DNA from: an uncultured Anaerolineae bacterium | GTDB taxonomy: Bacteria; Chloroflexota; Anaerolineae; J036; Brachytrichaceae | Assembly (NCBI GenBank): GCA_938034415.1 | Contig: CALHLE010000039.1 | Location: 1 to 58,372 of the forward strand | DNA length: 58,372 nucleotides | Direction: 5' to 3' | Shown here: piece by piece, positions 1-58,372 of the stretch | How the letters are laid out: each line of letters begins with the position of its first letter | How positions within the stretch are numbered: position 1 is the first letter of the stretch | The notes under the pieces: model-generated | What the model was told of the DNA's origin: nothing | Database searches by the model: none | The model's input: the letters and a program-made list of their open reading frames with translations, nothing else | Translations under genes and position numbers: made by a program

Positions 1-1
1 G

Positions 2-988
2 CGCGAGCTGTTCGAGTTGCATACGGTTGGTAGCTACAGCTACGTGCCCGGGCCGGGCTATGGCGTGCGTCCCAACTACACCGAGGACGACGTCCACAAC
101 GCAGCCCGCATCCTCAGCGGATGGACGAACGTGCGGTCCTCAGATGAGGTGTTCTACTTCAATGAAACCCGCCAATGGCCCAAGCATGACTGGACTGAGA
201 AGCAGCTCTGGCTCGGCAACGACGACTTTTACTACTTTCCGCACGGCGGCATCGAGCAGGGCGAGCAATTGCTGGATATCCTGGCCGAGCATCCCAGCAC
301 AGCCTACTTCATCTCGTTCAAGCTGTGCCGGCGTTTTATCAGCGATAGGCCTCAACAGTTCTGCCCCAATGCAGTCGAGGCCGGCGCACAGGCGTTCCTC
401 ACCTCGCATGGCGACATCCGCCAAACCGTGCGCGCGATCCTGCTGCACTCCGAGTTCGCGCAGAGCTGGGGGCAGAAGGTCAAGCGCCCGTTCGAGTGGA
501 TCGTCTCCACCATGCGGGCGATGGGCTTGAGCGAAGTGGTCGATCTATTGCCTGACAACTGGAGCACGAACGGCCCACGCGACTTTCAACGCCACATCGG
601 CTTACTGGGCCAGGTGCTGTTCGAGCTGAGCGCCCCAACGGGCTACCCGGACGTCGCCATCGCCTGGTGGAACGCCAACCAGGTCTTTGGCCGCTGGACG
701 CTGGCCAACATGCTGGTCGCGCGCTTCTTTGGCGAGCAGACCAACACGACGAGCGCGCCGAGCAACGCTGCGCTGCAAAGCGCGCTGGGGCTGCCCAGGA
801 CGGCGACCGAGGTGGTGGACATGCTGATCGAACGCTTCATCGGGCGCGCCATTCACACGGACGACCGGACGGCGCTCATCAACTATCTGGGCAACGGCGA
901 CTCCAACGCCACGATCAACAGCGACTCGCCGCGCCTGCGCCCGCTGATCGGCGTGGTGGCTGCTTCGCCCTACGCGCAATGGCGATGA
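2..988 (+). CDS. DUF1800 family protein, C-terminal part (5' truncated by window)
   Basis: The reading frame is open from base 2; the first in-frame TTG (17) is not a real start, because the residues before it (RELFEL) already belong to the family motif. The segment RELFELHTVG, followed by NYTEDDVHNAARILSGW, matches the hallmark of DUF1800 proteins (ARELLELHTLG...YTxxDVxxAARxLTGW). The rest, with KRPFEWIVSTMRAMG and an APTGYPDVAIAWWNAN segment, also fits the family C-terminal half. DUF1800 proteins are often exported and paired with DUF1501 proteins; their biochemical role is not established. About 328 residues are visible and the N-terminal portion lies outside the window. No DUF1501 partner is visible downstream; the next gene is a secreted PPC protein on the same strand, about 100 bp away. 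Family call firm, function unknown. Confidence 0.85.
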   Translation, partial: RELFELHTVGSYSYVPGPGYGVRPNYTEDDVHNAARILSGWTNVRSSDEVFYFNETRQWPKHDWTEKQLWLGNDDFYYFPHGGIEQGEQLLDILAEHPSTAYFISFKLCRRFISDRPQQFCPNAVEAGAQAFLTSHGDIRQTVRAILLHSEFAQSWGQKVKRPFEWIVSTMRAMGLSEVVDLLPDNWSTNGPRDFQRHIGLLGQVLFELSAPTGYPDVAIAWWNANQVFGRWTLANMLVARFFGEQTNTTSAPSNAALQSALGLPRTATEVVDMLIERFIGRAIHTDDRTALINYLGNGDSNATINSDSPRLRPLIGVVAASPYAQWR

Positions 989-993
989 TGTGA

Positions 994-1007
994 TATTCCG
1001 TATTCCG
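994..1007. repeat. Two perfect 7-bp direct repeats (TATTCCG)
   Basis: TATTCCG occurs twice back to back between the DUF1800 gene and the next gene. Degenerate 7-bp units may continue to about 1035. Similar 7-bp phased DNA occurs elsewhere in this window (near 14830, 25485, 35000 and 36830). Confidence 0.5.
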
Positions 1008-1089
1008 TGAAACGGCCAAGCGTAGGGCGTTCGTATGCGAGTCGTCGTGAAAGTCTGCGGCGGCCATATAAAATACTCGCCAGCGAGGA

Positions 1090-3111
1090 ATGCCCATGCG
1101 TAGCAGAGTGGTTCTGTTCGCGTTGCTGGCAGCGACAGCGTTTGCTGCTGCGGTTGCCGCTTGGTGGTTAAGCGCTACCCCGGCGCGGGCAAGCGCGCCC
1201 AGCACGTGGAGTCCGCATGCGCCGCGCCTTCAAACCAATATCTTCACCGACACGTACGACGCTATCCAGATCAACGACTTGATCGGCACGGCTACAGTGA
1301 TACAGATTGCGAACTGTTCCATAGCATCCCCCATTCCTAATTTAACCCTGTATCGCGAGGGGATTGGTCAGCCCGCCAGCGATATAGACTACTACCGCTT
1401 TGTTGCTATGGATGCGCAGCGCGTGATCACTACAGTGGTCACCGTCGAGGGAGGGGCTTTCAATGACCTCAGCCTTCTGGTTTATCTCCTCGATGCGACG
1501 GGGAGCAGAGTGCTAGCCGGCGGCACCGTCACGTACGCCCAGCCCATCACGCTGACCACGTACAACTTTTTGGGGTCACAGTATTTCGTTCGCGTCAGGG
1601 CCACCAATCCCTCGGTCTCAAATCCCGAACAGAAGACCTACTCGCTGTTGGTGTGTCAATCCGACTTTACGATTACCCCTACGCCGCTGCCGCCGTCGCC
1701 GACCCCGACGCCGCTGGGCGCTGTGCCGGATGCGTATGAGCCGAATAACTCCCCGCAGCAAGTGACTCAGACCAACGTCAGCTTTATCAATGTTGGCCAG
1801 CAGCTTACCAACTTGAATTTCTACACCTCTGCGTTGGGTTCGGATGGCGGACCGCCGGTCTTCCACGAGGGAGATGTGGACTGGTATTTCTTCTACGGCC
1901 GAGCCGGCTCCACCTATCGTGTGACGACCGCTGTGCAGCCCGGCGTGGACACCGAGCTGTTTATTTATCGCAACGACCAGTTGCCGCCGAACAACCTTTT
2001 CACCAACGTGGGTTTAGTCGCCGCAAACGATGATTACCAGCCGCTGGATCGCGGCTCGCAGGTGATCTTCGTCGCGCCCTACGAAGGGGTGTATTGGATT
2101 AAGCTGTGGAACAAGGATCGTTCGCCCCGAGTAGGCGGACAAATCTATAGCCTGACTGTGGTCGAACTCGCGCCCGGCACGCCCACGCCGACTCCTCCAC
2201 CGACGCCGTTTCCGGCAGGGGCCGACCGCTTTGAATACAACGGCGACTTCGACAGCGCCACGCTCATTGCGCCCGGCGTCAAGTATGACAACCTCAACTT
2301 CGTGCCGTTCCAACCCCCTTCGCCCGACACGGTGGATAACGATTTCTTCCGCATGCCGGTGAAGCAAGGCGTGTATTACACCTGCGAGACGCTCGACCTG
2401 GCCGGCGGCGCGGATACCAACATCATCGTTTATAACCAGGATCGCGTGGGCATCGGCGGCAACGACGACATCTCGCCGGAGAACAAAGCGATTGGTCGGT
2501 TCGAGAGTCGCTTCAGCTGGCTCTCGGGTTACACCGGCTATGCCTATATCCTGGTCGGCGAGGTGAACCCGCCGCGCGCGAACGAGGGCCAAATCCGCAG
2601 CTATTCGCTCATCTGCAACATCGGCATCCCGGCTACGCCGACGCCTACGCCGAATCCCTTCCCGCCTACGGCGACGCCTCCGCCGCTGCCGCCGACGCCG
2701 CCGCCGCCCGAGGCCACGCCAACGCCCTTCCCCACGCCACGGCCGGCGCAGAATTTGGTTGTTCGGCCGGTTGAGCCGAGCCTGTCGCAGCCGATCGTTG
2801 CACCCACGCCCACGCCGCGCGTGCTTTTGATTGACGTGCAGGTGTTCAACGATCTCAATCGCAACGGCCAATTCGACCCAGGCGAGGGCATCCTCGGCGC
2901 GCCGGTGCGCCTATCGGATGAACAAAGTGGCGCGCCGCTCGGTCAGGCGTTCACCGACTCCGACGGTCGCGTGCGCGTCTCAGTGGTGAACGATGGGCCG
3001 GTGCGCGTCAATGTCCCGCTGTTCGGCTTCTCCACGGTTGTGGATCAGCCCTCGGCCACCCTCCGCATCGGCGTCGAGCCGCTGATCGCGCTCCCCGAGC
3101 GCATTCCTTGA
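1090..3111 (+). CDS. Secreted multi-domain protein with PPC-like domains and SdrD-B-like C-terminus
   Basis: The 673-residue product begins with a signal peptide (Arg-rich start, hydrophobic core at residues 7-28, cleavage likely after ATPARA). Three beta-rich pre-peptidase C-terminal (PPC)-like domains follow at about 45-195, 214-370 and 385-520. Each has the pattern D-x-(Y/F)-E-x-N ... D-x-D-(F/W)-(Y/F), as in DAYEPNN and DRFEYNGDFDSA. They are joined by Pro/Thr-rich TPTP linkers; the last linker (about 520-590) is long. The C-terminal 80 residues contain VFNDLNRNGQFDPGEGI, typical of SdrD-B or carboxypeptidase-regulatory-like folds that bind calcium. No protease catalytic domain is present, so this looks like an extracellular display or adhesion protein. 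GAGG at 1084-1087 suits a start at either 1090 or 1096. It runs convergently with the leftward gene ending at 3200. Confidence 0.8.
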   Translation: MPMRSRVVLFALLAATAFAAAVAAWWLSATPARASAPSTWSPHAPRLQTNIFTDTYDAIQINDLIGTATVIQIANCSIASPIPNLTLYREGIGQPASDIDYYRFVAMDAQRVITTVVTVEGGAFNDLSLLVYLLDATGSRVLAGGTVTYAQPITLTTYNFLGSQYFVRVRATNPSVSNPEQKTYSLLVCQSDFTITPTPLPPSPTPTPLGAVPDAYEPNNSPQQVTQTNVSFINVGQQLTNLNFYTSALGSDGGPPVFHEGDVDWYFFYGRAGSTYRVTTAVQPGVDTELFIYRNDQLPPNNLFTNVGLVAANDDYQPLDRGSQVIFVAPYEGVYWIKLWNKDRSPRVGGQIYSLTVVELAPGTPTPTPPPTPFPAGADRFEYNGDFDSATLIAPGVKYDNLNFVPFQPPSPDTVDNDFFRMPVKQGVYYTCETLDLAGGADTNIIVYNQDRVGIGGNDDISPENKAIGRFESRFSWLSGYTGYAYILVGEVNPPRANEGQIRSYSLICNIGIPATPTPTPNPFPPTATPPPLPPTPPPPEATPTPFPTPRPAQNLVVRPVEPSLSQPIVAPTPTPRVLLIDVQVFNDLNRNGQFDPGEGILGAPVRLSDEQSGAPLGQAFTDSDGRVRVSVVNDGPVRVNVPLFGFSTVVDQPSATLRIGVEPLIALPERIP

Positions 3112-3199
3112 CGCCGCCGACGGCTAGATGACCCATGAGCGCGCGTCTCGCAAAGCCGCCTGAGGCGGAAGATGACGCGCTGCCGCTGTCGGGTGTGAT

Positions 3200-3703
3200 T
3201 CATCGCTTCGATGATGAATCCGCCGTCATCTCGCGCGCAATGATCGCGACGGCTGCGGTTAGCCCGATCACAAATGTCGCCAGCGTCAACACGTCGGCGC
3301 GGGTGATCCCCGGCGGCAGGGTGAGCGCAGCGAAAAGCATGGCCGGCGCGGCGACCAGGCCGGTCAGCGCGCCGCCGACCAGCGCGGCGCGCCGCTCCAT
3401 CAACACATAGCCGGCGATCAGCGGCAGCACGACGTAGATCGGCCAGTTCACGCCGTTGACGTAGCCCTGCACGAACTGGCGCGGGGTGAGGAAGAGCGCC
3501 GTCTGCGCCGTTAGCCCGTAGGCCGCAGCGCGCGGATGGCGCCGCGCCAGCCAGAGGAAGAATGGGATGAGCGCGAGGTCGGCCAGGCCGAAAGCGATGC
3601 TGATCGGGTGGCGCAGCGTGAACAGCACGATGAGCAGGAAGCCGGCTGCGACAATCGCCTTGACGATCGCCACCGTGCGGATTCGGCGTTGGATTTCCAT
3701 CAT
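3200..3703 (-). CDS. Small multi-spanning membrane protein coupled to murJ
   Basis: The 167-residue product is mostly hydrophobic, with about five to six predicted membrane segments (residues 11-30, 33-52, 60-75, 85-103, 107-130, 138-155) and a short charged C-terminus ending SSSKR. The start ATG overlaps the murJ stop in an ATGATG arrangement (3700-3703), indicating translational coupling, and there is no separate promoter. The layout resembles the membrane input module of a sensor kinase or diguanylate cyclase, but no output domain follows and the next gene is convergent. I do not recognise the family. A longer upstream reading frame exists but runs through murJ, so the start at 3703 is preferred. 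Confidence 0.65.
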   Translation of the reverse strand: MMEIQRRIRTVAIVKAIVAAGFLLIVLFTLRHPISIAFGLADLALIPFFLWLARRHPRAAAYGLTAQTALFLTPRQFVQGYVNGVNWPIYVVLPLIAGYVLMERRAALVGGALTGLVAAPAMLFAALTLPPGITRADVLTLATFVIGLTAAVAIIAREMTADSSSKR

Positions 3704-5367
3704 CCCATCCCCAATCGTCGGCGCGCGGCGCTGCTGACCGCCACCCATTCCGGGATGCGCAACGCCGATGCGCACAGGGCATACACGGCGCCGCCGGCCA
3801 GCGCTGCGCCGATGGCGACCGACGCTTGCGCCCCCAGCGTCTCCAGCCCGAAGCGCGCCAGCAATGCCGACATGACCAGCCATACTGCGCCGCCCATCAC
3901 CAACGAGGCCAAGCTGACCTTTGCGATCAAGCCGGCCAACCCATAGCCGCTCAGGCCGCCGATCTTGCGCCATAGGAAGAATCCCATCAGCGTCGCGTCC
4001 ACCCCGGTCTTGAGCGAGTTGGCCAGGATCAGGTCGGCCAAAGTGAACGGGCGTATGCCGGCTTGCGACACTTGGGCCAGCCCGCCGATGAGGGCCAGGT
4101 AGAATGTCGTCGAGACCAGCCCGATCAGCGTCGGTGTGCGCGTGTCGCGTCGAGCGTAGAACGCGAAGATCAGCGGCGTGTCTATGGCGGCGAACAGCAA
4201 ACCGGGCGCTGCTGCGCGCAACGCGACGGCCGTGTAGGCCGTGCTCTCTGCCGTGAACGCGCCGTGTTGAAAAAGCAGCGCGATCACCGGCGTCGCCAGC
4301 ACATATAGCCCGACAGTCGCCGGCGCAATTAGCACCCACACCAGCCGCAGCCCTTGCGCGAGCGTCGCCTTGAACGCCTCGCCGTGCGCCGCCGAGAGCG
4401 AAGGCAAGATCGCCGCCGATACGGCGGTGACGATCATGCCCAGCGGGAATTGGATCACCTGAGCGGCATAGCGCATGGTGGATGGCCCTTCGGCGCTGAT
4501 GCGGCCGGCGAAGATAAAACTAGCCTGCACGGCGATCTGCGCCAGCGCCAGCCCGCCGGCCACCGGCAGGAACAGCCGGATGATTTGGGACACGCCGGGC
4601 AAGCGCCAGTTCAACGACAGCTTGATCGGCACGCCGCGCAGGCCGGGGAGCTGAATCAGCACCTGCGCCGCGCTGCCGGCCAGCAGCCCCAGCGCCAGCG
4701 ACGCTACGCCCAGCCGCGACTCGAACAGCGCCATGCACACGATCAGCGTCAGGTTGAAGACCGTGGCCGTGAACGCCGTGAACCCAAACTTGTGCCGGGC
4801 GAAGAGCGCCGCGCTCACGATCCCGCTCAGGTTCAAGAACAGGATCGCGGGGATGGTGACGCGCAGCAGCGAGGCCACAAGTTCGGCGTCCTGGTTTGGG
4901 CCGCCGCCGATGAGGCGCGCGATCGGCGTCGCGCACAGCCACAGGATGGCGATGAGAACCGACAGACCAAGCGTGAACAAGCCGATCAGCGCGCCGAGCA
5001 GCGCGCCAAATTCGCGCCGCCGGGCCGCGTCGTCCTCCTGCGCGGCCAGCCCGCTGAGCGTCGGCACCAGCGCCGAGCTGAGCATGCCGCCTACGAGCAG
5101 ATCGTAGAACTGCGTGGGGATGTTCGCCGCCAGCTCGAAGGCGCTGGCCGCCTGGCCGTTGCCGAAATAGAACGATTTGACCATCTCGCGCGCCAGGCCG
5201 ATCACGCGGCTGCTCAGGTTGCCGAGCGAGGTGATGGCTGCGGCCCAGGCGATCCGACGTTGGACGCCGACAGAATGCATCCGAGGCGCGTGCCCTGTTG
5301 AAGTCGGGTCAGCCGGTAGGGGCGCGAGCGCCGGTGCGGGCAGCGACTCGGTCTCGGTGGCTCGCAT
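3700..5367 (-). CDS. murJ: Lipid II flippase MurJ (MviN family)
   Basis: The product (about 555 residues from the chosen ATG) is a polytopic protein of the MOP/MviN family, with about 14 membrane segments. Diagnostic parts include SLGNLSSRVIGLAREM near the N-terminus, FYDLLVGGMLSSALVPTLS in the second helix pair, and FARHKFGFTAFTATVFNLT and FYARRDTRTP further on. MurJ moves undecaprenyl-linked peptidoglycan precursor (lipid II) to the outer face of the membrane. It is the last gene but one of a leftward run downstream of ruvA, separated from the dcw cluster that makes its substrate. The frame stays open to 5406, but the ATG at 5367 (MRATETES) seems more natural; a start nearer the conserved region at about 5280 is also possible. 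The 3' end overlaps the next gene by four bases. Confidence 0.92.
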   Translation of the reverse strand: MRATETESLPAPALAPLPADPTSTGHAPRMHSVGVQRRIAWAAAITSLGNLSSRVIGLAREMVKSFYFGNGQAASAFELAANIPTQFYDLLVGGMLSSALVPTLSGLAAQEDDAARRREFGALLGALIGLFTLGLSVLIAILWLCATPIARLIGGGPNQDAELVASLLRVTIPAILFLNLSGIVSAALFARHKFGFTAFTATVFNLTLIVCMALFESRLGVASLALGLLAGSAAQVLIQLPGLRGVPIKLSLNWRLPGVSQIIRLFLPVAGGLALAQIAVQASFIFAGRISAEGPSTMRYAAQVIQFPLGMIVTAVSAAILPSLSAAHGEAFKATLAQGLRLVWVLIAPATVGLYVLATPVIALLFQHGAFTAESTAYTAVALRAAAPGLLFAAIDTPLIFAFYARRDTRTPTLIGLVSTTFYLALIGGLAQVSQAGIRPFTLADLILANSLKTGVDATLMGFFLWRKIGGLSGYGLAGLIAKVSLASLVMGGAVWLVMSALLARFGLETLGAQASVAIGAALAGGAVYALCASALRIPEWVAVSSAARRRLGMG

Positions 5368-5438
5368 GATGCCGGATTCTACGCCCTGAGAGCGCCGGAG
5401 GGGCACGCACGATGCTTGGCTGCGTCTGTTGCGAAGCG

Positions 5439-5467
5439 GTGCCGCCCCCGCGCTCGCGGGGCGGCAC
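5439..5467. terminator. GC-rich hairpin between ruvA and murJ
   Basis: A 10-bp perfect inverted repeat (GTGCCGCCCC / GGGGCGGCAC) with a 9-base loop lies in the gap between ruvA and murJ. It has no T-run, so it could be a weak terminator, an attenuator or an mRNA-stability element dividing the leftward operon. Confidence 0.4.
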
Positions 5468-5480
5468 GCGGCGCAATGCG

Positions 5481-6056
5481 TCAGCCGAAGTAAGCCAGCG
5501 CGCGGCGGATCTTCTCCTCGAGGTCGAGTGGCACGTCGTGCGGCAGCGACGCCAGCGCCTGTTGCGCCTCGGCCACGCTATAGCCGAGCGCCGTCAACGC
5601 CGCGATCACCTCGGCATCCACGGCCGAGAGCGGGGCGCTAGCCGGCAGCGCGTCCAATCCGCCCAGCTTGCCGCGAAGCGCGAAGATGATCTTCTCCGCC
5701 GTTTTCTTGCCCACGCCGGGCGCGCGGGCGAGCGTCTCGACTTGCTGGTTAGCGATGGCCTGACGCAGCGCATCCGGCGGGAGCTTCGACAGCAGCGCCA
5801 GCGCCGTGCGCGCGCCGACGCCCTGCACACCGAGCAGCAGCGAGAACCATTCGACCTCCTCCTCGCCGGCAAAGCCGTAGAGCGCCAGCTCGTCCTCGCG
5901 GACGATGAGATGCGTGTGCAGGTCGCAGGGCCGTCCAAGGGTAAGCCCATCGAGCGCGGCCTGCGAGCACAGCACGCGAAAGCCCACCCCTTGCACATCC
6001 ACAATGGCCATCGGGGGCTTGAGGCTGAGCACAACGCCGCGAATTCTGGAAATCAC
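5481..6056 (-). CDS. ruvA: Holliday junction DNA helicase subunit RuvA
   Basis: The 191-residue product has normal family length. The N-terminal OB-fold begins MISRIRGVV and has the expected VDVQGVGFRV. The middle carries two helix-hairpin-helix motifs (LLGVQGVGARTALALL and LARAPGVGKKTAEKII) that grip junction DNA. The C-terminal third (AEVIAALTALGYSVAEAQQAL) is the mobile domain that contacts RuvB. RuvA tetramers recognise Holliday junctions and load the RuvB motor for branch migration. It lies directly downstream of ruvC, so resolvase and junction-recognition subunits are co-transcribed; ruvB is not in this window. Confidence 0.96.
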   Translation of the reverse strand: MISRIRGVVLSLKPPMAIVDVQGVGFRVLCSQAALDGLTLGRPCDLHTHLIVREDELALYGFAGEEEVEWFSLLLGVQGVGARTALALLSKLPPDALRQAIANQQVETLARAPGVGKKTAEKIIFALRGKLGGLDALPASAPLSAVDAEVIAALTALGYSVAEAQQALASLPHDVPLDLEEKIRRALAYFG

Positions 6057-6102
6057 CGTGTGGAGCAGGGCGGTCTGGATGAGCAGATGATGCCGCGCGA
6101 AA

Positions 6103-6594
6103 TCAGGCGTTCAGTTTGACCCACCGGCGGCTTTGCAGATGGGTGACGGCGATGGCGAGTGCGTCGGCTGCGTCGTCGGGCTTGGGAATGGCCGGCAGAC
6201 CGAGCAACAGCCGCACCATCTCCTGCATCTGGCGTTTGTCGGCCTGGCCATAGCCGGAGATGGCTTGCTTGACCTGCAGGGGGGTGTATTCGTGCACCTC
6301 GATCTGCGCGTTGCACAGCGTGAGCAACACCACGCCGCGCGCCTGGCCGACGATCATCGCCGTCTTGGCGTTGGTGGCGAAGAAGAGTTCTTCGACGGCG
6401 GCTTCGTTAGGCTGCCAGGCCGCGAGCAGCGCGTGGAGCTGCTGCTGCAACATCTGTAGCCGGCGCGGCAGCGTTTCGCCTTTGGGCGTCTCGATGACGC
6501 CGTGCGCCAGCGCGATCGGCCGGCCATCCGCTCCCTCGCGCACGATGCCGTAACCGGTCGTCGCGATCCCGGGGTCTATGCCGATGGCGATCAC
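6103..6594 (-). CDS. ruvC: Crossover junction endodeoxyribonuclease RuvC
   Basis: The 163-residue product has the RNase H-like resolvase fold. The first catalytic Asp sits in IGIDPGIATTGYGIV (residue 7), the acidic residue of VEELFFATNAKTA follows at about 67, and the C-terminal pair is in DAADALAIAVTH. RuvC cuts Holliday junctions symmetrically after RuvAB branch migration. Its start lies three bases after the yebC stop and it precedes ruvA, the common yebC-ruvC-ruvA order. Length and motifs are complete. Confidence 0.96.
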   Translation of the reverse strand: MIAIGIDPGIATTGYGIVREGADGRPIALAHGVIETPKGETLPRRLQMLQQQLHALLAAWQPNEAAVEELFFATNAKTAMIVGQARGVVLLTLCNAQIEVHEYTPLQVKQAISGYGQADKRQMQEMVRLLLGLPAIPKPDDAADALAIAVTHLQSRRWVKLNA

Positions 6595-6597
6595 CGG

Positions 6598-7338
6598 TCA
6601 CGTCGCGACTTCAGCGGGGATCAGCAGGTTGTGATACACCTGTTGTACGTCGCCCATCTCCTCCAGCGCGTCAATGACGTGGAGGACCTGCTCCGCCTTG
6701 TCGCGCTCCAGCTCCATGTAGTTGTTCGGCACCAGGGCGATCTCGGCGCTGGCCAGCTCATAACCCTGCTTGACGAGCGCCTCGCGCACGTCGCGGAAGC
6801 TCTCCACCGAGGTGGTGATCTCGATGGCTTCGTCGCCGATGTCAATGTCGTCGGCGCCGGCCTCGAGCGCGGTTTCAAACACTGCGTCTGGGTTCACCCC
6901 ATCCTTGCGCTCGATCACAATCACCCCTTTGCGTTGAAACTGCCAGGACACGGCAGCGCCTTCGAGTTGGCCGCCGGCGCGCGTGAGGATTCTGCGCAAT
7001 TCAGCCACGGTGCGGTTGCGGTTGTCCGTCAGCACTTGGATCATGGCCGGCACCTTGTGCGGCAGGTAGCCCTCGTAGATGATCTCTTCCAGCGCTTCCG
7101 CTTCGCCGCCCTGGCCGGTGCCGCGGGCGATCGCGCGTTCGATGTTCTCCTTCGGCATGTTCGCGGCGCGCGCCTTGTCTATCGCCAGGCGCAGGCGGAA
7201 GTTGGCGTCGGGGTTGCCGCCGCCTTCACGCGCCGCAATCGCAATTTCGCGGGCGAGCCGCGTGAACAGCGCGCCGCGCTTGGCGTCGTTGGCGCTCTTG
7301 GCGCGCTTGATCGTTGCCCATTTGCTATGGCCTGACAT
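6598..7338 (-). CDS. yebC: YebC/PmpR family protein (TACO1-like)
   Basis: From the ATG at 7338 the product is 246 residues and opens with the family signature MSGHSKWATIKRAKSANDAKR. That start is preferred over the upstream in-frame one (7374) because the signature begins there and GAGGTAAGAG stands just upstream. The conserved GGNPDANFRLRLAIDKARAANMPKENIERAI follows, then the domains ending in PNNYMELERDKAEQVLHVIDALEEMGDVQQVYHNL. Family members act as transcriptional regulators in some bacteria and as translation factors that relieve stalling at proline runs in others; which role applies here is not shown. It heads a tight yebC-ruvC-ruvA group. Confidence 0.95.
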   Translation of the reverse strand: MSGHSKWATIKRAKSANDAKRGALFTRLAREIAIAAREGGGNPDANFRLRLAIDKARAANMPKENIERAIARGTGQGGEAEALEEIIYEGYLPHKVPAMIQVLTDNRNRTVAELRRILTRAGGQLEGAAVSWQFQRKGVIVIERKDGVNPDAVFETALEAGADDIDIGDEAIEITTSVESFRDVREALVKQGYELASAEIALVPNNYMELERDKAEQVLHVIDALEEMGDVQQVYHNLLIPAEVAT

Positions 7339-7420
7339 CGCTCTTACCTCATTCCTGACATGCGCATTGCCCAACCGAGTGCGTTGAGCTGGTTCAATTC
7401 TACCTATTCTTCTTCTTTAC

Positions 7421-8968
7421 CTACTTCGCATACTCGATCGCCCGCATCTCGCGCACCACGGTGACCTTGATTTGGCCAGGATACTCCATCGTCTCCTCGA
7501 TGCGCTTGGCGATGTCGCGGCTGAGCTGGATGCACGTCAGGTCGTCCACCGCTTCTGGCTTGACGATGACGCGCAGCTCGCGGCCGGCCTGCACCGCGTA
7601 GGCTTCGCTCACGCCCTTGAACGACTTGGCGGTCTCCTCGAGCTGGCGCACGCGCTTGACGTAGGTCTCCAATGTCTCGCGACGCGCGCCGGGCCGTGAA
7701 CCGCTGATCGCGTCGGCGATCTCGACGATCACCGCTTCCAGCGTCTCCTGCGGCACGTCGTGGTGGTGCGACTCGACGCAGTGGATCACCTTTGGATTGA
7801 TGTTGAACCGGCGCAGCAAGTCCACGCCGAGCTGCACGTGTGTGCCTTCGCTCTCTCGGTCCAGTGCCTTGCCGATGTCGTGCAGCAGGCCGCCCATCTT
7901 GCACACCTTCACGTCGGCTTTCAGCTCGGATGCCAGCAGGCCGGCCAGCTTGGCCGTCTCGACCGAATGGTAGAGCTGGTTCTGGCCGTAGCTCGTGCGA
8001 TACTTCAGCCGGCCGAGCGTCTTGACGATCTCGGTGGGCAGGCCGGGCACGCCGGCCTCGACCGTGGCGCGTTCGCCTTCCTCGGCCATGATGCGCTCCA
8101 CGTCTCGCCGAGCGTCTTCGAGCGCCTTCTCGATGCGTGTGGGGTGGATGCGCCCATCGCGCACCAGCGACTCCAACGCGCGCCGGGCGATCTCGCGGCG
8201 CACCGGGTCGAAGCAGGAAATCGTCACTGTCTCCGGCGTGTCGTCCACGATTACGTCCACGCCGGCGGCTTGCTCGAAGGCCTGCACGTTGCGGCCATTG
8301 CGGCCGATGATGCGCCCTTTGGCTTCCTCGCTGGGCAGCTCGATGGTGGCGACGGCGCGCTCGGCCACAACGTCGGTCGCGACGCGCTGCATCGTCTCAA
8401 TCACCAGCTTGCGGGCGCGCTGCTCGGCCGTCTCGCGCGCTTGCGCCTCGACCTCGCGGATCACCCGCGCCATGTCGTTGCGCGCCGTCTCGCGCACGGC
8501 GGCCAGCAATTCGTTGCGCGCGTCCTCGCGCGTCATGCCGGCCACTTCCTCCAGCTTTGCTTCCAGCGCGGCCAACCGTTCCTTTTGCAGGCGTTCCAGC
8601 TCTGCTTCGCGCTTATCCAGCAACGACTGGCGCTGATTCAGCTTCTTCTCGCGCTGCTCGATGCGATCGCGCTGGCTATCCAGCTCTTCGCGGCGTTTCT
8701 TCAGCCGGTCGTCTTCGCGCTGCAGCTCCAGCCGCTTCTCTTTGATCTCCCGATCCGCCTCGTCGCGAATCTTGATGACTTCATCCTTGGCTTCGACCAG
8801 CATCTGGCGCGCCTTGGCTTGCGCCTCGCTCAGCGTCTTCTCCGCCTCGGCGCGCAGCACGCTTCCTTCATCCTTTGCCTGCTGGCGGCCGACGCGATAG
8901 GCCAGCCACCCAACCACCGCCGCGGCGATCACTCCAATGACGGCTTCGATCACGATAAATGCTTCCAT
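7421..8968 (-). CDS. rny: Ribonuclease Y
   Basis: The 515-residue product has the full RNase Y layout: an N-terminal membrane anchor (residues 4-22), a long charged coiled coil (about 30-200), a KH RNA-binding domain with GRIIGRNGRN (218-227), and an HD phosphohydrolase domain with LLHDIGKALD (HD at 363-364) and a downstream ESHHHDVPQ. RNase Y is a membrane-bound endoribonuclease that starts mRNA decay in bacteria lacking RNase E. It lies between recX and yebC on the same strand, with 146 bp to recX and about 80 bp to yebC. Confidence 0.96.
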   Translation of the reverse strand: MEAFIVIEAVIGVIAAAVVGWLAYRVGRQQAKDEGSVLRAEAEKTLSEAQAKARQMLVEAKDEVIKIRDEADREIKEKRLELQREDDRLKKRREELDSQRDRIEQREKKLNQRQSLLDKREAELERLQKERLAALEAKLEEVAGMTREDARNELLAAVRETARNDMARVIREVEAQARETAEQRARKLVIETMQRVATDVVAERAVATIELPSEEAKGRIIGRNGRNVQAFEQAAGVDVIVDDTPETVTISCFDPVRREIARRALESLVRDGRIHPTRIEKALEDARRDVERIMAEEGERATVEAGVPGLPTEIVKTLGRLKYRTSYGQNQLYHSVETAKLAGLLASELKADVKVCKMGGLLHDIGKALDRESEGTHVQLGVDLLRRFNINPKVIHCVESHHHDVPQETLEAVIVEIADAISGSRPGARRETLETYVKRVRQLEETAKSFKGVSEAYAVQAGRELRVIVKPEAVDDLTCIQLSRDIAKRIEETMEYPGQIKVTVVREMRAIEYAK

Positions 8969-9114
8969 GTGTCCTCTCGTTGCGAATCGAGCCGTCGGAC
9001 AAAGGCGTTGATAGTTCTTTCAGCGTATGTGCGTCAATTCGTGCGTCACGTCCATAAAGCTCTCGTGCTCGAATCGTCCGATCAACGCGAATCTAGCGCA
9101 GACGACTTCAACGA

Positions 9115-9741
9115 TCAACATCCCTCTCTACCCGACGACTCAACCTGTTGCACGGCGCGCTCGATCGTCTCGTAGTCGAATCCTTTGCGCGCCAAATACT
9201 CGTATAACTTACGTTTGCGCTCCGGCGGCGCAAGGCCCCGAAGCCTGGGCAGGCGTTGCATGGCAGCGCGATAGGCGGCGTCTTCCTCATCCACCTCCTC
9301 CAAGGCCGCCTCAATATCTGCGTTGCTCACACCCTTCTGGCGCAGCTCCCAGGCGATCATGCGCTTGCTGCGCGGGCTGACGCGCATCCGGCTATCTACC
9401 CAGGCCTGGCTGAACGCGCCGTCGTCCAGCAAGCCGGCCTCCTTTAAGCGCGCGATGACGGCCGCGATGGTTGCGTCGTCGGCGCCGGCGCGCTTCAGCC
9501 GACGCTGCACTTCGCGCACGCTGCGCGGGCGATACGCGATCAAGTCCAGCGCGCGCAGTCGCGCTTGCTCTATCGTGTCGGCGGCTCGCAGTTTGGCGAT
9601 TTCATCGTCGCTTAACGTTTGGCCGACCTTCAGCCATATTGCATGCACCAACGCCAGGCCAAACGCAAACCGGCCGTCCAGATAGACGTTCACGCGCTCC
9701 CGACCGCGCTGCGCCTTCAGGGCAGTGATCACACCTGCCAT
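9115..9741 (-). CDS. recX: Regulatory protein RecX
   Basis: The 208-residue all-helical product has the RecX triple three-helix repeats: ALDLIAYRPRSVREVQRRL, IARLKEAGLLDDGAFSQAWVDSR and MIAWELRQKGVSNADIEAAL, then a final repeat ending LARKGFDYETIERAV. RecX binds in the RecA filament groove and limits recombination and the SOS response. The N-terminal 45 residues (TALKAQ...RVNVYLDGRFAFGL) are the usual short beta extension. recA is not visible. It starts divergently from the cupredoxin gene, with roughly 100 bp between. Confidence 0.93.
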   Translation of the reverse strand: MAGVITALKAQRGRERVNVYLDGRFAFGLALVHAIWLKVGQTLSDDEIAKLRAADTIEQARLRALDLIAYRPRSVREVQRRLKRAGADDATIAAVIARLKEAGLLDDGAFSQAWVDSRMRVSPRSKRMIAWELRQKGVSNADIEAALEEVDEEDAAYRAAMQRLPRLRGLAPPERKRKLYEYLARKGFDYETIERAVQQVESSGREGC

Positions 9742-9806
9742 TTATCCTATGATTTTAGTGCAAGTTGTCACTAGCGGCAGCCAGACACTGGCCGATGATA
9801 TACTAT

Positions 9807-9818
9807 CCTAAGCTTAGG
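9807..9818. promoter_or_regulatory. Perfect 12-bp palindrome before the cupredoxin gene
   Basis: CCTAAGCTTAGG is a perfect palindrome just after a TATACT (-10-like, 9799-9804) and before the Shine-Dalgarno GAAGAGG (9826-9832). The position would suit an operator, but no regulator is identified. Confidence 0.35.
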
Positions 9819-9837
9819 CATAACTGAAGAGGTTCAA

Positions 9838-10350
9838 ATGATGGCAACGCATATTTCACGCCGAGGATTTTTGAGGACTGCAGCGGTAACTGGCGGTTTG
9901 TTCGTAGGCGGTGTGCTGGTCGCAGCCTGCGGCAGCGGCGAATCTGCGCCGACCCAAGCGCCGGCAGCAGGCGGCACCCCTGTGACGCTGGAGATTGCCT
10001 CGAAGGGCGATGCGCTCGAGTACGATAAGGCCTTGCTCGAGGTGCCGGCCGGGTCGAAAGTCACGTTGAACTTGAAGAACAACGCCTCGCCCGGCTCGGG
10101 GGTATATCACAACTGGGTGCTGGTGCGACCGGGCACGATTGACGCAGTTGCGGTGGACGCGATCGCCGCCGGCGAGGCAAACGATTACCTCAAGCCGAAT
10201 GATAATCGCGTGATCGCCTACACGAAGCTGGCTAAAGAAGGTCAGACAGTCTCGGTGACGTTTGACGCGCCGGCGCCTGGCACATACGACTTCCTGTGCA
10301 GCTTCCCCGGTCACGCTACGCTTATGCGCGGCAAGTTCATCGTCAAGTAA
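9838..10350 (+). CDS. Auracyanin-like blue copper lipoprotein (cupredoxin)
   Basis: The 170-residue product starts with a twin-arginine signal (SRRGFLRTAAV, Arg 8-9) and a lipobox ending VLVAAC, with Cys31 as the likely lipidated residue. A short Ala/Pro linker leads to one cupredoxin domain. The type 1 copper ligands are visible in the expected spacing: His91 (YHNWVLV), Cys154, His159 and Met163 (FLCSFPGHATLMRG). This matches azurin and auracyanin, small membrane-tethered electron carriers; auracyanins serve the alternative complex III of Chloroflexota. TAT export fits folding before export. GAAGAGG five bases before the ATG supports the start. A strong hairpin follows. No respiratory complex genes are adjacent, so the redox partner is inferred only. 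Confidence 0.9.
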   Translation: MMATHISRRGFLRTAAVTGGLFVGGVLVAACGSGESAPTQAPAAGGTPVTLEIASKGDALEYDKALLEVPAGSKVTLNLKNNASPGSGVYHNWVLVRPGTIDAVAVDAIAAGEANDYLKPNDNRVIAYTKLAKEGQTVSVTFDAPAPGTYDFLCSFPGHATLMRGKFIVK

Positions 10351-10415
10351 ACGCATCGGCGCACACCGCTTAGATTGCCCTAGTTGATCTAAACGGTGTT
10401 CCTCGCTTGGAAAGT

Positions 10416-10449
10416 AAGAGAGCCAGCTACGCCGAACGCTGGCTCTCTT
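10416..10449 (+). terminator. Hairpin terminator after the cupredoxin gene
   Basis: A 12-bp stem (AAGAGAGCCAGC / GCTGGCTCTCTT) with a 10-base loop lies 66 bp after the cupredoxin stop. The following sequence is only weakly T-rich (TTGCT). The position suits transcription termination. Confidence 0.65.
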
Positions 10450-10574
10450 GCTAAAAGGAGGAGAAGAGAAGGTCCCACCCTGACTCCCAAGCACACCTAT
10501 AACGCATTCTTGATCCTTGCGCTGGTCGCTTCGCCTACGTTTTCCCTACGAAATCGGCGGCATGGCTTGCTACA

Positions 10575-10808
10575 ATGCCGCGCATGTCGCTCTTAGGGCG
10601 CATTCGTCATCTCTCTGAAGACATCGGCTCGCGCGGGAGCGCGAGCGAGGGTGAAGCTCAAGTGGCCGACCACGTCCAAAATCGCCTAAGCGAGTGGAAG
10701 CCGTGGCCGGAGCAACAGCCCGTGCTCAGCGCGACATCTGCCTATGTACCTTTGCCGGAGGGAGACTTGTCGCGTCTGCGGGCGGTTGACGCGGAGGATA
10801 GAGCATGA
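10575..10808 (+). pseudogene. N-terminal remnant resembling an M28-type aminopeptidase
   Basis: The 77-residue frame contains RIRHLSEDIGSRGSASEGEAQVADHV, the pattern at the N-terminus of M28 zinc aminopeptidases (LS-x-IGxRxxGSxGExxAAxYI). After SATSAYVPL the similarity stops and the frame ends at 10808, well before the catalytic His/Asp/Glu region of a roughly 400-residue or longer enzyme. The stop overlaps the ATG of the next gene (10805) in an ATGA arrangement. It is either a truncated leftover or a small gene now used for translational coupling. I favour a remnant; the assignment rests on one motif. Confidence 0.45.
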
Positions 10809-11644
10809 TGCGTCGGCCGAGCTCGGCGCGCGCGATAGCGCTGGCGGCGTGCGCGCTGTTTGCCGGCTGCGCGCGCGCCGAGTCGCCCCAGCCGACGCCG
10901 GTGGCCGAGCACTATCGCTTGATCGCCGACGGCGCGACCTATCCGCTCATGCGCAGGCTCACCGATGCCTACGTGGAATCTGTCAACCCGTATGCGCGGT
11001 TCACGATTGAGCAAGGCGCGCCGGATCGCGTGGCCGAGCGGCTGCGCTCCGGCCAGGTGCTGCTGGGCGCGACCTCGCTTGTTCCGCCTGCGCCTCAGGG
11101 ATTGAAGTGGTGGCTGGCCGATCTCGCCCTTGATGGCGTAGCCGTGATCGTGCACGCCGATAATCCCATTGATGGGTTGACGCTGAACGACCTGCGCGAC
11201 ATCTTCGCCGGGGTGCGTAACACATGGGCGGATTATGGTGAGGATGCACTGGGCAACATCGAGGTAGCCGTGCGCGAAGAGGGCGACGGCACGCGGATGG
11301 TCTTCGACCGCGTGGTGATGGGCGATCAGCGCCTGACGTTCGATGCGCTGGTGATGCCTTCGGTCGAGACCATGCTGAATTTCGTGACCCTTCGGCCGGG
11401 CGCGATTGGCTACGCGCCGTCGGCCAGCGCGCTAGGGGGGCGCAGTAACGTGAAGGCGCTCGCCCTGGACGGCGTCCCGTTAACATCCGAGAAGCTGATG
11501 AGCGGTGAATATCCGCTGGCGCGCACGCTCAACTTGGTGAGCCTGTATGAACCGCAGGGCGAATTGCGCAGTTTCGTCGCCTGGGCGCTGGGTCCGCAGG
11601 GCAGGGCGCTCACCGAATCCCTAGGCTACGCTACGTTTCAATGA
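10805..11644 (+). CDS. PstS-like substrate-binding lipoprotein
   Basis: The 279-residue product has a lipoprotein signal with lipobox LFAGC (Cys22). The mature part reads as a type II periplasmic binding protein of the PstS/ModA class: LIADGATYPLMRRLTDAY at the start, GATSLVPP, then LTLNDLRDIFAGVRNTWADYG. The last resembles the PstS hinge region, where phosphate binders have LxDIFxGKIxxW. VREEGDGTRMVFDRVV matches the R-x-x-x-SGT ligand loop, with DGT here. It may bind phosphate or another oxyanion; the ligand is not proven. No permease or ATPase genes adjoin it. GGAGG at 10792-10796 precedes the start, and the stop overlaps the next start in ATGA (11641-11644). Confidence 0.75.
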   Translation: MMRRPSSARAIALAACALFAGCARAESPQPTPVAEHYRLIADGATYPLMRRLTDAYVESVNPYARFTIEQGAPDRVAERLRSGQVLLGATSLVPPAPQGLKWWLADLALDGVAVIVHADNPIDGLTLNDLRDIFAGVRNTWADYGEDALGNIEVAVREEGDGTRMVFDRVVMGDQRLTFDALVMPSVETMLNFVTLRPGAIGYAPSASALGGRSNVKALALDGVPLTSEKLMSGEYPLARTLNLVSLYEPQGELRSFVAWALGPQGRALTESLGYATFQ

Positions 11645-13113
11645 ACGTTGATGCGTTGCGGGCGCTCGTCGGCCGGCCCGAGGTGCAGATCGTGCGCGAT
11701 TTGGCGCGCGCGCGGGGCGCGCCCGTCTTGCTGGTAGGGGGGGCGGTGCGCGACGCATTGCTTGGTCAACCTTCGCCGCGCGATCTGGACTTTGCCGTTC
11801 AGGGCGACGCAGTGGCGCTGGGGCGCGCCGTAGCGAATGCCCTAGGCGCATCTTTCTACGTGCTCGACGCCGAGCGGGGGACAGCGCGCGTGCTGACGCG
11901 CGAGCGAACGCCAACGGGCGGCATAGTGATGGATTTCGCCGTATGTCGCGGCTCGGATTGGCGCGCCGACGCTCTCGCGCGCGATTTCACCATCAACGCC
12001 ATTGCAGTGAACTTGGACGACGGCGCGCCGGTGGATGAGGTCAATGGGTTGGCCGACCTGGACGCAGGCGTGATCCGCGCCGCGAATGAGCATGTCATGG
12101 ACGATGATCCGGTGCGCGCGTTGCGCGCCGTGCGCTTGTCATTCGCGCTGGGCATGCGCATCGAGCCGGCGACGCTGGCGCAGGTGCGCGCCGCCGGCCA
12201 GATGCTCGGCCGACCCAGCGCCGAGCGGTTGCGCGACGAGCTTACGGCCATCTTGAGCCTGCGCGATGCCGGGCGCGCCCTACAGATGCTGGATGACCTC
12301 ACTTTGCTCGCCCCCGTCGTGCCCGAAATCGAGCCGATGCGCGCGTGTGATCAGCCGGCGCCTCACCGCTTCACCGTCCTGCGACATACATGGGAGGTGA
12401 TGGAAGCGCTCGATAGCCTGCTGGGGGATTGGGCGCTGGAGATAGGCGGCGCGCAATTCGCTTTGTCCGATCGGCAGCAGTTGGCCGATCATTTCGGCGC
12501 GTTCACGGTCGAGCACCGCACGCGCGCTGCGGTCTTCCGTTTTGCGGCGCTACTGCACGATTGTGGTAAGCCGGCGACGCGCTCGATCGGCGAGGATGGC
12601 CGCGTGCACTTCTACGGCCACGAAACGGCCGGCGCAGCATTGGCTGCCGCGCGCGCCCGCGCGTTGCGCTTCAGCGGCGACGAAGTCGCTCGCGTGCATA
12701 CTATCGTCCGTCATCACATGCGGGCAAACTTCATGGCGCGGCAAGCGCACGCGCCCACGTTGCGCGTCCTGTATCGCTTCTTCCGCGACGCCGGCGATTG
12801 CGCGCCGGAGCTGGCGCTGTTCGCTATCGCCGACTGCGTGGGCAAGCGCGGCCCGCAGACCGCCGCCGAGGATTGCGCGCCGAGCGCCGAAATGGCTCAG
12901 CGACTGCTGGACGCATACTACGCGCGGTTCGAGCGCTCGGTTGCTCCGCCGCCGCTGCTCACCGGAAGGGATGTGATCGCGCTCGGCGTCGAGCCCGGCC
13001 CGCGCGTCGGCGAGATCCTGGAGGCGGTGCGCGAGGCGCAGATGATCGGCGAGGTCGCCACGCGGGAGGAAGCCCTGACTTTGGCGCATCGGCTGGCGCG
13101 CGGCGAGAGTTGA
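11641..13113 (+). CDS. cca: CCA tRNA nucleotidyltransferase / poly(A) polymerase family with HD domain
   Basis: The 490-residue product has the class II nucleotidyltransferase head: GGAVRDALLG at 33-42 and DLDFAV at 48-53, carrying the metal-binding aspartates. The neck follows (RDFTINAIAVNL, DPVRALRAVRLSFALG). The C-terminal half has an HD phosphohydrolase domain (LLHDCGKPATRS, then HETAGA and IVRHHMRANF), as in the E. coli-type CCA enzyme. It adds or repairs the 3' CCA of tRNAs; a poly(A) polymerase role is the alternative for this fold. It begins inside the stop of the upstream lipoprotein gene (ATGA), indicating translational coupling despite unrelated function. Confidence 0.9.
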   Translation: MNVDALRALVGRPEVQIVRDLARARGAPVLLVGGAVRDALLGQPSPRDLDFAVQGDAVALGRAVANALGASFYVLDAERGTARVLTRERTPTGGIVMDFAVCRGSDWRADALARDFTINAIAVNLDDGAPVDEVNGLADLDAGVIRAANEHVMDDDPVRALRAVRLSFALGMRIEPATLAQVRAAGQMLGRPSAERLRDELTAILSLRDAGRALQMLDDLTLLAPVVPEIEPMRACDQPAPHRFTVLRHTWEVMEALDSLLGDWALEIGGAQFALSDRQQLADHFGAFTVEHRTRAAVFRFAALLHDCGKPATRSIGEDGRVHFYGHETAGAALAAARARALRFSGDEVARVHTIVRHHMRANFMARQAHAPTLRVLYRFFRDAGDCAPELALFAIADCVGKRGPQTAAEDCAPSAEMAQRLLDAYYARFERSVAPPPLLTGRDVIALGVEPGPRVGEILEAVREAQMIGEVATREEALTLAHRLARGES

Positions 13114-13187
13114 GCAGCCCGCGTAGTGCCCCCCGCTTTGCTTGCCGTTGCTCTGAATCATCTCACGCGCCGTGGTACACTGCCGGT

Positions 13188-14765
13188 GTGGCAGAGGCGC
13201 TGTATCGCAAATGGCGACCGAAGACTTTCGATGAAGTCGTCGGCCAAGAACACGTCACAACCACCCTCAAGAACCAGATCGCGACCGGGCGGATCGGCCA
13301 TGCCTACCTTTTCGTCGGTTCGCGCGGATGCGGCAAGACCACCAGCGCGCGCATCTTCGCCAAGGAGGTCAACATCGCCGGCCTTGACCCTGACTCGCCG
13401 CGCGCCAAACAGATCGCGGAGGCGATTGCCGAAGGCCGCGCGCTCGACGTGATCGAGATTGATGCGGCCTCGCACACCGGCGTGGACGACATCCGCGAGA
13501 TTCGCGAGCGCGTCGGCTTTCAACCCGGCGAGCTGCGCTACAAGGTCTATATCATTGATGAGGTGCACATGCTCTCGACGGCGGCGTTCAACGCGCTGCT
13601 CAAGACGCTTGAAGAGCCGCCGCCGCATGTGATCTTCATCCTGGCGACCACTGACCCACAGAAGATTCCGGCGACGGTGCTCTCCCGTTGCCAGCGCTTT
13701 AACTTCCGGCGCGTGCCGATTGACAAGATCGTTGCGCGCCTGCGCCAGCTCTGCGAGGCCGAGGGCATCGAGGCGGACGATCACGCGCTGCGGCTGATCG
13801 CGCGCCATGCGGCCGGCTCGCTGCGCGATGCGGTCAGCTTGCTCGACCAGCTTGCTTCGTCCAGCTCGATGCGCATTTCGGCGGCGGATGTGCGCGAGGC
13901 GCTCGGCGCGACCGACGCGGCAACCGTGCGCGCGTTGGTGGAGGGTTTGATTGCCCGCGACCCCGGCGCCGGCTTCGACGCCATCCAGAGCGCGCTGGAT
14001 CAGGGCGCTGACGCGCGACAGATCGCCCGGCAGATGGTCGAGCACCTGCGCGCGTTGATCCAGTTGAAGGTGAGCCGCGCGCCGCAGCAAGCGCCGGCGC
14101 CGATGGACGGCATAGATGGCTGGAGCGAGGCCGAACGCGTCGAGTTAGCTGCGCAAGCCGAGAAGTTGAGCGTGGCGCAGTTGAAGCGCGCGGTGCGCGC
14201 CTTCAGCGAAGCCATCAACGAGATGCGCAATGCGACCGACGCGCAGTTGCCGCTGGAGATGGCCTATTTGGATTGCGTCGTTGAACCGGAAGGGATGTCG
14301 GCGACCCCCTCGCCTCAGCCGCGCGTCGCGCAAGCGAGCCGCGCCGTCCCCCAGGTGCCTACCGGCCCCGGGCCCGCGCCGGCTGCAACACAGCCCGCGC
14401 CTGGCGCAACCCCTGCGCCCACGGCGCCGGCCGGTGAACTGACCTACGAGGTGCTCAAGGCGCAGTGGCAGCAGTTCATCCGCGAAGTCAACGCGGTAAA
14501 CAAGCCGGCTGCGGCGCTGCTGCGGTCGTGCGACCCGTATGCCGTCACCGGTGGCGTGGTTCACCTGCACGCCCACCACGACATTCCGCTGATCCGTCTG
14601 CAGGAGCCGAAGAACAAGACCAGCGTGATCGCCACGCTCAACCGCATGTTCAACGGCCAGTTTGACATTCGCATATCCCTGCAGCAGCGCCAGGTTGATC
14701 TCGACGCGGAGGAAGACCCGGTCTTGAAAGCGGCCAAACGGATGGGCGGGATGGTGAGACGGTGA
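13188..14765 (+). CDS. dnaX: DNA polymerase III tau/gamma clamp-loader subunit, zinc cysteines absent
   Basis: The GTG at 13188 begins VAEALYRKWRPKTFDEVVGQ, the universal DnaX N-terminus, giving 525 residues; the longer upstream frame is noise through the 3' end of cca. Walker A is GSRGCGKT (44-51), Walker B-type DEVHM is at 124-128, and LSRCQRFNF carries the arginine finger. The segment between VNIAGL and ALDVIEIDAAS (about 61-86), which in most bacteria holds a four-cysteine zinc module (C-x8-C-x2-C-x2-C), has no cysteine at all. The C-terminal part has a Pro/Ala-rich linker (about 370-410) and a tail ending MGGMVRR. The clamp loader places the beta sliding clamp on DNA. ybaB and recR follow on the same strand, a common association. 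Confidence 0.94.
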   Translation: MAEALYRKWRPKTFDEVVGQEHVTTTLKNQIATGRIGHAYLFVGSRGCGKTTSARIFAKEVNIAGLDPDSPRAKQIAEAIAEGRALDVIEIDAASHTGVDDIREIRERVGFQPGELRYKVYIIDEVHMLSTAAFNALLKTLEEPPPHVIFILATTDPQKIPATVLSRCQRFNFRRVPIDKIVARLRQLCEAEGIEADDHALRLIARHAAGSLRDAVSLLDQLASSSSMRISAADVREALGATDAATVRALVEGLIARDPGAGFDAIQSALDQGADARQIARQMVEHLRALIQLKVSRAPQQAPAPMDGIDGWSEAERVELAAQAEKLSVAQLKRAVRAFSEAINEMRNATDAQLPLEMAYLDCVVEPEGMSATPSPQPRVAQASRAVPQVPTGPGPAPAATQPAPGATPAPTAPAGELTYEVLKAQWQQFIREVNAVNKPAAALLRSCDPYAVTGGVVHLHAHHDIPLIRLQEPKNKTSVIATLNRMFNGQFDIRISLQQRQVDLDAEEDPVLKAAKRMGGMVRR

Positions 14766-14816
14766 GGAATTCTTTTATGCGCCCAAGCGCAGAATATGAT
14801 TCGTAGCCGATAACCC

Positions 14817-14844
14817 TTGGCGCCTGACGACTGATATCTGACGC
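14817..14844. repeat. Four degenerate 7-bp repeats upstream of ybaB
   Basis: Between dnaX and ybaB the units TTGGCGC, CTGACGA, CTGATAT, CTGACGC follow in strict 7-bp phase (consensus YTGRCRN). The same consensus recurs upstream of murF at 25469-25503. Confidence 0.6.
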
Positions 14845-14861
14845 AACAGAGAGGAGCATCT

Positions 14862-15230
14862 ATGGCTAAAGGACGACGAAGTGACTATACGCCGCGCGGC
14901 GCACAACCCGCCGCCGGCGTGGGGCTGCAGCCTGGCATGCTGGAGAAGATCAAGAAGATACAAGAGGAGATGGCTGCCGCGCAGGCAGCCCTGGAGACCG
15001 AGCTGATCAACGTCACCGCTGCCGGCGGCGCAATCACCATCGTCATCACCGGACACCAGCGCGTGCAAAGCATCAAGCTCGATCCGGCACTGATTGACCC
15101 AAACGATGTGACGATGCTCGAAGACACGCTGGTCGCAGCAATTAACGAGGCGATTGTGGCGTCTCAGGAGCATTCCGCGCGGCGGCTGGAGGCTGTGACC
15201 GGCGGCATTGAACTGCCCGGTCTGTTCTGA
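14862..15230 (+). CDS. YbaB/EbfC family nucleoid-associated protein
   Basis: The 122-residue product has a short disordered basic N-terminus, then the YbaB core: a long helix (MLEKIKKIQEEMAAAQAALE), the strand turn VTAAGGAITIVITGHQRVQSIKLDP, and a second helix (MLEDTLVAAINEAIVASQEHS). YbaB/EbfC dimers are tweezer-shaped DNA-binding proteins. The gene lies in the widespread dnaX-ybaB-recR order, pointing to a link with recombination or replication repair. A GAGAGGAG Shine-Dalgarno precedes the ATG. The N-terminal extension of roughly 20 residues is longer than usual. Confidence 0.9.
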   Translation: MAKGRRSDYTPRGAQPAAGVGLQPGMLEKIKKIQEEMAAAQAALETELINVTAAGGAITIVITGHQRVQSIKLDPALIDPNDVTMLEDTLVAAINEAIVASQEHSARRLEAVTGGIELPGLF

Positions 15231-15250
15231 CCTGACCGGCGAACTGTTTG

Positions 15251-15874
15251 ATGTCGCCCAATCCAACACTGCCACCGTCGGTCACGCGGCTGATTGACGC
15301 GCTCACGCAGCTTCCCGGCATCGGTCCGAAGTCGGCGTCGCGGCTAGCGTTCTTCCTGTTGCGTTCGCCGGCCGAAACGTCGCTGGCTTTGGCCGAGGCA
15401 TTGCGCGATCTGAAGGCGCGCACGCGGCTGTGCTCGGTTTGCTTCAACATCACCGAGGACGACCCTTGCGCGATTTGCGCCGATCCCTCGCGCGACCACG
15501 GCTTAATCTGCGTGGTGGAAGAACCGCTCGACGTCGCCGCCATCGAGCGCTCGCGGGTCTATCGCGGCGTCTATCACGTCTTGCACGGCGTGATCTCGCC
15601 GATCAACGGCATCGGCCCCGACGACTTGCGCATTGAGGAACTGGTTGGCCGGATTCGCCGAGCGGCGGAGGTCGGCCAGCCGGTGCGCGAGGTCATCCTC
15701 GCCACCAACCCCACCGTCGAGGGCGAGATGACGGCATCGTTCATTCAGCGCAAGCTGGCCGGCCTGGAGGTCAGCGTGACGCGCCTGGCGCGCGGCTTGC
15801 CGGCGGGCGGCGACCTGGAATACGCCGATGAGGTCACGCTCAGCCGCGCGTTGGAAGGCCGCCAGCGCTTGTGA
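15251..15874 (+). CDS. recR: Recombination mediator protein RecR
   Basis: From the ATG at 15251 the product is 207 residues. The helix-hairpin-helix region is LTQLPGIGPKSASRLAFFLL. The zinc finger is intact (CSVCFNITEDDPCAIC, four cysteines), and the Toprim domain starts at LICVVEEPLDVAAIE. The conserved C-terminal YADEVTLSRALEGR is present. RecR with RecF and RecO loads RecA on gapped DNA. It is the last gene of the dnaX-ybaB-recR run, 20 bases after ybaB. The intact zinc finger contrasts with the missing one in DnaX. Confidence 0.96.
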   Translation: MSPNPTLPPSVTRLIDALTQLPGIGPKSASRLAFFLLRSPAETSLALAEALRDLKARTRLCSVCFNITEDDPCAICADPSRDHGLICVVEEPLDVAAIERSRVYRGVYHVLHGVISPINGIGPDDLRIEELVGRIRRAAEVGQPVREVILATNPTVEGEMTASFIQRKLAGLEVSVTRLARGLPAGGDLEYADEVTLSRALEGRQRL

Positions 15875-15954
15875 ATGCGGCGCGTTCGCAAACCGAACGC
15901 GATACATCTCGCAGCCTTAGCCGGCCGTCCTGCTGAATACCTCTCCCCATCATC

Positions 15955-17067
15955 ATGAAGATCACCAAAGTAGAAGCGCTCTACTTGCGCCTGCCGGAGA
16001 TCGCCGAGCGCGCGGATGGCACACAGGACACGCTGATCGTGCGCGTGCACACCGACGCCGGCATCGTCGGCGTCGGCGAAGTGGACTCATCGCCCCTCGT
16101 GGCGAAAGCCATCATCGAAGCGCCCATGTCCCATGCGATCGCGCGCGGCCTGGCCGAATGCGTGATCGGCCAGAATCCGCTCGACATTGAAGTGCTGTGG
16201 CAGCGCATGTATCAGGGCAGCATCTTCTTCGGGCGCGGCGGCGCGGCGCAGCAGGCGATGTCCGGCATAGACATGGCGCTGTGGGACATCGCCGGCAAGG
16301 TTTACCAGCAGCCGGTCTATCGCCTGCTCGGCGGCGGCTTCAGGACGAAGTTGCGCGCGTACGCCTCGATTTTGTTCGGCGACACGCCAGAGGAAACCTA
16401 CGAGATCGGCCGACGCTGGACGGACGCCGGCTTCACCGCCGTGAAATTCGGCTGGGGGCCGCTGGGCCAGTCCGAGGCGAGCGACCTGGCGCATGTGCGC
16501 GCGGCGCGCCGAGGGGTGGGCGACGGCAACGAGTTCATGATTGACGCCGGCCTGGCCTACGACACGGCGACTGCGATCCGACGCGCGCACCAGTTCGCCG
16601 AGTTCCAGCCGTATTGGTTTGAGGAGCCGCTGCAGCCGGACAACTACGACGGCTACGCGCGCCTGACGGCGAATTCGCCGCTGCGCATCGCAGCCGGCGA
16701 GCAGGAAGTCACGCTGCGCGACTTTGAGCGTCTGTTGGCGTGCGGCGTCGCCGTCGCCCAGCCCGACGTGGCGCGGGTGGGCGGTTTGACCAACGCGCGG
16801 CGCATCGGCCAGTTGACGCATCACCTGAACCGCATGTGCGTCAATCACTCCTACAAAACCGGCGTGAGCATCGCGGCTTCCTTACACTTCCTAGCGGCGT
16901 TGCCGAACACCTACTGGCTGGAATACTGCGTCGAGCAGGGCGCCCTGCGGCGGCGGCTCACCCGTCAGACCTTTCCTGTTGTGGACGGCTATGTGAGCGT
17001 GCCGGAAGAGCCGGGGCTAGGCGTTGAACTCGACGAGGCCATCGTCGAGCGGTATCTGGTGCGATAG
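15955..17067 (+). CDS. Mandelate racemase / muconate lactonizing enzyme family protein
   Basis: The 370-residue product has the enolase-superfamily capping domain followed by a (beta/alpha)7-beta barrel. Predicted catalytic and metal residues are visible: Lys164 (TAVKFGWG), Asp197 (FMIDAGL), Glu223/224 (WFEEPL), Glu249 (AAGEQE), Asp271 (QPDVARVGG) and His298 (VNHSYKTG). The final strand-region Asp-His pair suits mandelate racemase-type sugar-acid dehydratases, which abstract a proton next to a carboxylate. The first Lys is in K-x-G rather than the usual K-x-K. The substrate cannot be read from the sequence and no sugar-acid pathway gene is adjacent. It stands alone and converges with hpt. Confidence 0.82.
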
Positions 17068-17095
17068 GCGCGGGCGCGATGCGCGCCGGCTCGAA

Positions 17096-17629
17096 CTACA
17101 CCATCGCAATATAGGGCAGGTTGCGGTAGCGCTCGTCGGCGTCAATGCCGTAGCCGCACACATACACGTCGGGGATCTCGAAACCGAGGTAGTCAATGGG
17201 CACATGCACCTCGCGGCGGGCCGGCTTGTTCAGCAGCGCGCATACCTTGAGCGACGCCGGCTCGCGCGTGCGCAACAGTTGCAGCAGATGGTCGAAGGTA
17301 TAGCCGCTGTCCACGATGTCTTCGACCAGCAGGACGTTGCGGCCGAGGATGTCTTCGCGCAGGTCGAGCATGATGCGCGGCGAACGGTTGGACTCGCGCG
17401 CGCCGACGCCGTATGACGTGACCGCCATGAAGTCGAGGCCGCAGGGGATGGTGATATGGCGCATTAGGTCGGCCAAGAAGACTACGCCGCCGCGCAGGAT
17501 GCCCACGAGCAACAGGTCTTTGCCGGCGTAATCGCGCGAGATTTGCGCGCCGAGTTCGGCCACGCGCGCGGCGATCTGTGACTCGGTGAACAACACGCGC
17601 TTGATGCCGGCGGTCAGTTCGGTGGACAT
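17096..17629 (-). CDS. hpt: Hypoxanthine phosphoribosyltransferase
   Basis: The 177-residue product is a type I phosphoribosyltransferase. The PRPP-binding motif is VLLVEDIVDSGYT, the pyrophosphate loop is LLVGILRGGVVF, and the hood part is near LLNKPARREVHVPIDYLGFEIPD. It salvages hypoxanthine and guanine to IMP and GMP. It follows tdk by only three bases, so purine and pyrimidine salvage genes are co-transcribed here. Length and motifs are normal. Confidence 0.95.
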   Translation of the reverse strand: MSTELTAGIKRVLFTESQIAARVAELGAQISRDYAGKDLLLVGILRGGVVFLADLMRHITIPCGLDFMAVTSYGVGARESNRSPRIMLDLREDILGRNVLLVEDIVDSGYTFDHLLQLLRTREPASLKVCALLNKPARREVHVPIDYLGFEIPDVYVCGYGIDADERYRNLPYIAMV

Positions 17630-17632
17630 GGC

Positions 17633-18214
17633 CTAGGGTTTATCCGGCACTTCGTGATGCTTGCGGGCGCGCGCCTCGTAGCTTTCCGTCGCGCCGACCA
17701 GGATGATCGGGTCGTGATAAGAGGCGGGCTTGCCGTTGATGATGCGTTGGGTGCGCGTGGCCGGCTCGCCGCTGACGACGCAGATGGCCGTGAGCTTGTC
17801 CACGCGCTCGGCGATAGCCAGCAGCGTGGGCATTGGGCCGAACGGTTCGCCGCGAAAGTCCAGGTCGAGGCCGGCGCAAATCACCCGTTTGCCGCTGTCG
17901 GCCAGCGCGTTCACGATGCGCGGCAGCTCATCGTCGAAAAACTGCGCTTCGTCAATGGCGACCACGGTTGTGTCCGGTTCGGTCAGCCGCAGGATGTCGC
18001 CGGAACAGGCTACCGGAATGGCGTCGAACCCCAGGCCGTTGTGGGACTTGACCTGATCGGCGGCGTAACGGTTGTCGATCTGGGGCTTGAACACCTGCAC
18101 CTTCTGCTTGGCAATGACGGCTCGGCGCACGCGGCGGATCAGCTCCTCGGTCTTGCCGCTGAACATGCAACCGCAGATGACTTCGATGCTTCCATCTCTG
18201 GGGAGGGCGTCCAT
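17633..18214 (-). CDS. tdk: Thymidine kinase (type II) with altered zinc site
   Basis: The 193-residue product has the P-loop [11 protein letters not shown] near residue 15, the catalytic DEAQFFDD and the [12 protein letters not shown] motif of type II thymidine kinases. The lasso region is [21 protein letters not shown]. Zinc ligands of the family sit at C-x-x-C and at C-x-x-[CH] near the C-terminus; here they read CVVS and ARKHH, so at least two of four ligand positions are substituted (Ser and Ala). Kinase residues are intact, so the enzyme may fold without structural zinc. It phosphorylates thymidine to dTMP. It lies between ccmD and hpt in a leftward set. Confidence 0.93.
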
Positions 18215-18298
18215 AGCCGGAAAATTGTAGCCCCATGCCGAACCGCTGTTTGCATGGGGCGTTCTCCGACGCCGGCGCGCCGGTCACATTGCTGCCGG

Positions 18299-18469
18299 CT
18301 ACTTGCGCTTTTCGCGTTCCTCTTCCTCGATCTGCCGCAGCAATTCTTCGTCACGGTCCAGGCTGCGCCGGCGAAGCCACAGCGAAACGAAGTAGACCGC
18401 CAGCCCGCCGAGGAAGACGCCATAGGCGGTGAAGAGGTAGACGGCGTTTTTGTCTTCGAGCAGGTTCAC
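18299..18469 (-). CDS. ccmD: Small CcmD-like heme exporter subunit
   Basis: A 56-residue frame starts at a GTG that overlaps the ccmC stop (GTGA, 18466-18469). It reads MNLLEDKNAVYLFTAYGVF, continues through one membrane segment (about residues 10-30) and ends in a charged helix rich in Arg and Glu (WLRRRSLDRDEELL...). Size, single membrane span, charged tail and position after ccmC all match CcmD/CycX, a small partner of CcmABC in delivering heme to CcmE for cytochrome c maturation. ccmA, ccmB, ccmE and ccmF are not in the window. The GTG start and small size make it easy to miss. Confidence 0.8.
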   Translation of the reverse strand: MNLLEDKNAVYLFTAYGVFLGGLAVYFVSLWLRRRSLDRDEELLRQIEEEEREKRK

Positions 18470-19227
18470 GTCGTTTCAATCAAGGCAGCTTTGCGCGCGG
18501 CTAATTCGTCTTCCCGTTCTAGCAAGCGCACGCGCGAGCGAAATAGGAAGATGTAGATCAGCGTGAACGCGACCATGCAAAACACCAGGATGACCATGCG
18601 GTCGGTCGAGACGCCGAAGCCGCCTTGCTCGGCGGCGTTCACGCTGGGGCCGAATACGGCCGGATGGATGCTTTGCAGCACGCGGCTGACCAGGAAGTTG
18701 AGCGGCACGGTCAGCGCGCCGACGATGCCATATACCGAGGCGAAGCGCGCGCGTTGTTCTGGATTTTCGATGCCGCTGCGCAGCATCAAGTAGGCGACAT
18801 ACATCAGGAACTGCAGCGCGCTCAACGTGAGCTTGAAATCCCACGTCCACCAGGTGTTCCACGTGGGGCGCCCCCACAACATGCCGCTCAGCAGCACGAG
18901 CGTGATGAACAACACGCCGATCTCCGCCGAGGCGTGTGCGCGGCGATCCCAGCGCACGTCGCGCGTTTGCAGGTAGCGCGCGCCGCAAAAGGCGGTGACC
19001 AGCCATGCGCCGAAGCCGATCCAGGCGGAGGAGATGTGAAAGTAGAAGATGCGCTGCGCTTCGCCGCCGGAGCGTGCGTCGCCGCTGGGAGCGACCAAGA
19101 ACACCAGCGCCAGCGCCACGATCAACATGGCGAAAGCTGCCGCGCCAATTCCGCGCGTGACCTGGGCTTGAGATTCGGTACGCGCTGCTGAGGCGGTGGG
19201 TCGAATGACACTTTCCATTTCCATCAC
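18466..19227 (-). CDS. ccmC: Heme exporter protein CcmC
   Basis: The 253-residue product has six predicted membrane segments and the tryptophan-rich WWD heme-handling motif WGRPTWNTWWTWDFKLT. The flanking histidines expected to ligate heme are in IFYFHISSAWIG and QSIHPAVFGPS. CcmC presents heme to CcmE in system I cytochrome c biogenesis. The stop overlaps the ccmD start. The first ATG is at 19227, with another at 19218; the N-terminal 25 residues look like a poorly conserved cytoplasmic leader. Confidence 0.92.
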   Translation of the reverse strand: MMEMESVIRPTASAARTESQAQVTRGIGAAAFAMLIVALALVFLVAPSGDARSGGEAQRIFYFHISSAWIGFGAWLVTAFCGARYLQTRDVRWDRRAHASAEIGVLFITLVLLSGMLWGRPTWNTWWTWDFKLTLSALQFLMYVAYLMLRSGIENPEQRARFASVYGIVGALTVPLNFLVSRVLQSIHPAVFGPSVNAAEQGGFGVSTDRMVILVFCMVAFTLIYIFLFRSRVRLLEREDELAARKAALIETT

Positions 19228-19254
19228 TACTCCAGGCTCCTACACTTTAAGAAT

Positions 19255-19289
19255 AAGGCGCAGCTGCCTATCGGCATGGGCTGCGCCTT
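19255..19289 (+). terminator. Hairpin with T-rich tail in the divergent ccmC gap
   Basis: A 10-bp stem (AAGGCGCAGC / GCTGCGCCTT) is followed by TTGCTTTG on the + strand. It lies between two divergently read genes, where a terminator is unexpected; it could attenuate transcripts entering the rightward gene at 19321. Confidence 0.45.
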
Positions 19290-19320
19290 TGCTTTGTTCA
19301 GTGATGGCGCAATTATACTC

Positions 19321-20781
19321 ATGCGCATGGCGATAGGCTCTGTCGAATTACGCCCCCGCTCCACCAGTGAAATTTTCGCGCTCGCATTCCAGCTTTACCG
19401 GCGGCGCTTTCCGACCTTCGTCTTGATCACCTCGGCTGTGCTCTTGCCCATCTTCGGGTTGAATGCGCTGCTGAGCGCGGCGGTGGTGATCCTTGCTGTA
19501 AGTGGCCTGCAACTGCAAGACCCGCAGTTCATGCTGGGCGGCGCGCAGGATGTGGCAATCGCCGGGCTGAGCGTTGCCGTCAACTGCGCTGCGGCGTTCA
19601 TCTGGTTGCTGGGCATCCTGTGGCCATGGGCGGAGGGCGCATTGAGCTTCAATGTGATTGAGCAGGTGCTGGGACGCACGCTGGGTGTGCGCGCGTCGTA
19701 TGAGCAAACACGCCGGTATTGGTCTGCGTTGTGGATCGCGAACTTCCTGGCGCAGATTGGCATTAACCTGCCTCTTGTCGTCGTCTATCTGGCGCTGATC
19801 GGCGTCTTGGGGGTGGCGCTGGCAGTGCCCACATTTGCTGTCTTTGGCGCGGATTTCTTCGCCAGCGTTTCGCCCGCCGTCGTGGTTGCTGTTGTGGCCA
19901 TTTGTGCGCCGAGCATCATCGGCGCGGTGGTCGTCTCGGCCGTGCTGGCGATCAATTGGACTTTTCGCGCGCCGGCCATCGTGGGTGAGGGCGCAAGCGG
20001 CGTGCAGGGCCTCAGCCGCAGCGTCGCCATCGCGCGCGGCAGTCGCTGGCTTATCTTCTGGCGCTACGTCCTCTTGCTCATCCTCGAATTCGCTGTGACG
20101 GCCGCGCCGTCGCTCGCGCTCATGGCTATCGCGCTGACCGGCGCGTTCGCGCTCTCTCAGGGGACGCTCCCGAACGGCATCAACCAGGACGCTATCATGC
20201 TGCCGGGCTTTGTCGCAATCGTTGTGGCTATCGCTGCCATGAGCCTCATCGGTGCGCTGCTGTTTGCGCCGTTTCGCGTCGTCTTCACCACGCTGAACTA
20301 TCTGGATTTGCGCGTGCGTAAAGAAAACCTTGCGGTATTGCTGGCAAAAGCCGCAACCGCGCAGTCGGAAGCCCCAGCCGAACCTGTTGTGTCGCCGACG
20401 CCGGCCGCGCCGAGCGCACTACGGACCGGCGCAAGCTGGCAGAACGTAGACCTCGACAAGTTAACGCCGGCCCAGCGAGTCGGCGTGTTATTCAACCGAC
20501 TGCGCGCCGAGGGGGAGAGCGCGCAGACGCTCAAGGCGCTGGCCCTGGCCCTGAGGGAGGTGGGGGATTGGGGGGGCGCGCTCGATTCGCTGACGCGCGC
20601 GCGCAACGTCGCCCCGCGCGATCCGGAAATCGTCTACAACTTGATGATGCTATATCTTGAGCGACGCGACATGACCGCCGCGAGTCGGATGATGCAGGAA
20701 TATCTGCGGCTCGAGACCGAGCCGAATAAACTAGCCGCCCTGCGCAATAATCCGAATTTCAAGGGCCTGTTGACAGAGTAA
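19321..20781 (+). CDS. Polytopic membrane protein (GPDPase membrane-domain-like) with C-terminal TPR segment
   Basis: The ATG at 19321 gives 486 residues. The N-terminal 330 residues carry about six to seven membrane segments and the phrase SRSVAIARGSRWLIFWRY, similar to the membrane domain of glycerophosphodiester phosphodiesterase-type and related DUF proteins (LxxSxxLxRGxxWxxFGxxL). After a Pro/Ala linker (about 345-370) come helical repeats resembling TPRs: ALREVGDWGGALDSLTRARNVAPRDPEIVYNLMMLYLERRDM. No catalytic domain is present, so a scaffold or envelope role is possible but unproven. A frame from 19276 is open but would start inside the hairpin just upstream, so 19321 is preferred. 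Confidence 0.72.
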   Translation: MRMAIGSVELRPRSTSEIFALAFQLYRRRFPTFVLITSAVLLPIFGLNALLSAAVVILAVSGLQLQDPQFMLGGAQDVAIAGLSVAVNCAAAFIWLLGILWPWAEGALSFNVIEQVLGRTLGVRASYEQTRRYWSALWIANFLAQIGINLPLVVVYLALIGVLGVALAVPTFAVFGADFFASVSPAVVVAVVAICAPSIIGAVVVSAVLAINWTFRAPAIVGEGASGVQGLSRSVAIARGSRWLIFWRYVLLLILEFAVTAAPSLALMAIALTGAFALSQGTLPNGINQDAIMLPGFVAIVVAIAAMSLIGALLFAPFRVVFTTLNYLDLRVRKENLAVLLAKAATAQSEAPAEPVVSPTPAAPSALRTGASWQNVDLDKLTPAQRVGVLFNRLRAEGESAQTLKALALALREVGDWGGALDSLTRARNVAPRDPEIVYNLMMLYLERRDMTAASRMMQEYLRLETEPNKLAALRNNPNFKGLLTE

Positions 20782-20840
20782 ATGTCTTCACCCTGCGCTT
20801 TGTCCGGGTCGGTGTGGTGGGTGAATCACACGAGCGAGGC

Positions 20841-21689
20841 ATGTTGAATTTACAAGACAAGATTTGTGTCGTAACGGGCGCGACTGCCGGCATCGGCCGG
20901 GTGAGCGCGCAGCGGTTGGCGGAAATGGGCGCGACGGTGATCGTCGTCAGCCGCAACCCCCGCAAGTGCGAAGATGTCGTCGAGGCAATCCGACACCAGA
21001 CGGGCAACCCGAAGGTCCAGGCGATGCCGGCGGATCTGTCGTCGTTGTCGCAGGTTCGCGCATTGGCGCGACGCTTTCTGGATGCCTACCCGCGCCTTGA
21101 TGTGTTGCTGAACAACGCCGGCGCCATCTTCACCGCCCGGCAGGTCAGCGCCGATGGCATCGAGATGACCTGGGCGCTCAACCATCTGAGCTGCTTTTTG
21201 CTCACGCACCTGCTGATGGACGCCTTGAAGGCCGCGCCTGCGGCGCGCGTGATCAACGTGTCGTCTGACGCGCACCTGATGGGGACGATCGCCTTCGACG
21301 ACGTGCAGTTTGAACGCAGGCGCTACAGTGGGTTCGGCGCATACAGCCAATCCAAGCTGGCCAACGTGATGCACGCCTACGCGCTGGCGCGCCGGCTAGA
21401 AGGCAGCGCAATCACCGTGAATGCGTTGCATCCCGGCGCGGTGGCGACAGACTTCGGAAAGAACAACAGCGGCGTGTGGGGCGCGTTGTTCAAGCTGTTT
21501 GGGCGCTTCACCATCAGCCCAGAAGAAGGCGCGCAGACGAGCGTGTACCTGGCGTCCTCGCCCGAGGTGGCCGGCGTCACCGGCAAATATTTTTACCGTT
21601 GCAAGCCTAAACCGTCTTCCCGGGCGTCGTATGACGCCCAAGCGCAGGAGAGGCTGTGGCTTTTGAGCGCGGAGATGGCCGGGCTGTAA
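20841..21689 (+). CDS. Short-chain dehydrogenase/reductase (retinol dehydrogenase-like)
   Basis: The 282-residue product is a classical SDR. The cofactor loop is VVTGATAGIG, NNAG is at the usual place, the catalytic serine is in VINVSSDAH, and the active-site pair is YSQSK. The spacing and the sequence ADGIEMTWALNHLSCFLLTHLLMD resemble the retinol dehydrogenase/WW-oxidoreductase subgroup. VSRNPRKCE after the second strand, with an Arg, suggests NADP(H). The substrate is unknown. The ATG at 20841 starts MLNLQDKICVVTG, the natural N-terminus. A strong hairpin follows, separating the gene from the dcw cluster. Confidence 0.88.
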   Translation: MLNLQDKICVVTGATAGIGRVSAQRLAEMGATVIVVSRNPRKCEDVVEAIRHQTGNPKVQAMPADLSSLSQVRALARRFLDAYPRLDVLLNNAGAIFTARQVSADGIEMTWALNHLSCFLLTHLLMDALKAAPAARVINVSSDAHLMGTIAFDDVQFERRRYSGFGAYSQSKLANVMHAYALARRLEGSAITVNALHPGAVATDFGKNNSGVWGALFKLFGRFTISPEEGAQTSVYLASSPEVAGVTGKYFYRCKPKPSSRASYDAQAQERLWLLSAEMAGL

Positions 21690-21717
21690 GCGCTCTGACG
21701 TTGGTGTAATCTCGCGC

Positions 21718-21751
21718 AGAGGGGCTTCGACCAGTCGGTTGAAGCCCCTCT
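21718..21751 (+). terminator. Terminator hairpin before the dcw cluster
   Basis: A perfect 11-bp stem (AGAGGGGCTTC / GAAGCCCCTCT) with a 12-base loop lies 28 bp after the dehydrogenase gene. It insulates the dcw promoter region. Confidence 0.75.
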
Positions 21752-21776
21752 CTGTTATCCAAATCTGCCCGCAATT

Positions 21777-21796
21777 TATCCCCAGCCTGTGGATAA
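21777..21796. promoter_or_regulatory. Inverted pair of DnaA boxes upstream of mraZ
   Basis: TGTGGATAA (21788-21796) is a perfect DnaA box (TTATCCACA on the other strand). Facing it, TTATCCCCA (21777-21785) differs by one base. They lie just upstream of the presumed mraZ -35 element. The same perfect box occurs twice before ftsZ. Confidence 0.65.
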
Positions 21797-21800
21797 GCGG

Positions 21801-21828
21801 TTGCAATATGTCCATTTGCGGGTATCAT
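21801..21828 (+). promoter_or_regulatory. Predicted mraZ/dcw promoter
   Basis: TTGCAA (21801-21806) and TATCAT (21823-21828), with a 16-bp spacer, resemble a housekeeping sigma promoter. It lies between the DnaA boxes and the MraZ boxes. Confidence 0.5.
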
Positions 21829-21839
21829 GTGGCCGATTG

Positions 21840-21874
21840 GTGGGAAAAAGTGGGTTGACGTGGGACGGAGTGGA
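21840..21874 (+). promoter_or_regulatory. MraZ-box array (four GTGG repeats in 10-bp phase)
   Basis: GTGGG starts at 21840, 21850 and 21860, and GTGGA at 21870, each exactly 10 bp apart. This is the known operator form for MraZ, which binds direct repeats of TGGGN separated by five bases. A further GTGGC lies at 21829. The array sits between the promoter and the Shine-Dalgarno AGAAGGA (21875-21881), so MraZ probably represses its own cluster. Confidence 0.85.
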
Positions 21875-21886
21875 AGAAGGACTTAG

Positions 21887-22315
21887 ATGTTTCTCGGTGA
21901 ATTCACGCACTCCTTAGACGAGAAGAGCCGCCTGACGCTGCCGGCCAAGTTCCGCGCGCGCCTGGCCGATGGGGTGGTGATGACGACCGGAACAGATAAG
22001 TGCCTGCTGATCTATCCACTCGACGAGTTCAAACTTCTGTTCGAGCGCGTGAGCGCGTTGCCGGTGATGGGCCGAGAGGCGGCGACGCTGCGGCGCATGC
22101 TCTATAGCAACGCGCATGACGCCGTGCCTGACAAGCAAAACCGCGTCGTCATTCCGCAGCCGCTGCGCGAATACGCCGAGATCACGAACGAGGCTGTCGT
22201 CGTCGGCGTCGGCAAGTTCATCGAGGTCTGGAACCCGCGCGAGTGGCAGCGCGCGCTTGAGGAGGTGCGCGCGCATGCGTCTCAGAAAGAGACGTGGGCC
22301 AGTCTGGGAATTTGA
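21887..22315 (+). CDS. mraZ: Transcriptional regulator MraZ
   Basis: The 142-residue product has two AbrB-like SpoVT repeats. The first is FLGEFTHSLDEKSRLTLPAKFRARL; the second is LYSNAHDAVPDKQNRVVIPQPLREYA. The DxxxR basic motifs used for DNA contact are present in both. MraZ forms a ring that binds tandem GTGGG boxes, and four such boxes lie immediately upstream, indicating autoregulation of the whole division cluster. Spacing to the next gene is 8 bases. Confidence 0.97.
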   Translation: MFLGEFTHSLDEKSRLTLPAKFRARLADGVVMTTGTDKCLLIYPLDEFKLLFERVSALPVMGREAATLRRMLYSNAHDAVPDKQNRVVIPQPLREYAEITNEAVVVGVGKFIEVWNPREWQRALEEVRAHASQKETWASLGI

Positions 22316-22323
22316 GTTAGGCC

Positions 22324-23262
22324 ATGCATGTGCCGGTGTTGTTCGACGAGGTCATTCGAGCGTTGCAGCCGAGGAAGGGTGGGCGCTACCTCGATTGCAC
22401 GCTGGGCGGAGGCGGACACACCGAGGGCATCCTAGACGCCAGCGCGCCGGATGGGCGCGTGCTGGCGACGGACGCCGACGCTGAGGCTATCGCGCGCGCG
22501 CGTGAGCGGCTCTCCGGCGCATACGCAGACCGATTGACGCTGCAACAGGCGTGGTTGGACGAAGCGCCGGCGCTCGCGCGGGCGCTCGGCTTCGCGCCGC
22601 TGGATGGCGTGTTGGTGGATCTGGGACTGTCGTCGGATCAGCTCGACGCGGCTGAACGCGGTTTCTCGTTCATGCGCGATGGCCCACTCGACATGCGGTT
22701 TGATCGCGCGCGAGGCGAGCCGGCGTGGGCGTTGATTGAAAACATGGACGTACAAAGCTTGACCGAAGTGCTGCGCGAGTATGGCGAGGTGCGCAATGCG
22801 CGGCGCGTCGCCGAGGCCATTTGGCAGGCTCGGCCAGTCGTGACGACCGGTCAGTTGCGCGACATCGTCGTCGGCGTGGCGCGGACGCGCTCGGATCGCA
22901 TCCATCCCGCCACGCAGGTCTTTCAGGCGCTGCGCATCGCGGTGAACGACGAACTGCGGCGGTTGGAACAGGCGTTGCCGGAGTTGATCGCGTTATTGCG
23001 GCCGGGTGGACGCATCGCCGTGATCACCTTCCATTCGCTGGAGGATCGGATCGTCAAGGAGGTCTTTCGGCGCGAATGGCGCGGCGAGGTCGCTCAACCA
23101 GGCTTTGGCGGGGGCGCGGATCGGCCGGCGCGCATCCGGCCGGTGAACAAGCGGCCGATTAGGCCGAGCGAAGCCGAGGTGGCGCGCAACCCGCGCGCGC
23201 GGAGCGCCAAGCTGCGCGTGGCGGAGCGGGTGGCCGACGAGCGCGCCGAGTGGGTCGGTTGA
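22324..23262 (+). CDS. rsmH: 16S rRNA (cytosine1402-N4)-methyltransferase RsmH
   Basis: The 312-residue product opens MHVPVLFDEVIRAL, with the SAM-binding motif YLDCTLGGGGHTEGIL. The acidic motif (ATDADAEAIARA) and GVLVDLGLSSDQLDAAERGFSF are typical, as is the C-terminal AVITFHSLEDRIVKEVFR. RsmH (MraW) methylates C1402 in the ribosomal P site. Its place as the second gene of the cluster is the canonical one. Length and motifs are complete. Confidence 0.97.
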   Translation: MHVPVLFDEVIRALQPRKGGRYLDCTLGGGGHTEGILDASAPDGRVLATDADAEAIARARERLSGAYADRLTLQQAWLDEAPALARALGFAPLDGVLVDLGLSSDQLDAAERGFSFMRDGPLDMRFDRARGEPAWALIENMDVQSLTEVLREYGEVRNARRVAEAIWQARPVVTTGQLRDIVVGVARTRSDRIHPATQVFQALRIAVNDELRRLEQALPELIALLRPGGRIAVITFHSLEDRIVKEVFRREWRGEVAQPGFGGGADRPARIRPVNKRPIRPSEAEVARNPRARSAKLRVAERVADERAEWVG

Positions 23263-23278
23263 GGTTTGGAGAGGCGAG

Positions 23279-23632
23279 ATGGCGCAGGCTTGGTGGCGCA
23301 GGGCGCGCACGCTCCACGTGAATGACCGATGCGCGGTTGCGATGGCAGCCGTGAGCGGCACCGTCCTGGTTGCGCTCATGGCGGTTTGGCTGACCGTGTC
23401 CACGCGCACGGCGCTGCTCAACCAACAGCTCGACGAGCTGGACGCGAAACATACTCGGCTGACCGACGAAATCAATCGGACGTGGACGGAGATCGGCGAA
23501 GCGACCTTGCCGCGGACGATGGAAGACCGCGCCAGGCGCCTGGGCTTCCGGCCGGCTGCGCGAATCGAATATTTGGTGGTGATGCTAGACGGTGCACCGG
23601 CCATCACGATGACGCATTCGGCGAAACCATGA
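23279..23632 (+). CDS. ftsL: FtsL/DivIC-like septum protein
   Basis: The 117-residue product has a short cytoplasmic N-terminus, one membrane segment (about residues 20-42) and a coiled coil (LLNQQLDELDAKHTRLTDEINRTW is the core region). It ends with a short domain carrying RARRLGFRPA, the RxxxLGF motif of FtsL and DivIC proteins. Low sequence identity is usual in this family, so position between rsmH and the PBP gene is the main support. FtsL joins FtsQ and FtsB to activate septal wall synthesis. GGAGAGGCGAG lies just before the ATG. Confidence 0.8.
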   Translation: MAQAWWRRARTLHVNDRCAVAMAAVSGTVLVALMAVWLTVSTRTALLNQQLDELDAKHTRLTDEINRTWTEIGEATLPRTMEDRARRLGFRPAARIEYLVVMLDGAPAITMTHSAKP

Positions 23633-23689
23633 GGCGCGAACGCGCGCTGCGCTCAACAAACGACGCGACGAAGGCAGGCAAGACACAAC

Positions 23690-25393
23690 ATGGTATCTTC
23701 ACGACGGTTGATCATCCTGGCGGTCATCATCGGCCTGACCCTCTCGATCGCGTTCGCGCGGGCGATACAGGTGCAGGTCTTCGAGAATCCGAAATACGCC
23801 GCTGCGGCTCATGACCAGCAGATCGAGACGCGCATCACGCTTGCGCCGCGCGGGGCGATCTTCGACCGCAACGGCAGCCCGCTCGCCGTGAGCAATCGCG
23901 CCTACATTGTCCGCGTAGACGGGCGCGCGCTCACCGATACGGCCACGGTTGCAACGGCGCTCGCGCCGGTCATCGGCAAGCGCGTGGAGGAGGTGCAGCA
24001 GCGCATCGAGGCCATCCTCGCAGATCGCAAGTCCCTCACCCCGACGCTCAGCACGATTGTCGCCTATAACCTCTCGCCGCAGGCGACCTATCAATTGACC
24101 CAAACGATGCAGTCGCTGGCGCGCGGCGGCTTGCTGGTGGACGAGACCTGGGCGCGCGCGTATCCTTATGGCCCGATTGCAGGGCCGACGCTCGGCTTCG
24201 TCAGCTTGCAACCGGTAGGCTACTCAGGCGTGGAAGCCTACTACGATGCTCAGCTCAGCTCCCCGGTCGGCCAGCGCAGGGAGCGCAGTCGGCTAGAGCT
24301 GCTCGTGATCACCCCTACCCGCAGCGGCGCCGACCTGGTGCTTACGCTCGATCTCACCTTGCAGACCTACGTTGAGGCGCGGCTGGCGCAGGCGATTCAG
24401 GACACGGGCGCGAGCGGCGGAACAATCATCGTGCTGGAGACTAAAACCGGCGCCGTCCTGGCCTCGGCGTCCTGGCCGGGGTATGACCCGAATCGCGCGA
24501 TTGAGCTAGCCGGCACGCCCGACGCCCGACTGCTGCGCGATCCCGCCGTAAGCGACGCATATGAGCCCGGCTCGGTTTTGAAGGTGCTCACCATCGCTGC
24601 GGCGTTGGAGCTGGGTCAGGTTACCCCACAAACGATCCTCACCGATACCGGCCGTCTCGTTATCCACAACAAGCGCATCTACAACTCCGACCGTGGGCGT
24701 TACGGGCGGGTGAACATCGAGGACATCCTGGCTAACTCGTTGAATGTGCCAACGGCGCAGATTGCCCTGGATATGGGCGCAGAGGCGTTCTACCAGCGAT
24801 TCCGCTTGTTCGGCCTTGGGCATCGCACCGGCATTGATCTGGGCAACGAGGCGAGCGGCGTGTTGCGCACGCCATCCGATCCCGAATGGTCGCGCGCTGA
24901 CTTGGCGACGAACAGTTACGGCCAGGGCCTGATGGCCACGCCTTACCAGGTGATCAACGCCATCAACGTCATCGCCAACGATGGGGTGTTGATGCAGCCG
25001 TACGTCGTGCAACAGTGGCGCGCGACGAACGGCGAGATCGTCCGCAAGCAGCCCGTGCCGGTGGCGCGCGTCATTTCGGCGCAGACGGCGCGCGCGTTGC
25101 GCCAGGTGATGACGAGGGCGACGCGGCGCGGCACGCCCAAGGCGTTGGTCAAAGGCTATCCCGTCGCCGGCAAGACTGGCACAGCAGACTGGTATTTGAA
25201 CGGGGTCAAGCAGGAGACGACCATCGTGACGTATGTGGGCTTCTTGCCCGCCGACGATCCGCGCATCACTATTCTGGTGAAGCTCGATCAGCCGCAGAGT
25301 TCGAAGTGGTCAGCGCCGACGACGGTGCCGGTCTTTCATGACGTCGCCGAGCGCGCCTGTCAGATCCTGGGCATTCCACCGACTATGGATTGA
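23690..25393 (+). CDS. ftsI: Division-type penicillin-binding protein (FtsI/PBP2 transpeptidase)
   Basis: The 567-residue product has a membrane anchor (residues 7-25) and a PBP dimerisation domain with PRGAIFDRNGSPLAVS. The transpeptidase domain follows, with its three motifs: S295-V-L-K298 (EPGSVLK), S350-L-N352 and K495-T-G497 (AGKTGTAD). The class B layout, with no glycosyltransferase domain, and the place after ftsL indicate the septal transpeptidase that crosslinks peptidoglycan with FtsW. No PASTA domain is present after the transpeptidase. The 57-bp gap after ftsL is unremarkable. Confidence 0.94.
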   Translation: MVSSRRLIILAVIIGLTLSIAFARAIQVQVFENPKYAAAAHDQQIETRITLAPRGAIFDRNGSPLAVSNRAYIVRVDGRALTDTATVATALAPVIGKRVEEVQQRIEAILADRKSLTPTLSTIVAYNLSPQATYQLTQTMQSLARGGLLVDETWARAYPYGPIAGPTLGFVSLQPVGYSGVEAYYDAQLSSPVGQRRERSRLELLVITPTRSGADLVLTLDLTLQTYVEARLAQAIQDTGASGGTIIVLETKTGAVLASASWPGYDPNRAIELAGTPDARLLRDPAVSDAYEPGSVLKVLTIAAALELGQVTPQTILTDTGRLVIHNKRIYNSDRGRYGRVNIEDILANSLNVPTAQIALDMGAEAFYQRFRLFGLGHRTGIDLGNEASGVLRTPSDPEWSRADLATNSYGQGLMATPYQVINAINVIANDGVLMQPYVVQQWRATNGEIVRKQPVPVARVISAQTARALRQVMTRATRRGTPKALVKGYPVAGKTGTADWYLNGVKQETTIVTYVGFLPADDPRITILVKLDQPQSSKWSAPTTVPVFHDVAERACQILGIPPTMD

Positions 25394-25468
25394 GGTTGCA
25401 AATCAGGAATTGAGAAAGATGGGTTCGCGATTGATACCAATTGGCTTGAATCTTATAGGTTATGGATT

Positions 25469-25503
25469 TTGACATCTGGCATCTAGCATTTGGCTTCTGA
25501 TCC
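25469..25503. repeat. Five degenerate 7-bp repeats upstream of murF
   Basis: TTGACAT, CTGGCAT, CTAGCAT, TTGGCTT, CTGATCC follow in strict 7-bp phase (consensus YTGGCAT) and end immediately before the murF ATG at 25504. The murF ribosome-binding region is therefore made of repeat DNA and shows no good Shine-Dalgarno. Confidence 0.7.
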
Positions 25504-26958
25504 ATGTTGACGCTCGCGGACGTAGTCGAAGGGGTAAGCGGCCGGCGCATTGAGGCGCTGGCTCGGCACTCCATCCAGAGCGTGGTCATAGATTCGCGGC
25601 AGGCGCTGCGCGGCGATCTATTCGTTGCGTTGCCCGGCGAGCAGCGGGACGGCCACGACTACGTCGGCCATGCGTTTGGCCGCGGGGCGCTGGCGGCGCT
25701 GGTGCATCACGATCGCGTGCCCAACTTGGAAGGTCTGGAGGTTGGACGATTGGACGCCCGGCATCCGGCTGCTGCGGAGAGCTTTGATGTCGCGTTGCCT
25801 GTGCTCATCCGCGTGGACGACACGCTGACGGCGCTCCAGCGCTTGTCGGCCTACTGGCGGGCGAAGTTCAACCTGCGCGTGATCGGCGTCACCGGCAGCG
25901 TTGGCAAAACGACAACAAAGGAGTTGATCGCGCAAGTGCTGAGTGCGCGCTACTGCACGCTCAAGAGCGAGGGCAACTACAACAACGAGATCGGCGTGCC
26001 GCTCACGTTGCTCAAGCTGCGGCCGGAGCACGAGCGCGCCGTGATCGAGATGGGCATGTATGCGCTGGGCGAGATTGCCGCCTACTGCCGGTGGGCCAGG
26101 CCGCAGATCGGCGTGGTCACGATCGTTGCGCCGGTGCACCTGGAGCGCCTAGGCACGATCGAGAACATCGTCAAAGCCAAGTCGGAGCTGCCGGCGGCGC
26201 TGCCGCCTGCCGAGCTGGGTGGCGTGGCCGTCCTGAACGACGACGACGAACGGGTGCGCGGCATGGCTGCCGTGACTGCCGCGCGCGTGGTCACGTATGG
26301 GTTGACGCCGCGCGCGCACGTGTGGGCCAGCAGCATCGAGAGCTTCGGCCTCGACGGCATCTCTTTCACACTGCACTACGGCCGCGAGCGTCAGTTGGCG
26401 AAGCTGCCGTTGATCGGCCGTCACAGCGTGCAAACAGCGCTGCGCGCGGCGGCGGTTGGGCTGATCGAAGGTATGGACCTGGTCGAGATCATCGAGGCCC
26501 TGCGCACGCCGTCGGCGCAGTTGCGGCTGGTGACGGCCAAAGGGCCGTTCAACTCGATTGTGTTGGACGACGCCTACAACGCCAGCCCCGAATCCACTCT
26601 CGCAGCCCTTAACTTGCTCGCTGAGATCGAGGGCAACGGGCCACGCATTGCCGTTTTAGGCGACATGCTTGAACTCGGCGACATGGAAAGGCAAGCGCAC
26701 GATGAAGTGGGATGCCGGGCTGCGCTGGTGGCGCAGTATGTGATCGGCGTGGGTGAACGCTCGCGATGGACGTGCCAGGCGGCGGTTGAGTGCGGCATGC
26801 CGCCGGAGCGCGTCTTTCACGTCATGACCAACGGCGAGGCCCTGGAGGTGCTGAACGCTATTGTGCGTGAGCCGTGCGTGATCCTGGTGAAAGGCTCGCG
26901 CGGCATGAGGATGGAGGAGATCGTCTCCGGTCTCGGGGGACTCGCAAATGGAGTTTAA
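25504..26958 (+). CDS. murF: UDP-MurNAc-tripeptide--D-Ala-D-Ala ligase MurF
   Basis: The 484-residue product has the three Mur ligase domains. The N-terminal domain holds the SRQALRGDLFVALPGEQRDGHDY motif. The central ATPase has GVTGSVGKTTTKELI. The C-terminal domain carries VLDDAYNASPESTLAALNLL, diagnostic for MurF. It adds D-Ala-D-Ala to the UDP-MurNAc-tripeptide in the cytoplasm. The N-terminal domain holds an extra segment of about 25 residues (NLEGLEVGRLDARHPAAAES, residues 76-95) encoded by TGGA-rich, nearly repetitive DNA. The gene is separated from the PBP by 110 bp, in part a 7-bp repeat. murE, the usual neighbour, is absent. Confidence 0.95.
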   Translation: MLTLADVVEGVSGRRIEALARHSIQSVVIDSRQALRGDLFVALPGEQRDGHDYVGHAFGRGALAALVHHDRVPNLEGLEVGRLDARHPAAAESFDVALPVLIRVDDTLTALQRLSAYWRAKFNLRVIGVTGSVGKTTTKELIAQVLSARYCTLKSEGNYNNEIGVPLTLLKLRPEHERAVIEMGMYALGEIAAYCRWARPQIGVVTIVAPVHLERLGTIENIVKAKSELPAALPPAELGGVAVLNDDDERVRGMAAVTAARVVTYGLTPRAHVWASSIESFGLDGISFTLHYGRERQLAKLPLIGRHSVQTALRAAAVGLIEGMDLVEIIEALRTPSAQLRLVTAKGPFNSIVLDDAYNASPESTLAALNLLAEIEGNGPRIAVLGDMLELGDMERQAHDEVGCRAALVAQYVIGVGERSRWTCQAAVECGMPPERVFHVMTNGEALEVLNAIVREPCVILVKGSRGMRMEEIVSGLGGLANGV

Positions 26959-26968
26959 GGAGGAACGG

Positions 26969-28129
26969 ATGCCGATGCGGCAGCGCGCGCGGCATCGAAC
27001 ATTCGATACTATGCATACCCCTTCGCCACCCGAAATGGGTGTTTGTTTGCTGATGGGCGGCGTCGCCTTCATGATCGCCGTTCTGTTTGGGCGACCGTTG
27101 ATTCGAATGCTCAAGTATCTGCGCATCGGCAAGCAGATCCGCATCGAAGGCCCGGCCAGCCACTACGTGAAGATGGGCACGCCCACGATGGGCGGCGTCC
27201 TGTTCGTCGGCGTGACGTTGGCGCTGATCCTGGCCATGTATCTGTATTCGCGCATCGCCGTGCGCGTCAATCCGAACTTCGCCGGCGTGGTGCTGGTTGG
27301 CCGCTCGCTCGCCATCCCCATGTTCGTCATGCTGAGCTTCGCCATCCTGGGCGCTATTGACGATTACATGGGCGTGCGCGGCGTCCGGCGCGGCGAGGGG
27401 ATGCGCGGGCGCAGTAAGGCGCTGTTCCAGTTGCTCATCGCGCTGGCAGCAGCCGTGGTGATGAACCTGGCGCCGTCGTTCACGCTCACCGCAACCGGCA
27501 TCGCGCTCATCCCCGACCGGCCGCTGTTCGGCATCAGCAAGATGGCCGTCCCCGGCATCCCCGACCCGATAGACCTGGGCGTGTTTTGGATACCGTTTGC
27601 CGTCTTCGTCATCCACGGCAGCGCCAACGCGGTGAACTTCACCGACGGCCTGGACGGGCTGGCAACCTTGATCAGCGGCGTGGCCTTCGTGGCCTATGGC
27701 GTGATCGCCTACATGCAGGGCCAGGTGTTCTTGACGATGTTGTGCATGGTGCTGGTGGGCGCAATGCTCGGCTTTTTGTGGTTCAACGTTCATCCGGCGC
27801 AGGTGATCATGGGCGACCTGGGCAGCGAGGCGCTCGGAGCGACGCTGGGAGTAGTCGCGTTGATGACCGGCCAGTGGCTGCTGCTGCCCATCATCGCCAT
27901 CATCCCGGTAGCCGAGGTGTTGAGCGTCATCATTCAGACCGCGTATTTCAAATACACCCGGCGTCGGTTTGGGGAGGGTAAGCGCTTCTTCCGGATGGCG
28001 CCGCTGCACCATCACTTTGAATTGATCGGCTGGAGCGAGCCGCAGATTGTGCAACGCTTCTTCGTGATCGCGCTGTTCTTCGGCATGATCGGCATAGGGT
28101 TGGCCACCTTCGGCAACCCGGCGATGTGA
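26969..28129 (+). CDS. mraY: Phospho-MurNAc-pentapeptide transferase MraY
   Basis: From the ATG at 26969 the product is 386 residues; this start follows a perfect AAGGAGG (26958-26964), while the in-frame ATG at 26948 lies inside murF. About ten membrane segments are present. The catalytic signatures are the DDYMGVRG aspartates, the NFTDGLDGLA motif and the MGDLGSEALG motif. The HHHFE near the C-terminus (MAPLHHHFELIGW) is the histidine loop typical of MraY. It transfers phospho-MurNAc-pentapeptide to undecaprenyl phosphate, forming lipid I. Confidence 0.95.
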   Translation: MPMRQRARHRTFDTMHTPSPPEMGVCLLMGGVAFMIAVLFGRPLIRMLKYLRIGKQIRIEGPASHYVKMGTPTMGGVLFVGVTLALILAMYLYSRIAVRVNPNFAGVVLVGRSLAIPMFVMLSFAILGAIDDYMGVRGVRRGEGMRGRSKALFQLLIALAAAVVMNLAPSFTLTATGIALIPDRPLFGISKMAVPGIPDPIDLGVFWIPFAVFVIHGSANAVNFTDGLDGLATLISGVAFVAYGVIAYMQGQVFLTMLCMVLVGAMLGFLWFNVHPAQVIMGDLGSEALGATLGVVALMTGQWLLLPIIAIIPVAEVLSVIIQTAYFKYTRRRFGEGKRFFRMAPLHHHFELIGWSEPQIVQRFFVIALFFGMIGIGLATFGNPAM

Positions 28130-28165
28130 GCGCGCCGGAGGGCAGGGAATCGGAGGTTCGGCGAG

Positions 28166-29605
28166 ATGGACTGGGCAGGCAAGCGCGCGGTGATTCTGGG
28201 AATTGCGCGACAGGGGACGGCGCTGGCGCGCTATCTCGTCGCGCATGGCGCGCGCGTGACGCTGAGCGACCTCAAACCGCGCGAACAGCTCGATCTGCGA
28301 CCGCTAGCGGATTTGCCCGGCGTGGACTTCGCGCTCGGCGGCCATCCGTTGACGCTGCTCGACGGTTGCGATGTGCTCTGCCTGAGCGGCGGCGTGCCAA
28401 GCGATTTGCCCATCGTCCAAGAGGCTCGTCGGCGCGGCATCTGGCTCAGCAACGACGCGCAGGTCTTCTTCGAGGTCTGCCCGGCGCGCATCATCGGCGT
28501 CACCGGCTCGGCCGGCAAAACCACTACCACGACCCTCATCGGTGAGATTTTGAGGCTCAGCGCCCAAGAGGCAGCGGGAAGCCCTGCGCGTGCTCGATCC
28601 GTGTGGGTCGGCGGCAACATCGGCAACCCGCTCATCGGCGATGTCGAACGCATCCGCCCAGAAGACTGGGTGGTGATGGAGTTGTCCTCGTTTCAACTTG
28701 AGCTGATGACGCGCAGCCCGCACATTGCCTGCGTGACCAACATCACGCCGAACCACCTCGACCGGCACGGCACGATGGAGGCTTATATCGCCGCCAAGCG
28801 GCGTATCCTCGACTTCCAATCTCCCGGCGACTGGCGGGTGCTTTCGGCGGATAACGCGGTGACGGCCGGCCTGAGTGCGTCGGCGCGCGCGCTGTGGTTC
28901 AGCACGCGGAACGAGCTGCGCGGCGACGGCGCATGGATGGACGAGGCCGGCTATTTGCGCGTTCGGGTGGAGCGCGCCGGCGATTCGCCGGCGCGCATAG
29001 ACGCGGTGATCTGCCATCGCCGCGAGCTGCTGCTGATGGGCGAGCACAACGTCGCGAACGTCCTGGCAGCGGCGGCAGTCTGCGCAGCGGCCGGCGCGTC
29101 GGTCGAAGCCATGCGCCGCGTCGCGACGACCTTTCGGGGCGTTGCGCACCGCTTGCAACTCGTCGCCGAGCGCGGCGGCGTACGCTGGTATGACGATTCC
29201 ATCGCCACTGCGCCGGAGCGGCTGATGGCCGCCCTGAGCTGCTTCGATCAGCCGGTGATCTTGCTGTGCGGCGGGCGCGACAAGCATCTGCCCTGGGACG
29301 AAGCCGTGCGCATGATGTCGGAGCGCTGCAAGGCCGTCGTGCTGTTCGGCGAAATGGGGCCGATGGTCGCCGAACGGCTGAGCGACGAGAAGAAGAGGTC
29401 AAGCCGCCTCTCCTTTCAGTGGTCGCTGTGCGGCTCGCTGGAAGAAGCGGTGGCCGAAGCGCATCGGCTGGCCCGACCGGGTGATGTGGTGCTGCTCTCG
29501 CCCGGCGGGACGAGCTACGACGCATTCAAGGATTTCGCCGAGCGCGGCGAGCGCTTCCGCGAGCTGGTAGACGCGTTGCCGGCGCCGCCTATGGCGAGCG
29601 GATAA
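28166..29605 (+). CDS. murD: UDP-MurNAc-L-Ala--D-Glu ligase MurD
   Basis: The 479-residue product has the Rossmann-like N-domain (GIARQGTALARYLVAHG), the Mur ligase P-loop GVTGSAGKTTTTTLIGEI, and the downstream NITPNHLDRHGTMEAYIAAK motif. The C-domain has YDDSIATAPERLMAAL and LCGGRDKHLPWD. It adds D-glutamate in the cytoplasm. Between the P-loop helix and VWVGGNIG is an extra stretch (LSAQEAAGSPARA, about residue 132-144) longer than in most homologues. The gene follows mraY by 36 bp. Confidence 0.95.
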   Translation: MDWAGKRAVILGIARQGTALARYLVAHGARVTLSDLKPREQLDLRPLADLPGVDFALGGHPLTLLDGCDVLCLSGGVPSDLPIVQEARRRGIWLSNDAQVFFEVCPARIIGVTGSAGKTTTTTLIGEILRLSAQEAAGSPARARSVWVGGNIGNPLIGDVERIRPEDWVVMELSSFQLELMTRSPHIACVTNITPNHLDRHGTMEAYIAAKRRILDFQSPGDWRVLSADNAVTAGLSASARALWFSTRNELRGDGAWMDEAGYLRVRVERAGDSPARIDAVICHRRELLLMGEHNVANVLAAAAVCAAAGASVEAMRRVATTFRGVAHRLQLVAERGGVRWYDDSIATAPERLMAALSCFDQPVILLCGGRDKHLPWDEAVRMMSERCKAVVLFGEMGPMVAERLSDEKKRSSRLSFQWSLCGSLEEAVAEAHRLARPGDVVLLSPGGTSYDAFKDFAERGERFRELVDALPAPPMASG

Positions 29606-29627
29606 AGCGCGAATCTTCAGGAGTGGT

Positions 29628-31061
29628 GTGGTGGACAAAGGCTCGATGATGCGAACCGTTCGGCGAGGGCGATCCTCGAGCGGGCGGGCCGGCGCGCCGG
29701 CGGCCGCGCGCCAGGGCGCCGACTGGGTCTTCATCGGCGCGGTGCTGCTGCTGACGGCGCTGGGCCTCGTCATGGCCTACAGCACAACCTTCTTCTGGTC
29801 GCAGGTGAAGGAAGGCAATCCGCTGACCATCTTCAGCAGGCAGTTGCTCTACGCCGGCATCGGCCTGGTCGGGCTGACGTTCTTCAGTTGGCTCGACTAT
29901 GGCATCCTCCGCCGCTTCGCCGTGTGGATCATGGCCGGGTGTCTGGCTGCGCTCATCGCCGTTCTGCTGTTCGGCGACGACGTGTTCGGCGCGCGCCGGA
30001 CGCTGCTGAACGGCTCGGTGCAGCCGAGCGAGCTGGTCAAGCTCGGTGTGATCATCTATGCGGCGGCCTGGTTAGCTTCGCGCCGCGATCAGGTGCGGAG
30101 CGTGTCCAATGGCCTGATGCCGTTCGGCGTGATCGTCGGTGTGGTGAGCTTCCTCATCGTCGTCCAGCCCGATCTCAGCACGACCGCCGTGATCGTGATC
30201 GTGGCGATAGCGATGTTTTTCATGGCCGGGGCAAGCTGGCAGCAATTGAGCTTGGTGCTGTTGATCGCCGTATCGGCCTTCTTGGTATTGATCACCGTCG
30301 TCCCGCACGCCACCGTTCGGGTGAACGAGTTCATCAAAGTTTGGCGGGCGCCGAACGAGATGGATTATCACGTCCGCCAAACGCTGATCACGCTGGGCGG
30401 CGGCGGCCTGTTCGGCAACGGCATCGGCGCCAGCGGCCAGAAGTTTGGCTATCTGCCGACGCCGCACACCGACAGCGTGGTGGCCGTGCTAGGCGACGAG
30501 ATGGGGCTGCTGGGATTAGCGATCACGTTAGGGTTATTCGTTATTTTCGCGTGGCGCGGGTTGCGCATCGCGCAGGCGGCCGATACCGCATTCGGCTCGT
30601 TCATCGTGATCGGTGTGGTGATCTGGGTGATCGGCCAGATGTTGCTCAACGTGATGGCGATCATGGCGATCATTCCTTTTACCGGCGTGCCGGTGCCTTT
30701 CCTAAGCTTCGGCGGGTCGTCGCTCGTCTCGTTGCTCATCGCCTGCGGCGTAGTGACCAGCGTCGCGCGCGGCAGCCGCATATTGAAGGGAAGGGAGATA
30801 GAGGCTGGGCTGCCGGTCGCGGCCAGCCATGCAAAAGGAGGCAGGGCAGTTCGTGCGAGTTCTACTATCCGCCGGGGGCACAGCCGGGCACGTTTTGCCC
30901 GCGCTCACCGTGCTCAGAGCGCTGGAAGCGCGGCTGAGGCCGAAGCCGCCGATGCCCTCATCGTCGGGCGCGACGTGCGCATCGGTGGCGCACTCCGCAG
31001 GCGCAACAGCCAGCGCAGTCCAGGCGCTGTTCGTTGGCGAGGCAAATGGTATGGAGCGTAG
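29628..31061 (+). CDS. ftsW: Septal peptidoglycan polymerase FtsW, with C-terminal tail overlapping murG
   Basis: The SEDS protein starts at a GTG after CAGGAG (29618-29623). About ten membrane segments cover residues 30-385. Hallmarks are MAYSTTFFWSQ, LNGSVQPSELVKLGVIIYAAAWLA, VVQPDLSTTAVI, YHVRQTLITLGGGGLFGNGIG, HTDSVVAVLGDEMGLLG and PFTGVPVPFLSFGGSSLVSLLIACG. It polymerises lipid II glycan strands with the division PBP. The conserved part ends near residue 400; a further 76 or so Arg/Ala-rich residues are read out of frame through the start of murG to 31061. That tail has no family counterpart and looks like loss of the original stop or a sequence error. Confidence 0.92.
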   Translation: MVDKGSMMRTVRRGRSSSGRAGAPAAARQGADWVFIGAVLLLTALGLVMAYSTTFFWSQVKEGNPLTIFSRQLLYAGIGLVGLTFFSWLDYGILRRFAVWIMAGCLAALIAVLLFGDDVFGARRTLLNGSVQPSELVKLGVIIYAAAWLASRRDQVRSVSNGLMPFGVIVGVVSFLIVVQPDLSTTAVIVIVAIAMFFMAGASWQQLSLVLLIAVSAFLVLITVVPHATVRVNEFIKVWRAPNEMDYHVRQTLITLGGGGLFGNGIGASGQKFGYLPTPHTDSVVAVLGDEMGLLGLAITLGLFVIFAWRGLRIAQAADTAFGSFIVIGVVIWVIGQMLLNVMAIMAIIPFTGVPVPFLSFGGSSLVSLLIACGVVTSVARGSRILKGREIEAGLPVAASHAKGGRAVRASSTIRRGHSRARFARAHRAQSAGSAAEAEAADALIVGRDVRIGGALRRRNSQRSPGAVRWRGKWYGA

Positions 31062-32034
31062 TCTGGTGAGTCGTGAGGGCGTGCCTTTTCGGGCGATCCG
31101 AGCCGGCGCCATGCACGGCGTCGGGCCGGCCCGCGCCGCTGGCGGCGCGCTGCGCACGTTGCGCGGCGCGCTTGAAGCGCGGCGCATCCTCGCTGAATTC
31201 AAGCCGGACGTGGTGTTCCTGACCGGCGGCTTCGTCGGCGTGCCGGTGAGCTTAGCGGCGTGGCTGCAGCGCATCCCCAGCGTGGTGTATTTGCCGGACG
31301 TTGAACCCGGCCGGGCGCTGCGGGTCATGGCGCGCTTTGCCGTGAGAGTGGCGACGACGACGGAGGCATCCGCGCGCTTCATCGCGCCAGACAAGATGGT
31401 GGTCACCGGCTACCCGGTGCGCGAAGTCTTCGCGGCGGTCTCGCGCGAGGAGGCGCGCCAACGCTTCGGCGTCGCGCCGGGCGAGCGCATGTTGTTGGTG
31501 TATGGCGGCAGCAAGGGCGCGCGCAGCATCAATCGCGCCGTGCTGGCCGTGCTTGCGCGCCTGCTGGAGGTCGCCGTCGTCTTGCACGTCACCGGCGCGA
31601 ACGACTGGGCGGAGGTAAGCGCCGCGCGCGCGCAGTTGCCGGAAGGGCAGCGCGCGCGTTACCTCGCCTTCGAATACCTGCACGATGAGATGGCGCTGGC
31701 GATGGCTGCGGCTGATCTGGCGGTCTGCCGCGCCGGCGCGAGCGCGCTGGGCGAGCTGCCCTACCTCGGCCTGCCGGCTATCCTGGTGCCGTATCCCCAT
31801 GCCTGGCGTTATCAGCGGGTCAATGCTCAATACCTTGCCGACCGGGGCGCTGCCGTAGTGGTCGAAGATGGGTCGCTCATGGATGAGCGAGAAGGTCTGC
31901 TGCCGCGCGTCATCGCGCTGCTCGGCGCCCCCGAGCGCCTCAGTGCGATGCGCCAGGCGTCTCTGCGACTGGGCCGGCGGGATGGCGCGGAGCGAATCGC
32001 GGCCTTGCTGGTTGAAGCGAGCCATAGCCATTGA
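30853..32034 (+). CDS. murG: UDP-GlcNAc--lipid I N-acetylglucosaminyltransferase MurG
   Basis: The GTG at 30853 (VRVLLSAGGTAGHVLPAL) follows AAGGAGG at 30835-30841 and gives 393 residues; an in-frame ATG at 30829 is the alternative. The GT-B fold motifs are GGTAGH near the N-terminus, FLTGGFVGVPVSLAAW, YGGSKGARSINRAVL and, in the C-domain, CRAGASALGELPYLGLPAILVPYPHA. It adds GlcNAc to lipid I. Between the first helix and LFVGEANGMERSLV sits an extra low-complexity stretch of about 30 residues (RPKPPMPSSSGATCAS and more), the same region overlapped by the ftsW tail. Confidence 0.93.
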   Translation: MRVLLSAGGTAGHVLPALTVLRALEARLRPKPPMPSSSGATCASVAHSAGATASAVQALFVGEANGMERSLVSREGVPFRAIRAGAMHGVGPARAAGGALRTLRGALEARRILAEFKPDVVFLTGGFVGVPVSLAAWLQRIPSVVYLPDVEPGRALRVMARFAVRVATTTEASARFIAPDKMVVTGYPVREVFAAVSREEARQRFGVAPGERMLLVYGGSKGARSINRAVLAVLARLLEVAVVLHVTGANDWAEVSAARAQLPEGQRARYLAFEYLHDEMALAMAAADLAVCRAGASALGELPYLGLPAILVPYPHAWRYQRVNAQYLADRGAAVVVEDGSLMDEREGLLPRVIALLGAPERLSAMRQASLRLGRRDGAERIAALLVEASHSH

Positions 32035-32035
32035 C

Positions 32036-32569
32036 ATGATCAACGCCGATGTCTTCTTCGTCTTTTATCTGATTGTGTGGGGGTTTATCGGCACCTCGCG
32101 CGGTTGGGTGCGCGAGGTGATCGTCACCTTCACCGTGTTGTTCGCGCTGTTCATCTATTCGCTGCCGCAGTTCGCCAACATCATGAATCCGCTGTGGGGG
32201 AATGAAGATCCGGTCTGGCGCTTCTTCTGGCGCGCCGCGCCTTTTTTGCTGATTGTGTTCTTTGGCTATCTCAGCCCAATCGTCGCGCGCGGCCGCTTCC
32301 AGGCCAACGCCGCGAATCGCTTCGAATACGGCTTGCTGTCGTTCCTGGTCGGCGTGTTCAACGGTTATTTGTTGTTCAGCGCGCTGGCGTTCTGGGCGCT
32401 GCAGTCCGGCTTGCTGGACGGGCAATATGCCAATCTTTTCACGCCGCCGCCGGGAGGTTGGAACGAGTTCTTTTTCATCAAGAGCGGGGCGCCGGTCGTC
32501 TTCAGTGGCTCGTTGCTGGTCTTCGTGCTGATCGTCATCTTTCTGTTCGTCATTGTGGTGCTGGTATGA
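32036..32569 (+). CDS. CvpA-like membrane protein inside the dcw cluster
   Basis: The 177-residue product has about four membrane segments (residues 5-22, 30-48, 68-85, 105-130 and a last one at 155-177). The N-terminal INADVFFVFYLIVWGFIGTSRGWVREVI resembles the CvpA/colicin V production family (hhhhhhhxGxxRGFhREhh). It starts one base after murG and its stop overlaps the murC start (ATGA), so it is translated with the cluster. No function is shown; the location suggests a role in wall synthesis or division. It could belong to another small membrane family. Confidence 0.7.
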   Translation: MINADVFFVFYLIVWGFIGTSRGWVREVIVTFTVLFALFIYSLPQFANIMNPLWGNEDPVWRFFWRAAPFLLIVFFGYLSPIVARGRFQANAANRFEYGLLSFLVGVFNGYLLFSALAFWALQSGLLDGQYANLFTPPPGGWNEFFFIKSGAPVVFSGSLLVFVLIVIFLFVIVVLV

Positions 32570-33981
32570 GCTGGCTCGATAAGCATATCCACATCATGGG
32601 CGTCGGCGGGGCCGGCATGAGCGCGCTGGCCCGACTGCTGCATGCGCGCGGGGTGCGCGTCAGCGGCGACGACCGCGCCGATTCGCCGGCGCTCAGGGCG
32701 TTGCAGGCTGCAGGCATCCCGGTCTTCGTCGGCCACGACCCGCGCCATCTCGAAGGGGTGGACATCCTCGCGCCATCGTCGGCGATCCCCAAAGACGAGC
32801 CGGAGCTGGTCGAAGCGCAGCGGCGCGGCATCCCGGTGTGGCATCGCGGCGACCTGATCGGCGCCTTGCTGCAGGACAAAGTAGGCATCGCCGTCGCGGG
32901 CACGCACGGCAAGAGCACGACGACCGGCATGATCGCGACGATCCTGACCGATGCCGGCCTGGACCCGTCGTTCGTCATCGGGGCGACGCCGCAGCCGCTG
33001 GGCGTGAACGCGCGCTGGGGCGCGGGCGAAGCCTTCGTCGTCGAGGCCGACGAGTACGACCACACCTTCCTGCACTTTCAGCCGAAGGTTGCCGTGGTGA
33101 CCAACGTTGAGTATGACCACCCCGACACATTTGCGGATCTCAATGCGGCGTTGAACGCTTTTGCGACGTTTGTGCGGAGCGCGCCCAAAGACGGCGTGGT
33201 GATCGCCTGCGCCGACGATCCCGGCTGTGTCGCTATGCTCAAGCGCGCCGACCTGTCCGCGCGCGGCGCGTCCGCCCCCGTGGTCGTGGACTATGGCATC
33301 CAGGGCGGCATGTGGCGCGCGGCCAACTTGCGCGCGAACGCGCTGGGCGGCGTAGACTTCTCCTTCGCCGGCGCAGGGATCAACGGCGAAGTGAGCGGGA
33401 CGTGTTCGCTGCGCGTGCCGGGTGAACACAACGTGCTGAATGCGCTGGCGGCGCTGGTCGTGGCCGACGCCTGCGGCGTGCCGATAGGCGAAGCGGTTAA
33501 ATCGCTCGGCGGCTACAGGGGTGCCGACCGGCGCTTCGAGCTGAAGGGCGAAGCGCGTGGCGTGCGCATCTTCGACGATTACGCCCATCATCCGACCGAG
33601 ATCAAGGCGACGTTGCGCGGCGCGCGCCAGCGTTATCCGCTGGGCAACATCTGGGCGATCTGGCAGCCGCATACCTACAGCCGCACCGCAGCGCTCCTCG
33701 ATGCGTTCGCCGAGGCCTTCGACGACGCCGACCACGTGATCGTGCTGCCGATCTACGCGGCGCGCGAGCGCAAGGAGGACTTCGGCTTTGTCGCGAATGC
33801 GCTCAATCCGATCGAGATCGCGCGCAAGATCCGTCATCGCGACGCGCGCAACGCGGCCTCGTTTGGCGACGCATTGGGCATGCTGATCGCGCAGGTGAAG
33901 GGCGGCGACGTGGTCATCACGCTCAGCGCCGGCGATGGCAACCAGGTGGGGGAGCGGTTGCTCGAGATGTTGTCGAAGTAA
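32566..33981 (+). CDS. murC: UDP-N-acetylmuramate--L-alanine ligase MurC
   Basis: From the ATG at 32566 (overlapping the previous stop) the product is 471 residues. The N-domain has HIMGVGGAGMSALARLL. The ATPase loop is VAGTHGKSTTTGMI, the conserved EADEYDHTFLHFQPKVAVVTNVEYDHPD follows, and the C-domain has FDDYAHHPTEIKATL and WQPHTYSRTAALLDAF. It attaches the first amino acid, L-Ala, to UDP-MurNAc. The longer frame from 32458 runs inside the upstream gene and is not used. Confidence 0.96.
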   Translation: MSWLDKHIHIMGVGGAGMSALARLLHARGVRVSGDDRADSPALRALQAAGIPVFVGHDPRHLEGVDILAPSSAIPKDEPELVEAQRRGIPVWHRGDLIGALLQDKVGIAVAGTHGKSTTTGMIATILTDAGLDPSFVIGATPQPLGVNARWGAGEAFVVEADEYDHTFLHFQPKVAVVTNVEYDHPDTFADLNAALNAFATFVRSAPKDGVVIACADDPGCVAMLKRADLSARGASAPVVVDYGIQGGMWRAANLRANALGGVDFSFAGAGINGEVSGTCSLRVPGEHNVLNALAALVVADACGVPIGEAVKSLGGYRGADRRFELKGEARGVRIFDDYAHHPTEIKATLRGARQRYPLGNIWAIWQPHTYSRTAALLDAFAEAFDDADHVIVLPIYAARERKEDFGFVANALNPIEIARKIRHRDARNAASFGDALGMLIAQVKGGDVVITLSAGDGNQVGERLLEMLSK

Positions 33982-34017
33982 CGCGCAGCGCCGGCCCAGA
34001 CATCACCGGGGGTTTTG

Positions 34018-34989
34018 ATGCAGATTGCAGAGCTTCAGTCCCGCGCCAAGCGCAACGAGCCGCTGTCGAAGCACACGACGGCGCGCATCGGCGGCCCGGC
34101 CGACCTGCTGATCGAGGTGCGCACCACCGACGAGCTGATCGCCGTGGCCCAGCGCGCCGACGATATGGGGTTGCCCTATCTCGTGCTTGGCGGCGGCGCA
34201 AATGTGCTGGTGAGCGACGCCGGCGTGCGCGGGCTGGTGATCATCAACCGGGCCAGGGAGGTCAAGTTTAACGTGCGTGGGGGCAAGGCGCGCGTCGAAG
34301 TGGACAGCGGCGTGATGCTGACGACGCTGGCGCGCGACTGCATCGAACGCGGGCTGGCCGGCATGGAGTGGGCGGTTAGCGTTCCCGGCACGGTAGGCGG
34401 CGGCGTAGTCGGCAACGCCGGCGCCCACGGCGCGGATATCGCCCGCAACCTGAACCTAGCGCGCGTCATGCGACGCGGCCAGCCGCCGGAATACTGGACG
34501 CCGCGCCAGTTGCAGTTTGGCTATCGCACCAGCGCGCTCAAGCGCTATGCGCCGGCCAACCGGCCGATCGTGCTCAGCGCCATCTTCGACCTGCGGCTGG
34601 ACTATCGCGGAAACCTGGAGCGCCGGGCGAACGAATTCATCGCCAAACGCAAAGCGACACAACCGTCCGGCGCGTCCATCGGCAGCATGTTCAAGAACCC
34701 CGAAGGCGACTATGCCGGCCGGTTGATCGAAGCCTGCGGCCTGAAGGGCAAGCGCATCGGCGGCGCCATGATCAGCGACAAGCATGCCAACTTCTTCATC
34801 AACGCCTCCGGCGATGCCCGCGCAAGCGACGTGAAAGCGCTGATTGACCTGGCGCACGATGCCGTGCTGGAGCGCTTCGGCGTGGACTTGGAGCTGGAGG
34901 TTGAGTTGGTGGGTGAGTGGGCGACTACCGATCTGAAAGCCGGGAAGCTGCGAGGCAGCAGCCAGGAGTCTGGAATCGAACATGAGTGA
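34018..34989 (+). CDS. murB: UDP-N-acetylenolpyruvoylglucosamine reductase MurB
   Basis: The ATG at 34018 gives 323 residues. FAD-binding and catalytic features are HTTARIGGPADLLIEV, VLGGGANVLVSDAGVRGLVI, the VPGTVGGGVVGNAGAHG loop, and the C-terminal QPSGASIGSMFKNPEGDYAGRLIEACGLKG. The serine acid catalyst lies in GASIGSMFKNP. MurB makes UDP-MurNAc in the cytoplasm. The last 12 or so residues (GSSQESGIEHE) go beyond the family C-terminus and are encoded by 7-bp phased DNA that continues into ddl. It overlaps ddl by eight bases. Confidence 0.95.
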   Translation: MQIAELQSRAKRNEPLSKHTTARIGGPADLLIEVRTTDELIAVAQRADDMGLPYLVLGGGANVLVSDAGVRGLVIINRAREVKFNVRGGKARVEVDSGVMLTTLARDCIERGLAGMEWAVSVPGTVGGGVVGNAGAHGADIARNLNLARVMRRGQPPEYWTPRQLQFGYRTSALKRYAPANRPIVLSAIFDLRLDYRGNLERRANEFIAKRKATQPSGASIGSMFKNPEGDYAGRLIEACGLKGKRIGGAMISDKHANFFINASGDARASDVKALIDLAHDAVLERFGVDLELEVELVGEWATTDLKAGKLRGSSQESGIEHE

Positions 34990-35046
34990 TCACGCATCGT
35001 CCAAGGCTCAAAGTCCAGAGCTTGCGGCTCACGGCGCAAAGCTCAA
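34963..35046. repeat. Twelve-unit 7-bp phased array spanning the murB/ddl junction
   Basis: From 34963 to 35046 the DNA can be cut into twelve 7-mers that resemble their neighbours: CTGGAAT, CGAACAT, GAGTGAT, CACGCAT all end in AT; then CGTCCAA, GGCTCAA, AGTCCAG, AGCTTGC, GGCTCAC, GGCGCAA, AGCTCAA. GCTC recurs at 35006, 35027 and 35041 and CAAAG at 35009, 35037 and 35044, all multiples of 7 apart. The array codes for the end of MurB and the start of Ddl in different frames. Confidence 0.65.
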
Positions 35047-35995
35047 AGTGGCCGTGCTATATGGCGGGCAATCCGGCGAGCACGAAGTGAGCCTGATGTC
35101 GGCGGCATCGGTCATGGAGGCGCTGGACGACCGCAAGTACGAGGTCACGCCGGTGTTCATCAGCAGAGCGGGGGAGTGGGCGATCCCGCTGGACGACCTG
35201 CGCAAGTTCGACGTGGTCTTTCCGGTGCTGCATGGGCCGATGGGCGAGGATGGCACCGTGCAGGGCTTGCTCACCCTGATCGGGGTGCCGTTTGTCGGCG
35301 CAGGCGTGGTCGGCTCGGCGGTTGGGATGGACAAGGCGATTTTCAAGGATGTGATGCGCGCGCATGGGTTGCCGGTGGCGAAGCACATCGTCGTGCGCCG
35401 GCGCCAGTGGCTATCGGCTGCCGAGCATGTGGCGAGCCTTGTGACGGCACAAATTGGCTTCCCATGCTTCGTTAAGCCGGCCAACATGGGCAGCAGCGTC
35501 GGCGTCACCAAGGCGAAGGACGTTCAGCAGTTGCATGTGGGTATGGCCGAGGCGCTGAAATGGGATCGCAAGGTGCTGATCGAGCAGGCGGTGCCGCATG
35601 CGCGCGAGCTGGAGGTGAGCGTGCTGGGCAACGACGAGTTGCAGGCGTCGGTCGTTGGCGAGATCACGCCCAGCCGCGAGTTCTATGACTATGCCGCTAA
35701 ATACCTGGATAAGGGCGAGGCGGCCTCTGGCTTGCATATCCCGGCGCCCATCCCAGACGCGCTGGCGCACCGGATCCGCGAGATGGCGGTGGAAGCGGCG
35801 ACGCTGGCCGACGCGCGCGGCATGGCGCGGGTGGACTTTTTGATGAACGGCGAGAGCGGGGAGGTGTTCATTAACGAGATCAACACCATCCCCGGCTTCA
35901 CCGACATCAGCATGTATCCGAAGCTGTGGGCGGCCAGCGGCATTCCATATAGCCAGTTGCTCGACCGGCTAATCGCGCTGGCCATGGAGAAATGA
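34982..35995 (+). CDS. ddl: D-alanine--D-alanine ligase
   Basis: The 337-residue ATP-grasp product has KVAVLYGGQSGEHEVSLMSA at residues 21-40, FPVLHGPMGEDGTVQGLL, the central ATP-grasp segment PCFVKPANMGSSVGVTKAKD, and the metal and product site FINEINTIPGFT. It makes the D-Ala-D-Ala that MurF attaches. About 20 residues before the core (MSDHASSKAQSPELAAHGAK) are absent in typical Ddl and are encoded by 7-bp phased repeat DNA. An internal start is possible, but none has a good ribosome site; CAGGAG (34963-34968) serves the ATG at 34982. It overlaps murB and ftsQ at its ends. Confidence 0.95.
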   Translation: MSDHASSKAQSPELAAHGAKLKVAVLYGGQSGEHEVSLMSAASVMEALDDRKYEVTPVFISRAGEWAIPLDDLRKFDVVFPVLHGPMGEDGTVQGLLTLIGVPFVGAGVVGSAVGMDKAIFKDVMRAHGLPVAKHIVVRRRQWLSAAEHVASLVTAQIGFPCFVKPANMGSSVGVTKAKDVQQLHVGMAEALKWDRKVLIEQAVPHARELEVSVLGNDELQASVVGEITPSREFYDYAAKYLDKGEAASGLHIPAPIPDALAHRIREMAVEAATLADARGMARVDFLMNGESGEVFINEINTIPGFTDISMYPKLWAASGIPYSQLLDRLIALAMEK

Positions 35996-36789
35996 GGGCG
36001 GGGATGAGCTACCGACCGCAGCGAGATCGCAGGTCGGCGTCGTGGACGCGCTTCGATGTGGCGTTGGCGCAGCGCGCCGAGCAGCGCGCCCAGCGCCGCT
36101 CGGCGCGAGCATTTGCCGCTGCCGTGTGCATCGCCGGCGCGGTGCTCGGCGCGCAATGGTATGGCGGCGAGAGCTGGCGCATCGGCGACATCGAAGTGCA
36201 GAACAACGACGGCGTGCCGGTCGAAGCGATCATCGGCGCGAGTGGGCTACAGGGCGAGCACTTTCACTTCGCCGACTTGGACGCGGCGGCTAAAGCTGTG
36301 GATGAGCTGCCGGGCGTGGAAGCGGCGTTGGTCACGTGTCGCTGGGAGTGGCGCGTCCGATGCGTGATCACCGTTCAGCCGGCGCGCCCGATGGCGCTGT
36401 GGCAAGGCCAAGGGGGCAACGTGTGGAACGACTTCGAGGGCAGGGTGCAAGTCGCGCGAGAAAACATGCCGGCCCGGCTCTTCATCCGCGTCGAGGATGG
36501 CGCGCTGCCGCCGTTGGGCAGCCGGCTCGATCCGCGCCTGTTGCGCGCCCTGAACGAACTAATCGCTGCGCAGCCGGACGTGACGCGCTATTCCTACTCG
36601 TCGCAGTTTGGCCTAATGTGGGTCAACGAGCGCAAATGGCGCGTGCGGCTGGGCGATGCGCCCTATGACGGCGCGATGAGCGACAAGTTGCGCTTGGCGC
36701 GCGCGTTGCAGAAGCAATTGGTGGATAAGGGTGTTGAAGCGCGGGTGTTGGATGTGCGTTTCGTGGAGGCGCCGTACTACATCCGGTGA
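35992..36789 (+). CDS. ftsQ: Cell division protein FtsQ
   Basis: The 265-residue product has a basic cytoplasmic head, one membrane segment (about residues 40-56), a POTRA domain (WRIGDIEVQNNDGVPVEAIIGASGL) and a beta domain with VQPARPMALWQGQGG and VWNDFEGRVQ. FtsQ links early and late divisome proteins through FtsL and FtsB. The sequence is divergent, as usual; order between ddl and ftsA supports the call. The ATG at 35992 overlaps the ddl stop (ATGA), with GGAG upstream; ATG 36004 is an alternative. Confidence 0.85.
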   Translation: MRAGMSYRPQRDRRSASWTRFDVALAQRAEQRAQRRSARAFAAAVCIAGAVLGAQWYGGESWRIGDIEVQNNDGVPVEAIIGASGLQGEHFHFADLDAAAKAVDELPGVEAALVTCRWEWRVRCVITVQPARPMALWQGQGGNVWNDFEGRVQVARENMPARLFIRVEDGALPPLGSRLDPRLLRALNELIAAQPDVTRYSYSSQFGLMWVNERKWRVRLGDAPYDGAMSDKLRLARALQKQLVDKGVEARVLDVRFVEAPYYIR

Positions 36790-36869
36790 GGTGTGAGCTG
36801 GGTGACAAGCAAAAGCCTGAGGGCAAGTGCTGAATTGCCGATGCTGGGCTCTTGATTCTCGCGCTCGAA
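36786..36869. repeat. Possible 7-bp phased DNA upstream of ftsA
   Basis: The ftsQ-ftsA gap can be cut in 7-bp phase: GTGAGGT, GTGAGCT, GGGTGAC at the left end and TGCTGAA, TTGCCGA, TGCTGGG, CTCTTGA nearer ftsA. Identity between units is lower than at the other sites. Confidence 0.4.
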
Positions 36870-36872
36870 ATC

Positions 36873-38102
36873 ATGGCAGAACCGAAGACGATCACCGTTT
36901 TGGATATCGGCAGCACGAAGGTAGTGGCGTTGGTGGGCGAGGCTGCGGACAACGAGGCCGGCTTTACCATCATCGGCGTGGGGATGGCGGCTGCTCGCGG
37001 CATCCGGCGCAGCCAAATCGTCAACGTGAGCGACGCGACTGCGTGCATGAAGGAGGCGCTGGCCGGCGCGCAAGCCTCTTCGGGGGTGAAGGCGTCGCAC
37101 GTGCTCATGTCCATCAGCGGCAACCATATCACCTCGCAGAACAGCCAAGGCGCGGTCGCCATCGGCCGAGGCGACCAAGGCGTGTCGTTCGACGACATCA
37201 ATCGTTGCCTAGAATCGGCGCAGGCCATCGCCGTGCCGAACAACCGCGAGATCCTGCACGTGATCCCGCGGCACTTCCGGGTGGACGATCAGGACGGCGT
37301 GCGCAACCCGGTCGGCATGCTGGGCTTCCGGCTGGAAGCGCAGGCCCACATCATCACCTGCGCGACGACGGCGATGCAGAACCTGCTCAAGTGCGCGCAC
37401 ATGGCCGGCGTGGACGTGAGCGAGTTCGTGCTCTCGCCGCTGGCTTCGGCCGAGGCCGTGCTCACACCGACCGAACGCGAGATGGGCGCGGTATTGGTGG
37501 ATATCGGCGGCGGCACTACGGGCATCGCTATGTTTATTGACGGATCGGCATGGCATACCAAAGTGCTGGAGGTGGGCGGGTCGCACTTCACCAGCGACCT
37601 GGCGCAGGTGCTGCGGCTGCCGATGGACGCCGCCGAGCACCTGAAAGTGCACTATGGGCACGCCCATCCGCCCGATGTGCCGGGCGATCAGGTTTGCGAC
37701 ATCGTGGGGTTTGGTGATGAGCCGCTGGTGCGCGTCTCCAGGCGCGAGGCGGCGGAGATTCTGCGCGCTCGCGCTGACGAGCTGTTCAGCTTGATTGAGC
37801 AGGAGATCAAACGCAGCGGTTATGACGGCCTGTTGCCGGCCGGACTCGTGATCACAGGAGGTGGTTCGCTATTGCCAGGCTTGAGGGAATCGGCGCGCGA
37901 GACGACGGGACGACCGGTTCGCTTGACGCGCCCGATGAATTTGTATGGCTTGGTGGACGCCTTGCAGTCCCCGGCTTTCTCGACTGCGGTCGGGATGCTG
38001 CACTGGGGGCTGCAGGGCGTCGTTGCGAAGCCTAGCAAGCGCCGACGCTTCAGCCCTCGCCTGGACTTGCCAGGGTGGTTGAGGAATTTGTTGCCGGATT
38101 GA
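36873..38102 (+). CDS. ftsA: Cell division protein FtsA
   Basis: From the ATG at 36873 the product is 409 residues. The actin-like ATPase motifs are ITVLDIGSTKVVALV (phosphate 1), GAVLVDIGGGTTGIAMF (phosphate 2) and GLVITGGGSLLPGL (adenosine). The SHS2/1C domain lies at about 85-165. The C-terminal LPGWLRNLLPD is an amphipathic helix suited for membrane tethering of FtsZ filaments. The open frame extends seven codons upstream to a TTG (36852), but ATG is preferred. A promoter with DnaA boxes lies between this gene and ftsZ. Confidence 0.95.
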   Translation: MAEPKTITVLDIGSTKVVALVGEAADNEAGFTIIGVGMAAARGIRRSQIVNVSDATACMKEALAGAQASSGVKASHVLMSISGNHITSQNSQGAVAIGRGDQGVSFDDINRCLESAQAIAVPNNREILHVIPRHFRVDDQDGVRNPVGMLGFRLEAQAHIITCATTAMQNLLKCAHMAGVDVSEFVLSPLASAEAVLTPTEREMGAVLVDIGGGTTGIAMFIDGSAWHTKVLEVGGSHFTSDLAQVLRLPMDAAEHLKVHYGHAHPPDVPGDQVCDIVGFGDEPLVRVSRREAAEILRARADELFSLIEQEIKRSGYDGLLPAGLVITGGGSLLPGLRESARETTGRPVRLTRPMNLYGLVDALQSPAFSTAVGMLHWGLQGVVAKPSKRRRFSPRLDLPGWLRNLLPD

Positions 38103-38228
38103 ACTGAAGGGCGGTCATCTTGACCGCGTTGCGTGGAGTGTCCGGATCCGTCTGCCCGCGAACGTCGCGCTCGTATGCCGGATTATCCGGGCGTTCCCTA
38201 GCTTAAAACTCTCGATTTTTGGAAAAGC

Positions 38229-38237
38229 TGTGGATAA
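38229..38237 (+). promoter_or_regulatory. DnaA box 1 upstream of the ftsZ promoter
   Basis: TGTGGATAA is a perfect DnaA box. It lies six bases upstream of the predicted ftsZ -35 hexamer and 21 bp (about two helical turns) from the second box. Confidence 0.7.
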
Positions 38238-38242
38238 ACTGC

Positions 38243-38270
38243 TTGACACTGTGGATAAGCAGCATAGAAT
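38243..38270 (+). promoter_or_regulatory. Predicted ftsZ promoter containing DnaA box 2
   Basis: TTGACA (38243-38248) and TAGAAT (38265-38270) are separated by 16 bp. A second perfect DnaA box, TGTGGATAA (38250-38258), occupies the spacer, so DnaA binding would compete with RNA polymerase. The promoter would give ftsZ its own transcript inside the cluster. Confidence 0.7.
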
Positions 38271-38329
38271 CTGTGAACTACCTGTGAATGAGCGGGGATA
38301 TCCGCAGCAGCAATGGAGGAAGCATTCCG

Positions 38330-39484
38330 ATGAATATCCAACCAGAAGAGTATTTGACGGGCATGCGTGCTGAGTCACCTGCTCAAATCAAAGTCGTCGG
38401 CGTCGGCGGCGGCGGTCAGAATGCAGTCAATCGGATGATCGCCGAGGGCCTCGCCGGCATTGAGTTCATCGCCGTCAACACCGACCAGCAAGCGCTGATG
38501 CTCAGCCATGCGCCGATTCGCGTGCGCATCGGCGAGAAGGTGACGCGCGGCCTTGGCGCGGGGAGCAATGCCGAAATCGGCGAGAAAGCCGCGGAGGAGT
38601 CAGCCGACGAGATCTACAACTTGCTCAAAGGCGCCGACATGGTCTTCATCACATGCGGCATGGGCGGCGGCACAGGCACCGGCGCCGCGCCCGTCATTGC
38701 GCGCATCGCCAAAGAGCTGAACGCGCTCACCATCGGCGTAGTGACCAAGCCCTTCTCATTTGAGGGGACGCCGCGCATGCGCACGGCCGAGGCCGGCATC
38801 GAGCGGCTCAAAGAGCATGTGGACACGTTGATCGTGATCCCCAACGACCGCTTGCTGGACATCGTCGGCCAGAAGGCCACCCTCCAACAGGCCTTCCGCA
38901 CAGCCGATGATGTGCTGCGTCAGGGCATCCAGGGCATCAGTGAGGTGATCACCGTCCCAGGGCTGATCAACCTCGACTTTGCGGACGTGCGCACTATCAT
39001 GTCCGAGGGCGGCGCCGCGCTTATGGCGGTGGGCACGGCCAGCGGCGAGGGGCGGGCGCGCGCAGCGGCCGAGCAAGCGATTACGTCCAACCTGTTGGAT
39101 GTGACCATTGACGGCGCGCGCGGCATTCTCTTCAACATCACCGGCGGCCCAGATCTCAGCCTGTTCGAGGTGAACGAGGCGGCCATGATCATCAAGTCGG
39201 CGGCGCATCCTGACTGCAACGTGATCTTCGGCGCAGTTGTGGACGAGAACATGAAAGATCAGGTGCGCATCACAGTGATCGCCACCGGCTTTGACAACCA
39301 GGGCAACTTGCCGCGCCGGATGATCCGCTCGAGCAGCGCAGCAATGCGGGCAGCCGCGGCCAGGTATGCGTCGTCCTCGCTCAACACAGACGCGCCGCGC
39401 AGCGATGCCGAGCCGTTGCTAAACCGCGCCGCTCAGTTCGATCCAGATAATCTGGAACTGCCCTCTTTCTTGCGTCGGCGATAG
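38330..39484 (+). CDS. ftsZ: Cell division protein FtsZ
   Basis: The ATG at 38330 follows GGAGGAA (38315-38321) and gives 384 residues. The GTPase core has [17 protein letters not shown], the tubulin signature [15 protein letters not shown], and the T7 loop segment [14 protein letters not shown] with its catalytic Asp. A short linker ends in the conserved C-terminal peptide [12 protein letters not shown], which binds FtsA and other partners. FtsZ forms the Z-ring. An ATG at 38288 is in frame but has no ribosome site. The gene has its own promoter and a hairpin terminator, so it closes the dcw cluster. Confidence 0.97.
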
Positions 39485-39524
39485 CCTCAGCACGTTGAAG
39501 TTCCATTGGCGCTCGTCCATGACA

Positions 39525-39564
39525 GCGACAGGGTGATCTGGCCTCATGACGGTCACCCTGTCGC
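39525..39564 (+). terminator. Hairpin terminator after ftsZ
   Basis: A perfect 12-bp stem (GCGACAGGGTGA / TCACCCTGTCGC) with a 16-base loop follows ftsZ by about 40 bp, then CGTTTGG. It probably ends the dcw transcript. Confidence 0.7.
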
Positions 39565-39609
39565 CGTTTGGATGACCCGCTTTCAACCTTAAATTTTCCG
39601 CGCCTTTTA

Positions 39610-39638
39610 TTGACTTTAGGCAGATGAGTCCTTAGAAT
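39610..39638 (+). promoter_or_regulatory. Predicted nrdR promoter
   Basis: TTGACT (39610-39615) and TAGAAT (39633-39638), with a 17-bp spacer, lie 70 bp upstream of the nrdR ATG. No clear NrdR box was seen nearby. Confidence 0.6.
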
Positions 39639-39707
39639 CGGCGTTCCTTCCCGGCTACATATGGCGCAGAGCAAATGTTCTAACGCCAGATGTGGCATAA
39701 ATGAGCC

Positions 39708-40160
39708 ATGAAATGTCCAAGCTGTGCTTCCGGTGACACCCACGTGATTGACACGGTGCGTGAGCCTTCAGGGGGAATACGCCGCAGGCGCAGCTGCAAA
39801 GCGTGCGGCTACCGCTTCAGCACCATTGAACGCGTCCTCGAGGCGACGCCGCTGGTCGTCAAGCGCGGCGGTCGGCGCGAGGCGTTCAACCGAGACAAGA
39901 TTCTGGAAGGAGTGCGCATCGCCTGCGCCAAGCGGCCGGTTGCCGCACAAGACATCGAGCGGTTGGCCAGCCAGATCGAAGCGCAGGTGTTCGCCATGAA
40001 CGTCAGCGAAGTATCTGCGCGCGTCATCGGCGACATGGTGTTGCAAGGGTTGCGCGAGCTGGACGAGGTGGCCTACATCCGTTATGCCATCGTTTATCTC
40101 GAGATGAAAGATCTTGAAAGCATAAAGAAAGAGATCGAACGGCTCCTAGCAGAGCGCTAG
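39708..40160 (+). CDS. nrdR: Ribonucleotide reductase repressor NrdR
   Basis: The 150-residue product has a complete zinc ribbon (MKCPSCASGDTHVIDT...RSCKACGYRFSTIE, four cysteines) followed by an ATP-cone domain (VVKRGGRREAFNRDKILEGVRIAC). NrdR senses ATP and dATP and represses ribonucleotide reductase genes. It lies 51 bp upstream of nrdJ on the same strand, so the regulator is probably co-transcribed with its target. NrdJ itself has no ATP cone at its N-terminus, leaving NrdR as the visible nucleotide sensor here. Confidence 0.96.
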   Translation: MKCPSCASGDTHVIDTVREPSGGIRRRRSCKACGYRFSTIERVLEATPLVVKRGGRREAFNRDKILEGVRIACAKRPVAAQDIERLASQIEAQVFAMNVSEVSARVIGDMVLQGLRELDEVAYIRYAIVYLEMKDLESIKKEIERLLAER

Positions 40161-40211
40161 CCATCAATTAGTCCCGTCATCACTCAAGAGTTATCACTCA
40201 AAGGTGTCAGC

Positions 40212-43200
40212 ATGAAGATCACACGACGATTTACCCGAGCCGGCGAGAGCCCATACGCAGACATCCGGTTTGTTAAGCGCAGTTCTGTCATTCGCAATCC
40301 CGATGGCTCGGTAGTGTTCGAGATGCACGACATTGACGTGCCGGAGAACTTTTCGCAAACGGCCACCGACATTCTGGCGCAGAAATACTTTCGGAAGGCG
40401 GGCGTGCCCAGCGCCACCGTGCGCGTGCGTGAGCGCGGCGTGCCTACTTGGCTGCAACGCAGCGCGCCGGCCGAGGGCGCGACGCTCGACCACGGCGAGC
40501 GCGATAGCAAACAGGTGTTCAACCGCCTGGCCGGCTGCTGGACCTACTGGGGATGGAAGCACAAGTACTTCGACACCGAAGAGGACGCCCGCGCCTTCTA
40601 TGATGAGCTGTGCTACATGCTGGCCAAGCAGATGGCCGCGCCGAACAGCCCACAATGGTTTAACACCGGCCTGAATTGGGCGTATGGCATCACCGGCCCC
40701 TCGCAGGGGCACTATTACGTGGACCCACAAACCGGCAAGGCGAAGCGCTCCGAGGACGCTTACACCCACCCGCAACCGCATGCGTGCCAGCCCTTCAACG
40801 CCTTAATCTCTACGCCATCCGGCCCGCTGGCCATCGGCGAGATCGTCACGCAGAACATGATCGGCCTGGAGGTTTTTGACGGCTCCGAGGGTGGCGCGGG
40901 GAAGACGCGCGTGGTTGCCGTTAAGTCCAACGGCCAAAAGCCCGTGTATCGGATCGTGCTGAAGAACGGCGTCTGCGTCGAAGCGACCGGCGATCATCTG
41001 GTCTGGGCTGCCGATGAGCGGCGCGGCGTGGGCCGCTGGTTGAGAGTGGATCAGCTTGCGCCGGGCCAGCGCATGCGCCTCGTGACGACTACTGCTGTCG
41101 AACAAACTTCGGAAGAGCGTGACATTGCCGAGTGCGCGCTGGCCGGTTGGATTCAGGGCGATGGATTCGTCGGGCAATACGACAAGGGCACGAACCGCAG
41201 CTTGACCATCGAATTGATGACCGTTAACGACGAAGAGCATGCATACGTCATGCGGTTGGTCGAGACGGTGTTCGCGGGCGCGCATTACAAAGTGCGCCCG
41301 GTCGAGTCAGGCAACCCGAGGTTGACGATCCGGCGTATCCGGCTCTACGGCGAAACATTGCGCCCATTCGTCGAGAAATACGAACTGTTGCGCGAAAGCC
41401 GTGATCACGGCGTGCCGGCTGCGGTTCGGCGCGCCGGTCGCCAGGCCCAGTGCGCCTATCTGCGCTCGCTCTTTCAGACCGACGGCGCAGTGCGATTGCG
41501 GCGTCGTGTGTCGCGCCTAACTGCTGTTGAAGGGCCCCATCGCTTTGCTCCTGCTTTGGCTACGGTCGCAGATCCTCTTGCGCTGAACGGCTCATCGCGA
41601 CCTGAGTCCGCACAGCAACGAGAGTTGCGCACTGCTGTTGTTGTCTTCACCACCGCGTCCGCCAGATTGGCCAGAGAGACGCAGGCGCTGCTGCTCAATC
41701 TGGGCATCTATGCGCGAGTGCAAGCCGGCGTAGAGAAGCGCGACAATCGGCGGACGCTGTGGTTCGTCTCCATCGGCGACGCCGAGTCGCGCATGGCCTT
41801 TCGCGAGGCGATTGGATTTGTGTCTTCGGATAAGGCGGCGCGGCTCGACCGAGCGTGTTCGTCAGAATTCGCCGGCAAGGGGCTGCCGGCGCTGCGCGAT
41901 GAGACGATCATCCGCATCGAGCCGGTCGGTGTGTTGCCGGTCTACGATATCCAGACCGAGTCCGGCCGGTATCTGTGCAACAACGTCCTTGTGCACAACT
42001 GTTTCATCCAGTCCATCGAAGACGACCTGGTCAACGAGGGCGGCATTATGGACCTGTGGGTGCGCGAAGCGCGCATCTTCAAATACGGCAGCGGCACCGG
42101 CAGCAACTTCTCCAAGCTGCGCGCCGAGAATGAGCCGCTGAGCGGGGGCGGCAAGTCGTCCGGCTTGATGAGCTTCCTGAAGATCGGCGACCGCGCCGCC
42201 GGCGCGATCAAGAGCGGCGGCACTACCCGCCGCGCGGCCAAGATGGTCATCCTGGACGCCGATCACCCCGACATCGAAGCCTTCATTGACTGGAAGGTGA
42301 TCGAAGAGCAGAAGGTGGCGTCGCTGGTGACCGGCAGCAAGCTCAACAACAAGCACCTGAACGCCATCATGCGGGCCTGCCACGAATGGCCCGACCCGGC
42401 GACGCGCTTCGACCGCAAGCAGAACGCCAAGCTGGCCCAGGCGATCGCCGAGGCGCGCCGCGTCCTGATCCCGCAAAATTACATCGAGCGCGTCATCCAG
42501 TTTGCGCAGCAGGGATACACCAGCATCTACTTCCCGGAATACGACACCGACTGGAACAGTGAAGCCTACGCGACCGTCAGCGGCCAGAACAGCAACAACA
42601 GCGTGCGCGTCACCAACGCATTCATGCGGGCGGTGATCGAGGACAAGGAGTGGGGGCTGATTTGGCGCACGGAGATCGAGAAGGCCAAGCGAGAGGGCCG
42701 CGCGCCCAAGCCGAAGCGCATGGTGAAGGCGCGCGAGCTGTGGCGCAAGATCGCCGAAGCGGCGTGGCACTGCGCCGACCCGGGCATCCAATATCACACC
42801 ACCATCAACGAGTGGCACACCTGCCCGGCGGACGGCGAAATCCGCGCCAGCAACCCGTGCTCGGAATACATGTTCCTCGACGACACCGCCTGCAACCTGG
42901 CCTCGCTCAACCTGATGCGTTTCTACGACGTCGAAAGCGGCCGGTTCGACGTCGAGGCCTATCGCCATGCCGTCCGGCTGTGGACGATCGTGCTGGAGAT
43001 CAGCGTGCTGATGGCGCAGTTCCCCAGCCGGCGCGTGGCCGAGCTGAGCTACGAGTTCCGCACGCTGGGCCTGGGCTACGCCAACCTCGGCGCGCTGCTG
43101 ATGGTGATGGGCGTCCCGTACGACAGCGCGCAGGGCCGCGCCATCGCCGGCGCGCTGACGGCCATCATGCACGGCTGCGCCTACGCGACCAGCGCGGAGA

Positions 43201-45062
43201 TGGCCGCCGAACTCGGGCCGTTCCCCGGCTATGAGCGCAACCGCGAGCACATGCTGCGCGTGATCCGCAACCATCGTCGCGCCGCCTACAACGCGCCCGC
43301 GGAGGAGTATGAGGGCTTGAGCATCCCGCCGATGGGCATTGACCCCGCGCACTGCCCGCCCGACCTGCTCAAGGCGGCCCGCGAGGACGCCGACCGCATG
43401 CTGGCGCTGGGCGAGCAGCACGGCTATCGCAACGCGCAGGTCACCGTGATCGCCCCTACGGGCACCATCGGCCTGGTGATGGATTGCGACACCACCGGCA
43501 TCGAACCGGACTTCGCGCTGGTCAAGTTCAAGAAGCTGGCCGGCGGCGGCTACTTCAAGATCGTCAACCAGAGCGTGCCGCCGGCGCTGCGCCGCCTGGG
43601 CTACAGCGAAGCGCAGATCGCGGACATCGTCAAGTATGCCGCCGGGCACGGCACGCTGGTCGGATGCCCGTTCATCAACCCCGAGTCGCTCAAGGCGCGC
43701 GGTTTCACCGACGAAGCATTGGCCAAAGTCGAGGCGGCGCTGGCGACGGCCTTTGAGATTCAGTTTGCCTTCAACAAGTGGACGCTGGGTGAGGATTTTT
43801 GCAGGAACGCCCTCGGCTTCAGCGACGCGCAATTGAACGACTACAAGTTCAACATGTTGGAGGCGCTCGGCTTCAGCAAGGCCGAGATCGGCGCCGCTAA
43901 CGATTACGTGTGCGGCACGATGACCTTGGAGGGCGCGCCGCACCTGAAGGCCGAACACCTGCCGGTGTTCGACTGCGCCAACAAGTGCGGCAAGTACGGC
44001 AATCGCTTCATCTCCCCTGAAGGGCATATCTTGATGATGGCAGCGGCGCAGCCGTTCCTCAGCGGCGCGATCAGCAAGACGATCAACCTGCCTAACGAGG
44101 CCACGGTCGAGGACGTGGCGAACGCCTACATGCTGTCCTGGAAGGTCGGCCTCAAGGCCAACGCGCTGTATCGCGATGGGTCGAAGCTCAGTCAGCCGTT
44201 GAACACATCGAGCGATGAGGCCGAGGAAGCCGCTGCAGAGCTGGTGGGCGAGGCGGCTCAGCAATTGCCGGTGACGCCGCAGCAACAGCAGGTGATCGAG
44301 AAGGTCGTCGTGCGCTATCTGGCCAAGCAGCGCCGCCTGCCCAACCGGCGCACCGGCTACACGCAGAAGGCGAAGATCGGCGGCCAGAGCATCTTCCTGC
44401 GCACCGGCCAGTACGAGGACGGCACGCTGGGCGAGATCTTCATCGACATGCACAAAGAAGGCGCCGGCTTCCGCAGTTTGCTCAACTGCTTTGCCATCGC
44501 CGTATCGCTCGGCCTACAGTATGGCGTGCCGCTTGATGAGTTTGTGGATCAGTTTGTGTTCACCAAGTTCGAGCCGTCCGGCGTCGTCACCGGCAACGAT
44601 CGCATCAAGATGGCGACCAGCGTGATTGATTACATCTTCCGTGAGCTGGCCATCACCTATCTCGGTCGCGAAGACCTGGCCCACGTCGGCGCGACGGGCA
44701 CGGCGTCGGAGTCGCCTGAGCCGGAGTATCTCGACGAAGAAGTGATCAGCGAACGCGCAGCGTCGCCTACTCAGTTACGCTTGCCCGGCCGCGCCTTCAA
44801 CGATGAGACGGCGCAGCAGAACGGCCACGCGCGCGTTGGCGCGCACAAGAGGACCGACAACGGCCAAGCGGGTTTGCGGGCTGCCGGGAGCGCCTCCGCC
44901 AACGGCGTCGCGGCCGTCGCCGGCCGCAGCGAGCAGGCGCGGCTCGCGCGCCTGAAGGGCTATGAAGGCGACCCGTGTCCCGAATGCGGCGCATGGACGC
45001 TGGTGCGCAATGGAACCTGCTTGAAGTGCGAAACGTGCGGCAGCACCACCGGCTGTTCGTAA
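40212..45062 (+). CDS. nrdJ: Cobalamin-dependent class II ribonucleotide reductase NrdJ, interrupted by an intein
   Basis: The 1616-residue precursor becomes about 1211 residues after removal of a 405-residue intein (192-596). It reduces ribonucleotides using adenosylcobalamin. The first redox cysteine follows the intein (Cys597, [11 protein letters not shown]). The thiyl-radical cysteine is in NPCSEY (Cys883 in the precursor) and its redox partner in DTACNLASL (Cys894). The barrel continues through [18 protein letters not shown]. The C-terminus carries a CPECG...CLKCETCG...GCS tail that relays electrons from thioredoxin. There is no N-terminal ATP cone. It follows nrdR closely. AAAGGTG precedes the ATG. 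A long minus-strand frame across the 3' half is a codon-bias shadow. Confidence 0.96.
40785..41999 (+). mobile_element. LAGLIDADG intein in NrdJ
   Basis: The intein begins with Cys1 ([10 protein letters not shown]) after HPQPHA and ends VLVHN, followed by Cys+1 of the host protein (CFIQS). Block B is [11 protein letters not shown] and block F/G is [21 protein letters not shown], with the penultimate His and terminal Asn needed for splicing. The endonuclease has both dodecapeptides: LAGWIQGDG (precursor residues 310-318) and [10 protein letters not shown] (417-426), each with its catalytic Asp. All motifs look intact, so both splicing and homing may be active. Insertion immediately before an active-site cysteine of the reductase is a typical invulnerable target. 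Confidence 0.93.
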
Positions 45063-45101
45063 CCGGTAATGCGTCTTGATCGCCGTCCTCCTCAAAATTG
45101 C

Positions 45102-45142
45102 GGCGGGGACAAGCGCGGCTAACCCCCGCGCCCGTCCCCGCC
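45102..45142 (+). terminator. GC-rich hairpin after nrdJ
   Basis: Nested stems GGCGGGGAC / GTCCCCGCC and GCGCGG / CCGCGC lie 40 bp after nrdJ. There is no T-run. It is the last GC-rich element before composition shifts. Confidence 0.5.
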
Positions 45143-45192
45143 CGAATGCGCCGTCCTCAAACAGGAACGTGTAATAATCCCTAAGAGCAGCG

Positions 45193-45894
45193 ATGGACAT
45201 GTTTGAAGTAACGCCCAGCGCCGTCTTCGCTCATCTCTCGTCTCAGGACAAACATGGGCAAGACGACATGGGTTCGCCAAGCGCCCAATCCTTCCTCGGG
45301 GAATTAGACGCCCAAAAGCGCGGGCAAAAGATGCACGAGGCCATGTTTAGGATGTTTTATACAAACGCCGCGCTCCATAACTGGCCTTTATCTACATTGC
45401 GCGAGGGTATTGAACGATATACGCTCTACCGTGAGGCAGCGATGTCTTTTCCCCTTAATGAAAGAATATGCCTGACCGCTCGGGCAGATATCCTAGCCAT
45501 CTCCCGCGACGAAAAGCGCGCCAGAATCCTTGATTTCAAATTTCACTTTAAGACGCTGCCCAAAGACCTGCACAACAACCTATTCCAGACCATACAGGCG
45601 GATTTTTATACGATATGCTTGTGGAACGCATATCAGGAGGCCGAGGGATGGCAGGCGGATATCGCATTCGCCCATATGCTCGTCCGCGAGGAGACCCCCG
45701 TGCTGCTTTCAGTAACCAGGCGACAGGTAAGCCGGTCCGCCTTTGAAGAAAGCCTGGGTCGTATCAAGCCTTTGGCTATTCACATCTGCAACGTCCAAGA
45801 GTCCGCTGTATCGGCCCAGCCTCAACTCTCTGAAGAAGAGATGGGGCGGGTGGGGGTCGAACCCACACGCTACACAAGTAGCAGAAGATTTTAA
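45193..45894 (+). CDS. Solo PD-(D/E)XK nuclease, RecB/Cas4-like
   Basis: The 233-residue product has the RecB-family nuclease motifs in order: RGQKMHEAMFRMF (the early His motif), LTARADILAIS (motif I Asp), RILDFKFHF (D-x-K) and QTIQADFYTICLW (Q-x-x-x-Y). No helicase or Cas domain is attached and no CRISPR array is in sight. Its job is unknown; such single-domain nucleases occur in phage, defence and repair settings. The reading frame continues to 45894, so its last 17 codons are antisense to the tRNA-Leu gene (MGRVGVEPTRY is translated tRNA). The natural C-terminus may have been lost. It is the first gene of the AT-richer accessory region. Confidence 0.7.
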   Translation: MDMFEVTPSAVFAHLSSQDKHGQDDMGSPSAQSFLGELDAQKRGQKMHEAMFRMFYTNAALHNWPLSTLREGIERYTLYREAAMSFPLNERICLTARADILAISRDEKRARILDFKFHFKTLPKDLHNNLFQTIQADFYTICLWNAYQEAEGWQADIAFAHMLVREETPVLLSVTRRQVSRSAFEESLGRIKPLAIHICNVQESAVSAQPQLSEEEMGRVGVEPTRYTSSRRF

Positions 45895-45927
45895 GTCTCC
45901 GGCGTCTGCCAATTCCGCCACCGCCCC
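45842..45927 (-). tRNA. tRNA-Leu (anticodon UAA)
   Basis: Read on the minus strand the 86-base gene has a 7-bp acceptor stem (GGGGCGG / CCGCCCC), a D-arm (GCGGAATTGGCAGACGC), an anticodon stem GGAGA/TCTTC with loop CTTAAAA giving anticodon TAA, a long class II variable arm (GCTACTTGTGTAGC) and a T-arm with GGTTCGACC. The discriminator base is A; CCA is not encoded. The 3' end points toward the RecB-like nuclease gene, which overlaps it antisense. Confidence 0.95.
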
Positions 45928-46028
45928 GGAACGCGCGCCTTGAGGGAATCTAATGCCTGCGCGGTTCGTCGCCGCCTATTTTATTGCTTGTGCTTGCCAT
46001 TGCTTGTGTTTGCCCCACGGCTCACTCG

Positions 46029-46505
46029 TCATTCTTCTCTCTTGTGCCGCGAGAAAACAATTTGAGGAGAAATAACCTCGACGCGGCCGCGAAGAGATGT
46101 CATCAAGGCTTGAACGCCATTCAATCCCTCCGCCACGCCGCTTCGGTGCCGCAACCAAACGGCGGATGGAGCATAAGCCAACTCGCGGGCGATCTCATAG
46201 CCGGCCTTGTCAATCTCCTCGAAAGCCATAGACGGGGAAAATCCCTCGGCGAATTGGACGAAAATGTAGCCCGTCGCGACCGCTAATAATTCATCCCTCT
46301 GATATACCGGCAAGCCCTGCTCGCCCGCAACAAGGCGTTTTGGGAGAATGACGACCATCTGGTCGTCTAATTGGATAGGCGAGAACATGGATTGCCCTTT
46401 TGCTTGCTCCACGGGCAGGGCAATGAGGTCATTCCTTAGCGTATAAGCGGCTTGTTTATCCCTATTCTGGACGAATATCACGGGAGGGGCATCGTTTCTG
46501 AGCAT
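46029..46505 (-). CDS. Protein with fervidolysin-type (S8 propeptide-like) domain
   Basis: The 158-residue product is not a recognised whole-protein family. The C-terminal 85 residues read as a ferredoxin-like subtilase propeptide: YIFVQFAEGF at the first strand, then FEEIDKAGYEIARELAYAPSAVWLRH, a helix with GLNGVQALMTSL, and EVISPQIVFSRHKRE at the end. This fits the pattern hhVxFxxGxxxxxAxxhhxxxGxxh...VExhxPxhxh. In secreted proteases this domain inhibits and chaperones the catalytic part, but here no protease domain, signal peptide or neighbouring protease exists. The N-terminal 70 residues (VIFVQNRDKQAAYTLRNDLIALP) are unassigned. It might be a stand-alone inhibitor or a binding module. 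Confidence 0.55.
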   Translation of the reverse strand: MLRNDAPPVIFVQNRDKQAAYTLRNDLIALPVEQAKGQSMFSPIQLDDQMVVILPKRLVAGEQGLPVYQRDELLAVATGYIFVQFAEGFSPSMAFEEIDKAGYEIARELAYAPSAVWLRHRSGVAEGLNGVQALMTSLRGRVEVISPQIVFSRHKREE

Positions 46506-46664
46506 CGGGGCCTCTCTACTCTATCATCATCTAACCGCATCACCTTCACGCCCATTGTACATGTCCCTCAACGCCTGCGCATGTCCGTTGTTCGACCATC
46601 GAACACGATACGCAATAAACCCTGCGCCGTATAAAGCAGATTACCGGTTTCCCCTCCTTCTTGC

Positions 46665-46898
46665 CTATGGAGACAAAGGAGGAACGCAATAATATAAAAT
46701 TGCGGTCGCCAAAGCAATCAGGATGACGGTGCCGACCTTAGCCAAGATCGGGAACTCCATTAAACGGATGTAGTTTGCGCTCAAGATGACGCGATAAGCC
46801 GTCTTAAGCCAAAGTCCAACCACCTTCAGGAGCAAAATAGGCAGCTCCTTGAGGCTATTTAACTCGCTCGTTAAAAACTTAAAGATTAGATTGCGCAT
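46665..46898 (-). CDS. Small putative membrane protein
   Basis: A 77-residue frame with a basic amphipathic N-terminus and two hydrophobic stretches (about residues 18-40 and 50-70, ending ATAILYYCVPPLSP). No family is recognised and the ribosome-binding site is weak. It lies in a gene-poor stretch, so it may be real or chance. Confidence 0.35.
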   Translation of the reverse strand: MRNLIFKFLTSELNSLKELPILLLKVVGLWLKTAYRVILSANYIRLMEFPILAKVGTVILIALATAILYYCVPPLSP

Positions 46899-47564
46899 GA
46901 TATATATTATGCCTCATCGAGGTCGCATTTTTCGCAGCCCTGTGCCTTCACATGAGACGGTGACAGCCTTCAGCAAACCTAAGCCGGCAACAGGGGTACG
47001 ATGGTGTGATACATCCCGATCGGCGCTCCGCGCTCCTCCGCTTGACTTTATAGGAGTCACCAAAACATATCCGATTTCTAAAACACGAGGGCGCGCACAT
47101 GCACATCAAGGGGCGGATTACAACATAGACATAATAAAGACATCATTTCGCCATTCTATCTATATTCATCTTCATCCTCTCCTCGCAAGGAGGAGGCATG
47201 TCCAAAAGATGATGAAAGCGCAAGGCCAAACGCTGCCAAATCCGGTTGATGTTCTCCGATGTGTGGCATCCGAGAAGCCGCCTGTGCTTGGTCTGCGGTT
47301 ATAATGATGCATAGGCGTTGGGCAACCGTGGTTGTGACTGTTCGCAATATCGCGGCCGCAATGCCGCGCAGAATCTTAAGCGGACGACAACCGTAACTGC
47401 CCTACCTGTGGCGAGCCCGTCCGTCAGCGGCCGCATTGGAGGATCTGCTATCTGTGACAGTCAGGAAAGTTACGTCTGTCAGATACAAATGCGGTCTGCA
47501 AGACGCTTCAGGGCAAGAAGAGAATCGCGCGCATATTTGCGCACTTTCTTGATAGTAGGTTGTG
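46899..47564. other. Gene-poor stretch, first part
   Basis: No convincing gene is seen here except the decayed zinc-ribbon fragment at 47285-47457. A short CTCCTC-GCAA-GGAGGAG hairpin lies near 47180-47200. Confidence 0.5.
47285..47457 (+). pseudogene. Decayed zinc-ribbon gene fragment
   Basis: In one frame CLVCGYNDA is followed by a TAG stop, then ALGNRGCDCSQYRGRN; after a frameshift a second frame reads NCPTCGEPVRQRPHWRICYL and stops at 47457. Together these give paired cysteine motifs (CxxCG, CxC, CPxCG) like a double zinc ribbon broken by one stop and one frameshift. The intact ancestor is inferred. Confidence 0.35.
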
Positions 47565-47786
47565 ATGAGCAATAGCGAGCACTTGCGTGAGATGGTTGAT
47601 GCCACATCATCCGCGCTGGATCAGATCATCGCCGAACTAAGGAGCGCGGGCATCAGCGGCATCAGCCGCCGCGACATCGAGACGTTGCAAACTGCCGCGC
47701 AACGCTTAAGGCAAATATCCGCCCGCGTGGGTGCGACGGAAGCGCACCGCTCAACGGAACACCCTCAGAAAGGGGTATTGCGCTGA
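47565..47786 (+). CDS. Small helical hypothetical protein
   Basis: A 73-residue frame from the ATG at 47565, with a short AGG at 47557-47559 before it. The product is predicted to be two helices (LREMVDATSSALDQIIAELR and DIETLQTAAQRLRQISARVG) and a polar tail. No family is recognised. The composition looks protein-like, but there is no other support. Confidence 0.4.
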   Translation: MSNSEHLREMVDATSSALDQIIAELRSAGISGISRRDIETLQTAAQRLRQISARVGATEAHRSTEHPQKGVLR

Positions 47787-48863
47787 TCTTCCCACTCGCG
47801 CCCTGCATGCTCGCGGTTGATAGTACGGACAGGTAACGGCGTCTTAGCAACTTTCGCCGCGACAAAGCGTCGCTCCCTTTAGTGGCATGCAAGACAGGGG
47901 GGCGCACATGTGCGACGCGACATTTGGGTCAAACCCTCTTCCTGGGCGTTCCCGCGTTATAGAACCACTTGGCCCTAAGCGCGAGCGGCGAGTGTAGCGC
48001 GACGGCGCGCTTAAATGCTTGCCTCTCTCACATGTCCCTCAACTTGGAACCTCGACCGCGCATGACAAGCGGCGTCCTTCCTCTTCTGTTGTTTTTCTGT
48101 TGTTTTACCTGCACATCACGGGCTGATGGAAGTGCTCTTGGCCGGGGTAAAGGGACTCCGCACGGTGGACGTCGTTTGATGAGGTGGGGGCGTTCGCAAG
48201 CCCATCGAAGTTGAACAAGAATCGCTCGCCGCTCAAATTTTGCGTTTGCAAAATCATCTGTCTGGCAAATAGGGGCTTGGGAATTACATCGCTTGACCGG
48301 CGATGAATAGCGCAATGGTGCGCGGCGTTCGCCGCATAAATTAAACGGGCAGGGGACTGCACAACTTAAAGCGCGTCGCGAAAGATGCCGATGCGCAAGC
48401 GCAGCCCTGTTGCCGCTCGACTACGCAACTTCGTAGGCCCGGCACTTGCGAGGTCGAGATATGGCAAGCCACGTAGAGGAATGCCGGGCAAGAAGACGGG
48501 CAACAGACTTTCGTCGTGGTTGCATTGGACGATTTCGCCTCATGTTGCTGGACGTATGGGCGCATGGTATGTATGAAACGATATCGGGGGTTGGGCGGGT
48601 TTCAATTTCAAGAAGGCTCGGGACGAGGGCATACCTAAAGGACGTGATTTGGTCCTGTTTGCGTTACGGACATGCGGATGATAGGCGCGAAGGATGTGGT
48701 CGACCGGTGCGCGCGACTCAAGAAACCTGCCTAGATCCGAATAGTCATCGGTCGAGGTACAAGCACCATCCCATCGTGGGGTATCTCGGTGAGGGGGACA
48801 AGGTCATGCTTCCCGCCTGAAGGCAAGGGCGGGCTGCTGGGCAAGACGACTTGGCCTAGCAGA
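47787..48863. other. 1.1-kb stretch with no supportable gene
   Basis: Frames here are short and Arg/Cys-rich with no family motif; the longest rightward one (48446-48820, 124 codons) looks like chance or decayed coding. A 12-bp palindrome (CGCACATGTGCG, 47913-47924) and a CCCGCC...GGGCGGG hairpin at about 48815-48837, beyond the end of the leftward operon, are the only structured elements noticed. No rnpB, tmRNA or CRISPR pattern was seen. Confidence 0.5.
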
Positions 48864-49565
48864 TCAGGCCGCTTGGACGACTTGGAGGGGCGTCAGCATT
48901 TCCAGGCGATGGTCTTTTTGTGGGAGGTTGACGTGTGCGACCACTTGGCGGTCGGATAAGCGCGACGCCAGTCTTGGGGAGATAGTCGCAATATCATGCA
49001 CGTCTTGGCTTGACGTAACCAAAGTCGGAAGGCGCATTTCAAACCGGGTATCGATGATTGCGTCCACTACGTCGAGCGCCTTCTGGTTCCCCGTAATGAG
49101 CAGGTCTAGGTCGTCCAACAGGAAAGCCGGCACCTCCTGATAGGTCTGTATGACCTCTTTGATCCTACTGGGATGGGAAGAGGCGATACTGAATTTGAGG
49201 TCGTTTGCCTGAATGCCATAAACGAGCTTGCCCCCTCTGATGATTTCCCAGTACGATTCGCGCAAGATTGAGGTTTTACCACTGCCTATCGGCCCAAATA
49301 TGAAGAGGAATGGGCGCCCCGAGGCGTGATCGCCACTTATTGTCGAGTATATGAAACGACGAATTGTCTCGTAGTCGCTAAGGGCCAGATATTTTGCGAA
49401 AGGCTTACGAGTCACTGAAAAAGCAATGGAGCGGCTGCTCTTTTCGGCGGATGCTGATTCAGCCCTGGCGATGCCACTCGGGCATGCACAGAATCCTATC
49501 TGGCTGGCGTCTCTTAACAGGATATATCCCGTATCAGAGCAACGTTTGCAATTGTAGTCTTTCAT
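48864..49565 (-). CDS. DnaC/IstB-like AAA+ ATPase with N-terminal zinc motif
   Basis: The 233-residue product begins with a zinc-binding pattern (CKRCSDTGYI...GFCACPSG, four cysteines) like that of DnaC/DnaI helicase loaders. The AAA+ core has Walker A FGPIGSGKT, Walker B VPAFLLDDLDLLI, a sensor 1-like LPTLVTSSQDVHDI, and the SPRLASRLSDRQ arginine-finger box typical of DnaC/IstB. These proteins load replicative helicases or assist transposases. No replication gene or transposase is adjacent; it is the last gene of a five-gene leftward operon, 41 bp after the previous stop. Its partner is unknown. Confidence 0.78.
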   Translation of the reverse strand: MKDYNCKRCSDTGYILLRDASQIGFCACPSGIARAESASAEKSSRSIAFSVTRKPFAKYLALSDYETIRRFIYSTISGDHASGRPFLFIFGPIGSGKTSILRESYWEIIRGGKLVYGIQANDLKFSIASSHPSRIKEVIQTYQEVPAFLLDDLDLLITGNQKALDVVDAIIDTRFEMRLPTLVTSSQDVHDIATISPRLASRLSDRQVVAHVNLPQKDHRLEMLTPLQVVQAA

Positions 49566-49606
49566 ATCATCTCATTATTATAACCTATTACATTAGAAAA
49601 TAGTTA

Positions 49607-50416
49607 TCAAATTCGTTTCTCGACTAAGAATCTTGTTAATATATCTTCTCCTTGTTCATCGTTGTTGGTATTATGATATGTGTTTATATCCGTGGTGGGT
49701 TGAGGAGGAGGACTGGGTTCTGGATTCACCGCCGTTTCAGCCACCATGCCATTAACGTGCGAGAGCATGGCATCCACCGAGAGGCGCCTTCGGATAAAAC
49801 TGAGGAGGTGAAAAGAACAAACCCCTGTGTTCCGGGTTAACTGGGCAATAAAGCCGATGCATTGCTCGATAGTTTGCATCGTAAGCGTTTGATCGAGAAG
49901 GTTCCCCAACCTCTCAGCCCTCATGAGCGCGTGAATCTGGGCGAGTTCCATGCACTCCTCGCCGCTGAGGTTCAATTGTTCTTCCATCTTTGCCGCGTAT
50001 ATCGTGTCGGCTAAGTCAATTTTGGCGACCGGTTCAAAAGAAAATAGCGGACGGATTTGTTTAGGCAGTTGTCCGATATAGACCACAAGGTCATAGATCA
50101 ACGCCCATAGCCGCTCGGCTTTATACCTGATTATCAACCCCTTGATGTTTATGTTTGAAATGCGAATTAGGAGCTCAATTGACCTAAAAGCGAGGCGCTC
50201 CGCTTTCATAATCGGCTCATATCCGTAGATGTTCTCCAGATAGTCGAGCGCGGTGAATATCTCTTCAAAAGTTTTTAGGTTGTCTCCGGGGTCAAGTAAA
50301 TCCGCATACAGGCGCGCGCGCTCCGCGGTCTTGGTAATAGGCAATCGGTTTTCGCTAATCTGCCAGGTGGGGATTTTAGAGTCAAAACTCTTCCACAGGT
50401 CGCTGTAAATTCTCAT
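49607..50416 (-). CDS. Helical hypothetical protein of the accessory operon
   Basis: The 269-residue product is predicted almost entirely helical through residue 215, with AERARLYADLLDPGDNLKTFEEIFTALDYLENIYG and several AERL segments (MKAERLAFRSIELLI, RYKAERLWALIYDLV, LMRAERLGNLLDQ) spaced 35-90 residues apart. The C-terminal 50 residues are polar and Pro/Asn-rich. I do not recognise the family. It lies between the RpoA-CTD-tailed protein and the AAA+ ATPase with 41-42 bp gaps, so it is likely co-transcribed with both. The function is open; an adaptor for the ATPase is a guess from position. Confidence 0.65.
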   Translation of the reverse strand: MRIYSDLWKSFDSKIPTWQISENRLPITKTAERARLYADLLDPGDNLKTFEEIFTALDYLENIYGYEPIMKAERLAFRSIELLIRISNINIKGLIIRYKAERLWALIYDLVVYIGQLPKQIRPLFSFEPVAKIDLADTIYAAKMEEQLNLSGEECMELAQIHALMRAERLGNLLDQTLTMQTIEQCIGFIAQLTRNTGVCSFHLLSFIRRRLSVDAMLSHVNGMVAETAVNPEPSPPPQPTTDINTYHNTNNDEQGEDILTRFLVEKRI

Positions 50417-50458
50417 AGGGGCATTATAAGGCTCGATGGTCTGACTGCGCAGTTATAA

Positions 50459-51220
50459 TCAACACCGAGATGAATTTTGCTCCTTATCATTAAGAATTGC
50501 CTCAAACGCTTGGATAATCGCCGCTCGTTCCCGCTCGTCGAGGAAGATGCCCGGTTTCAATATAAAAAGGCCGTCTCTCTCGTGGTCGCGCAACGCCGCA
50601 TATAGACGGTTGATAAAAGTTATCCCGGCTTCCGCGAGCTTTCGCTTAAGCCCAATATCAAGGTGCACGTCATTTAAGGATATCGCGTCTAACTTCTTCG
50701 CCCGCTTTTTTGCATAAGCAAGATTGATCTGCTCCACGCCGGTGTAATGCGGTGTAAGGCTAAAGAGCCAGCGAAGAGAGGCGATGGCCATTTCCCTCAC
50801 TCTCTGATGGGATGGGAGAAAGACGGCATACCGGCTGAGGTCCTCAAGGGTAACTGGCTTGAGCCTTGGCCTTATCTCAATTCCCCCTAAGCTGGTCGCA
50901 TCTCCGACAGCCTCGATGATTACCTTCTCGGCCCCTTGTATATCGCGCCCAAAGAGGTCGCCTAAGCTGACCGATCTTTCTTTAATGCGCCATCCTTTAC
51001 GGATGGCCGTCGAGAGCACCGTGAAAGGGGGGGGAACGCATATGGTGAAGAATTTGTTAAAAGGAAGGCTGTCGCCAAAGATGCTCACCGCATCAAACCC
51101 GACAACGAGCGCGCCATTCCGAGATAACAACGTCGAAATCGTTAGCTCGGTCAATAACCCTAAATCCTCAAGAGTTTCGGTTGGGTCAAGGGAGTCGTTT
51201 AAAGCCCAAGTGTCAGACAT
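50459..51220 (-). CDS. Hypothetical protein with RpoA-CTD-like C-terminal segment
   Basis: The 253-residue product has an N-terminal alpha/beta part (ALVVGFDAVSIFGDSLPFNKFF, residues 37-58) and a helical middle. The last 70 residues run ISLNDVHLDIGLKRKLAEAGITF, then INRLYAAL...GIFLDERERAAIIQAFEAIL, similar in pattern to the helix-hairpin-helix fold of the RNA polymerase alpha C-terminal domain (LxLSxRxxNxLKRAGIxTVxDLL...GxKSLxEIxxxL). That suggests DNA or transcription-complex contact. No family covers the whole protein. It is the third gene of the leftward operon, 64 bp after the large helical protein. Confidence 0.65.
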   Translation of the reverse strand: MSDTWALNDSLDPTETLEDLGLLTELTISTLLSRNGALVVGFDAVSIFGDSLPFNKFFTICVPPPFTVLSTAIRKGWRIKERSVSLGDLFGRDIQGAEKVIIEAVGDATSLGGIEIRPRLKPVTLEDLSRYAVFLPSHQRVREMAIASLRWLFSLTPHYTGVEQINLAYAKKRAKKLDAISLNDVHLDIGLKRKLAEAGITFINRLYAALRDHERDGLFILKPGIFLDERERAAIIQAFEAILNDKEQNSSRC

Positions 51221-51284
51221 AAAACGTTAAAGGCGTAAATGCTCTCTTGTCATTTTCTTCATCGCCGGCTTAGTCCAATTTAGG

Positions 51285-53093
51285 CTAACGGCTTAGCGGG
51301 ATGTACTCCTCTTCATCAGGTTCATCAGGCAATTCCCACAGCACTGACAACGATAGAAAGAGAGGCTGACACAATTCAAACGGGATCGGTGCAGCGAGGA
51401 ACGCGCTCAACTTAAATTCTTTGTCCATGAGACAGAAACGATTAAACGCAGCGCCCTCTTCCGGCGACAGAATGTCAACAATGTTCACCTGGGCTTCTTC
51501 AGGCACCATACGGGCGAGCACATGAAGGGCAAGCCCGGCGAACTTTTTGATGTCTGTGACGGATATATCTTGCGCCGTCGCCACCGCATAATAGGCCGCC
51601 ATGCTGTCGGCTTCTTTGCATAACGATGACAGGAGGTCGAGTGGCATTTGATGAGTGTACCCTTGGATGTACAAATCGCGCGCAGCAGCAATGACGCGAG
51701 ATGCGCCACGGGGTTCCCACCACGTGCGAGCCTCAGCGGGGGCGCGGGAGAGGGCGACCAAGTAAGCGTCATAAGCCACAGTCCGGCAAAGGTCTAAAGA
51801 CGACGATGCCTCTGCGGATTTCTCATCATCGTCAAGCAAAGCGGCAAGCCCCACATCGTCATCTACCAGGGCGGAATATACCTGTCCGGCAAACGGCAGT
51901 TCCCCCACTTCTTTAATGCAGGCATAGACCTCATCCGGCGTGGCATGCTTGTTCAGCCAGCGGCGGACAAGCGCAACTTGCGGCGCGTTCATATCTCCTA
52001 GAAGGGGGGCGAGTTGTCTCCAGCTTTTGAAAAGCGCCAGGCGCTCATCCAAGCCGATGGCCTTGGATACGAAGTCAGGGTTAATAGATAAGAATTCAGA
52101 AAAGGCGAAGATATCAAAAATATCGACAGTCGCTCGGTCGCTTGAAGGTATATCAACCCTTCGTCCAAGACACAAATTGCACAGTGCGCGCGTAATGGGT
52201 GAAGGCAGTTTTTGTTGTAAAAACTCCAGGATGGTAAGTGTAGATGCGTGACGGATGGCCTTCACTTGCGTGTGAAGTGAAAGGGGGGCGTCGCTATCGA
52301 TCACCTTTGCTAGAACTGAAAAGGCGTCGTCCACTTCGTCTGAGGCTTCTAGGCGCAGGGACGGCAACCAGTCTAGTGAACTAAAGTGAGGCGACAAGGC
52401 GCGAAAGGCGAGGAGATAACGCCGGACCGCTTCGTCTACGGCGAGCTCCTGAAGGGGTAATTCCGACCCGCCGGCGCTCTTCCATATCCGGTATAACAGG
52501 TCGCTAGCACCGGCGTCGACTAACACGCGCCCCAACCGCGCCAATAAGTCGGGCGTAGCCGTTCGTTCCTGTTCTACGAATGCTCTGATGAGCGTTAGGA
52601 TGGCGGGAGCGGGAAGATATTGTGCGATTAGGTCATAGACCTCACCTTTGTCGCTTAGATTTTCGGCGATGATATCTGCGCGCTTGATGACCGATTCGAC
52701 CAACCGTTCTGGAGCATTTTTGGCCAAGGCGATGAAATCTTCTCGCAGTGTATCCGTTGGATGAACCACGTACACCCACGCCCTTGTCTCTGGGTTTAAG
52801 AACTCACAGATAAACTCGACCAGCCCATGATCCTTATCGATAAACCGCTCGACCGCGTAGAGCGCTTCCTCTTCAGTCAATGTGCATAATATATTAAGAC
52901 GGTCTTCCCCTTTCAGAGGTTTGGCATATAAGGCGCAAAGCAACCGCACACGAGGGGGTTGTTCTCTGATAAACGCCAAGGCGGATTCTCGACTTAACGC
53001 GGATACGCGGCGAAGAGCGGCGACGTCGCGATCGGGTAGATATTCCGCTTTAACTTGAGTCAGGCGCAACCGAGAAAAGGGAGGAAACCGCAT
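51285..53093 (-). CDS. Large all-helical hypothetical protein
   Basis: The 602-residue product is predicted to be nearly all helical, with no signal peptide or membrane segment and an acidic C-terminus (PDEPDEEEYIPLSR). Irregular helical pairs run throughout (LLARLGRVLVDAGASDLLYRIW, LYIQGYTHQMPLDLLSSLC), which could form an alpha-solenoid scaffold. No catalytic motif or named repeat is seen. It begins 18 bp after the SDR-like gene and is the largest member of the leftward operon. I do not recognise the family. Confidence 0.7.
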   Translation of the reverse strand: MRFPPFSRLRLTQVKAEYLPDRDVAALRRVSALSRESALAFIREQPPRVRLLCALYAKPLKGEDRLNILCTLTEEEALYAVERFIDKDHGLVEFICEFLNPETRAWVYVVHPTDTLREDFIALAKNAPERLVESVIKRADIIAENLSDKGEVYDLIAQYLPAPAILTLIRAFVEQERTATPDLLARLGRVLVDAGASDLLYRIWKSAGGSELPLQELAVDEAVRRYLLAFRALSPHFSSLDWLPSLRLEASDEVDDAFSVLAKVIDSDAPLSLHTQVKAIRHASTLTILEFLQQKLPSPITRALCNLCLGRRVDIPSSDRATVDIFDIFAFSEFLSINPDFVSKAIGLDERLALFKSWRQLAPLLGDMNAPQVALVRRWLNKHATPDEVYACIKEVGELPFAGQVYSALVDDDVGLAALLDDDEKSAEASSSLDLCRTVAYDAYLVALSRAPAEARTWWEPRGASRVIAAARDLYIQGYTHQMPLDLLSSLCKEADSMAAYYAVATAQDISVTDIKKFAGLALHVLARMVPEEAQVNIVDILSPEEGAAFNRFCLMDKEFKLSAFLAAPIPFELCQPLFLSLSVLWELPDEPDEEEYIPLSR

Positions 53094-53111
53094 AGGCTCG
53101 ATAAGCTGGTG

Positions 53112-54236
53112 TCACTTAATCTGCCCTGCTATCCAGGCACGAATGGCGCGTATTGTTGCGTCCCATCGGTTGATCTGCTGCGTTAGATAGGAGGGTGAAG
53201 CCGGGAGGCGTTCGATGTGTTGTTTATATTTCTCCACCATCTCGGCCGTGATGCGACGGGTGAGTTGGGTCGCATATGACCAGTCGCATGATAACTCAGC
53301 GTCAACTTCCGAGGCATTTGTAAGTGCATCATTGAGCGTAATAGGGATGCCCCTTTCGTCGTTTAATTCCTCAACGAAAGTACCAACCTTGGGGAAGGCG
53401 TCGAACTCATCACGCGCTCGGTGGGAGGCAATCGCTTGGCGCATCTCCTCCGAAATCCACCACAGAGGGTCTTCAATGAGCGATATGGCGCGAATTCGCC
53501 GAAGCAGCGATTCGCGCGATAAGTCTTGCGCTTCAGCTATTTCGATGAGCGTTGGCCCTGGCGGAGGACATATCCACGCCCGCAACGCGCGGTGAGTGGA
53601 TATGTGGGACAAAATCCCTGAGAATAAAGACGGGAATTGCAGCGAAAATAATAGTCTCAGCCTGCCGTTCGGCGAAAGCGACTTTGGCAACCAGAACCAG
53701 TGTCTTCGCTCCTTAAGGCTAGCCAAGAATGCCGGGAATCCGCTGGATAGTGGCCCGAAGATCATCGGCGTTTTTATATATAAGATAGGTTTGTTCAGAT
53801 GACGACAAACCTTCATCATTTCGTATTCTATGCGGAACGGGGAAGGGGATAATAAGCGCCTCGACTTAAAGAGATGATGATATACGGAAGATACGACAAC
53901 AACGGCTGCTGATCTGGCGATAAGGGGTTTGATGTGTTTGATGTCTTCGATTGATTGAAACTCGGGGCCAAGGAATATAATGCGGCCTTCATCGCTTGGT
54001 AGGTGATCTAATTCCGTCTCATTAAGGATGAAGCGTGCTCGTTCTTCGGATGGGATCAAGCTACCTGCGACAGCGCGGGCGAAGATGTACTCCTCTGCAT
54101 TATCGCATTTGACTTCAAAATCAGGCGCGGATGGGTCTAGGCCTTCTACGCAATTCATAGTCATGCACCTCTCTGATGAGGCATACAACAAAGCAAATCC
54201 GAGGGGATCGCTAATCTTATGTATAAAAACAGTCAT
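53112..54236 (-). CDS. Divergent NAD(P)-epimerase/SDR-like protein heading the accessory operon
   Basis: The 374-residue product has an N-terminal half patterned like an extended or atypical SDR: an opening hydrophobic strand (MTVFIHKISDPLGFALLYAS), strand AAVVVVSSVYHHLF at the catalytic Ser position, and PFRIEYEMMKVCRHLNKPILYIKTPMIFGP, which mimics the YxxSKxxxE...xxILRPxxhYGP stretch. The glycine-rich cofactor loop and the Tyr-x3-Lys pair are not preserved, so catalysis is doubtful. The C-terminal 150 residues are helical and unassigned. It is first in a five-gene leftward operon and diverges from the repeat-gene array across a very AT-rich 265-bp gap. Confidence 0.55.
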   Translation of the reverse strand: MTVFIHKISDPLGFALLYASSERCMTMNCVEGLDPSAPDFEVKCDNAEEYIFARAVAGSLIPSEERARFILNETELDHLPSDEGRIIFLGPEFQSIEDIKHIKPLIARSAAVVVVSSVYHHLFKSRRLLSPSPFRIEYEMMKVCRHLNKPILYIKTPMIFGPLSSGFPAFLASLKERRHWFWLPKSLSPNGRLRLLFSLQFPSLFSGILSHISTHRALRAWICPPPGPTLIEIAEAQDLSRESLLRRIRAISLIEDPLWWISEEMRQAIASHRARDEFDAFPKVGTFVEELNDERGIPITLNDALTNASEVDAELSCDWSYATQLTRRITAEMVEKYKQHIERLPASPSYLTQQINRWDATIRAIRAWIAGQIK

Positions 54237-54501
54237 ATTATTATTTTATCACGACTCGACCGTCGTTCATTGACCCTTAACCTTTTAACTCAAGCCGTCT
54301 AATTAGCTAAGATAAGGCGGGCACAAATATATAATGCGATTCAGATAATTAAATTAAATCTATTTTATAGTATTCACTTATTTTAATTAAGCATAAAGAG
54401 AATATTTAATATATTAGCCGTCTTGCATTTAACATTTATTCACCGACTTTTTCAATAATTGACTTTGAATCTTTCTAGCCTGAAAGCCTTATAGCTAAGA
54501 T
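54237..54501. promoter_or_regulatory. AT-rich divergent promoter region
   Basis: This 265-bp gap between the leftward operon and the repeat array is very AT-rich, with many TATAAT-like words (TATAATG, TATAGTATT, AATATTTAATATATTA). No single promoter can be assigned with confidence. Confidence 0.4.
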
Positions 54502-55060
54502 ATGCCCAAGGAACTGAAGTCCATAAGTTACGAAGAGATGCAACGCGAGTTATTGGTACGTCTTAGCATTGACGGCCGATTGCTGTGCCGGGCCATCAAG
54601 AGTTTGGCGAGAATTACCGAAGGGCTACAGTGCAATGCGTTGCGTTTTCTTAATTGGAAGGCGAATAGATGTATCACGCCACTAGGGACTGGAGGGGGGA
54701 TCACCGACGACCAACGGCGCGCGGTGTTCAACCAATTGGAAGGTGAATGGCCGTATATGTTCGGCTATGATTGGCGGGGGATCACCGACGAGCAGCGGCA
54801 TATGGCGTTCAACCGGCTTGAGAGCGAATGACTGTATTGAGCTGGCATGAAGTGGAAGGGTATAACAGACGACCATCGAATCAAGATGTTAGGCGGACTA
54901 CATGGCAATTACTTGCATCGGGCTTTAATTGAATAACCCAACATCAAACAAGAAGACGTTATTAGTTTGATCTATGACAAAAAAAATAAAACAAAATCGA
55001 ATTACTAGATTGTATTAAACCAACACCAAGCATAAATAAGTCGGAAAAGGATAAGGAATA
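54502..55060 (+). pseudogene. Repeat-protein paralogue A, inactivated
   Basis: A 109-residue frame starts MPKELKSISYEEMQ and reaches two repeats of the 27-residue family (ITDDQRRAVFNQLEGEW and ITDEQRHMAFNRLESE), then stops at 54831. The stop is TGA where the paralogues have TGG (Trp) in EGEWLY. Beyond it the homologous C-terminal cap continues (GMKWKGITDDHRIKML, PNIKQEDVISLIYD) but is broken by another TGA, a TAA again at a Trp codon, and a frameshift. The N-terminal 60 residues differ from the other copies. The noncoding tail also matches that of paralogue C. This is a decaying first member of the array. Confidence 0.8.
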
Positions 55061-55123
55061 TAAAAGGATATTTTATTTTTTAATTTAATTTCTAAAGAAA
55101 ATTAGGTCTTCTTTTCTCACATA

Positions 55124-55250
55124 CGACTTGTGTGGTGCCGTTGGCAGATGCATTTTGGGGGACGCCAAGAAGCCTTTGCTGATACTGATGCGCAATGGCA
55201 TAGGGCATATGCTTTATTTTGGGGCTTATGACTATATAACTATATAAGCC
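55124..55250 (+). promoter_or_regulatory. Conserved leader of repeat gene B
   Basis: This 127-bp stretch from CGACTTGTG to the ATG is shared with the leaders of genes C and D. It contains an inverted repeat (GTGCCGTTG 55135-55143 / CAATGGCAT 55193-55201, pairing with G-U wobbles) and ends TTTTGGGGCTTATG...TATAACTATATAAGCC directly before the ATG, with no Shine-Dalgarno. Confidence 0.7.
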
Positions 55251-56537
55251 ATGTCTAATGCTCAAGATTTCACAAGCCTCGAGGGAGAGGCTCTATACGT
55301 CGCAGGCAGGTACTGGGTGGGAATCACCGACGACATGCGGCGTTCGGAGTTCAGCCGCCTGGAGGGAGAGTGGCTGTTTGCGGCCGGCGCGTATTGGTCT
55401 GGGGTCACCGACGAGCAGCGGCGCGCAGCGTTCAGCCGGCTGGAGGGCGAATGGCTGTACAGGGCCGGCAGGGATTGGCCGGGGATCACCGACGAGCAGC
55501 GATGTGCGGCGTTCAGCCGACTTGAGGGCGAATGGCTGTACGAGGCCGGCATGGGATGGTCAGGGATCACCAACAAACAACGTTGTGAGGCATTCAGCCG
55601 ACTAGAAGGCTATTGGCTGATTGAGGCTGGCGAGAAATGGACGGGGATCACCGAAGAGCAGCGGCGCGAAGCGTTTGACCGTCTGGAGGGTAAATGGCTG
55701 TATCGCGCCGGCAAGTACTGGTCGGGAATCACCGACGACATGCGGCGTTCGGCGTTCAGCCGGCTAGAGGGCTGGTGGCTGTATGAGGCTGGCGATGATT
55801 GGTCGGGGATCACCGACGAGCAGCGACGTGCGGCGTTCAGCCGGCTGGAGGGCGAATGGTTGTACCACGCTGGCATGAGATGGACGGGGATTAACGATGA
55901 GCAGCGGCGCGAGGCGTTTGACAGGCTGGAAGGCGAATGGCTGTATCGGGCTGGCATAGAGTGGTCGGGTGTCACCGACGAGCAGCGGCGCGCAGCATTC
56001 AACCGGCTGGAGGGCGAATGGCTGTTTAAGGCTGGCTATGAATGGTTTGTGATCACCGGCGAGATGCGGCGCGAGGCGTTCAGCCGGCTTGAGGGCGAAT
56101 GGCTGTATCACGCAGGCTGGTTGTGGTCGTGGATCACCGATGAGCAGCGGCGCGAAGTGTTCGACCGACTGGAAGGCAAATGGCTGTATCTGGCCGGCTT
56201 GTATTGGCGAGGAGTTACCGATGAACAGCGGCGCGCGGCGTTCGAGCGGCTGGAGGGAGAACGGCTGTATAAGGCTGGTATGGAATGGAAGGGGATAACA
56301 GACTACCACCGAAGCAAGATGTTAGGCAAACTAAGCGGCAATTGGTTATATAAGGCTTTAGTTGAATGGCCAGGCATTAAACAAGAAGATGTGATTAGTT
56401 TGCTATATGAGGCGGACAACAAAAACAAAATCGCATTACTAAATTGCATTAAATCAATACCTCACATAAATAAATGTAAAAAATATAATAAGTCTAAAAG
56501 CGCATCTTTTAGATTTATCAATTTGATTATAAAATAA
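55251..56537 (+). CDS. 27-residue tandem-repeat protein, paralogue B (12 repeats)
   Basis: The 428-residue product consists of an N-cap (MSNAQDFTSLEGEALYVAG), twelve consecutive 27-residue repeats of the form [IV]TDEQRRAAFSRLEGEWLYxAGxxWSG, and a C-cap (ITDYHRSKMLGKLSGNWLYK, then WPGIKQEDVISLLYEADNKNK and a basic tail). Each repeat is probably two helices. The framework is nearly invariant; the residue after WLY and the pair after AG vary (A/AY, R/RD, E/MG, E/EK, R/KY, E/DD, H/MR, R/IE, K/YE, H/WL, L/LY, K/ME). No signal peptide or catalytic motif is present. The 81-bp DNA units are also very alike, GC-rich within AT-rich flanks. I do not recognise the repeat as a named family. Confidence 0.85.
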   Translation: MSNAQDFTSLEGEALYVAGRYWVGITDDMRRSEFSRLEGEWLFAAGAYWSGVTDEQRRAAFSRLEGEWLYRAGRDWPGITDEQRCAAFSRLEGEWLYEAGMGWSGITNKQRCEAFSRLEGYWLIEAGEKWTGITEEQRREAFDRLEGKWLYRAGKYWSGITDDMRRSAFSRLEGWWLYEAGDDWSGITDEQRRAAFSRLEGEWLYHAGMRWTGINDEQRREAFDRLEGEWLYRAGIEWSGVTDEQRRAAFNRLEGEWLFKAGYEWFVITGEMRREAFSRLEGEWLYHAGWLWSWITDEQRREVFDRLEGKWLYLAGLYWRGVTDEQRRAAFERLEGERLYKAGMEWKGITDYHRSKMLGKLSGNWLYKALVEWPGIKQEDVISLLYEADNKNKIALLNCIKSIPHINKCKKYNKSKSASFRFINLIIK

Positions 56538-56557
56538 TGTTATACCTTCTTTCAAAG

Positions 56558-56688
56558 CGACTTGTGCGGTTCCGTTGGCAGATGCATGCATCTGAGGAAA
56601 CATCTAAAAGTGTATGCAGATACTGGCGCGCAACGGCACAGGGCATGTGCTTTCTTTTGGGGCTTATGAGCATATAACTATACAAGCC
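56558..56688 (+). promoter_or_regulatory. Conserved leader of repeat gene C
   Basis: A 131-bp leader homologous to those of B and D. The inverted repeat is GTTCCGTTG (56569-56577) / CAACGGCAC (56631-56639), with one mismatch. It ends TTTTGGGGCTTATG, then TATAACTATACAAGCC, directly before the ATG. Confidence 0.7.
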
Positions 56689-57390
56689 ATGTCTAATGCT
56701 CAAGATTTCATAAGTCTAGAAGGCGACGCTCTATATATTGCAGGCAAGGAGTGGGAAGATATCACTGACGAGCAGCGGCGCGCAGCGTTCAGCCTATTGG
56801 AAGGCGAATGGCTGTACAAGGCCGGCTGTGATTGGTCGGGGATCACCAAAGAGATACGGCGCGCGGCATTTGGCAGACTTGAGGGCAAATGGCTTGTTGA
56901 GGCCGGCATGTCCTGGTCGGGGGTCACCGACGAGATGCGGCGCGCGGCGTTCGACCGGCTGGAGGGCAAATGGCTGTATTGTGCCGGCGTGTTGTGGTCT
57001 GGTATAACCGACGAGCAGCGGCGCGCGGAGTTCGAGCAGCTGGAGGGCCAATGGCTGTATCTGGCCGGCTTGTATTGGCGGGAAGTTACCAACGAGCAGC
57101 GGCGCGCGGTGTTCGACCGGCTGGATGGCGAATGGCTGTATAAGGCTGGTATGGAATGGAAGGGGATAACAGACTACCACCGGAGCAAGATGCTAGGCAA
57201 ACTACGCGGCGAGTGGCTATATCAGGCTTTAATGAAATGGCCCAACATCAAACAAGAAGACTTGATTAGTTTGCTCTATGATGCGAACAATAAAAACAAG
57301 ATCGCGTTATTACATTACATTGAATCAATGCTACACATAAAGTGCCCTAAAAAGGATAAGGAATATAAAATGGCATTTCCTATTTGTTAA
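56689..57390 (+). CDS. 27-residue tandem-repeat protein, paralogue C (5 repeats)
   Basis: From the ATG homologous to the other copies, the product is 233 residues: N-cap MSNAQDFISLEGDALYIAG, five 27-residue repeats, and a C-cap (ITDYHRSKMLGKLRGEWLYQ, then WPNIKQEDLISLLYDANNKNK). The three variable positions read K/CD, E/MS, C/VL, L/LY and K/ME. The last two repeats and the C-cap are close to those of paralogue B, including the L/LY and K/ME pairs, which fits recent duplication or gene conversion. Repeat number differs from B (5 against 12). An upstream in-frame ATG (56614) lies inside the conserved leader and is not used. Confidence 0.85.
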   Translation: MSNAQDFISLEGDALYIAGKEWEDITDEQRRAAFSLLEGEWLYKAGCDWSGITKEIRRAAFGRLEGKWLVEAGMSWSGVTDEMRRAAFDRLEGKWLYCAGVLWSGITDEQRRAEFEQLEGQWLYLAGLYWREVTNEQRRAVFDRLDGEWLYKAGMEWKGITDYHRSKMLGKLRGEWLYQALMKWPNIKQEDLISLLYDANNKNKIALLHYIESMLHIKCPKKDKEYKMAFPIC

Positions 57391-57428
57391 TTTAAATGAG
57401 AAATAAAATTATATCTTTTGCGCACACA

Positions 57429-57561
57429 CGACTTGTGTAGTGCCGTTTTCGGATGCATCTGGGGGCGGAACCCAAGAATCTTCTGCTGATACTGGCGCAC
57501 AACGGCACAAGGAATATGCTTTGTTTTGGGGCGTATGCCTATATATATAACTATATAAGCC
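57429..57561 (+). promoter_or_regulatory. Conserved leader of repeat gene D
   Basis: A 133-bp leader homologous to those of B and C. The inverted repeat is GTGCCGTTT (57440-57448) / CAACGGCAC (57500-57508), with eight of nine positions pairing. It ends in TTTTGGGGCGTATG and a doubled TATA box just before the ATG. Confidence 0.7.
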
Positions 57562-58372
57562 ATGTCTAACACTAAAGATTTCACGAGCCTCGAAGGGAAA
57601 GACCTGTATATCGCAGGCAAGGACTGGTCGGGAGTCACCGACGATCAGCGGCGCGATGCGTTCAGCCGACTTGAGGGAGAATGGCTGTATCGCGCCGGCT
57701 GTGACTGGAAGGGGATCACCAACAAGCAGCGGCGCGCGGCGTTTAGCCGACTTGAGGGAGAATGGCTGTATCTGGCTGGTTTTTGTTGGCCTGGGGTGAC
57801 TGCCGAGCAGCAGTGCGAGGCGTTCAGTCGGCTGGAAGGTGAATGGCTGTACAAGGCCGGCCGTGATTGGTCGGGGATCACCGACGACATGCGGCGTGCA
57901 GCATTCAGCCGGCTAGAGGGCTGGTGGCTGTATTACGCCGGCTTCCACCGAGAATGGTCGGGTGTTACCGACGAGCAGCGGCGCGAAGCGTTCGAACGTC
58001 TGGAAGGCGAATTGCTGGTTTGGGCCGGCAGATGGTGGTTGGGTGTTACTGAAAAGCAGCGACGCGCGGCATTCAACAGGCTGGAGGGTAAATGCCTGTA
58101 CGAGGCCGGTAGGTTTTGGTTGGGTGTTACCGACAAGCAGCGACGCGCGGCGTTCAACCGGCTAGAGGACGAATGGCTGTATAAGGCCGGCTGTGATTGG
58201 AAGGGGATCACCGACGAACAGCGGTGCGAGGCGCTCAGCCGGCTGGATGACTATTGGCTGTATTGGGCCAGCAAGGATTGGTCGGGGATCACCGACGAGC
58301 AGCGGCGCGCAGTGTTCGGCCGGCTGGAGGACTGTTGGCTGTTTTACGCCGGCTTCTACCGGGAATGGTCGG
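57562..58372 (+). CDS. 27-residue tandem-repeat protein, paralogue D (runs off window)
   Basis: The frame is open from the ATG at 57562 to the end of the window, giving 270 residues so far. After the N-cap (MSNTKDFTSLEGKDLYIAG) come about nine repeats. Most are 27 residues; two carry a two-residue insertion in the variable part (AGFHREWSG and AGFYREWS). Variable positions include R/CD, L/FC, K/RD, W/RW, E/RF and K/CD. The framework is slightly more eroded than in B (LDDYWLYWAS, EDCWLFYAG). The C-cap is outside the window. Confidence 0.85.
   Translation, partial: MSNTKDFTSLEGKDLYIAGKDWSGVTDDQRRDAFSRLEGEWLYRAGCDWKGITNKQRRAAFSRLEGEWLYLAGFCWPGVTAEQQCEAFSRLEGEWLYKAGRDWSGITDDMRRAAFSRLEGWWLYYAGFHREWSGVTDEQRREAFERLEGELLVWAGRWWLGVTEKQRRAAFNRLEGKCLYEAGRFWLGVTDKQRRAAFNRLEDEWLYKAGCDWKGITDEQRCEALSRLDDYWLYWASKDWSGITDEQRRAVFGRLEDCWLFYAGFYREWS

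Follow-up and report, generated by a model that had tools for sequence, protein, structure and literature searches.

A five-gene cluster encoding a DnaC-type ATPase on foreign DNA that adjoins a ribonucleotide reductase gene in an uncultured Anaerolineae bacterium

Results

Foreign DNA begins at the stop codon of a ribonucleotide reductase gene

The main new result of our analysis is the genomic context of a cluster of five genes, here called A to E, in the window (the whole 58,372-nucleotide stretch of DNA that was analyzed). The cluster resides in a segment of foreign composition that starts at the stop codon of a ribonucleotide reductase gene. The explanation that we tentatively prefer is that a real, lineage-restricted cluster is carried by a segment, at least 13.3 kb long, that was acquired laterally and inserted where the reductase gene ends, and that gene E would encode the loader-type ATPase of this element. 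The features of the window are listed below.

40212–45062, plus strand: ribonucleotide reductase gene, 1616 amino acids, conserved in the genus
44998–45079: junction, comprising the last 64 bp of the reductase gene and 18 diverged bp
45062–58372: segment of foreign composition that includes the cluster, from the reductase stop codon to the contig end
45842–45927, minus strand: second tRNA-Leu(taa) gene, on the foreign segment
Within the foreign segment: ORF of 158 amino acids
47161–47559: decayed TnpB remnant (IS200/IS605-type)
48864–49565, minus strand: gene E, 233 amino acids, DnaC/DnaI/IstB-type AAA+ ATPase
49607–50416, minus strand: gene D, 269 amino acids, orphan
50459–51220, minus strand: gene C, 253 amino acids, orphan
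51285–53093, minus strand: gene B, 602 amino acids, orphan
53112–54236, minus strand: gene A, 374 amino acids, orphan; the first gene counted from the promoter side
54237–54501: divergent intergenic stretch, GC content 0.29
54502–58372, plus strand: repeat-gene array with one decayed gene and three repeat genes

Over its first 45 kb, the window exhibits host codon usage and a GC content of approximately 0.64, versus 0.520 for the region spanning 45062 to 58372. The dinucleotide distance of this segment to the host is 0.102, a value to be compared with a mean of 0.025 and a maximum of 0.060 for 13-kb windows of host DNA. Likewise, GC3 values for the genes of the cluster range from 0.54 to 0.60, versus 0.76 to 0.83 for host genes. 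The far (right) end of the segment is unassembled, and within the 13.3 kb available (45062–58372) no gene for an integrase, relaxase, or replication initiator and no phage gene could be recognized. An earlier, sequence-only reading of this DNA had proposed a DNA-directed conflict or mobile system. The mobile half of that proposal is supported by the foreign DNA at the reductase 3′ end, which is absent in same-genus genomes, and by the 64-bp repeat described below.

Two other features of the segment bear on its origin. The tRNA-Leu(taa) gene is a second copy, 87% identical to the one on contig C12. Insertion at this gene was considered and set aside because the shift to foreign composition precedes the tRNA and coincides with the reductase stop codon. 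The TnpB remnant shares 78.6% identity with another copy, located at the end of contig C6, that matches a Cas12f1-like TNB domain. Since this relative is in the same genome, the segment appears to be resident in this lineage.

On the foreign segment, an ORF of 233 amino acids (45193–45894, plus strand) includes a stretch, RADIL…ILDFKF, that by eye resembles the core of a PD-(D/E)XK nuclease of the RecB/Cas4 type and has no profile match. The reductase gene itself appears to encode an intein, as judged from an inserted stretch that ends in VHN before a cysteine.

The end of the reductase gene is repeated on another contig

The last 64 bp of the reductase gene (44998–45061) are 100% identical to the start of contig C64 from the same assembly, where the repeated region, including the 18 diverged bp, occupies positions 1 to 82. 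After these 64 bp, C64 reads TAG and continues into a flank like that of the relatives, and TAG is likewise present in all eight same-genus genomes examined. The window reads TAA, followed by a diverged continuation that is recognizable for 18 bp. In one genome of the genus (G004) the reductase gene leads directly into C64-type genes, and in three others (G003, G006, and G001) these genes are located approximately 2.4 kb after it. The continuation of the reductase gene that is expected in the genus is carried by C64 and not by the window. Some same-genus genomes carry other sequence after the reductase gene, so that variation at this locus has more than one cause.

Contig ends elsewhere in the assembly overlap mostly by 141 bp, and thus the shared 64 bp is not a routine assembly-graph overlap. 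A repeated gene end, wherein one copy terminates in TAA and the other in TAG, is what one expects of an element that comes with a gene-end copy of its own. Most likely, the segment is an integrative element, with an attachment site that would duplicate the reductase gene end. We infer this putative attachment site from a gene end that is duplicated at two flanks, with 64 identical bp and 18 diverged bp, the right end of the element being unseen.

A chimeric contig, in which positions 45062 to 58372 come from another organism in the sample and were joined at the conserved gene end, would also be consistent with an abrupt change in composition exactly at the stop codon, with a likely host continuation that is another contig (C64), and with the lack of relatives in the class for A to D and the repeat genes. 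Nevertheless, we judge a chimera to be quite unlikely, and less likely than an insertion. The shared 64 bp are 100% identical, versus approximately 82 to 90% for same-genus copies, and a distant organism is therefore an unlikely chimera partner. The relationship of the TnpB remnant to a copy elsewhere in the genome also argues against a chimera. Even so, arguments from gene neighborhood call for caution here, as the right part of the underlying contig meets the host DNA at a sequence that is repeated.

The cluster comprises five complete coding regions

The leftward five-gene set reported by the sequence-only reading is present as five complete ORFs, separated by gaps of 41, 42, 64, and 18 bp. 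By codon statistics, the annotated frame of each gene has the best coding score when compared with the five other frames. As a control, we generated 200 random sequences with the same dinucleotide content. The frames of A and B exceed the longest open frame found in these sequences (287 codons), and the frames of C, D, and E exceed the mean longest open frame (154 codons).

Between the cluster and the divergent repeat genes is an AT-rich gap, as originally described, with a GC content of 0.29. The gap includes an imperfect direct repeat of approximately 45 bp that ends in TAGCTAAGATA, with copies at 54269–54314 and 54458–54502. Neither iterons nor a cluster of DnaA boxes, as an origin might contain, is enriched in this intergenic gap. 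Inverted repeats flanking the cluster were not found.

It is plausible that A to E form one transcription unit. Exact TATAAT boxes on the minus strand end 6 nt before the ATG of D and 11 nt before the ATG of E, and it is possible that these serve as promoter elements for separate, nearly leaderless starts within the supposed operon.

Gene E encodes a predicted helicase-loader-type ATPase

E is the only one of the five genes whose product can be assigned to a family by sequence comparison. The earlier call of a zinc-motif AAA+ ATPase of the DnaC/IstB type holds for this protein, which matches PHROG 50 (“DnaC-like helicase loader”) with an E-value of 1.7e-12 across residues 2 to 222, or near full length. 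All four of its cysteines are used to form an N-terminal CxxC…CxC motif. The AAA+ core expected of a DnaC-like loader is represented by Walker A (GPIGSGKT), Walker B (LLDD), sensor-1, and an SRL arginine-finger region, and the cysteine motif is of the zinc type that such loaders carry at the N terminus. Matches to Bac_DnaA (23.2 bits, cut-off 23) and AAA (22.1 bits, cut-off 21.2) are just above threshold, and E aligns weakly with DnaA and DnaI-type structures.

The host has its own loader, encoded on contig C13 of the same assembly, which is distinct from E. In a tree of loaders, the C13 protein clusters with other loaders from its family, and E falls outside this group, on a long branch whose placement is not settled. 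Loader genes are located near dnaB in three of three class genomes checked; E is not. No dnaB or phage initiator gene adjoins E, and A to D match no replication family. Among phages, the sole tblastn match of E is the DnaC of phage nd4 (29.5% identity over 63% of E), a protein of 235 amino acids, nearly the size of E, that is located in a replication module. The statement best supported by these comparisons is that E is a putative second helicase-loader-type ATPase, carried on a foreign element. In other families of the class, the loaders near dnaB have tandem AAA+ domains (L016:8783–10117 and L018:8751–10295).

Alternatively, E might serve as the target-selecting, IstB/TnsC-like ATPase of an IS21/Tn7-type transposition module. 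Residues 38 to 195 of E align with the IstB protein of IS5376, with a weak E-value. However, the IstB score of E is below the family cut-off (20.2 versus 24.1 bits), there is no transposase-like protein among A to D, and the cluster lacks flanking inverted repeats. We consider a transposition module very improbable.

Genes A to D are orphans

Searches of A to D against Pfam, PHROGs, PADLOC, and NCBIfam yielded nothing beyond chance, and segments of these proteins likewise matched nothing in profile libraries. No relatives of B were found in 99 close genomes and 400 genomes of the phylum, of C in 298 class genomes, or of D in 249 class genomes. The sole match of A in 396 class genomes is a stretch of 72 amino acids interrupted by four stop codons. 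Searches of plasmids with A to E, of viral contigs with A, B, C, and E, and of GTDB contigs with B (a scan reaching close relatives only) returned no relatives. Phages, which were searched with B and E, contain no relative of B. Thus far the cluster has been seen in a single genome, and it is unusual and unrelated to anything searchable.

Two resemblances that had been proposed for these proteins were not confirmed. A had been described as a degenerate SDR-like protein, but it has no Pfam match whether whole or segmented, and its score against a profile built from 24 extended SDRs is no better than the scores of shuffled sequences. C had been assigned an RpoA-CTD-like tail, but with a profile built from 30 RpoA CTDs, 170 of 300 shuffles reach the same score. 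These shuffle-test failures leave room for very remote homology. AlphaFold2 models made without an alignment are too poor to inform (pLDDT 37 for A and 32 for C), and a Foldseek search with the poor model of A gave no match at E ≤ 0.001. The description of B and D as helical proteins fares somewhat better, with hydrophobic-moment z values (2.3 for B and 2.1 for D) that weakly support it, and B is probably helical. In D, approximately 210 residues precede a stretch rich in Pro and Asn, after which comes a short C-terminal peptide, DILTRFLVEKRI.

A phage replication module in which homologues of D neighbor a DnaC gene was also considered, and was rejected because the proteins encoded around the nd4 DnaC match none of A to D.

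The divergent neighbors are hypervariable repeat proteins

The genes that diverge from the cluster encode repeats of 27 amino acids with the unit LEGEWLYxAGxxWxGITDEQRRAAFSR. Repeat positions 8, 11, 12, and 14 differ in 80 to 91% of repeat pairs. Positions 1, 6, 9, and 13 are invariant, and synonymous change is observed at positions 1, 6, and 9. The repeat genes have in common a conserved upstream stretch of approximately 100 bp and were found nowhere else in the searches made. Matches of the repeat protein to Klebsiella plasmids were examined and discounted; they fall at unannotated places beside parA and are interpreted as fortuitous translations of repetitive DNA. The pattern of variation suggests that the repeats may be modular and of a recognition type.

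These neighbors are relevant to the possibility that the cluster is DNA-directed conflict or defense cargo, wherein E would be an ATP-driven switch or loader, A to D would provide sensor, scaffold, and effector functions, and a link with the modular repeat proteins could exist. An accessory island that encodes a P-loop ATPase together with orphan proteins is what such cargo might look like, and the adjoining proteins, with four hypervariable positions in each repeat and a scaffold that is invariant, have the form expected of modular recognition proteins. However, PADLOC models match none of A to D, and the sole PADLOC match of E is to mad8, through a 30-residue Walker-A stretch (E-value 7e-4). 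Moreover, no nuclease, protease, TIR domain, or membrane effector was recognized among A to D, and the 13.3-kb segment includes no known defense gene. A conflict function is, in our estimation, unlikely, though it is the main rival to a role in replication or maintenance. The specific chain of scaffold, DNA-contact module, and loader that had been envisioned is reduced to its ATPase, as the SDR and RpoA-CTD assignments fail shuffle tests and no defense model matches A to D. The broader proposal that the five genes and the repeat array constitute one system, in which hypervariable repeat proteins pick the target and the ATPase and its orphan partners act on it, strikes us as improbable.

Discussion

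Our preferred explanation is that an unrecognized inserted element carries A to E as cargo or maintenance genes. An element with its own copy of the reductase 3′ end would integrate at that gene end. E, as the element's own helicase-loader-type ATPase, would bind ATP, and its zinc motif, along with one orphan partner, might reach DNA or the host replicative helicase. A candidate for this partner is D, the product of the gene located just upstream of E. By such activity, E could serve the replication or maintenance of the element, and the five products may co-operate. However, because no homologue of A to D was found, any function that the five genes carry out together is conjectural.

We found no system in the literature that matches the five-gene cluster, and comparisons can be made only with its parts. 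E resembles DnaC/DnaI-type loaders, including PHROG 50 members and the nd4 DnaC, in its size, its AAA+ core, and its four-cysteine N terminus. Unlike these loaders, E has no adjoining dnaB or initiator gene, is encoded behind four orphan genes, and shares approximately 30% identity with them at best.

For the proposed insertion, the available text on the SGI1 family, which uses trmE, and on dusA islands describes integration at the 3′ ends of protein-coding genes (PMC8409611). The segment is similar to these islands in that foreign DNA starts at a stop codon, with the gene end recurring at what would be the other host flank. It differs in its target, a ribonucleotide reductase gene, in the lack of a recognized integrase, and in having an unassembled far end. 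NTP-dependent conflict systems, to the extent covered by the available text of Kaur et al. 2020 (PMC7159879), also combine an NTPase with several uncharacterized partners. This likeness is one of general architecture, as none of the domains named there was detected.

If the segment is a true element, then it would represent an integrative element for which a ribonucleotide reductase gene provides the 3′ end used as target. Such an element would bring together four protein families that have no relatives in the searched collections and a DnaC-type ATPase that duplicates one of the host.

Follow-up and report, generated by a model that had tools for sequence, protein, structure and literature searches.

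The window analysed here, a 58,372-nucleotide stretch that is the complete contig C39 of a metagenome assembly (G000; 2.83 Mb, 83 contigs), closes with a 3.9-kb tandem array of genes whose products are built from repeated 27-residue units held between common caps. The 16S rRNA on contig C3 and the gene set point to a probable member of the Chloroflexota. The 27-residue repeat defines a new alpha-solenoid sequence family whose unit is short and regular. With moderate confidence, the array is read as a diversified repertoire of alpha-solenoid binding proteins, in which blocks of repeats have been exchanged and surface positions have been placed under selection. The variable surface of these proteins would be expected to bind something.

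A tandem arrangement of 27-residue-unit genes with shared caps, as proposed by an earlier sequence-only reading, was confirmed by translation and by Tandem Repeats Finder, which returned an 81-bp period with scores up to 789 and a 243-bp period with a score of 976. All array genes lie on the plus strand. Pseudogene A (54638..54999) retains 2 units of 27 residues and a degraded C-cap interrupted by in-frame stops (2 TGA and 1 TAA). Gene B (55251..56537) encodes 428 residues and consists of a 24-residue N-cap (55251-55322), 12 units of exactly 27 residues each (55323-56294) and an 80-residue C-cap (56295-56537). The 233-residue product of gene C (56689..57390) comprises the N-cap (56689-56760), 5 units (56761-57165) and the C-cap (57166-57390). 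Gene D (57562..58372) is cut by the contig end after the N-cap and 9 units, of which the ninth is truncated and two are lengthened. The caps are common to the array genes, measuring 24 residues at the N-terminus and about 75-80 residues at the C-terminus, and the unit length of 27 residues is kept throughout except for a few short insertions. The unit numbers previously given for A to D were retained. The start of gene C was moved to 56689, where the protein begins MSNAQDF as in B and D, in preference to a longer open reading frame at 56614, and the open reading frame assigned to A was found to begin (54502) in unrelated sequence, with homology starting near 54638. The gene and unit counts in the window are minima because the contig ends inside gene D, and both sources of the array, the genome of the window and an alphaproteobacterial MAG described below, are metagenome assemblies in which tandem repeats are prone to misassembly. 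The consensus drawn from 78 units reads [IV]TD-E-[QM]-RR-[EA]-AF-x-RLEG-E-WLY-x-AG-xx-W-x-G.

Conserved 5' regions precede gene B (55110..55250), gene C (56548..56688; 95% identity to the counterpart at gene c1 of L018) and gene D (57420..57561), all on the plus strand. In all array genes an AT-rich element, ATATAACTATAT, is located immediately 5' of the ATG (in gene B, TATATAACTATATAAGCC ends at the ATG), and a Shine-Dalgarno sequence before the ATG is absent from every one of them. Short or absent leaders are plausible for these genes, since a Shine-Dalgarno sequence is also missing from several further genes of the contig, of which some carry TATAAT-like boxes a short way upstream. A dyad, GGCTTAT...ATAAGCC, abuts the ATG at 55221-55250 in gene B and at the equivalent positions of the other genes. 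A longer imperfect dyad (TGCCGTTG/CAACGGCA) was also observed about 50-110 bases upstream of the array ATGs, and both dyads are possible candidate operators. The conserved upstream stem was not shown to be a conserved RNA, compensatory changes being seen in only 3 of 26 pairs, with several pairs broken; the stem may instead be a DNA dyad or hairpin.

The array is preceded by a block of foreign composition (45062..54500; GC 0.517 vs 0.642) containing unknown genes, a second tRNA-Leu(UAA), a TnpB-like remnant and a DnaC-like ATPase. At position 45,061 the GC content falls from 0.642 to 0.517 and the tetranucleotide distance rises from 0.15 to 0.35-0.5. An assembly fork coincides with this break: contig C64 starts with a 64-bp exact overlap (window 44998-45061) ending there, and beyond the overlap it carries a gene order conserved in other genomes of the genus. 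All sequence beyond 45,061 is thus an alternative continuation, and the position of the array inside a block of foreign composition that begins at the fork makes its host uncertain. Five consecutive minus-strand genes (48864-54236), the last of which diverges from the array, belong to no recognisable families except for the DnaC-like ATPase; the AAA+ protein flanking the array resembles a DnaC-like helicase loader. The class II ribonucleotide reductase open reading frame that ends at the fork (40212-45062; 1616 aa) seems to contain an intein insert.

Two explanations of this fork were weighed, and each is compatible with any functional reading of the array. According to the first, the array stems from another organism and was misjoined to the 45-kb bacterial core, as suggested by the jump in GC and tetranucleotide usage, by the genus-conserved neighbourhood on C64 and by a tetranucleotide usage of the block nearer to that of the alphaproteobacterial MAG (0.256) than to that of its own core (0.483). 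Against a misjoin, the exact ribonucleotide reductase 3' end is common to both branches, which stay similar over roughly the next 20 bases, and the contig contains no N. The divergent tRNA-Leu(UAA) near the start of the block (45842-45927) shows 87-88% identity to its native counterpart in the genus, whose copy in this assembly lies in C12, but at most 82% over longer matches to plasmid-borne tRNAs of other phyla. In addition, two further contigs of this assembly, C6 and C78, carry at their ends copies with 78-79% identity to the degraded TnpB-like transposase remnant (47221-47559). The block is therefore probably a strain-specific acquired island, the explanation favoured because the two branches share the reductase 3' end and some 20 further bases and because the tRNA and the TnpB remnant look native; a chimeric join is less likely, although it retains a real share of the probability.

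Relatives of the array were rare. A repeat-profile search of 84,980 species genomes recovered no more than three contigs (3.4-4.3 kb), which belong to a single MAG, binned as 'uncultured Alphaproteobacteria bacterium S1_Bin_MAXBIN__191_1_1'. Besides eight array genes, intact or cut, and remnants, these contigs show no recognisable gene; being short and composed of repeats only, they are doubtfully assigned to the bin. Intergenic non-coding DNA of the MAG and the window reaches 89-95% identity, which indicates a very recent array common to both sources. In a sample of 60 close genomes from the genus and family, none contained the array. No array relative was found in 60 further relatives, in 400 genomes of the phylum of the window (G000 itself excepted), in 385 genomes of the class of the MAG (the MAG itself excepted) or in viral contigs. 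Weak tblastn matches to Klebsiella plasmids were rejected as unrelated 66-bp DNA repeats next to parA; in one such plasmid (L019, 2714-5011), 35 of these repeats were observed, and the likeness of their translation to the 27-residue repeat is a coincidence. A match at 18% identity to Salmonella phage SEN22 was likewise judged a chance repeat match.

No fitting family for the array proteins was found in Pfam, NCBIfam or the PDB, and searches of NCBIfam, PHROGs, PADLOC and PDB sequences returned nothing convincing, including among known defence families. The earlier claim that no named repeat family has this consensus therefore holds, Pfam yielding only a partial match to DUF1289 (PF06945). This match covers profile positions 26-45 of 47, a stretch of 19 residues (W..ITDEQRR.AF.RL), and exceeds the cut-off of 27 bits only when summed over repeats, in gene B (32.4 bits), gene D (35.1 bits) and gene a2 of L016 (35.1 bits); gene C, gene a1 of L016 and the L017 and L018 proteins score below it. 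The conserved cysteines of DUF1289 sit in the first half of the family. The likeness is confined to the 19-residue stretch, whereas the cysteine-bearing N-terminal half is unmatched and none of the array proteins aligns with all 47 positions. A second short repeat, DUF4116 (PF13475), has a unit length of about 25, and its G, L and A residues are presumably spaced similarly to those of the array repeat. DUF4116 has been modelled as an alpha-solenoid (PMC8078820), as the array repeat is here, but neither the array proteins nor the consensus repeat gave an hmmscan match to it up to an E value of 10. Matches of 10-30 residues to SymE, LRR_TTSS, POLH-Rev1_HhH and phrog_33710 were discarded as products of summing over repeats.

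Structure prediction for gene B, suggested in the earlier reading, gave a high-confidence alpha-solenoid with two short helices per unit. The AlphaFold2 model of the 428-residue protein is an uninterrupted solenoid with a mean pLDDT of 89.5 and most units above 93, and that of the 320-residue product of gene a2 of L016, from the other MAG, is likewise uninterrupted with a mean pLDDT of 88.5. The two-helix unit is the same in both models, with helices at residues 3-10 and 15-24 joined by short loops. Each unit would form a hairpin that stacks on the next, with a core made by the conserved F10, L13, W17, L18, A21 and W25, while the N-cap and C-cap would close the ends of the rod. Structure searches returned generic solenoids only. 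PR65/HEAT, ARM and PUF proteins, whose units are 36-47 residues long, share the class of stacked helical repeats with the array proteins; however, Foldseek gave no PDB match with an E value below 1e-3 (TM about 0.1), and the PR65 (Z up to 10.3), importin and PUF entries listed by VIA-align have Z scores usual for unrelated helical repeats.

The earlier suggestion that the genes recombine was supported by comparison of caps and repeats at the DNA level, where caps are 88-96% identical and repeat blocks are 63-85% identical with no positional match. Between gene a2 and gene c2, identity is 0.96 in the N-cap and 0.96 at the start of the C-cap, whereas the units between them reach 0.65-0.85 with no diagonal. 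Gene B and gene c2 likewise have caps at 0.89 and 0.88 identity and units at 0.63-0.83 without positional correspondence. Synonymous codon identity is 0.89-0.94 in the caps compared to 0.69-0.75 in the best-matching units; since synonymous codons differ in the units too, the blocks have been replaced and not altered by residue selection alone. DNA identity between units is 0.73 in every class, whether within a gene, between genes or between sources. In every complete gene tested the GC content is 0.62-0.63 in the repeats and 0.28-0.38 in the C-caps, which fits repeats evolving as a separate recombining pool; biased gene conversion would explain the GC content of the repeats. Complete genes carry 5 to 13 units, in keeping with the proteins of changing length that had been anticipated. 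Repeat blocks appear to have been swapped among paralogues, presumably by homologous recombination.

The rapid evolution proposed in the same reading was found to be limited to five positions per unit. Across 78 units, entropy was 2.5-3.4 bits at positions 11, 20, 23, 24 and 26 and at most 1.6 bits elsewhere, L13, L18 and W25 were invariant, and 73 different four-residue words were counted. All four bases vary across the repeat units. Pooled pN/pS at the five positions was 1.19 (bootstrap 1.07-1.33) compared to 0.30 (0.27-0.33) at the others, as determined by Nei-Gojobori counts that treat related units as independent; the excess over 1 is slight and could in part reflect relaxation at surface sites. 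Variability in helix B is one-sided (about 121 degrees; permutation p 0.01) and lies opposite L18/A21/W25, the grouping of positions 20, 23 and 24 on one helix face being derived from a helical wheel. Positions 20, 23, 24 and 26 covary with their neighbours, with pairs 23-24 and 20-23 significant at p 0.006 or less, while for positions 5, 8 and 11 no association with other positions was seen.

The same values bear on a neutral expansion, in which the surface positions are relaxed and the turnover of units is a by-product of recombination with no role in recognition. The modest elevation of pN/pS is compatible with such an expansion, exposed positions of repeats often tolerate change, and pseudogenes occur. 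However, positions 5, 8 and 16, which are also likely to be exposed, vary far less than the five extreme ones, and the covariation of pairs 23-24 and 20-23 is not readily reconciled with relaxed sites. Neutral expansion is accordingly considered unlikely, and selection on a diversified binding surface is preferred.

Under the preferred reading, positions 11, 20, 23, 24 and 26, which recur from unit to unit along the rod, would form a variable recognition surface. Blocks of repeats may be exchanged and resized among members of the array by gene conversion or unequal crossing-over to give new proteins, with caps and promoters kept and selection favouring new residues at the surface positions. 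A close analogue of such a process is the HNWD family (het-d/het-e/het-r) of Podospora anserina, in which units are exchanged within and between paralogues, repeat number varies, and four interaction-surface residues per repeat are under diversifying selection tied to recognition specificity (PMC1805685, PMC2873952). The array shares repeat exchange, variable repeat number and a few diversified surface residues per repeat with HNWD: its five positions diversify relative to the others and include one face of helix B, and its near-identical caps enclose non-corresponding blocks whose units do not cluster by gene. HNWD, however, is a fungal WD40 beta-propeller within a STAND NTPase protein, whereas the array encodes stand-alone alpha-solenoids in prokaryotic DNA; no NTPase (STAND/NACHT) domain was found in the array proteins, which are therefore not HNWD/STAND NLR members, and array units (73% DNA identity) are more diverged than HNWD units. 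Given this HNWD-like surface variation and unit exchange, the most likely function would be recognition in conflict, directed at phage, a rival cell or self/non-self. The array proteins comprise caps and repeats only, with no fused effector or signalling domain, so a signal would pass via a partner or the proteins would act by binding alone.

Two further groups of diversified receptors were compared. TPR and ANK are repeats of 34 and 33 residues, respectively, with known profiles. In fungal NLR proteins both are helical repeats, conserved internally, in which three to five positions, almost all on the concave face, are under positive selection (PMC4986451); the 27-residue unit is likewise a conserved helical repeat with few variable positions, but it has no Pfam similarity to them. 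Antigen sensors of multicellular bacteria diversified by diversity-generating retroelements have been proposed as diversified recognition proteins in conflict systems (PMC10907252). In these sensors variation arises by error-prone reverse transcription in defined variable regions, whereas in the array it occurs in every repeat, and no reverse transcriptase match was obtained among the scanned island and array proteins.

An antigen-like family, in which variation would be a means of escaping predators, phages or hosts and not of binding, could likewise show tandem paralogues, a pseudogene, differing repeat numbers and diversifying positions. The N-caps, however, start MSNxxDFxxLEG and, as read from the sequence, have no hydrophobic signal, membrane segment or secretion domain; the array proteins are probably cytoplasmic, and an evasive role is regarded as rather improbable. 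Modular nucleic-acid binding of the TALE or PUF kind, with each unit reading one or a few bases via positions 20/23/24, is very improbable in spite of the two-helix unit, the few variable residues per repeat and the presence of PUF among many solenoids in the structural comparison (Z 7.0-8.0), given that the 78 units display 62 different words at 20/23/24, far beyond the need of a four-base code, that acidic or aromatic residues (D, E, W, Y) are frequent at the variable positions, where no marked basic character is seen, and that Foldseek gave no PDB match below 1e-3.

If the array is a recognition repertoire, repeat exchange would be a route by which bacteria or their mobile elements, like fungi, diversify receptors with no need of a diversity-generating retroelement. 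It is tentatively suggested, as a possibility well short of probable, that the array represents a retroelement-independent prokaryotic repertoire of island-borne, stand-alone solenoid receptors with continuous exchange of blocks between constant caps, a counterpart of HNWD or of the cassettes of lamprey variable lymphocyte receptors. The repeat combines a conserved core with five freely variable positions, scores of combinations of which have apparently been sampled in nature, and its regular 27-residue unit would offer a natural framework well suited to the engineering of binders.
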